A stretch of 23,698 nucleotides of DNA. Source: a virus. The notes beneath the pieces were generated by a model. That model made no database searches. It saw only the letters and a program-made list of their open reading frames with translations, and was not told the origin of the DNA. A program made the translations under genes and the position numbers. The stretch spans positions 1 through 23,698 of IMG/VR virus record IMGVR_UViG_3300042542_001328, one strand, 5' to 3'. Positions 1 to 23,698 of the stretch are shown one piece after another; position 1 is the stretch's first letter, and each line of letters opens with the position of its first letter.

Positions 1-60
1 TAGTAACTCCGTTCTCATTGGCACTACAAATATAAAAAAGAAAAATAAAAAAATAAAAAA
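1..60 (+). other. Left-edge leader before the first gene
   Basis: Non-coding stretch leading into the ATG at 61. It opens with TAGTAA, which could be the stop of an upstream gene, but the frame cannot be known from this window. The last 25 nt are almost pure A/T (A-rich with scattered T) and contain no Shine-Dalgarno sequence. A-rich leaders of this type recur before other genes here. No TATTTATA element is visible in these 60 nt. Confidence 0.5.
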
Positions 61-978
61 ATGGCAGAAGTTTTTGTACCCTTAAATCGGTTTCAGTCAG
101 TAGTAACAGGATTGACTGGAGAGCCGGATGAAATATATACAACACCCGCGGGTGTATCATCAATTGTGTTATCTTGTCAAATTACAAATAATAGTTTGGT
201 AACACAACCTGTAACTATTTTTGTAACATCAAACAAAGAAATACCTGTACCTCAATTTACGGATATATATAGTGGTAGTGCTTTTGTTAGTTCTTCTGTA
301 TCTTTATTGAATTTTAGTGGAAGTTTTTCTAGCGCATCTTTATTATTAAATGCAAATAGACAATTTTTAAGAAAAGAGATAGCAGCATATACATCTAATC
401 AAAATAATTTATCGGAAACTCCATTTACTTTTATATCATCATACTTTGAGCAAAATACATTAGATGATGTTGATGCAATAAAATATGATATTGTAAATAA
501 TACGACAATTAGAACAAGTAAAGCAGCAAAAGCTTATTTTGACAAAAATGGAGTATCATTAATTGATGAAACAGAATATTCAGCATCTATATTTGCTTTA
601 GATTATTTAAAAGTATTATCAAACCAAATTATAAAAAATCAATCAACAACTGGTTCTGATGCATCTCCATTATTATTTCAAGCTGGAGTTACTCAATCTG
701 TGTTAGATGGATTTGTGAATGGAACGCAATCTGGTATATCAGCATCTATATATGTGGTAAATTCTTTAGTTGATGTTATTAAAGCTACAATTGAATCTCC
801 TGTGGTTGTTGAACAAGAAGCTGTGAGGTTGGTAACAAACGTAACAATACCACCAGCAGATTCTTTATCTCCTGTTGTTTCTGGTAAATTAGTATTAGAA
901 GAAACATACGGATTTATTGTTTCTGGTTCAACTGAATTAACTGTGGTTCTTTCTTTGTTAGAAAGTGCGAATGAATAA
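61..978 (+). CDS. Phage structural protein, beta-sandwich split by a helical insert
   Basis: Product of 305 aa, with no enzyme motif and no signal peptide. Residues about 18-58 and 255-301 resemble, in order, the two halves of the 110-residue protein at 12995-13327. The shared second half reads VRLVTN...GKLVLEETYGF here and VHLVKN...QKLVLESTDFL there. The roughly 195 residues between the halves are therefore an insertion into a small beta domain. The insert begins with an SGS/FSGSFSSAS stretch of fibre character and continues with probable helices (about 130-245). The start at 61 is the first ATG after an A-rich leader. A 67-nt gap with two promoter-like motifs separates it from the giant fibre gene. 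It is probably a virion structural protein, perhaps a tail or fibre decoration. This is inferred from its neighbours and its small relative, because I do not recognise a named family. Confidence 0.8.
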   Translation: MAEVFVPLNRFQSVVTGLTGEPDEIYTTPAGVSSIVLSCQITNNSLVTQPVTIFVTSNKEIPVPQFTDIYSGSAFVSSSVSLLNFSGSFSSASLLLNANRQFLRKEIAAYTSNQNNLSETPFTFISSYFEQNTLDDVDAIKYDIVNNTTIRTSKAAKAYFDKNGVSLIDETEYSASIFALDYLKVLSNQIIKNQSTTGSDASPLLFQAGVTQSVLDGFVNGTQSGISASIYVVNSLVDVIKATIESPVVVEQEAVRLVTNVTIPPADSLSPVVSGKLVLEETYGFIVSGSTELTVVLSLLESANE

Positions 979-982
979 CAAT

Positions 983-1025
983 AATATCATTGATTGATAT
1001 TTATAAGGGATTCTCTATATTTATA
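983..1025 (+). promoter_or_regulatory. Putative tandem late promoter elements before the giant fibre gene
   Basis: Two exact copies of TATTTATA lie at 998-1005 and 1018-1025, 20 nt apart, in the 67-nt gap before the ATG at 1046. The second extends to TATATTTATA (1016-1025). A 7-bp inverted repeat (AATATCA 983-989, TGATATT 995-1001) overlaps the first copy and could be an operator or coincidence. The same element precedes five other genes here. It resembles T4 late promoters (TATAAATA) in length and composition, but in this orientation it is the reverse complement of the T4 motif. Promoter function is inferred. Confidence 0.5.
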
Positions 1026-1045
1026 ACAAAGCTGGAAAGTAACGC

Positions 1046-4000
1046 ATGGCAATTAGTAATCTATTAACGGGTAGGGTAAGGGTAGTAAGCCCGAAAAATG
1101 TAACGGCAGACAGATATCAATTTATTGATTTATCTCAAGTTGAACCAAATTTAGGGGTTCCTGATTTTTCTGCGTCATTATTAACAAATCCTGCGTTAGT
1201 AGTTTCTGATAGTGATGGTAATAGAGGATTTGCAAGAACAATTAGTTTAGACCAAATTTCAGGTTCTTTTTCTGGTTCATTTCAAGGAGATGGTTCTAAT
1301 TTAACAGGTGTAAAAGCTGATGTATCTCCACAAATATCAAGTGGTTCGGCAACAGCATCGATTTCTCCTGATAGAGGATTGCAAATAAATGTAGATACTA
1401 CCATTTTAGGTAATTTATATGTATCTCAGTCAATTATAGCTGACCAACTAATTGTAAATATAATTTCATCTTCTGTAATTTATTCATCTGGTTCAAATAT
1501 TTTTGGTGATGCAGAAAATGATAAGCAAGAGTTTACTGGTTCTGTACAAATACAATCGGAATTAATAGTTAATACTGTTACTGGTTCATCATTTAGTGGT
1601 TCTTTTACTGGTTCGTTTTTTGGAGACGGTAGAAATTTATTTAATTTACCAGAAGCAACAAAATTAGCTAGTGGTAGTGTAACCGCATCGGTATCACCAA
1701 ATACGGGATTTGTTGTAACATCAATAGCTAGTGGTTCTACTTTCACTGGTTCTCTTTTTGTAAGTGGAAACGTTGTAATACCATCTGGTAGTGGATTCTT
1801 TAGTGGTAGTGGTGCTGGGTTGTTTAACATCCCGTTATCGGCGCTTAATATTGAATCATTAGTATCAAATAGAATAGCTAGTGGTTCAGCAACAGCATCA
1901 ATTTCTCCAAATAGAGGATTGGTGGTAAATACAACCATTACCGCCTCAATGTATTCTGGTTCTGGTAAAGGATTATTTGATATTCCTATTTCTGCATTAT
2001 CACAAGAAGTATTTAGAATTGCAAGTGGTAGTGTTACAGCATCAGCATCTCCTAACTTTGGTTTTAGAGTACAATCATCTACAGTCGGTTCTCAAATAAC
2101 TGGTAGCTTGTTTGTTACTGGAAATATAGAATTAGGTGTGGGTGCGTATTATAGTGGTAGTGGTGAGAAATTATTTAACATACCTCGTTCAGCTTTAACT
2201 CCTGATGCGTTAGTAGCAACATTAATAGGAAGTGGTAGTGTAACAGCTTCAACTTCTCCTGATTTTGGATTTAGAGTAGAATCATTTCAAAGTGGTTCGC
2301 AATTTACTGGTTCTCTTTTTGTAAGTGGAGCTAGAGGTATTGAAATAGTATCCGGTTCATCTTTCTCTGGAAGTGGAGCTAGATTATTTGATATACCCGT
2401 TTCCGCTCTTAGAGATTTAGACCTTACAAGAATTAGAAGTGGTTCGGCAACAGCATCAATTTCTCCAAATAACGGATTGGAGGTAAATATATTTTCTTCA
2501 TTTACTGGAAGTATGATAGTATCCGCATCTGTAAAATACTTACCTTCCCAATCAATTCAAACTGTATTTAATGTAACTAATACTGGAGTTAATTTTTATA
2601 CTTTTAGTGGAGCAGCTGAAGGTAACAATCCTACTTTAACTTTAGTAAGAGGTATAACATATACATTTAATTTAAACGCATCGGGTCATCCATTTTATAT
2701 AAAAACAGCACCTGGTACTGGTACTGGAAATCAATATACAACAGGCGTAACTAATAATGGAGATGATGTAGGAGTTATAACATTCGCAGTTCCTGCAAAC
2801 GCACCATCGATGTTATATTATCAGTGCCAATTGCATTCAGCTATGGTTGGTACTATTAATATAGTTGATGCAATAGTTCAGAGAGATAGTGGTGTTCTTA
2901 TATATGGTGATGAAGTTATTAGTGGAAGTTTAAATGTAAAAGATGTTGTAAGAGCAAGAGAGTTTACAGGTTCAATAAGTTCATCGTTTATTCAAGGTGA
3001 TGGTAGTGGTTTATACAATATTCCTCGTTCAGCTTTCACCGGCGATTCGTTTAGAATAGCAAGTGGTAGTGTAACAGCTTCTGTATCTCCAATTGTTGGA
3101 TTTAAAGTAGAAACATCAGTAACTGGTTCTGAAATAGGTTCTCAGTTTACTGGTTCAGTTGCAGTAAGTGGTAGTGTAACCGCATCATTCTTTATTGGAG
3201 ATGGTAGTAGATTAATTAATATAACTGTTCCACCGCAAGTAGCAACTAGAATAACAACTGGGTCTATAACAGCATCTGTGGATATAAACAGAGGTTTTAG
3301 AGTTGAAGCTACTACTATTGGTTCTGAATTTACTGGAAGTATTAGAGTTTCTGGAAGCGTTGAAATTAGTTCTGGTTCATCTTTCTCTGGTAGTGGTGCT
3401 AGGTTATTTGATATTCCTAGAACTGCATTAACTCCGGATGCACTATTAACAACATTTATAGCATCTGGTTCTGTAACAGCATCGGTATCACCTAATGTTG
3501 GATTTGATGTAAAATCATCTTTATTAGGTTCTAGATTTAGTGGAAGTATATTTGCTAATAACGGAATCCGTTTAATGTCTGGCTCGTTTAGTGGTAGTGG
3601 TAGAGAATTATTTGATATACCTGTAGCAGCTCTTTCGGATTTAGATACATCAAAAATATTTAGTGGTTCGGCAACAGCATCAGTTTCTCCAAATAGGGGA
3701 TTTGAAGTATTTACAGCAACATCTAGATTCTATGGTTCAGTATCAGCTTCTGTATTTAGTGGTAGTGGTGCTGGATTAACAAATATACCATTCTCAGCAC
3801 TTTCGCAAGAATTATTTAGAATTGTAAGTGGTAGTGTAACGGCATCGGTATCACCTGAAGATGGATTTAAAGTAGTATCTACACTAAGTGGTTCTCAGTT
3901 TACTGGTTCGTTATTTGTAACTGGTGGATTTATTAGAGTTGCAACTGGTTCATTCTTTAGTGGTAGTGGTGCTGGATTATTAAACATCCCTCGTTCTGCC

Positions 4001-7000
4001 TTAAATGATGATGCACTTACAGCAACAGAAATCAAATCAGGTTCAGTAACCGCATCGGTATCTCCAAATTTTGGATTTAGAGTACAATCACAAATAAGTG
4101 GTTCTGAATTTACTGGTAGTGTTTCAATTAGTGGTAGTTTAGAAATAATAGCAACATCTGGCTCTTTAATATTAGCATCATCATCCGCATACTATGGAGA
4201 AGGTACTTATTTAAGAAACATACCTCGTTCAGCTTTAACACCGGATGCATTACTTTCTACGCTTATAGCTAGTGGTAGTGTAACCGCATCGGTAGCACCT
4301 AATACTGGATTTGTAGTAAATTCATATTCTACAATTAGTGGTAGCCTTATTGTATCATCATCAGCAAGAGCAATGCCTAATTCTGATATAGATACTGTAT
4401 TTATTGTAACAAATGAGGGTAGTGGTCTTTATAATATAAGTAATAAATTAGTAAGTGGTTCGAATCCAACATTAACTTTAGTTAGAAATGTAGAATATAC
4501 TTTTAATGTTAATGCTAGTGGACATCCGTTTTGGATTAAAGAAACACCTGGTACTGGTACTGGAAACTCATATGATTATTGGGTAACTAATAATGGTGAA
4601 GACACTGGTGTAATAACATTTTTAGTTTCAGGAAGTGCACCTGATACATTATATTACAACTGTCAATTACATTTATCAATGGCAGGTACAATCGATGTAG
4701 TAGATGCATTGTATGTACCAGCTGAAATAACATTAATTGGTGATACAAAAGTAGTTGGAGTAGTAACAGCATCTGTATTTAGCGGTAGTGGTAAAGGTTT
4801 ATTTGATATACCTCGTTCAGCATTATCGGAAGAAGTATTCCGTATTGCAAGTGGTAGTGTAAGTGCATCTGTATCTCCTGATTTTGGATTTAGAGTAGAA
4901 TCATTTGAGAGTGGTTCTGATTTTAGTGGAAGTATTAGAATTGATTCATCTTCATTCTTATATGCCGTAGGTACTTACTTAAGACAAATTCCTAGAGCAG
5001 CATTAACCGAAGATGCATTAATATCAGCTGAAATTAAATCTGGTTCAGTAACAGCATCAGTTTCTCCTGATTATGGATTTAGAGTTATTACTCCATTTAC
5101 ATCTTCAATTGATGAGAACGGATATTTTACTACACAAATTGGTTCTCAATTTACTGGTTCTATTGATGTTAGTGGAAGTTTATTTATAAATGACGTAAGT
5201 GGGGGTGTGTATATTGCATCATCTTCATTCTTATATTCAGATGGTACTTATTTAAGAAATATACCTCGTTCAGCATTAACCGAAGATGCATTAGTTTCAA
5301 CCGAAATTAAATCTGGTTCAGTAACAGCATCTGTTTCTCCTGATTATGGATTTAGAGTAATAACTGATAAAACAGGTTCACAAGTAGCAGCTCAAATTAC
5401 TGGCTCGGTTGATATTAGTGGTTCATTAACTGTTAAAGATTTTATATTTGGTGATGGTAGATTTATTACAAATGTACAAGCCGCAGCGGCTCCATTTATT
5501 GGTAGTGGTTCTGCAACGGCATCGGTAGCAGATGGTGAACGATTTGTAGTAACAACTGCAAAGACTGGTTCTGAAATAGGTTCTGAATTTACTGGTTCTG
5601 TTGAAATTAGTGGTTCATTAATTGTATCTAACTTTTTAATTGGTGACGGTACTTTTATTACAAATGTAGTAGCTGCAGCATCTCCTAAAATTGCTAGTGG
5701 AAGTGTAACCGCATCCGTATCTCCTAATTTTGGATTTAAAGTAGAAACACAAGCAACTGGTTCTGGGATTGGTTCTCAATTTACTGGTTCTATTTCAGTT
5801 AGTGGAAGTATTCAAGCATTTACATATTTTGGAGATGGTTCTAATTTAACAAATGTAGCTGCAGCAGCTGCACCAAGAATAGCATCTGGTTCTGTAACTG
5901 CATCGGTAGCACCTAACACTGGATTATTAGTAAACTCATATGTAAACATAAGTCAAACTGTTCCATCATCATCTGCTGGTTTAATTGTAAGTGGAGCAGT
6001 TTACATAAGTGGTTCAATAACAGCTTCTCGTTATGATGGAGATGGTGGGGGATTATTTAATATCCCAGCATCAGCACTTAAAGATTTACAATTAGATAAA
6101 ATACAATCTGGTTCTGCTAGAGCAATAATAGACCCAACAAAATTAGATGTAAACGTACCAATTACGGCAGCACTTTATATAGGTGATGGTGGTGGTTTGT
6201 TTAACATTCCTGCAAATGCATTGGAAGATTTGCAATTAGATAGAATTAAATCTGGTTCTGTTGAAGCTGTGATTTCTCCTAATTTGGGTTTAGTAGTAAA
6301 TACAAAAGCAAGTATATCACAATCATTAGCGGTTAGTGGCGGATTATTTGTAACTGGTGGTAATATTATATTGAACGGAAGTGGTTCTACCTTCGTTGGT
6401 GATGGTAGTGGATTATATAATATTACAATTGCTAATTTAGCATTTGAAACATCTATAATGAAATCGGGCTCATTTACGGCATCAATTTCACCTGATAAAG
6501 GATTTGTTGTAAATACATCCGCATCTATTTGGGGAAATCTTTATGTTGGTGATAATTTAAGAGCAACAACTATAACTGGTAGTACTCAAATATATTCTCC
6601 AATAGTAAGTGGTGGTTTATTGGGTACATACACATATCAAGGAAATGGACCAACTGCATCTGCGGAATATGATATTTTGAGATTTGATGAAAATAGAGGA
6701 CATTATATTCCTCAACCTGAAACTTCATTAACTGAAACTGTATCGTTTAATAATGTAAGTAGTTTAACTATTGTACATAATTTAGGGATTAGATATCCAA
6801 TGGTACAGGTTTACGCCACTGGTTCGGAAGACCAAATTTTACCAGGTACAATAAAATCAATTGATGATGATACTATTCAAATTGTATTTAGTGGATTGAC
6901 AAGTGGGCATGTGGTAATTGGTAGTGGTGGTTCTTTGATTAGTGGTACAATAGAAGGTGGTAGAGTTATTGGTACGGTATTATCAGCATCATTTGCACAG

Positions 7001-10000
7001 GTTGCTGGAACTGCTAATAGTCTTGTTGGATTTGATTCTGCATCATTATCCGCATTAGGTGATTTACAAAACTTTGTAAGAAATTCACAAACATCATCAA
7101 TGGCGGTGTTTAGTGCAGTAAGTTCTTCTTACGCATTAACCGCATCATACGCATTAAACGCAGGTGTAGGTAGTGGTACTGAATTATTTATATATCAAAC
7201 AAGTTCATTAGTAAAAGCACAAGTAGGAAAAATTCATTTTACTGGTTCTGGTGTTGATGTAATATCATCTGGTTCGGATGGTGTATTGGTAACGATATTA
7301 GGTGGTGGTGGTGGAGTAACATCATTAACCGCATCGTATGTTGCATCATCTGATGTTGATGGGCCTTTGGGAATGGATAGTATAACCTTTGCAAGAACTG
7401 CATCTTATGCATTATTTGCATTAAATACTCCATCATCTGATACATCATCATTCTTACAAATTAACACAGACCAAACAATAAACGCATCACTTACAATTAG
7501 TGGTAGCTTGGGTGTTACTGGTAGTAGTTTTTTAACTGGACCGGTTATAGCAAATAGTTCTATACAATTAAATAACTTACCAACAGGTTCATCGGAAGAA
7601 GTTGTAATTTGGAATAGTGTAACAAAACGATTAGAAAGAAGAAATATAGCAGCAGCAGTTGGTTCTTCTGGTACAGGTGGTAGTAGTGGTACTACTGGTT
7701 CATCTGGTTCATCTGGAAGTAGTGGAACTTCTGGAACATCTGGTTCATCTGGTTCATCTGGAAGTAGCGGAACATCTGGTACTTCTGGTTTAGATGGTAC
7801 ATCAGGAACTTCTGGTTCATCTGGTACATCTGGAAGTAGCGGAACATCTGGTACATCCGGTTCATCTGGAACTTCTGGCACATCTGGAAGTAGTGGTACA
7901 TCGGGAACATCTGGTTCATCTGGTACGTCTGGAACATCTGGTTCTTCTGGTACATCTGGAAGTTCTGGTTCATCTGGAACGTCTGGTACAAGTGGTAGTA
8001 GTGGAACTTCGGGAACATCTGGAACATCTGGGTCAACTGGTTCATCTGGAACATCTGGGTCATCTGGTACATCGGGTTCTTCTGGAACATCTGGTACATC
8101 CGGTTCTTCTGGTACATCAGGTACATCAGGATCATCTGGTTCATCGGGAACATCTGGTACATCTGGAACTTCTGGTTCAGCTGGTTCGTCTGGTACATCT
8201 GGAACTTCTGGTTCTACGGGTTCATCTGGTAGTAGCGGTTCGTCTGGAACTTCTGGTACATCTGGAACGTCTGGTTCATCCGGCTCTGCTGGTAGTGGTG
8301 GTTCTGCTGGTTCTTCTGGTTCAAGTGGTTCTGGTGGTACTACTGGTACAGGTGGTAGTGGTGGTTCATCTGGTACATCGGGAACTTCTGGAACATCTGG
8401 AACTTCTGGTACTAGTGGTACAAGCGGTAGTAGTGGTACATCTGGTTCGGATGGACAATCTGGTACATCTGGTACATCTGGTACGTCTGGAGAAGATGGC
8501 ACATCTGGTAGTAGTGGAACTTCAGGAACTTCTGGTTCAACTGGTTCAGCTGGTTCTTCTGGTACGTCTGGTATAGATGGAACTTCTGGTACATCGGGAA
8601 CTTCTGGTTCAGCTGGTTCATCTGGAACTTCTGGTACATCTGGTTCTACTGGTTCATCTGGAACTTCTGGCACATCCGGAACTTCTGGTTCGGCTGGTTC
8701 ATCTGGTTCATCTGGAACTTCAGGAACATCTGGTACTGATGGTTCTGCTGGTACAACGGGTTCATCTGGAACTTCGGGAACATCTGGCACAAGCGGAAGT
8801 GGTGGTACATCGGGAACTTCTGGAAGTAGTGGTACTTCGGGAACATCTGGTACTGATGGTTCTGCTGGTACAACGGGTTCTTCTGGAACATCTGGAACTT
8901 CTGGTACATCGGGAACTTCTGGAACTAATGGAACTTCTGGTTCAGCAGGTTCTTCTGGAACATCTGGTACTGATGGTTCTGCTGGTACAACGGGTTCATT
9001 TGGAACTTCTGGTTCTTCTGGAACTTCCGGAACTAATGGTTCATCGGGAACATCTGGTACGGACGGAACATCTGGAACGAGTGGAACATCTGGAACTGAT
9101 GGCTCGGCAGGTACATCTGGTTCATCGGGAACTTCTGGAACATCTGGAACTAATGGTACATCTGGAACATCTGGCTCAGCAGGTTCTGCGGGTTCGTCTG
9201 GTTCAGCAGGTTCGTCTGGTTCTACTGGTTCATCTGGAACTTCTGGTACAAGCGGTACATCTGGTTTAGATGGTACATACTTCGGTTCATCCGGAACATC
9301 GGGAACATCTGGTACAAGCGGTACATCTGGAACAAGCGGTACATCTGGTACATCTGGTACATCTGGTGTTGATGGCACATTTAATGGTAGTAGTGGAACG
9401 TCTGGAACATCAGGAACATCGGGTACATCGGGAACTTCTGGTTCTAATGGTACGGCTGGTTCATCTGGAACATCTGGAACATCTGGACAAGATGGTACAT
9501 TATTTGGTAGTAGTGGAACAAGTGGTATATCTGGTACGTCTGGAACTTCAGGTACTTCGGGAACTTCTGGAAGTAGTGGAACGTCTGGCACATCTGGTGT
9601 TGATGGTACATTTAATGGAAGTAGTGGAACGTCTGGAACATCAGGAACATCTGGCTCAGCTGGTTCGGCTGGAACTTCTGGCACATCGGGTTCATCTGGA
9701 ACATCTGGAACATCTGGACAAGATGGAACTTTATTTGGTAGTAGTGGTACAAGCGGACAAAGTGGAACATCTGGTTCAGCTGGTTCATCGGGAACGTCTG
9801 GAGCGTCTGGTACTAACGGCTCTGCTGGAACGTCTGGAACATCTGGTTTAGACGGAACTTTATTTGGTAGTAGTGGTACATCTGGAACATCTGGGACATC
9901 GGGAACTTCTGGTTCAAGTGGTACATCAGGAACATCTGGTACATCTGGACAGGATGGTACATTATTTGGAAGTAGTGGTACAAGCGGAGAAAGTGGTTCA

Positions 10001-11305
10001 TCTGGGTCATCTGGCTCAGCTGGTTCATCTGGAAGTGGAGGTTCGTCTGGAACATCTGGAACATCAGGTACTTCCGGATTAAATGGTACATTCTTTGGAA
10101 GTAGTGGAACTTCTGGTTCTTCTGGAACATCAGGTACATCTGGTTCGACGGGTTCATCTGGAACATCGGGTAGCGGTGGTTCTTCTGGTAGTGGTGGTTC
10201 ATCTGGTACATCGGGAACTTCTGGTCTTAATGGAACTTTCTTTGGTAGTAGTGGTACATCTGGTACATCGGGAACTTCTGGAGTAAGTGGTAGTAGCGGT
10301 ACATCAGGAACAACCGGTTCAGCAGGTACAACAGGTTCATCTGGTACAACGGGTTCATCTGGTGTTAATGGTACAATGTTTGGAAGTAGTGGTACAAGCG
10401 GAACGTCTGGTGTTTCTGGTTCAAGTGGTGTAAGTGGTTCATCTGGAGTAAGCGGTTCGTCTGGTACAACGGGTTCATCGGGAACATCTGGCGTAAATGG
10501 TACAATGTTTGGAAGTAGTGGTACTTCGGGAACTTCTGGTACAGGTATATCTGGTACATCTGGTACATCGGGTGTAACTCCTCCTGGTATGACTTCGGGA
10601 ACATCTGGACAAGATGGAACTTTATTTGGTAGTAGTGGTACATCTGGGAATAGTGGAACTTCTGGTACAACACCTCCTGGTATGACTTCGGGAACATCTG
10701 GATTGGATGGTACATTATTTGGAACATCTGGTACATCTGGGCTAGCTGGTACATCTGGTACAACGCCAGCAGGTATGACATCTGGAACGTCTGGTACATC
10801 TCAATTCCCAATAGCTGGAAATACTGATAATGGTTTATTAACATATGATGTAGCAACTGTTGGAGCAAACGTAGAAGCTAATATTACATTTAATGGTTCT
10901 ACTTTAACAATCATAGGAAGTACAACTCAAACTGGCGATGTAAATGTAACAGGAGCAGTAACAGCAACTACATATGTAGGTTCAACAACATTTAGAGAAA
11001 CATTTAGTGATTTGGGAGCTGGTGGTAGTGCTACTTTAGACCTATCAACCGCTAATAACTTTAGAAGACAATTCAATGCAACCGCAACAGTAACATTTAG
11101 TAATCCACCAGCATCAAACGCATTTGGATTTACTTTAGTAGCTGTAAATGCTGGAGCATATGCAATAACATGGCCGGCATCGGTAGATTGGGCTGGTGGA
11201 ACTGCCCCAATATTAACTGGAGCTGGTGTAGATGTTTTGGTATTCTATACTTATAATGGTGGAACTACATACTACGGATTTGTAACGGGTAAAAATTTAA
11301 GTTAA
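1046..11305 (+). CDS. Giant long tail fibre with cupredoxin-like domains and collagen-like Gly-X-Y array
   Basis: Product of 3419 aa, far larger than T4 gp37 (about 1,000 aa). Residues 1-95 are a non-repetitive N-terminus, perhaps the virion anchor. Residues about 98-1830 hold roughly 22 modules with the signature SGSVTASVSPNxGFxV, usually followed by GSxFTGSLxVSG and SGSGAxLFNIPRSAL. Cupredoxin-like domains interrupt the series at about 506-610 and 1117-1222. Residues about 1898-1965 form a small beta domain (LTIVHNLG...VQVY) seen in other phage fibres. Residues 2206-3252 are Gly-X-Y triplets of Ser/Thr with 13 xDGTxFG or xNGTxFG interruptions. A TDNG junction then leads to a C-terminal beta domain (FSNPPAS...WPASVDWAGGTAPIL...YYGF) common in aquatic phage fibres. 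No S74 chaperone is present. I found only two cysteines, both in the copper-site motifs. The start is ATG 1046, with GGAAAG 7-12 nt upstream. The next two genes follow almost without gap. Long fibre or adhesin function is well supported by architecture; receptor and copper binding are inferred. Confidence 0.9.
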   Translation: MAISNLLTGRVRVVSPKNVTADRYQFIDLSQVEPNLGVPDFSASLLTNPALVVSDSDGNRGFARTISLDQISGSFSGSFQGDGSNLTGVKADVSPQISSGSATASISPDRGLQINVDTTILGNLYVSQSIIADQLIVNIISSSVIYSSGSNIFGDAENDKQEFTGSVQIQSELIVNTVTGSSFSGSFTGSFFGDGRNLFNLPEATKLASGSVTASVSPNTGFVVTSIASGSTFTGSLFVSGNVVIPSGSGFFSGSGAGLFNIPLSALNIESLVSNRIASGSATASISPNRGLVVNTTITASMYSGSGKGLFDIPISALSQEVFRIASGSVTASASPNFGFRVQSSTVGSQITGSLFVTGNIELGVGAYYSGSGEKLFNIPRSALTPDALVATLIGSGSVTASTSPDFGFRVESFQSGSQFTGSLFVSGARGIEIVSGSSFSGSGARLFDIPVSALRDLDLTRIRSGSATASISPNNGLEVNIFSSFTGSMIVSASVKYLPSQSIQTVFNVTNTGVNFYTFSGAAEGNNPTLTLVRGITYTFNLNASGHPFYIKTAPGTGTGNQYTTGVTNNGDDVGVITFAVPANAPSMLYYQCQLHSAMVGTINIVDAIVQRDSGVLIYGDEVISGSLNVKDVVRAREFTGSISSSFIQGDGSGLYNIPRSAFTGDSFRIASGSVTASVSPIVGFKVETSVTGSEIGSQFTGSVAVSGSVTASFFIGDGSRLINITVPPQVATRITTGSITASVDINRGFRVEATTIGSEFTGSIRVSGSVEISSGSSFSGSGARLFDIPRTALTPDALLTTFIASGSVTASVSPNVGFDVKSSLLGSRFSGSIFANNGIRLMSGSFSGSGRELFDIPVAALSDLDTSKIFSGSATASVSPNRGFEVFTATSRFYGSVSASVFSGSGAGLTNIPFSALSQELFRIVSGSVTASVSPEDGFKVVSTLSGSQFTGSLFVTGGFIRVATGSFFSGSGAGLLNIPRSALNDDALTATEIKSGSVTASVSPNFGFRVQSQISGSEFTGSVSISGSLEIIATSGSLILASSSAYYGEGTYLRNIPRSALTPDALLSTLIASGSVTASVAPNTGFVVNSYSTISGSLIVSSSARAMPNSDIDTVFIVTNEGSGLYNISNKLVSGSNPTLTLVRNVEYTFNVNASGHPFWIKETPGTGTGNSYDYWVTNNGEDTGVITFLVSGSAPDTLYYNCQLHLSMAGTIDVVDALYVPAEITLIGDTKVVGVVTASVFSGSGKGLFDIPRSALSEEVFRIASGSVSASVSPDFGFRVESFESGSDFSGSIRIDSSSFLYAVGTYLRQIPRAALTEDALISAEIKSGSVTASVSPDYGFRVITPFTSSIDENGYFTTQIGSQFTGSIDVSGSLFINDVSGGVYIASSSFLYSDGTYLRNIPRSALTEDALVSTEIKSGSVTASVSPDYGFRVITDKTGSQVAAQITGSVDISGSLTVKDFIFGDGRFITNVQAAAAPFIGSGSATASVADGERFVVTTAKTGSEIGSEFTGSVEISGSLIVSNFLIGDGTFITNVVAAASPKIASGSVTASVSPNFGFKVETQATGSGIGSQFTGSISVSGSIQAFTYFGDGSNLTNVAAAAAPRIASGSVTASVAPNTGLLVNSYVNISQTVPSSSAGLIVSGAVYISGSITASRYDGDGGGLFNIPASALKDLQLDKIQSGSARAIIDPTKLDVNVPITAALYIGDGGGLFNIPANALEDLQLDRIKSGSVEAVISPNLGLVVNTKASISQSLAVSGGLFVTGGNIILNGSGSTFVGDGSGLYNITIANLAFETSIMKSGSFTASISPDKGFVVNTSASIWGNLYVGDNLRATTITGSTQIYSPIVSGGLLGTYTYQGNGPTASAEYDILRFDENRGHYIPQPETSLTETVSFNNVSSLTIVHNLGIRYPMVQVYATGSEDQILPGTIKSIDDDTIQIVFSGLTSGHVVIGSGGSLISGTIEGGRVIGTVLSASFAQVAGTANSLVGFDSASLSALGDLQNFVRNSQTSSMAVFSAVSSSYALTASYALNAGVGSGTELFIYQTSSLVKAQVGKIHFTGSGVDVISSGSDGVLVTILGGGGGVTSLTASYVASSDVDGPLGMDSITFARTASYALFALNTPSSDTSSFLQINTDQTINASLTISGSLGVTGSSFLTGPVIANSSIQLNNLPTGSSEEVVIWNSVTKRLERRNIAAAVGSSGTGGSSGTTGSSGSSGSSGTSGTSGSSGSSGSSGTSGTSGLDGTSGTSGSSGTSGSSGTSGTSGSSGTSGTSGSSGTSGTSGSSGTSGTSGSSGTSGSSGSSGTSGTSGSSGTSGTSGTSGSTGSSGTSGSSGTSGSSGTSGTSGSSGTSGTSGSSGSSGTSGTSGTSGSAGSSGTSGTSGSTGSSGSSGSSGTSGTSGTSGSSGSAGSGGSAGSSGSSGSGGTTGTGGSGGSSGTSGTSGTSGTSGTSGTSGSSGTSGSDGQSGTSGTSGTSGEDGTSGSSGTSGTSGSTGSAGSSGTSGIDGTSGTSGTSGSAGSSGTSGTSGSTGSSGTSGTSGTSGSAGSSGSSGTSGTSGTDGSAGTTGSSGTSGTSGTSGSGGTSGTSGSSGTSGTSGTDGSAGTTGSSGTSGTSGTSGTSGTNGTSGSAGSSGTSGTDGSAGTTGSFGTSGSSGTSGTNGSSGTSGTDGTSGTSGTSGTDGSAGTSGSSGTSGTSGTNGTSGTSGSAGSAGSSGSAGSSGSTGSSGTSGTSGTSGLDGTYFGSSGTSGTSGTSGTSGTSGTSGTSGTSGVDGTFNGSSGTSGTSGTSGTSGTSGSNGTAGSSGTSGTSGQDGTLFGSSGTSGISGTSGTSGTSGTSGSSGTSGTSGVDGTFNGSSGTSGTSGTSGSAGSAGTSGTSGSSGTSGTSGQDGTLFGSSGTSGQSGTSGSAGSSGTSGASGTNGSAGTSGTSGLDGTLFGSSGTSGTSGTSGTSGSSGTSGTSGTSGQDGTLFGSSGTSGESGSSGSSGSAGSSGSGGSSGTSGTSGTSGLNGTFFGSSGTSGSSGTSGTSGSTGSSGTSGSGGSSGSGGSSGTSGTSGLNGTFFGSSGTSGTSGTSGVSGSSGTSGTTGSAGTTGSSGTTGSSGVNGTMFGSSGTSGTSGVSGSSGVSGSSGVSGSSGTTGSSGTSGVNGTMFGSSGTSGTSGTGISGTSGTSGVTPPGMTSGTSGQDGTLFGSSGTSGNSGTSGTTPPGMTSGTSGLDGTLFGTSGTSGLAGTSGTTPAGMTSGTSGTSQFPIAGNTDNGLLTYDVATVGANVEANITFNGSTLTIIGSTTQTGDVNVTGAVTATTYVGSTTFRETFSDLGAGGSATLDLSTANNFRRQFNATATVTFSNPPASNAFGFTLVAVNAGAYAITWPASVDWAGGTAPILTGAGVDVLVFYTYNGGTTYYGFVTGKNLS
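2561..2875 (+). other. Cupredoxin-like domain 1 within the giant fibre
   Basis: Residues about 506-610 of the 3419-aa protein. The segment has the order of a plastocyanin-like domain: TLTLVRGITYTFNL, then SGHPFYI (His548), then a near-C-terminal YYQCQLHSAMVGTI giving Cys594, His597 and Met600. One early His plus Cys-His-Met on the last loop is the type-1 copper ligand set. The spacing here is C-x2-H-x2-M, one residue shorter before Met than plant plastocyanin. The fold assignment is by motif. Copper binding is inferred. Confidence 0.7.
4394..4711 (+). other. Cupredoxin-like domain 2 within the giant fibre
   Basis: Residues about 1117-1222, a diverged second copy of the domain at 506-610. It has TLTLVRNVEYTFNV, SGHPFWI (His1160) and YYNCQLHLSMAGTI (Cys1206, His1209, Met1212). 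All four candidate ligands are kept while surrounding residues differ, for example YQC against YNC, HSAM against HLSM, and FYI against FWI. The copies start 611 residues apart, each embedded in the beta-module series. Confidence 0.7.
7661..10801 (+). repeat. Gly-X-Y (GTS/GSS) collagen-like array, first giant fibre
   Basis: This encodes residues 2206-3252: nearly continuous triplets of Gly followed by Thr/Ser/Ala and Ser/Gly, with occasional Asp, Asn, Gln or Glu. Prolines occur only at the C-terminal end, in three (T)PPGMTSG or (T)PAGMTSG segments from about nt 10577. From nt 9263 to 10700, 13 motifs of the form G-x-(D/N)-GTxF-G break the triplet phase by one residue. The DNA is visibly G-richer than its flanks. 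Synonymous codons are mixed (ggt/gga/ggc; aca/act/acg; tct/agt/tca/tcg), so the amino-acid pattern is conserved rather than the DNA. Long false ORFs on both strands arise from this periodicity. Confidence 0.95.
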
Positions 11306-11309
11306 TTAT

Positions 11310-12209
11310 ATGGGAATATTTAGAAGATTAGTAGAAACGGACACAGCACAAGTATATCCATTTGTATTTAAGATAACAACATCATCGGCTAGTACACAAT
11401 TTACTGTGCCATTAGCTAATTATTTAGGTTTAACTCCATCTGTAACAATAGATTGGGGAGATAGCACATCATCGCCATTAATAACATCAACTACATCTCC
11501 GGATAGAATTCATACATACGCATCAGCTGGTACTTATGTAATAACTATTAGTGGATTTATGCCAGGTTTTGTAGTAAACAACAATGCATCAATTAGAAGT
11601 TTAATTACTGAATTAGTACAATGGGGAATCGTTGGATTACGAACAGTTAATTTTTATGGATGTAATAATTTAACAGCTATTCCTGGTAGCGCTTCGTTAA
11701 GTGCGGTTGGTGGATATACTGGATTGGATGAAGTACTTAGTTTTGTATATTTTATGAGAGGTACTGGGATAACAGCTATTCCAGCTGACCTTTTTGATTA
11801 TTCTCCAAACGCAACAATATTTACGGATGCATTTTCAAGTACACCAATTACAACAGTACCATCTGGTTTATTTGATGAAGTTATAAATGCAACTACGTTT
11901 GCATCTTGTTTTTTCAACTGTACATCTTTAAGTTCTGTACCATCCACATTATTTGATAATTGTCCAAACGTAACATCCTTTTCATCAACGTTTAGAAATT
12001 GTAGAGCATTAGGTAATGTTTTACAATTTACAAATAATTTAAGTGTATCTACATTTAATAATGTTTATAATATGAGTTCTACTACAAACGCATTAGCTGG
12101 AACTGCTCCTGAATTGTGGAATAGAACTCCAACACCATCTGGAACTGATGCATTTAATAATTGTACCGGTTTATCAAATTTCGCATCAATACCTCTAAAT
12201 TTTAAATAA
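11310..12209 (+). CDS. PKD-like plus BspA/DUF285-type leucine-rich adhesin
   Basis: Product of 299 aa. Residues about 20-83 look like a PKD-type beta-sandwich, with IDWGDST near 47-53 and HTYASAGTYVITISG at 68-82. Residues about 95-299 hold tandem repeats of roughly 25 residues, such as IPADLFDYSPNATIF, VPSGLFDEVINATTF and VPSTLFDNCPNVTSF. Each pairs a xxPxxLFD step with an xxFxxxFxxC step, as in the DUF285/BspA-like leucine-rich surface proteins of bacteria and mycoplasmas. There is no signal peptide, consistent with virion assembly in the cytoplasm. The ATG lies 4 nt after the giant fibre stop and has no clear Shine-Dalgarno, which suggests translational coupling. A likely role is a receptor-binding tip or accessory adhesin attached to the preceding fibre. 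The domain calls are motif-based and the receptor role is inferred from position. Confidence 0.82.
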   Translation: MGIFRRLVETDTAQVYPFVFKITTSSASTQFTVPLANYLGLTPSVTIDWGDSTSSPLITSTTSPDRIHTYASAGTYVITISGFMPGFVVNNNASIRSLITELVQWGIVGLRTVNFYGCNNLTAIPGSASLSAVGGYTGLDEVLSFVYFMRGTGITAIPADLFDYSPNATIFTDAFSSTPITTVPSGLFDEVINATTFASCFFNCTSLSSVPSTLFDNCPNVTSFSSTFRNCRALGNVLQFTNNLSVSTFNNVYNMSSTTNALAGTAPELWNRTPTPSGTDAFNNCTGLSNFASIPLNFK

Positions 12210-12210
12210 T

Positions 12211-12654
12211 ATGTATTTACGAATTATAGATGAAACAATAAATTATCCATATAGTATTTCTCAATTAAGAGAAGGATATCCTAATGTAAGTTTACCAGCG
12301 GAATTAACGGATATATCATTGGTAGAATGGGATATGTACGTTGTTACTCCAACGCCAAAACCAATTGATTACACAAAAAATATTTCAGAAGGAACTCCTA
12401 ATTTAATTGATGGTATATATTATCAAAATTGGATTCAAACCAACGCATCTCAAAGTGAAATTGATTATAGATTGGAAAATCAATGGGTAGAAGTCAGAGA
12501 AATACGAAATCAATTATTAACAGAGTGTGATTGGACTCAATTAGCTGATATTCCAACCGAAACAAAAGAATTGTGGACATCATATAGAACACAATTAAGA
12601 GATATTACATCCCAACCCAATCCTTTTTCTATTAATTGGCCTGTGAAACCTTAA
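12211..12654 (+). CDS. Phage tail (fibre) assembly chaperone-like protein
   Basis: Product of 147 aa. The C-terminal 50 residues (VREIRNQLLTECDWTQLADIP, then LWTSYRTQLRDITSQPNPFSINWPVKP read in two pieces) match the pattern of the phage tail assembly chaperone family (Phage_tail_APC). In that family a helix RNxLLxxxDWTQ is followed by WxxYRxxLRDI and a terminal WPxKP. The N-terminal part (YLRIIDETINYPYSISQLRE) resembles the N-terminus of many small proteins encoded next to phage fibres. The ATG is 1 nt after the stop of the leucine-rich gene, so the three genes 1046-12654 probably form one unit. It may help fold or trimerise the fibre or adhesin encoded just upstream. It could instead be a minor virion part. 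Confidence 0.8.
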   Translation: MYLRIIDETINYPYSISQLREGYPNVSLPAELTDISLVEWDMYVVTPTPKPIDYTKNISEGTPNLIDGIYYQNWIQTNASQSEIDYRLENQWVEVREIRNQLLTECDWTQLADIPTETKELWTSYRTQLRDITSQPNPFSINWPVKP

Positions 12655-12666
12655 AAGGAAATTTTT

Positions 12667-12676
12667 TATATTTATA
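12667..12676 (+). promoter_or_regulatory. Putative late promoter element
   Basis: TATATTTATA, containing TATTTATA at 12669-12676, sits in the 48-nt gap between the chaperone stop and the ATG at 12703, 26 nt before the start. It has the same core and similar position as the elements at 1018, 19756, 22667 and 23262. It probably opens the unit 12703-19746. Promoter function is inferred from recurrence. Confidence 0.5.
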
Positions 12677-12702
12677 CACATAACAAACGTAGATAAATAT
12701 AG

Positions 12703-12981
12703 ATGGTAATACACAGTCCCATATTTTCAGGCTCAATTTCACAAGCTTCAAATGCGTACGCAAATTTAAGTGGTTCATTTACTGGTTCATTTACTGGTTC
12801 ATTTAAAGGTACAATCAATGTGTCACAAGCATCTTTTGATTACCTTGATGTAAATCAAAGATTGTATGTAAGTGGTTCGCAAATTATGTCTGGGTCTATT
12901 TATTTGACACAAGGTGGATATTTAGTAGATGGGGTAAACGTATTAGATTCAGCTATAGCATTTGCAATAGCATTAGGATAA
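12703..12981 (+). CDS. Small fibre-like protein with GSFT repeats
   Basis: Product of 92 aa. The middle carries LSGSFTGSFTGSFKG (about 22-36), then a beta segment INVSQASFDYLDVNQRLYVSGSQIMSGSIYL and a hydrophobic C-terminal stretch (AIAFAIALG). The SGSFTGSF and YVSGS elements are the same vocabulary as the shaft modules of the two giant fibres. It looks like a free-standing single fibre module, possibly a connector or minor fibre subunit. It is alternatively the relic of a larger fibre gene, but its start, stop and spacing are intact. A promoter-like TATTTATA lies 26 nt upstream and there is no strong Shine-Dalgarno. The next gene begins 13 nt after the stop. No specific function can be assigned. 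Confidence 0.7.
   Translation: MVIHSPIFSGSISQASNAYANLSGSFTGSFTGSFKGTINVSQASFDYLDVNQRLYVSGSQIMSGSIYLTQGGYLVDGVNVLDSAIAFAIALG
12772..12804 (+). repeat. 12-bp tandem repeat encoding GSFT
   Basis: The 12-bp unit ACTGGTTCATTT occurs twice exactly (12781-12792, 12793-12804), preceded by a partial copy GGTTCATTT at 12772-12780. It encodes GSF-TGSF-TGSF inside the 92-residue protein. Unlike the long GTS arrays, these copies are identical in DNA, so they may be a recent slippage expansion. Confidence 0.85.
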
Positions 12982-12994
12982 AAATAAAAAAGAA

Positions 12995-13327
12995 ATGGCA
13001 AATACATTTAAAAATAGTATAACAAGTTTAGTAGGAACAACCGGTGTTAATGTATATCAAGCACCATCGGCAACATCAACAACAGTTATAGGAGTTAGTG
13101 TAGCTAATGTTAATACACAAAACATTTCAGTTAGTGTAATGATACATGATACTTCAACAGCTAAAGCTGTACATTTAGTTAAGAACGCTTTAATTGTTCC
13201 TGGCGGTGCATCTGTTTTAGTAGGTGGTGAGCAAAAATTGGTTTTAGAATCTACGGATTTTCTATCGGTGACATCATCTTTAGCAAATTCAGCAGATGTA
13301 ATTGTTTCGGTTTTGGAAATAACATAA
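12995..13327 (+). CDS. Small beta-sandwich structural protein
   Basis: Product of 110 aa, with alternating beta-strand pattern: TTVIGVSVANVNTQNISVSV, VHLVKNALIVPGGASVLVG, QKLVLESTDFLSV, and a terminal DVIVSVLEIT. Proteins with this pattern are common in aquatic phage structural clusters, usually without assigned function. The two halves match the ends of the 305-aa protein at 61-978, making this the uninterrupted form of that domain. It has no cysteines and no signal peptide. The ATG follows an AT-only leader 13 nt after the previous stop, and the next gene starts 11 nt downstream. It is probably a virion decoration or fibre-associated protein. Structural role is inferred from family look and context. 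Confidence 0.8.
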   Translation: MANTFKNSITSLVGTTGVNVYQAPSATSTTVIGVSVANVNTQNISVSVMIHDTSTAKAVHLVKNALIVPGGASVLVGGEQKLVLESTDFLSVTSSLANSADVIVSVLEIT

Positions 13328-13338
13328 AGTTTTAGATA

Positions 13339-16300
13339 ATGCAGAATTTAGGTAATAATCCTAATGGTTTAAATCAACTAAGCGCAAGTTTAGTTTCTTT
13401 GTTTGTAAGTGGAAGTAGAATAGCTAACTTTTCATCTGCATCTGGAATTCAGATTGATAAGGTTGGTACATTTTCCAATACAACACTTGAAATAACGGCT
13501 AATACAAAAATTAGTGGTTCTATTACCGCATCATTGTTTAATGGTGATGGTAGTGGATTGTTTAATATTAATGCCGCAGCAATTGGTGATTTAGATAGGA
13601 TAAAGTCAGGTTCAGCAACAGCAATAATTTCTCCAAATAAAGGTTTAGTAGTAAATACCGATTTAACAGTAGCAGGTACAATAAATGCAACCGAATTAAA
13701 AGTAACTTATATATCATCATCAATAATCTACGCAAGTGGTTCATCTAAATTTGGTGATGCACAAAATGATAAGCAAGAATTTACTGGTAGTGTAAATATA
13801 ACTGGTTCATTATTTTTTGGAACAGGTTCTTTAAGGCAAGATATAACAACTGAAGAAGTTTTAGTTTATAATGTAACAACTGGTAGGATTGGCATTAAAA
13901 CTTCAGCAGCATCATCTGGAACATCTGGAACTTCTGGAACTTCTGGAACTTCTGGTACATCTGGCACTTCAGGAACTTCTGGCACTTCAGGAACTTCTGG
14001 CACTTCAGGAACTTCTGGAAGTAGTGGTACGAGTGGTTCTTCTGGTACAAGCGGTACATCAGGAACTTCTGGCACATCTGGAACTTCAGGAACTTCTGGA
14101 ACATCTGGCACATCTGGTACAAGCGGTACATCAGGAACATCTGGAACTAGAGGTACATCAGGAACTTCTGGCACATCGGGAACTTCTGGAACATCTGGCA
14201 CATCGGGAACATCTGGTGTGAGTGGTTCATCTGGAACATCTGGGTCATCTGGAACTTCTGGTACATCTGGAACTTCTGGAAGTAGTGGTACATCGGGAAC
14301 ATCTGGAACATCTGGATTAACAGGTACAAGTGGTACATCCGGATTGACAGGGACATCTGGAACATCGGGATTAAGTGGAACGAATGGTACATCGGGAACT
14401 TCTGGAATAAGTGGAACGGCAGGTACATCAGGTACATCAGGAACATCTGGTACATCTGGTACAAGTGGTGTAACCGGTGCGGGTGGTGCAGGAGGTACAT
14501 CTGGAACTTCTGGTTCTTCTGGAACATCTGGGTCTTCAGGAACATCTGGTACATCAGGCACATCAGGAACATCTGGAACATCGGGAATTAGTGGAGCTGG
14601 TGGTGTGAGTGGTACGGCTGGAACTTCTGGTACAAGCGGTACATCTGGCACATCGGGTACATCTGGGACATCTGGAACGCGTGGTACATCGGGAACTTCT
14701 GGAACATCTGGAGTAAGTGGTACGGGTGGTTCTTCTGGGACTTCAGGTACATCTGGAACATCTGGAATCAATGGAAGTAGTGGAACAAGTGGTACATCTG
14801 GCACATCTGGAACATCGGGTACATCTGGAACATCTGGCACAAGTGGTACATCTGGTATAGGTAGTAGTGGTACATCGGGTACATCTGGAACATCAGGAAC
14901 AAGAGGTACATCCGGAACGTCAGGTACATCGGGAATAAATGGTAGTAGCGGTACATCTGGCACATCTGGAATAAATGGTAGTAGCGGTACATCTGGCACA
15001 AGTGGAACATCTGGCACAAGTGGCACATCTGGAATTAGTGGAAGTTCGGGAACATCTGGCACATCAGGTACATCGGGAACTTCTGGTACTTCTGGAACAT
15101 CGGGAACATCTGGGATATCAGGAACATCTGGAACTTCTGGAACATCAGGTACATCCGGTACACGTGGAACTTCTGGAACATCGGGAACTTCTGGTACAAG
15201 TGGAACATCAGGCACATCGGGAAGCAGTGGAACTTCAGGAACTTCTGGTACATCCGGAACATCTGGTACATCTGGGGTTAATGGTAGTGATGGAACATCT
15301 GGCACATCAGGAACTTCTGGAACATCTGGCACATCGGGAACATCTGGAACTAGAGGTACATCCGGAACTTCTGGCACATCGGGAACTTCTGGAACATCTG
15401 GCACATCCGGAACAAGAGGTACATCTGGGACATCAGGAACATCAGGTACATCTGGAACATCAGGAACTTCTGGAACATCTGGTTCATCAGGAACTTCTGG
15501 ATTATTATCATTAACTGGTACAACTGATAATGGTGTAATCACATTAAACGGAACTGCACCAAATGCAACCGTTGAAGCAAATTTAAGATTCGATGGTACT
15601 ACATTGGCAGTAACTGGTAACGCTACAATTAGTGGTGACCTTACTGTAAGTGGTACAACAACATATATTAATACAACAACTTTAAATGTAGGTGATAATA
15701 TCATCACATTAAATGCAGATATTGGAGCATCAACCGCACCAACTGAAAATGCTGGTATAGAAGTTAAGAGAGGTAATGCAGCAACAAAAGCATTTTATTG
15801 GGAAGAAGCAAATGATAGATGGTATGCTGAAGATGGATTGTATGTAGCTGGTAACGTAGTTCTTAGTGGAACTGTTGATACGGGACAAGGTGCAACTGAA
15901 GTTTACTTAATGAATCAGAATGTTCGTACAACCGATTCGGTAACATTTGCAAACGTAACTTCAAACTTAACTGGTACTGCTGATAGAGCAGAAGCTGTTG
16001 ATTCAAATGATACTAGAAATGTAAACGATACTCCTTCAAGTAAAAATGCTGGAGTTTATTTTGATTTTAAAACAAATAGTGTAAACGGATTAAGTGATGG
16101 TGGTACATATAACGGACAAATGTTTTGGCGAAGTTATGGTAGTAGTACTGATTTAAGTGGAGGATATCCAATACAAATAGCATATACTGCAAATGGTAGA
16201 ATATGGAGTAGATTGGGAACATCATCATCAGCATGGGCTTCTTGGCAACAAATATTAAATAGTGTTGACCAAATTTACGCTTATAATATGAATCAGTATG

Positions 16301-19300
16301 TAAGAACTACTGATGCACCTACATTTGCTGGATTAAATTCAACTGATACTATAACGGTTAAGAGTAATGGTACTCCATCTGGTGTAAGAGCATTTAACGC
16401 AGATTCTGTTCTTAGACTTCAAAATACAAATAGTAATAACTATTTAGAATTTAGAAATCAAGCTGATACTGGAACTTATGGTGGTATTTTATTTACTGAT
16501 AATAATGTTGGAGGTTATATCGCATTTAGAACATATGTAGGTAGTGGAGCTAACAATGGAACAAACGGAGATTATATGATATATGGTACTTACACAGACC
16601 ATATATTCCAAGCCGGCAGTTCTGAAACAGTAAATGGAAAGAGTGAAATATTTAGAATGTATGCTAATGGTGATGTAAGAGCACAAGGTGGTATGTATGC
16701 AACTATATATTACGATTCCGCTGATACTACATATAGATTTAACGGAGATGGTTCATCTGTTTTAAATGAATTAACTACATTTGGTTCTACAACTATTAGA
16801 AACAATTATAATACAGGTCAAAATTTAAAACTCAATCTAAACGATTCTGGTGCATATGGTTTAGTTGATTTCCAAGAGAATGGTTCACATAAAGGATTTT
16901 TTGGATTGGGTGGAACTACACAATCATTTGGTACATATGCAGCATATACCGCTGATGGATTTAGCTGGAATCATGATGGTACTGGTAAAATAATTATTGC
17001 CAATAGAGGTACATCAAAACGAATTGATTTAAACACTGGTGCGGAGGGTAGTACCAATTTTACAACAATAAGAATGACGAATCAGAATGTGTATATAACA
17101 CCTGATTCAAATACTGGTACTTTAGATGCACCTATATTTAGAGAATTAACAAGTACTGGATATTATTTAGACCCATCAAGTACTGGTACTTCATTAAATA
17201 CGGCGGGTTCTATACGAGGTTCGTATTATGTAGCAAGTAATTATACCAGCACCGGATACACTCAATATAAAGGCTATGACAATAATAACCATTTTATAAT
17301 GATTAGAGGTAGGGTAACTGGCAACACAACATCTCCTACTTATACTGGTTATCATAGAACATCATTAGTAGAATACGCTGAAGGAAATGATGATACTGGA
17401 TGGTTTTTTCAAACTGCGGCTACTGGTAATTATGATATTGTAGCTAGAATAACACGTTCATATTCTCAATTTGAATCAAGCCTTAGAGCACCTATATTTT
17501 ATGATTCCGATAATACTGGTTTTAGAATAGACCCTACGGATTATTCATATGTAAGATATTTTAAAGTTAGAAGTAGTGGAAGTTCTTCTGGAACTAGAGC
17601 ATTGACGGTACATGATGAATCTCAAGGTGAAATAAACTTTGGTACTTATCCTGGTGCTTGGACTTCCGCAGTTCAAATCCAATCTAATAACAACGCCACT
17701 TACATGTGGATGTCACCATTGACTGGATATAATGGTAGATTTTATATGGCTGGTGCTGGATTGGACATATATACTGAAGGCAACGGATTGTCTGGACAAT
17801 TTTACAATGGACAATTTAGAACTGGATTTATTTACGATTTCAATGATACGGGTACATACTTAGACCCTAATGGATTTAGTAATTTATATAATAGTGGTTT
17901 AGTTGCAACATTTACAAAATTAAGTACATCTCCAAATAGTAGAGCAGTTCAATTTGCAAATAATCAGGGTGATAACTCTTGGGGTATTGTTGGTGAATTT
18001 AGAGTTAATGGTTCTCCTGGTACGGATAGACCATCAATCTTATTCTCTAATGGATTTGATAGTAATACTTGGTCTTGTGGATTTGGTTACGCAGATTCTT
18101 CTTATTTTAGAATTAATCACGACCACGGCCATAGAAATGGTTCTTGGGGTACTACGGATTTCTATGTTGATAGAGGTGGTAACTCATATTCAAATGGTAG
18201 TTCTAGAGCACCAATATTTTATGACCAAAATGATACTGGTAGATATATGGACCCAACCGGTCAATCGTATATTGTTAATTTATGCGTTGGTACAAATAAC
18301 TATAATCACGGATATCCTGGCGTACTTCAAATTGGTAGTACATCATACAACTATAACTTTAATAATGGTAGTTGGGCGGGTAGTATTACAACTGGTATAT
18401 TAGCAAACTGTGCAGATGAATGGGAGTTTTCAATACATGATAGTGGAACTTCGGTTGAATCTGTATTCATATACTCTGGTGGAAGAATATTAATGGGCAG
18501 AAGTATTGGTTGGGGTACAACTTATATAGAAGCAGCTGAATCGTTCAGAGCACCTATATTCTACGATTCCAACGATACCGGATATTACACAAACCCCAAT
18601 GGATATTCACAAATGTCAGCTGTATGGGCAAACAACTGGTTTAGACCTCAAGGATGTTGTGGATTGTATTTTGAATCATATGGACAGGGTATTTGGAGTG
18701 TATTTTGTGAGGGTAGTCCTTATGGTCACACATCAACTTATGGTGGTGGTAGAAATGGATGGTATGGATACGCTATTAGTAGTAGATACTGTTTTATGAG
18801 TACAACGGGTGATAACTGTGGTGTACATGATACTGCTAGAGGTTGGATTTGGTATATGAGTGGAGCCGAACTAAACCTTTATTGGGCTGGAAACCGTAGA
18901 ATTGTAACTACTAGTTGGGGTTCTTATTACGATGGATATACGGAAGTAGGTGGTTCTTCAAGAGCCCCAATATTCTACGATTCAAACGATACGGGATATT
19001 ATTTAGACCAAAATACAACTTCAAATGATGCATTAAGAATTAGAGGTGGTGCGTTACATGGACCTAACCCATCTTGGGGAGCATATTTTAGAAGTGGATG
19101 TAATGGTAGAGTAGATGGTTGGGCATCCGTTGAAACAACCAATGGTAACCTACATATGGATTGTAGAGATGGATATGAAACTTATATCAATCACTATAAT
19201 GGTAATAGAACTTATTTGTATGAAATAAGAACAAACTTTATTTATGATAGAGATAATACTGGATATTATTCTGACCCGAATGGTACATCTCGTATAAACT

Positions 19301-19746
19301 ATGCTATACATGATAACGTTTATTCATATAGCTGGATTTTCTCTCAAAATAACATCATCGCTTATTACTCAGATGAAAGATTGAAAACTAATTTAGGACC
19401 AATTGAAAATCCATTAGATAAAGTGAATCAACTTAATGGATTCTACTATATTGAAAATGATTTAGCACGTTCATTTGGATATACGGATGAGAAAGTTCAA
19501 GTGGGTTTATCAGCTCAGCAAGTTCAAGCAGTATTACCGCAAGTTGTAACTCTAGCTCCGTTTGATATGGATATAGATAACGAAACTAAAGAGATTAAAG
19601 GTTCTAAAACTGGTGAAAACTATTTGACTGTTGATTACGAAAAGATAGTACCTCTATTAGTAGAAGCTATAAAAGAACTTAGTGAGGACTTAAATAAAAC
19701 AAAAGCTGAAGTTAAGGAATTACGAAAATTGATAGAAGAAAAATAA
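13339..19746 (+). CDS. Second giant tail fibre with GTS array and C-terminal S74 chaperone
   Basis: Product of 2135 aa. Residues 1-192 carry fibre modules, including one SGSATAIISPNKGLVVN copy and a FGDAQNDKQEFTGS segment nearly identical to one in the first giant fibre. Residues 193-721 are Gly-Thr-Ser triplets. A TDNG junction domain follows (about 724-840), then about 880-975 resembles a phage pyocin-knob domain (GYPIQIAYTANGRIWSR...WASWQQIL). From about 1125 to 1985 there are seven or eight copies of a module with (R)APIFYDSNDTGYYLDPNGTS. The C-terminus is a peptidase S74/endosialidase-type chaperone beginning YYSDERLKTNLG, with VGLSAQQVQAVLPQVV, LTVDYEKIVPLLVEAIKEL and a final coiled coil. 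Known relatives cleave just before the Ser of SDERLK, here Ser2011, with Lys2016 as probable partner. That would release about 125 residues after trimerisation. It is probably a host-recognising long fibre. Confidence 0.92.
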   Translation: MQNLGNNPNGLNQLSASLVSLFVSGSRIANFSSASGIQIDKVGTFSNTTLEITANTKISGSITASLFNGDGSGLFNINAAAIGDLDRIKSGSATAIISPNKGLVVNTDLTVAGTINATELKVTYISSSIIYASGSSKFGDAQNDKQEFTGSVNITGSLFFGTGSLRQDITTEEVLVYNVTTGRIGIKTSAASSGTSGTSGTSGTSGTSGTSGTSGTSGTSGTSGTSGSSGTSGSSGTSGTSGTSGTSGTSGTSGTSGTSGTSGTSGTSGTRGTSGTSGTSGTSGTSGTSGTSGVSGSSGTSGSSGTSGTSGTSGSSGTSGTSGTSGLTGTSGTSGLTGTSGTSGLSGTNGTSGTSGISGTAGTSGTSGTSGTSGTSGVTGAGGAGGTSGTSGSSGTSGSSGTSGTSGTSGTSGTSGISGAGGVSGTAGTSGTSGTSGTSGTSGTSGTRGTSGTSGTSGVSGTGGSSGTSGTSGTSGINGSSGTSGTSGTSGTSGTSGTSGTSGTSGIGSSGTSGTSGTSGTRGTSGTSGTSGINGSSGTSGTSGINGSSGTSGTSGTSGTSGTSGISGSSGTSGTSGTSGTSGTSGTSGTSGISGTSGTSGTSGTSGTRGTSGTSGTSGTSGTSGTSGSSGTSGTSGTSGTSGTSGVNGSDGTSGTSGTSGTSGTSGTSGTRGTSGTSGTSGTSGTSGTSGTRGTSGTSGTSGTSGTSGTSGTSGSSGTSGLLSLTGTTDNGVITLNGTAPNATVEANLRFDGTTLAVTGNATISGDLTVSGTTTYINTTTLNVGDNIITLNADIGASTAPTENAGIEVKRGNAATKAFYWEEANDRWYAEDGLYVAGNVVLSGTVDTGQGATEVYLMNQNVRTTDSVTFANVTSNLTGTADRAEAVDSNDTRNVNDTPSSKNAGVYFDFKTNSVNGLSDGGTYNGQMFWRSYGSSTDLSGGYPIQIAYTANGRIWSRLGTSSSAWASWQQILNSVDQIYAYNMNQYVRTTDAPTFAGLNSTDTITVKSNGTPSGVRAFNADSVLRLQNTNSNNYLEFRNQADTGTYGGILFTDNNVGGYIAFRTYVGSGANNGTNGDYMIYGTYTDHIFQAGSSETVNGKSEIFRMYANGDVRAQGGMYATIYYDSADTTYRFNGDGSSVLNELTTFGSTTIRNNYNTGQNLKLNLNDSGAYGLVDFQENGSHKGFFGLGGTTQSFGTYAAYTADGFSWNHDGTGKIIIANRGTSKRIDLNTGAEGSTNFTTIRMTNQNVYITPDSNTGTLDAPIFRELTSTGYYLDPSSTGTSLNTAGSIRGSYYVASNYTSTGYTQYKGYDNNNHFIMIRGRVTGNTTSPTYTGYHRTSLVEYAEGNDDTGWFFQTAATGNYDIVARITRSYSQFESSLRAPIFYDSDNTGFRIDPTDYSYVRYFKVRSSGSSSGTRALTVHDESQGEINFGTYPGAWTSAVQIQSNNNATYMWMSPLTGYNGRFYMAGAGLDIYTEGNGLSGQFYNGQFRTGFIYDFNDTGTYLDPNGFSNLYNSGLVATFTKLSTSPNSRAVQFANNQGDNSWGIVGEFRVNGSPGTDRPSILFSNGFDSNTWSCGFGYADSSYFRINHDHGHRNGSWGTTDFYVDRGGNSYSNGSSRAPIFYDQNDTGRYMDPTGQSYIVNLCVGTNNYNHGYPGVLQIGSTSYNYNFNNGSWAGSITTGILANCADEWEFSIHDSGTSVESVFIYSGGRILMGRSIGWGTTYIEAAESFRAPIFYDSNDTGYYTNPNGYSQMSAVWANNWFRPQGCCGLYFESYGQGIWSVFCEGSPYGHTSTYGGGRNGWYGYAISSRYCFMSTTGDNCGVHDTARGWIWYMSGAELNLYWAGNRRIVTTSWGSYYDGYTEVGGSSRAPIFYDSNDTGYYLDQNTTSNDALRIRGGALHGPNPSWGAYFRSGCNGRVDGWASVETTNGNLHMDCRDGYETYINHYNGNRTYLYEIRTNFIYDRDNTGYYSDPNGTSRINYAIHDNVYSYSWIFSQNNIIAYYSDERLKTNLGPIENPLDKVNQLNGFYYIENDLARSFGYTDEKVQVGLSAQQVQAVLPQVVTLAPFDMDIDNETKEIKGSKTGENYLTVDYEKIVPLLVEAIKELSEDLNKTKAEVKELRKLIEEK
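13915..15501 (+). repeat. Gly-Thr-Ser array, second giant fibre
   Basis: This encodes residues 193-721, about 176 triplets. GTS dominates, and scattered variants include GSS, GIS, GVS, GLT, GIN and GTR. The phase is almost unbroken; one GI-GSS step near nt 14857 is a single short interruption. It lacks the GTxFG interruptions and the prolines of the array at 7661-10801. Codons are mixed, as in that array. Confidence 0.95.
16711..19290 (+). repeat. APIFYD/NDTGYY fibre modules
   Basis: A motif of the form (R)(A/T)xF(I)YDxxDTGxYxDPxG recurs in the second giant fibre. Clear copies start near nt 17128 (diverged), 17488, 17821, 18208, 18550, 18964 and 19231, with a weaker one near 16711. Spacing is about 89-138 residues, with variable beta-rich sequence between copies. 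This module type is familiar from fibre tips of aquatic T4-like phages. The variable intervening segments may be the exposed, receptor-facing part, which is inferred. Confidence 0.8.
19369..19743 (+). other. S74 intramolecular chaperone domain (self-cleaving)
   Basis: Residues 2011-2135 of the second giant fibre. SDERLK starts at Ser2011, the expected nucleophile and cleavage point, with Lys2016 five residues later. The domain has the usual length, about 125 residues, and ends in a charged heptad-like helix (about residues 2108-2135) suited to trimer formation. In the family it guides folding and is then removed from the mature fibre. Confidence 0.88.
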
Positions 19747-19753
19747 AAAATTA

Positions 19754-19786
19754 TATATTTATTAAAAAGAATTAAATAATTTAATT
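19754..19786 (+). promoter_or_regulatory. Putative promoter element and palindrome at the start codon
   Basis: TATATTTATT (19754-19763; core TATTTATT 19756-19763) lies 23 nt before the ATG at 19787, as for other unit-opening genes here. A perfect 17-nt palindrome, AATTAAAT-A-ATTTAATT (19770-19786), runs right up to the start codon. It may be an operator or simply AT-rich sequence. No Shine-Dalgarno is visible. Confidence 0.4.
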
Positions 19787-20182
19787 ATGGGATATACATA
19801 CGAATGGTCTTTAGTAGGACTTAGAAAACAAAATACAGATACTCTAAGCGATGTTGTAGTTGGTACAAACTGGAAAGTAGTTGCAACCGATGCTAATGGT
19901 AATGTAGGAACTTTTGTTGGAGCAACTCCATTTACACCACAAGACCTTAATGGTGATGGGTTTGTAGATTATAGAGATTTAACCGAAGAATTAGTATTAA
20001 ATTGGGTTAAAAATGTAGTAAGTGGTTCTGGACCTCAAGCATATTGGGACCATATTAACAGTCAAATCACAAAAGAAATAGATGTTAAGAAATATAACAG
20101 AGTAACTGTTAGTGATGTTGATTTACCTTGGGCGGCTACATCTGGTAGTAATTTATACGGAGTAGACCCTCAACCGGCGTAA
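19787..20182 (+). CDS. Small conserved phage protein with EF-hand/dockerin-like calcium loop
   Basis: Product of 131 aa. The overall pattern (YEWSLVGLRKQNTDTLSDVVV at the start, then GNVGTFVGATPF, DLTEELVLNWV, and a late VSDVDLPW) matches a small protein family frequent in T4-like cyanophages and other aquatic myoviruses, where its function is unassigned. Within it, residues 53-64 read DLNGDGFVDYRD. That is a full 12-residue EF-hand or dockerin loop with Asp/Asn at positions 1, 3, 5, 9 and 12, Gly at 6 and a hydrophobic residue at 8. A single such loop suggests calcium-stabilised folding or assembly, which is inferred. It sits alone between the second giant fibre and the sheath gene, with its own promoter-like element. 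It is probably a structural or fibre-related protein. Confidence 0.78.
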   Translation: MGYTYEWSLVGLRKQNTDTLSDVVVGTNWKVVATDANGNVGTFVGATPFTPQDLNGDGFVDYRDLTEELVLNWVKNVVSGSGPQAYWDHINSQITKEIDVKKYNRVTVSDVDLPWAATSGSNLYGVDPQPA

Positions 20183-20205
20183 CTACTACAAACGATTTTA
20201 TATAC

Positions 20206-20251
20206 AATGTTCAAAATGCAGATTTATAAACAAATTTGTGTTTTGAACATT
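20206..20251 (+). terminator. Possible AT-rich hairpin terminator or attenuator stem
   Basis: An 11-bp perfect inverted repeat (AATGTTCAAAA 20206-20216; TTTTGAACATT 20241-20251) with a 24-nt loop lies 23 nt after the stop at 20182. TTTCTTTA follows. The stem has only two G-C pairs, so it is weak as a Rho-independent terminator. Its right arm overlaps a segment that can pair downstream instead (20234-20247 with 20299-20312), which suggests a switchable structure. Confidence 0.4.
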
Positions 20252-20312
20252 TTCTTTATATTTATATGAGTATTAATGTAACTATTTACAAACATACATT
20301 CAAAACACAAAT
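20234..20312 (+). promoter_or_regulatory. Sheath-gene leader: 14-bp inverted repeat around a TATTTATA element
   Basis: ATTTGTGTTTTGAA (20234-20247) and TTCAAAACACAAAT (20299-20312) are perfect 14-nt reverse complements. Between them lies TATATTTATA (20257-20266), the putative late promoter, 58 nt before the ATG at 20325. The right arm ends just before the GGAG ribosome site (20314-20317). A read-through transcript could form this stem next to the ribosome site; a transcript starting at the promoter would lack the left arm. The regulatory role is inferred. Confidence 0.45.
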
Positions 20313-20324
20313 CGGAGAAATAAA

Positions 20325-22646
20325 ATGGCAGAAAGAATCGTATCACCTGGCGTATTCACAAGAGAAAATGACCTTTCCTTCCTAGCGCAAGGAATTGGTG
20401 AAATTGGGGCAGCATTTATAGGACCTTTTAAACAAGGACCTGCATTCATCCCAACTATTGTGAGAACTCAATCAGAATTCGAAGAAATATTCGGAACACC
20501 TGATGGAACTTATTATACTGAATATGCAGTACAAAACTATTTAAGAGAAGCTGGTACAGCAACAATCGTAAGGGTTGGTGGTATCGGTGGTTATGAGCAG
20601 ATAGCACCTTTAGCAATATTTGCATCTGGTTCATCCCTTCAATCAGTAGGCACTAAATTAATTGGTGTATTACATTCAACTAAATTAGGTGATGAGAAAG
20701 TTGGATTTGCAGGAGCAACTGTAGCAAGTGATAGTGTTAATGATGGTTCATTCTTAGCATTGCATGCAGATTTAAATGTATCAGCATCTATCTTACCATC
20801 TTCTGTAAACGATTTATCAGATGTATTTGGTGAATCTCCATTTGGAGCTAAAAAAGCATACGCATATTCTTACTTTGAAAGTGCAGCTGGATACTATACT
20901 GGTTCTGCTGGAAACAACATTGTAATAACTTCTGTTGTATTACCTCCACAGGACTTTACTTACGATGCACAAGCAGCTGAAACTCCAATGGTTAAATCTC
21001 AATTGATTAGTGGTGAAAGATATGATTTATTTAAGTTCGTAACAACTGGACATGGTACAACATATAATACTAAATTTAAAGTTGGTATTTCAAATGTAAA
21101 GGCAGCTGGTGAAGATGGTGGAACTGATTACTCAACATTTACTGTAACGATTCGTTCATTTGATGATACTGATAAGAGAAAGAGTGTTGTAGAAACATTT
21201 AATAATGTAAACTTAGACCCTGCTTCTCCAAACTATATAGCTAGAAGAATTGGTGATAGATATTTTACAATTGATAACAATGGTAAACTTACTGAATTTG
21301 GTGATTATACAAATCAATCAAAATATGTCAGAGTAGTAGTATCTACTCCTGGCTCATTCCCAATATCAGCAGCACCATTCGGACATGGAGCATATACAAA
21401 CCCAATTACAGCAACAAATAACGCTGAATCACTTTTAGTACCAGCGGTAGTATATCAAACAAACTCAGCAAATAATACATCATCATCTCCAATCTATTAT
21501 AGTGGATTTGATTTTGAAACTACTGGTGTTAAGTTAGATAACTTACAATATTTGAAACCACTTCCAATAGGAGCTCAAACTGGTTCTAACGTATCTTTTG
21601 CATTTGATGCAAATGGTTTAACGTATCAAATGACCGGTTCTGCATCTACTGATATGGTTAAGAGACAATTCGTATTAGCATTCCAAGATGGATTTGATGG
21701 TATGAACCCAACTACAACAATAGCTAAAGCTGGTGATACTGATTGGAGTAATGCAAATACGCAAGGATTCAATTGTGCAACATCTGTATCTTCTGGTTCA
21801 GTAGCATACAATAAAGCACTTAACGCAATTTCAAATCCTGATGAGTATGATATCAATATGTTAGTAACTCCTGGTATTGTAAGAGGATTACACCCAGCAA
21901 TTACTACTAAAGCAATTGATATTTGTGAGGAAAGACAAGACGCATTTTATATCGCTGATTTCAACGATTTTGATGATACAATAACTGAGGCAACTGAAGC
22001 AGCTAACGCAGTTGATACAAACTACGCAGCAACTTACTACCCTTGGGTTAAGACAATAGATACTAATACAAACAAATTAGTAACTGTACCACCTTCAGTA
22101 CTATTACCAGCAGTATTTGCTAGTAACGATAGATTAGCAGCAGAATGGTTCGCACCTGCTGGTTTGAATAGAGGTGGTATTACTGGAGCAGTTTCAGTAT
22201 TGAATAGATTAACACATGCGGAGAGAGATACTCTATATGAGAACAAAGTAAACCCAATCGCAGCATTCCCTGGACAAGGTATTGTAGCATTTGGACAGAA
22301 GACATTGCAAGATAAAGCATCAGCATTAGATAGAATCAACGTAAGAAGATTACTTATCACTGTTAAGAAGTTTATCGCATCTACTTCTCGTTTCTTAGTG
22401 TTCGAACAAAATACTACTCAAACTAGAGCAAGATTCATTAACACAGCAACTCCATACTTAGAGAGCATACAACAAAGACAAGGTTTGTACGCATTCAAAG
22501 TTGTAATGGATGAAAGTAACAACACACCTGATGTTATTGATAGAAACATATTAGCTGGACAAATTTTCTTACAACCTGCTAAGACGGCTGAATTCATCGT
22601 AATTGATTTCAACATCTTACCAACTGGAGCAAGTTTCTCAGCATAA
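20325..22646 (+). CDS. Contractile tail sheath protein (T4 gp18-like)
   Basis: Product of 773 aa; T4 gp18 has 659. The N-terminus, IVSPGVFTREND followed by IGEIGAAFIGPFKQGPAF and EFEEIFGTPDG, is the typical start of T4-type sheath subunits. The C-terminal third (about 505-773) is the conserved sheath core: MLVTPGIVRGLHP, WFAPAGLNRGGI, NPIAAFPGQGIVAFGQKTL, NVRRLLITVKKFI, and a final QIFLQPAKTAEFIVIDFNI. The middle (about 110-480) is the variable, surface-exposed part and explains the extra length. The subunit polymerises around the tail tube and contracts during injection. The ATG at 20325 has a good GGAG ribosome site 7 nt upstream, one of the few here, consistent with high expression. The long leader holds a promoter-like element and inverted repeats. 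The tube gene follows after 52 nt. Confidence 0.96.
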   Translation: MAERIVSPGVFTRENDLSFLAQGIGEIGAAFIGPFKQGPAFIPTIVRTQSEFEEIFGTPDGTYYTEYAVQNYLREAGTATIVRVGGIGGYEQIAPLAIFASGSSLQSVGTKLIGVLHSTKLGDEKVGFAGATVASDSVNDGSFLALHADLNVSASILPSSVNDLSDVFGESPFGAKKAYAYSYFESAAGYYTGSAGNNIVITSVVLPPQDFTYDAQAAETPMVKSQLISGERYDLFKFVTTGHGTTYNTKFKVGISNVKAAGEDGGTDYSTFTVTIRSFDDTDKRKSVVETFNNVNLDPASPNYIARRIGDRYFTIDNNGKLTEFGDYTNQSKYVRVVVSTPGSFPISAAPFGHGAYTNPITATNNAESLLVPAVVYQTNSANNTSSSPIYYSGFDFETTGVKLDNLQYLKPLPIGAQTGSNVSFAFDANGLTYQMTGSASTDMVKRQFVLAFQDGFDGMNPTTTIAKAGDTDWSNANTQGFNCATSVSSGSVAYNKALNAISNPDEYDINMLVTPGIVRGLHPAITTKAIDICEERQDAFYIADFNDFDDTITEATEAANAVDTNYAATYYPWVKTIDTNTNKLVTVPPSVLLPAVFASNDRLAAEWFAPAGLNRGGITGAVSVLNRLTHAERDTLYENKVNPIAAFPGQGIVAFGQKTLQDKASALDRINVRRLLITVKKFIASTSRFLVFEQNTTQTRARFINTATPYLESIQQRQGLYAFKVVMDESNNTPDVIDRNILAGQIFLQPAKTAEFIVIDFNILPTGASFSA

Positions 22647-22664
22647 TATAAAAAACAAAAAGTA

Positions 22665-22674
22665 GATATTTATT
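22665..22674 (+). promoter_or_regulatory. Putative late promoter element before the tail tube gene
   Basis: GATATTTATT (core TATTTATT 22667-22674) lies in the 52-nt gap between sheath and tube genes, 24 nt before the ATG. It allows independent expression of the abundant tube protein. Function is inferred from recurrence of the motif. Confidence 0.45.
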
Positions 22675-22698
22675 AATATAAAATAAAAGGAAAAGAAA

Positions 22699-23187
22699 AT
22701 GGCACAAGTATTAGAATTCAACGATATGTTCTACAAAACCTGGGAACCAAAAACGAAAGCTCGTTTCAAAATGAGTATCGATGGTGTAGAAGCATATTTG
22801 ATTAAAGCAGCTAGCAGACCTCAAATTAACTTTGAAGTTGTAACTTTAGACCACATTAACGTGAAAAGAAAGTTGCAAGGTAAAGGTGAATGGCAGGATA
22901 TGACTATCACTCTTTATGACCCAATTGTACCATCTGGTGCACAACAAGTAATGGAGTGGGTTCGTTTAGGACACGAATCTATTACTGGTAGAAAAGGATA
23001 TTCTGAATTCTATAAGAAGACTATCAAAATCGAAATGTTAGGACCTGTTGGTGATATTGTTGAAACTTGGACTTTATATGGAGCATTTCCATTGCAAGTA
23101 AACTTTGGTGAATTAGATATGACATCTAATGACCCAGCATCAATAGAACTACAAGTAGCATATGATTACGCTGTATTAGAATTCTAA
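22699..23187 (+). CDS. Tail tube protein (T4 gp19-like)
   Basis: Product of 162 aa, essentially the length of T4 gp19 (163). The sequence has the family features: an N-terminal FNDMFYKTWEPKTKARFKMSIDG, then RPQINFEVVTLDHINVKRKLQGKGEWQDMTITLYDP read across residues about 40-75, and a C-terminal beta segment ELDMTSNDPASIELQVAYDYAVLEF. It forms the inner tube inside the sheath through which DNA passes. The ATG is preceded by an AAAAGGAAAAG purine run that can serve as ribosome site. It lies directly after the sheath gene, as in T4, and is followed by a strong terminator. The identification is secure. Confidence 0.96.
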   Translation: MAQVLEFNDMFYKTWEPKTKARFKMSIDGVEAYLIKAASRPQINFEVVTLDHINVKRKLQGKGEWQDMTITLYDPIVPSGAQQVMEWVRLGHESITGRKGYSEFYKKTIKIEMLGPVGDIVETWTLYGAFPLQVNFGELDMTSNDPASIELQVAYDYAVLEF

Positions 23188-23205
23188 TCTAAAACATATA
23201 AAATT

Positions 23206-23234
23206 AAAGGGGATACTAAAATATCCCCTTTTTT
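23206..23234 (+). terminator. Rho-independent terminator after the tail tube gene
   Basis: A 10-bp perfect stem AAAGGGGATA (23206-23215) and TATCCCCTTT (23222-23231), with loop CTAAAA, runs into a T-run ending at 23234. It is 18 nt after the tube stop and has four consecutive G-C pairs. It closes the sheath-tube unit. It is the only clear intrinsic terminator in the window. Confidence 0.9.
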
Positions 23235-23259
23235 GTGCTTTCTAATTTTTTTAAAATGA

Positions 23260-23269
23260 TGTATTTATA
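23260..23269 (+). promoter_or_regulatory. Putative late promoter element before the hub gene
   Basis: TATTTATA at 23262-23269 (10-nt context TGTATTTATA) lies between the terminator and the ATG at 23296, 26 nt upstream of it. A new promoter is required here because the terminator just before it should stop read-through. This makes it the best contextual support for the motif. Confidence 0.55.
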
Positions 23270-23295
23270 TATACAAACTTAAACAAAGTAAAGTT

Positions 23296-23698
23296 ATGAA
23301 TCAAAAACAATATGATTTTCCAACGGAAGTTATTAGTTTACCATCGGAAGGTAAATTATATCCAAAAGAGAACCCATTATCATCGGGTCAAATAACAATT
23401 AAACATATGACCGCAAAGGAAGAGGATATCCTTTCTTCACAAAACCTTATCAAAAAAGGTATTGTATTAGATAAACTATTTGAATCGGTTCTAGTTGAAC
23501 CTGGAGTAAATCCAAATGATATCTATATTGGTGATAAAAACGCTATTTTAATGGCAACTCGTATTTTAGGATATGGTGCTGATTATCAAATAGAAATGAC
23601 TGACCCATTTTCATTAGAAAAACAAACTGTTGTTATTGATTTAGGTAAAGTTCAAACAAAAGATGTTGATGATGATGTATTAAATTCAAAAAATAGAT
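23296..23698 (+). CDS. Baseplate hub protein, T4 gp26/T4-baseplate family (partial)
   Basis: An open frame runs from ATG 23296 off the right edge, giving 134 codons with no stop; the 3' end is missing. The N-terminus, FPTEVISLPSEGKLYP followed by NPLSSGQITIKHMTAKEEDIL, then SQNLIKKGIVLDKLFESVL and GDKNAILMATRILGYGADY, is the characteristic pattern of the T4 bacteriophage baseplate (gp26-like hub) family found in most T4-like phages. Family members are just over 200 residues, so roughly 75 residues are probably missing. The protein is a baseplate hub component or hub assembly factor at the tail tip. It has its own promoter-like element and starts a new unit after the terminator. The exact T4 equivalent (gp26 or a neighbour) is less certain than the family. 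Confidence 0.88.
   Translation, partial: MNQKQYDFPTEVISLPSEGKLYPKENPLSSGQITIKHMTAKEEDILSSQNLIKKGIVLDKLFESVLVEPGVNPNDIYIGDKNAILMATRILGYGADYQIEMTDPFSLEKQTVVIDLGKVQTKDVDDDVLNSKNR

Follow-up and report, generated by a model that had tools for sequence, protein, structure and literature searches.

Two motif-bearing domains in a giant tail-fiber ORF

The window analyzed here is a stretch of 23,698 nucleotides from the IMG/VR virus record IMGVR_UViG_3300042542_001328. It carries a giant tail-fiber ORF upstream of genes for a tail-fiber assembly chaperone, the tail sheath, and the tail tube (Table 1). The nearest relative of the sheath was that of Microcystis phage Mel-JY01 (48.5% over 99%), a phage absent from the 357-record tally given below, and the first 300 aa of the fiber had no match in the phage collection.

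Table 1. Coordinates of the fiber ORF, its two domains with their predicted ligands, and the tail genes of the window
Feature	Coordinates	Strand	Basis or remark
Giant tail-fiber ORF, 3419 aa	1046..11305	+	Holds both domains
Cupredoxin domain 1, aa 506-608	2561..2869	+	phrog_677 match and predicted model
His548 codon, predicted type-1 Cu ligand	2687..2689	+	
Cys594-x2-His597-x2-Met600, predicted type-1 Cu ligand loop	2825..2845	+	
Cupredoxin domain 2, aa 1117-1220	4394..4705	+	phrog_677 match and predicted model
His1160 codon, predicted type-1 Cu ligand	4523..4525	+	
Cys1206-x2-His1209-x2-Met1212, predicted type-1 Cu ligand loop	4661..4681	+	
Tail-fiber assembly chaperone (Phage_tail_APC)	12211..12654	+	PF16778 E 9.4e-15; phrog_4912
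Tail sheath, contractile-tailed phage	20325..22646	+	PF04984/PF17482; phrog_23 E 6.2e-70
T4 gp19-like tail tube	22699..23187	+	PF06841 E 3.1e-12

Besides the two domains, the fiber has a long collagen-like region of (GTS)n as well as SGS/GDG repeats. Each domain is ~103 aa long and has one His and a Cys-x2-His-x2-Met, placed inside SGHPF(Y/W)I and YY(Q/N)CQLHxxM(V/A)G. A first-pass annotation had assigned His548, Cys594, His597, and Met600 and their counterparts His1160, Cys1206, His1209, and Met1212 to these motifs, and all eight residues are present in the ORF. Its remark that the fiber has no further cysteine was borne out by residue counts (2 Cys, 8 His, and 17 Met, both Cys within the motifs), and the distance of 611 residues that it gave between the copies holds for the domain starts (506 and 1117); between equivalent ligands the distance is 612, the second copy being longer by one residue. 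The two domains are 62% identical, and their aligned codons comprise 41 identical ones, 25 synonymous differences, and 37 amino-acid changes, so the ligands have persisted despite this degree of divergence between the copies. When the fiber was shuffled 20,000 times, a single C..H..M appeared in one shuffle and two appeared in none, which rules out that the motifs occur by chance.

Predicted fold and remote kinship

Cupredoxins are known as electron carriers and enzyme domains. The first-pass annotation had called the domains cupredoxin-like and had set structure prediction as one test of this proposal. The models obtained were confident beta-domains (pLDDT of 94.6 for domain 1 and 94.0 for domain 2), and the PDB matches listed for both were nearly all cupredoxin-fold copper proteins. 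With Foldseek, copper proteins made up 50/50 of the matches listed for domain 1, including rusticyanin (E 2.6e-5), nitrite reductase, plastocyanin, and amicyanin, and 47/50 of those listed for domain 2, the other three being aspartic peptidase; TM-scores by query length were only about 0.4-0.6 for both domains. The laccase matches of both models fell on domain 1 of two-domain laccases, which we take not to be the type-1 domain. The closest solved folds were the N-terminal cupredoxin of the Hyphomicrobium nitrite reductase 2dv6 (domain 1, Z 10.4, rmsd 2.8 over 96 residues; domain 2, Z 11.1, rmsd 2.3 over 93 residues) and rusticyanin 2cal (Z 10.1 and 10.2, respectively), both respiratory redox proteins with about 20% identity to the phage domains. 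The models agree with a Greek-key beta-barrel or sandwich of about eight strands that matches solved cupredoxins. Along the predicted strands, the first His lies just before a strand, the Cys ends the penultimate strand, and the second His and the Met lie in the next loop, which is where type-1 ligands lie in cupredoxins. As judged from the predicted models, both copies have the cupredoxin fold.

Kinship to known families emerged from profiles and not from the window sequence alone. The window domains, used as single sequences, had no meaningful match among PDB chains (best 0.52) and nothing usable in Pfam or NCBIfam, no Pfam copper family being among the results; neither matched PF00127 Copper-bind, the plastocyanin/azurin family, at E up to 1 (cut-off 21.2 bits). 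A phage-only profile also fell short of significance against the PDB (best 0.49). Profile A3, built from 32 phage and cell sequences, reached the copper nitrite reductase 9cck (2e-6 for the whole chain, 0.004 for the best stretch) and amicyanin 2gb2 (3.7e-4 and 0.0013, respectively). In the 2gb2 alignment, the H, C, H, and M of the family fall on the four ligands of amicyanin. Cys, His, and Met are aligned in all three amicyanin rows listed (2gb2, 1sfd, and 3ply), whereas the first His meets that of amicyanin only with 2gb2, a P52G variant, and is two columns off in 1sfd and 3ply. Against Prochlorococcus plastocyanin, hhalign gave a weak result with profile A1 (probability 4.7) and 81.9 with A3, but the latter over 28 C-terminal columns only, which include Cys/His/Met without the first His. 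PF25489, the At5g54830-like domain, weakly matched 16/36 family members (best E 4e-6), window domain 1 scoring 16.2 bits against a cut-off of 27. Together, the profile comparisons indicate that the domain is a remote relative of copper cupredoxins.

Amicyanin resembles the phage domain in having the identical Cys-x2-His-x2-Met spacing, one upstream His, and a similar length. It differs in being a free electron carrier, whereas the phage domain is embedded in a fiber, and the first ligand is followed differently (His-Asn in amicyanin, His-Pro-Phe in the phage domain).

Distribution of the domain and retention of its ligands

The domain was found in 357/50,697 phage records, mostly of cyanophages and often representing several isolates of a single phage, and a scan of IMG/VR with ligand-bearing patterns gave at least 583 confirmed stretches; it is therefore not private to this phage. 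A PHROG scan covering the domain segments of the fiber matched both domains to phrog_677 (domain 1, E 1.1e-31, profile positions 301-411 of 412; domain 2, E 4.6e-22, positions 306-411 of 412). This family holds the cyanophage "baseplate wedge tail fiber protein connector" (gp9 type), in which the same domain forms the C-terminal ~110 residues with its ligands kept. The phrog_677 model thus ends with one copy, whereas the fiber studied here has two internal copies in 3419 aa. Among 22 phage records chosen for variety from the matching ones, the domain ends the protein in 12, of which 8 are annotated as baseplate-wedge tail-fiber connector; the phage records examined contained no copper-binding annotation for gp9-type connectors. 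Both the wide occurrence of the domain and its frequent placement at the end of cyanophage baseplate-connector proteins lay beyond what the first-pass annotation knew. We found no published description of this phage domain in the open-licence literature, a source in which absence counts for little.

The domain also occurs, with its ligands as in phages, in bacterial proteins: flavobacterial CHRD-domain proteins, small exported-looking proteins of Trueperaceae, and ~430-aa alphaproteobacterial proteins. Copies in cell proteins (L143, L144, L157, and two of L169) share 49-64% identity with window domain 1, and several cell proteins have a predicted signal or lipoprotein N terminus according to a crude hydrophobicity test. 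Two cell relatives, L208 (26.1 bits) and L183 (22.1 bits), exceed the PF00127 cut-off, and three flavobacterial genomes that all carry the domain (G001-G003) gave no Copper-bind match.

Ligand counts from the pattern scans were not used as evidence of conservation, because the patterns themselves hold ligand residues (1/6 patterns in one scan, all patterns in two others). Retention was instead counted in a ligand-blind search with a pattern located entirely before the first ligand. Of its 97 confirmed stretches, the best 80 (78 loci) were used, many of them on contigs already found by the ligand-pattern scans; copies shorter than 80 aa or with X were left out of the alignment. Within these best 80 of 97, the ligand set is complete in 57/64 unique copies and 39/45 clusters, in line with the earlier inference that selection keeps a metal site; homologues do not freely lose the ligands. 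One further row, HCHA by column, corresponds to C-x2-H-x3-M and was counted apart from the 57/64. The Cys is lost in 6/45 clusters, where other ligands tend to be lost too: the second His is missing from 5/6 Cys-less clusters versus 0/39 Cys-keeping ones, and 0/39 Cys-keeping clusters lack any other ligand. The scaffold is retained in the six Cys-less clusters and is no more decayed than elsewhere. At the cluster level, still among the best 80 of 97, retention is 87% for the Cys and 89% for the second His, and up to 100% for the best scaffold residues. The six losses amount to at least 3 changes (3 to 4) on the tree; P-values for joint loss are too small, because clusters were treated as independent although the losses group together on a tree of poor resolution. 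Judged from these alignments, the ligands evolve as one unit.

At least one intact site is present in 40/40 unique fiber ORFs with a full-length copy (best 80 of 97 stretches; an ORF whose sole copy is truncated was left out), and every fiber seen with one site-less copy retains the site in another. Multi-copy ORFs hold 57/69 full copies in this best-80 set, and the intact second copy is weak evidence, because six losses would all land in multi-copy ORFs about one-third of the time. Cysteines outside the motif number 54 in 94,915 aa and are absent from 57/74 ORFs; these ORFs were partly gathered by ligand-bearing patterns, which inflates the number of motif Cys but leaves the count of non-motif Cys unaffected. 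In the varied phage sample, 21/22 records retain the full ligand set. The first His is present in both L299 and L301, and ligands are also retained in variants of loop length (C-x4-H-x2-M in S-SKS1, C-x2-H-x3-M in L289).

Possible roles of the predicted copper site

The domain is a globular module with a predicted type-1 site within an otherwise fibrous, Cys-poor fiber. As possible roles of the copper, the first-pass annotation had offered stability, redox chemistry, and receptor recognition. We favor, with moderate confidence, the reading that each copy is a cupredoxin with a complete ligand set of the short amicyanin type that loads copper, the metal stabilizing the domain rather than carrying electrons. 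The fiber would fold without metal in the host cytoplasm, and the reduced thiol of each domain would take up one copper ion during lysis or in water. The bound metal would then lock the ligand loop and stiffen the beta-sandwich. The module itself would mainly hold or bind something, as a fiber joint or a contact with the host surface, and in a copy whose site is gone its scaffold can still serve in copper-free form. That copper serves as a stabilizing cofactor and not as an electron carrier is our judgment.

Three other explanations were weighed. That the domain is not a cupredoxin but a different beta-sandwich bearing the motif by coincidence is very improbable: the modest TM-scores, the aspartic peptidase matches (3/50) listed for domain 2, and the failure of single-sequence searches would fit it, but copper proteins account for all or nearly all matches listed, the top Z values reach 10-11, and the profile arrives at cupredoxins by sequence too. 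We also consider it unlikely that only the fold matters, as an Ig-like adhesion or spacer domain whose ligands are inherited and, in the virion, bind either nothing or a metal other than copper, such as zinc. The host cytoplasm contains almost no free copper, a cupredoxin can adopt its fold in metal-free form (the matches listed include apoplastocyanin 2pcy), and 6/64 unique copies (best 80 of 97) keep the scaffold although the site is gone, which means that the fold is of use even in the absence of copper. A vestigial site would, however, be expected to decay piecemeal, whereas loss of the Cys tends to take other ligands with it, no Cys-keeping cluster is incomplete, the scaffold is not decayed, and the ligands survive in the loop-length variants.

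A copper-dependent function at the host surface, either redox chemistry or recognition of a host protein for copper uptake or electron transfer, as the Ferrojan Horse hypothesis proposes for iron, seems rather unlikely. The axial Met is kept along with the other three ligands, as in electron-transfer cupredoxins, and the domain is carried by fiber and baseplate-connector proteins. Fiber metal as a bait for uptake systems has already been proposed for iron (Bonnain 2016, as cited in PMC10892097). According to the citing paper, however, TonB- and FeoB-deficient strains were infected similarly; no redox partner or enzyme domain was noticed beside the domain in the window, and nothing in our analysis ties the domain to a receptor.

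Whichever role applies, a cupredoxin fold with an intact predicted ligand set recurs among the proteins by which the virions of aquatic phages attach. Since both fiber domains keep all four predicted copper ligands and the same domain is present in hundreds of aquatic phage records, phages with the domain may have copper bound to the proteins they attach with. Should copper be bound, phages would constitute a copper pool, and the metal could influence adsorption in lakes and seas. We suggest, tentatively and as the less probable case, that in aquatic phages, mostly cyanobacterial, copper on fibers and baseplate connectors is the working cofactor of a virion metalloprotein system, in which copper captured from water or from the host at lysis sets adsorption or fiber deployment; by analogy, such a role for virion copper would be the counterpart of the iron-in-tail-fiber hypothesis. 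The match to phrog_677 also provides a lead to the function of the C-terminal domain of gp9-type connectors.

Two domains of predicted cupredoxin fold in a giant fibre

The window, a virus record of 23.7 kb, is a section of a contractile-tailed phage, and its main features are collected in the table below. Its first fibre carries two globular domains that share 62% identity. No cysteine had been seen in this fibre outside two Cys-x2-His-x2-Met motifs, and this was borne out: its sole two cysteines sit within the globular domains, one in each. A chance origin of the two motifs was ruled out, since none of 20,000 shuffles of the fibre with its own composition gave two of them.

Features of the window (nucleotide positions unless marked aa)
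Feature	Position	Strand	Description
First fibre ORF	1046-11305	+	3419 aa; SGS/GDG repeats, long (GTS)n region, two globular domains
Domain 1	aa 506-608		globular domain of first fibre
Domain 2	aa 1117-1220		globular domain of first fibre
Tail-fibre chaperone, sheath, gp19-like tube			all downstream of first fibre ORF
Antisense ORF	7405-9684	-	759 aa; opposite (GTS)n repeats
Tail-region ORF	11310-12209	+	weak PKD match (E 0.01); leucine-rich surface-type repeats by eye
Second giant fibre	13339-19746	+	(GTS)n repeats; peptidase-S74-type chaperone end by eye
Antisense ORF	13866-15707	-	613 aa; opposite (GTS)n repeats
DUF7936 protein	19787-20182	+	E 8.6e-14; one EF-hand/dockerin-like calcium loop, DLNGDGFVDYRD, below Pfam threshold

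AlphaFold2 models of domains 1 and 2, with 36 sequences as input, had pLDDT values of 94.6 and 94.0, respectively. In the domain 1 model, the first His (residue 50) lies directly ahead of the strand 52-55, Cys96 ends the strand 91-96, and His99 and Met102 are in the loop preceding the strand 103-109. Type 1 copper ligands of cupredoxins occupy these spots: before a strand, at a strand end, and in the next loop. The comparison of predicted structures with cupredoxins suggested by the first-pass annotation gave lists dominated by such proteins, with top VIA-align Z scores of 10 to 11. All 50 Foldseek matches listed for domain 1 were copper proteins or their variants, the best of them rusticyanin (2.6e-5). 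For domain 2, copper proteins made up 47 of the 50 matches listed, the remaining 3 being aspartic peptidase SO1698, and the list included azurin variants with a rebuilt loop (CAAHAAM or CTPHPFM) whose ligand spacing is identical to the C-x2-H-x2-M of the phage domain. VIA-align superposed domains 1 and 2 on nitrite reductase 2dv6 (Z 10.4, rmsd 2.8, 96 residues, and Z 11.1, rmsd 2.3, 93 residues, respectively) and on rusticyanin 2cal (Z 10.1 and 10.2). Many other VIA-align matches were two-domain laccases aligned over their first domain, which we take to lack type 1 copper, so they support the fold only.

Kinship to copper proteins and relatives outside phages

On their own, the window domains matched no Pfam copper family, falling short of Copper-bind membership by score, and a phage-only profile reached at best 0.49 against the PDB. 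The gap to known copper proteins is bridged by cell relatives, because two of them (L208 and L183) exceeded the Copper-bind cut-off and a mixed profile, built from 32 sequences of phages and cells, matched copper proteins. Over whole chains, this profile retrieved copper nitrite reductase (2e-6 and 1.4e-5) and amicyanin (3.7e-4), as well as pseudoazurin, plastocyanin, azurin, and rusticyanin; among the best 60 of 70 PDB rows, four were L31 ribosomal proteins and all others copper proteins. Taken by best single stretch, the values were 0.004 for copper nitrite reductase 9cck and 0.0013 for 2gb2, the P52G variant of amicyanin, whose His, Cys, His, and Met align with those of the profile. For amicyanins 1sfd and 3ply, the loop ligands (Cys, His, Met) line up, but the first His is displaced by two columns. 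On the other side, three domain-bearing flavobacterial genomes had no Copper-bind match, so many cell members, too, score under its cut-off. Judged by predicted fold and ligands, the domain is a cupredoxin.

The cell scan covered 84,980 species, one genome each, and yielded 70 loci, with titles mostly from Bacteroidota and alphaproteobacteria; because it demanded the ligand loop, it is uninformative on ligand conservation. Domain-bearing proteins included flavobacterial ones with CHRD domains (L144, L158) and alphaproteobacterial ones of ~430 aa. In a Trueperaceae bin (L169, 5294-6345), two adjoining small frames each combine an export-type N-terminus with the domain, making them simple targets for copper assays. 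The domain may also be present in giant viruses. The domain 1 model is matched (E 6e-9 to 3e-7) by BFVD entries A0A481Z6J5, A0A481Z7Q7, and A0A481YVH3, which are small "beta-sandwich proteins" from records of pithovirus and marseillevirus.

Joint retention and loss of the ligands

We searched IMG/VR using only the 41 residues preceding the first ligand and analyzed the best 80 of 97 confirmed stretches, counting each distinct copy of 80 aa or more once. The set of His, Cys, His, and Met was complete in 57 of 64 copies; one had Met shifted one position further, and six had lost Cys (QSGM, HDLL, QSQM, HSDM, HDHM, and YSSL at the four columns). The first-pass annotation had named free loss of ligands among homologues as a refuting result, which is not what we found: at 80% identity, 39 of 45 clusters were complete and losses were mostly joint. 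The six Cys-less clusters lacked the second His in five cases, the first His in three, and Met in two, versus none of the 39 complete clusters for each. Non-ligand conserved columns gave a best P of 0.04 in the same comparison, with clusters treated as independent; departure at these columns was 0 to 0.19 in the six Cys-less clusters, compared with an average of 0.07 and a highest value of 0.45 among the others. By plain conservation across clusters (Met, 96%; first His, 93%; second His, 89%; Cys, 87%), the ligands are among the conserved columns yet not above the best scaffold residues. On the tree of copies, the site state requires 4 changes, at least 3 counting well-supported branches, and losses are clustered. 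At sequence level, this joint keeping and mostly joint loss looks like the pattern of a working metal site.

At least one intact site was present in each of the 40 unique fibre ORFs that contain a full-length copy, including six that had lost one, a result not significant alone for those six. Cysteine counts over 74 unique fibre ORFs or fragments, each 400 aa or longer, came to 97 in the motif and 54 elsewhere, with none outside it in 57 of the 74. The window's first copy groups with the first copy of another phage and its second lies inside a 14-row clade with other phages' second copies, so the duplication predates these phages.

Spread among phages and possible role

When domain 1 was compared with 50,697 phage records, 357 matched at E 1e-3, in line with an earlier guess that such segments may occur in other aquatic phages. 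The names of 270 begin with Synechococcus, 51 with Cyanophage, 25 with Prochlorococcus, and 11 with other words. Two Prochlorococcus phages among them, P-SCSP2 and P-GSP1, are Autographiviridae. Compared by names rather than record by record, Escherichia and Klebsiella are absent from this tally, though the window's sheath matched 634 and 328 of their records, respectively. In 12 of 22 matching records hand-picked for variety (L059, L064, L065, L293-L298, L300, L302, and L303), the domain closes its open frame; eight of these proteins bear the name baseplate wedge tail fibre connector, and the other four are called minor tail protein, subtilisin-like protease, or baseplate wedge subunits. The best copy kept all four ligands in 21 of the 22, with a C-x4-H-x2-M spacing in S-SKS1; the exception, S-CAM1 (L061), has a copy cut ahead of Cys. 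There, the N-terminal part of the domain (2938-3198) gives way to unrelated sequence that lacks the Cys loop, and a separate C-x2-H-x2-M segment immediately precedes it.

The computation establishes fold, kinship, ligand set, and joint evolution, and we consider it likely that the domains bind copper. Free copper is scarce and thiols are reduced in the cytoplasm, while copper is available outside, and cupredoxins hold it very tightly. As the phage protein folds in the host cytoplasm, copper loading would follow release, and bound copper might then be stabilizing. The position inside the fibre and at the ends of connector proteins would fit a module that binds or joins; the domain might instead act in redox chemistry or on a receptor. 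One paper (PMC10892097) takes up the proposal that phage fibres carry iron as bait, the Ferrojan Horse; in its authors' own test, infection of iron-uptake mutants was similar. In the accessible text of the open-licence literature, we found no description of cupredoxin domains from fibres or baseplates of phages; the novelty is their place in a virion attachment protein, plus their spread.

A scan of the window found two copies of the domain, both in the first fibre and none in the second. The tail-region ORF behind the first fibre is a second possible adhesin, and the two antisense ORFs are most likely artefacts of (GTS)n codon phase.
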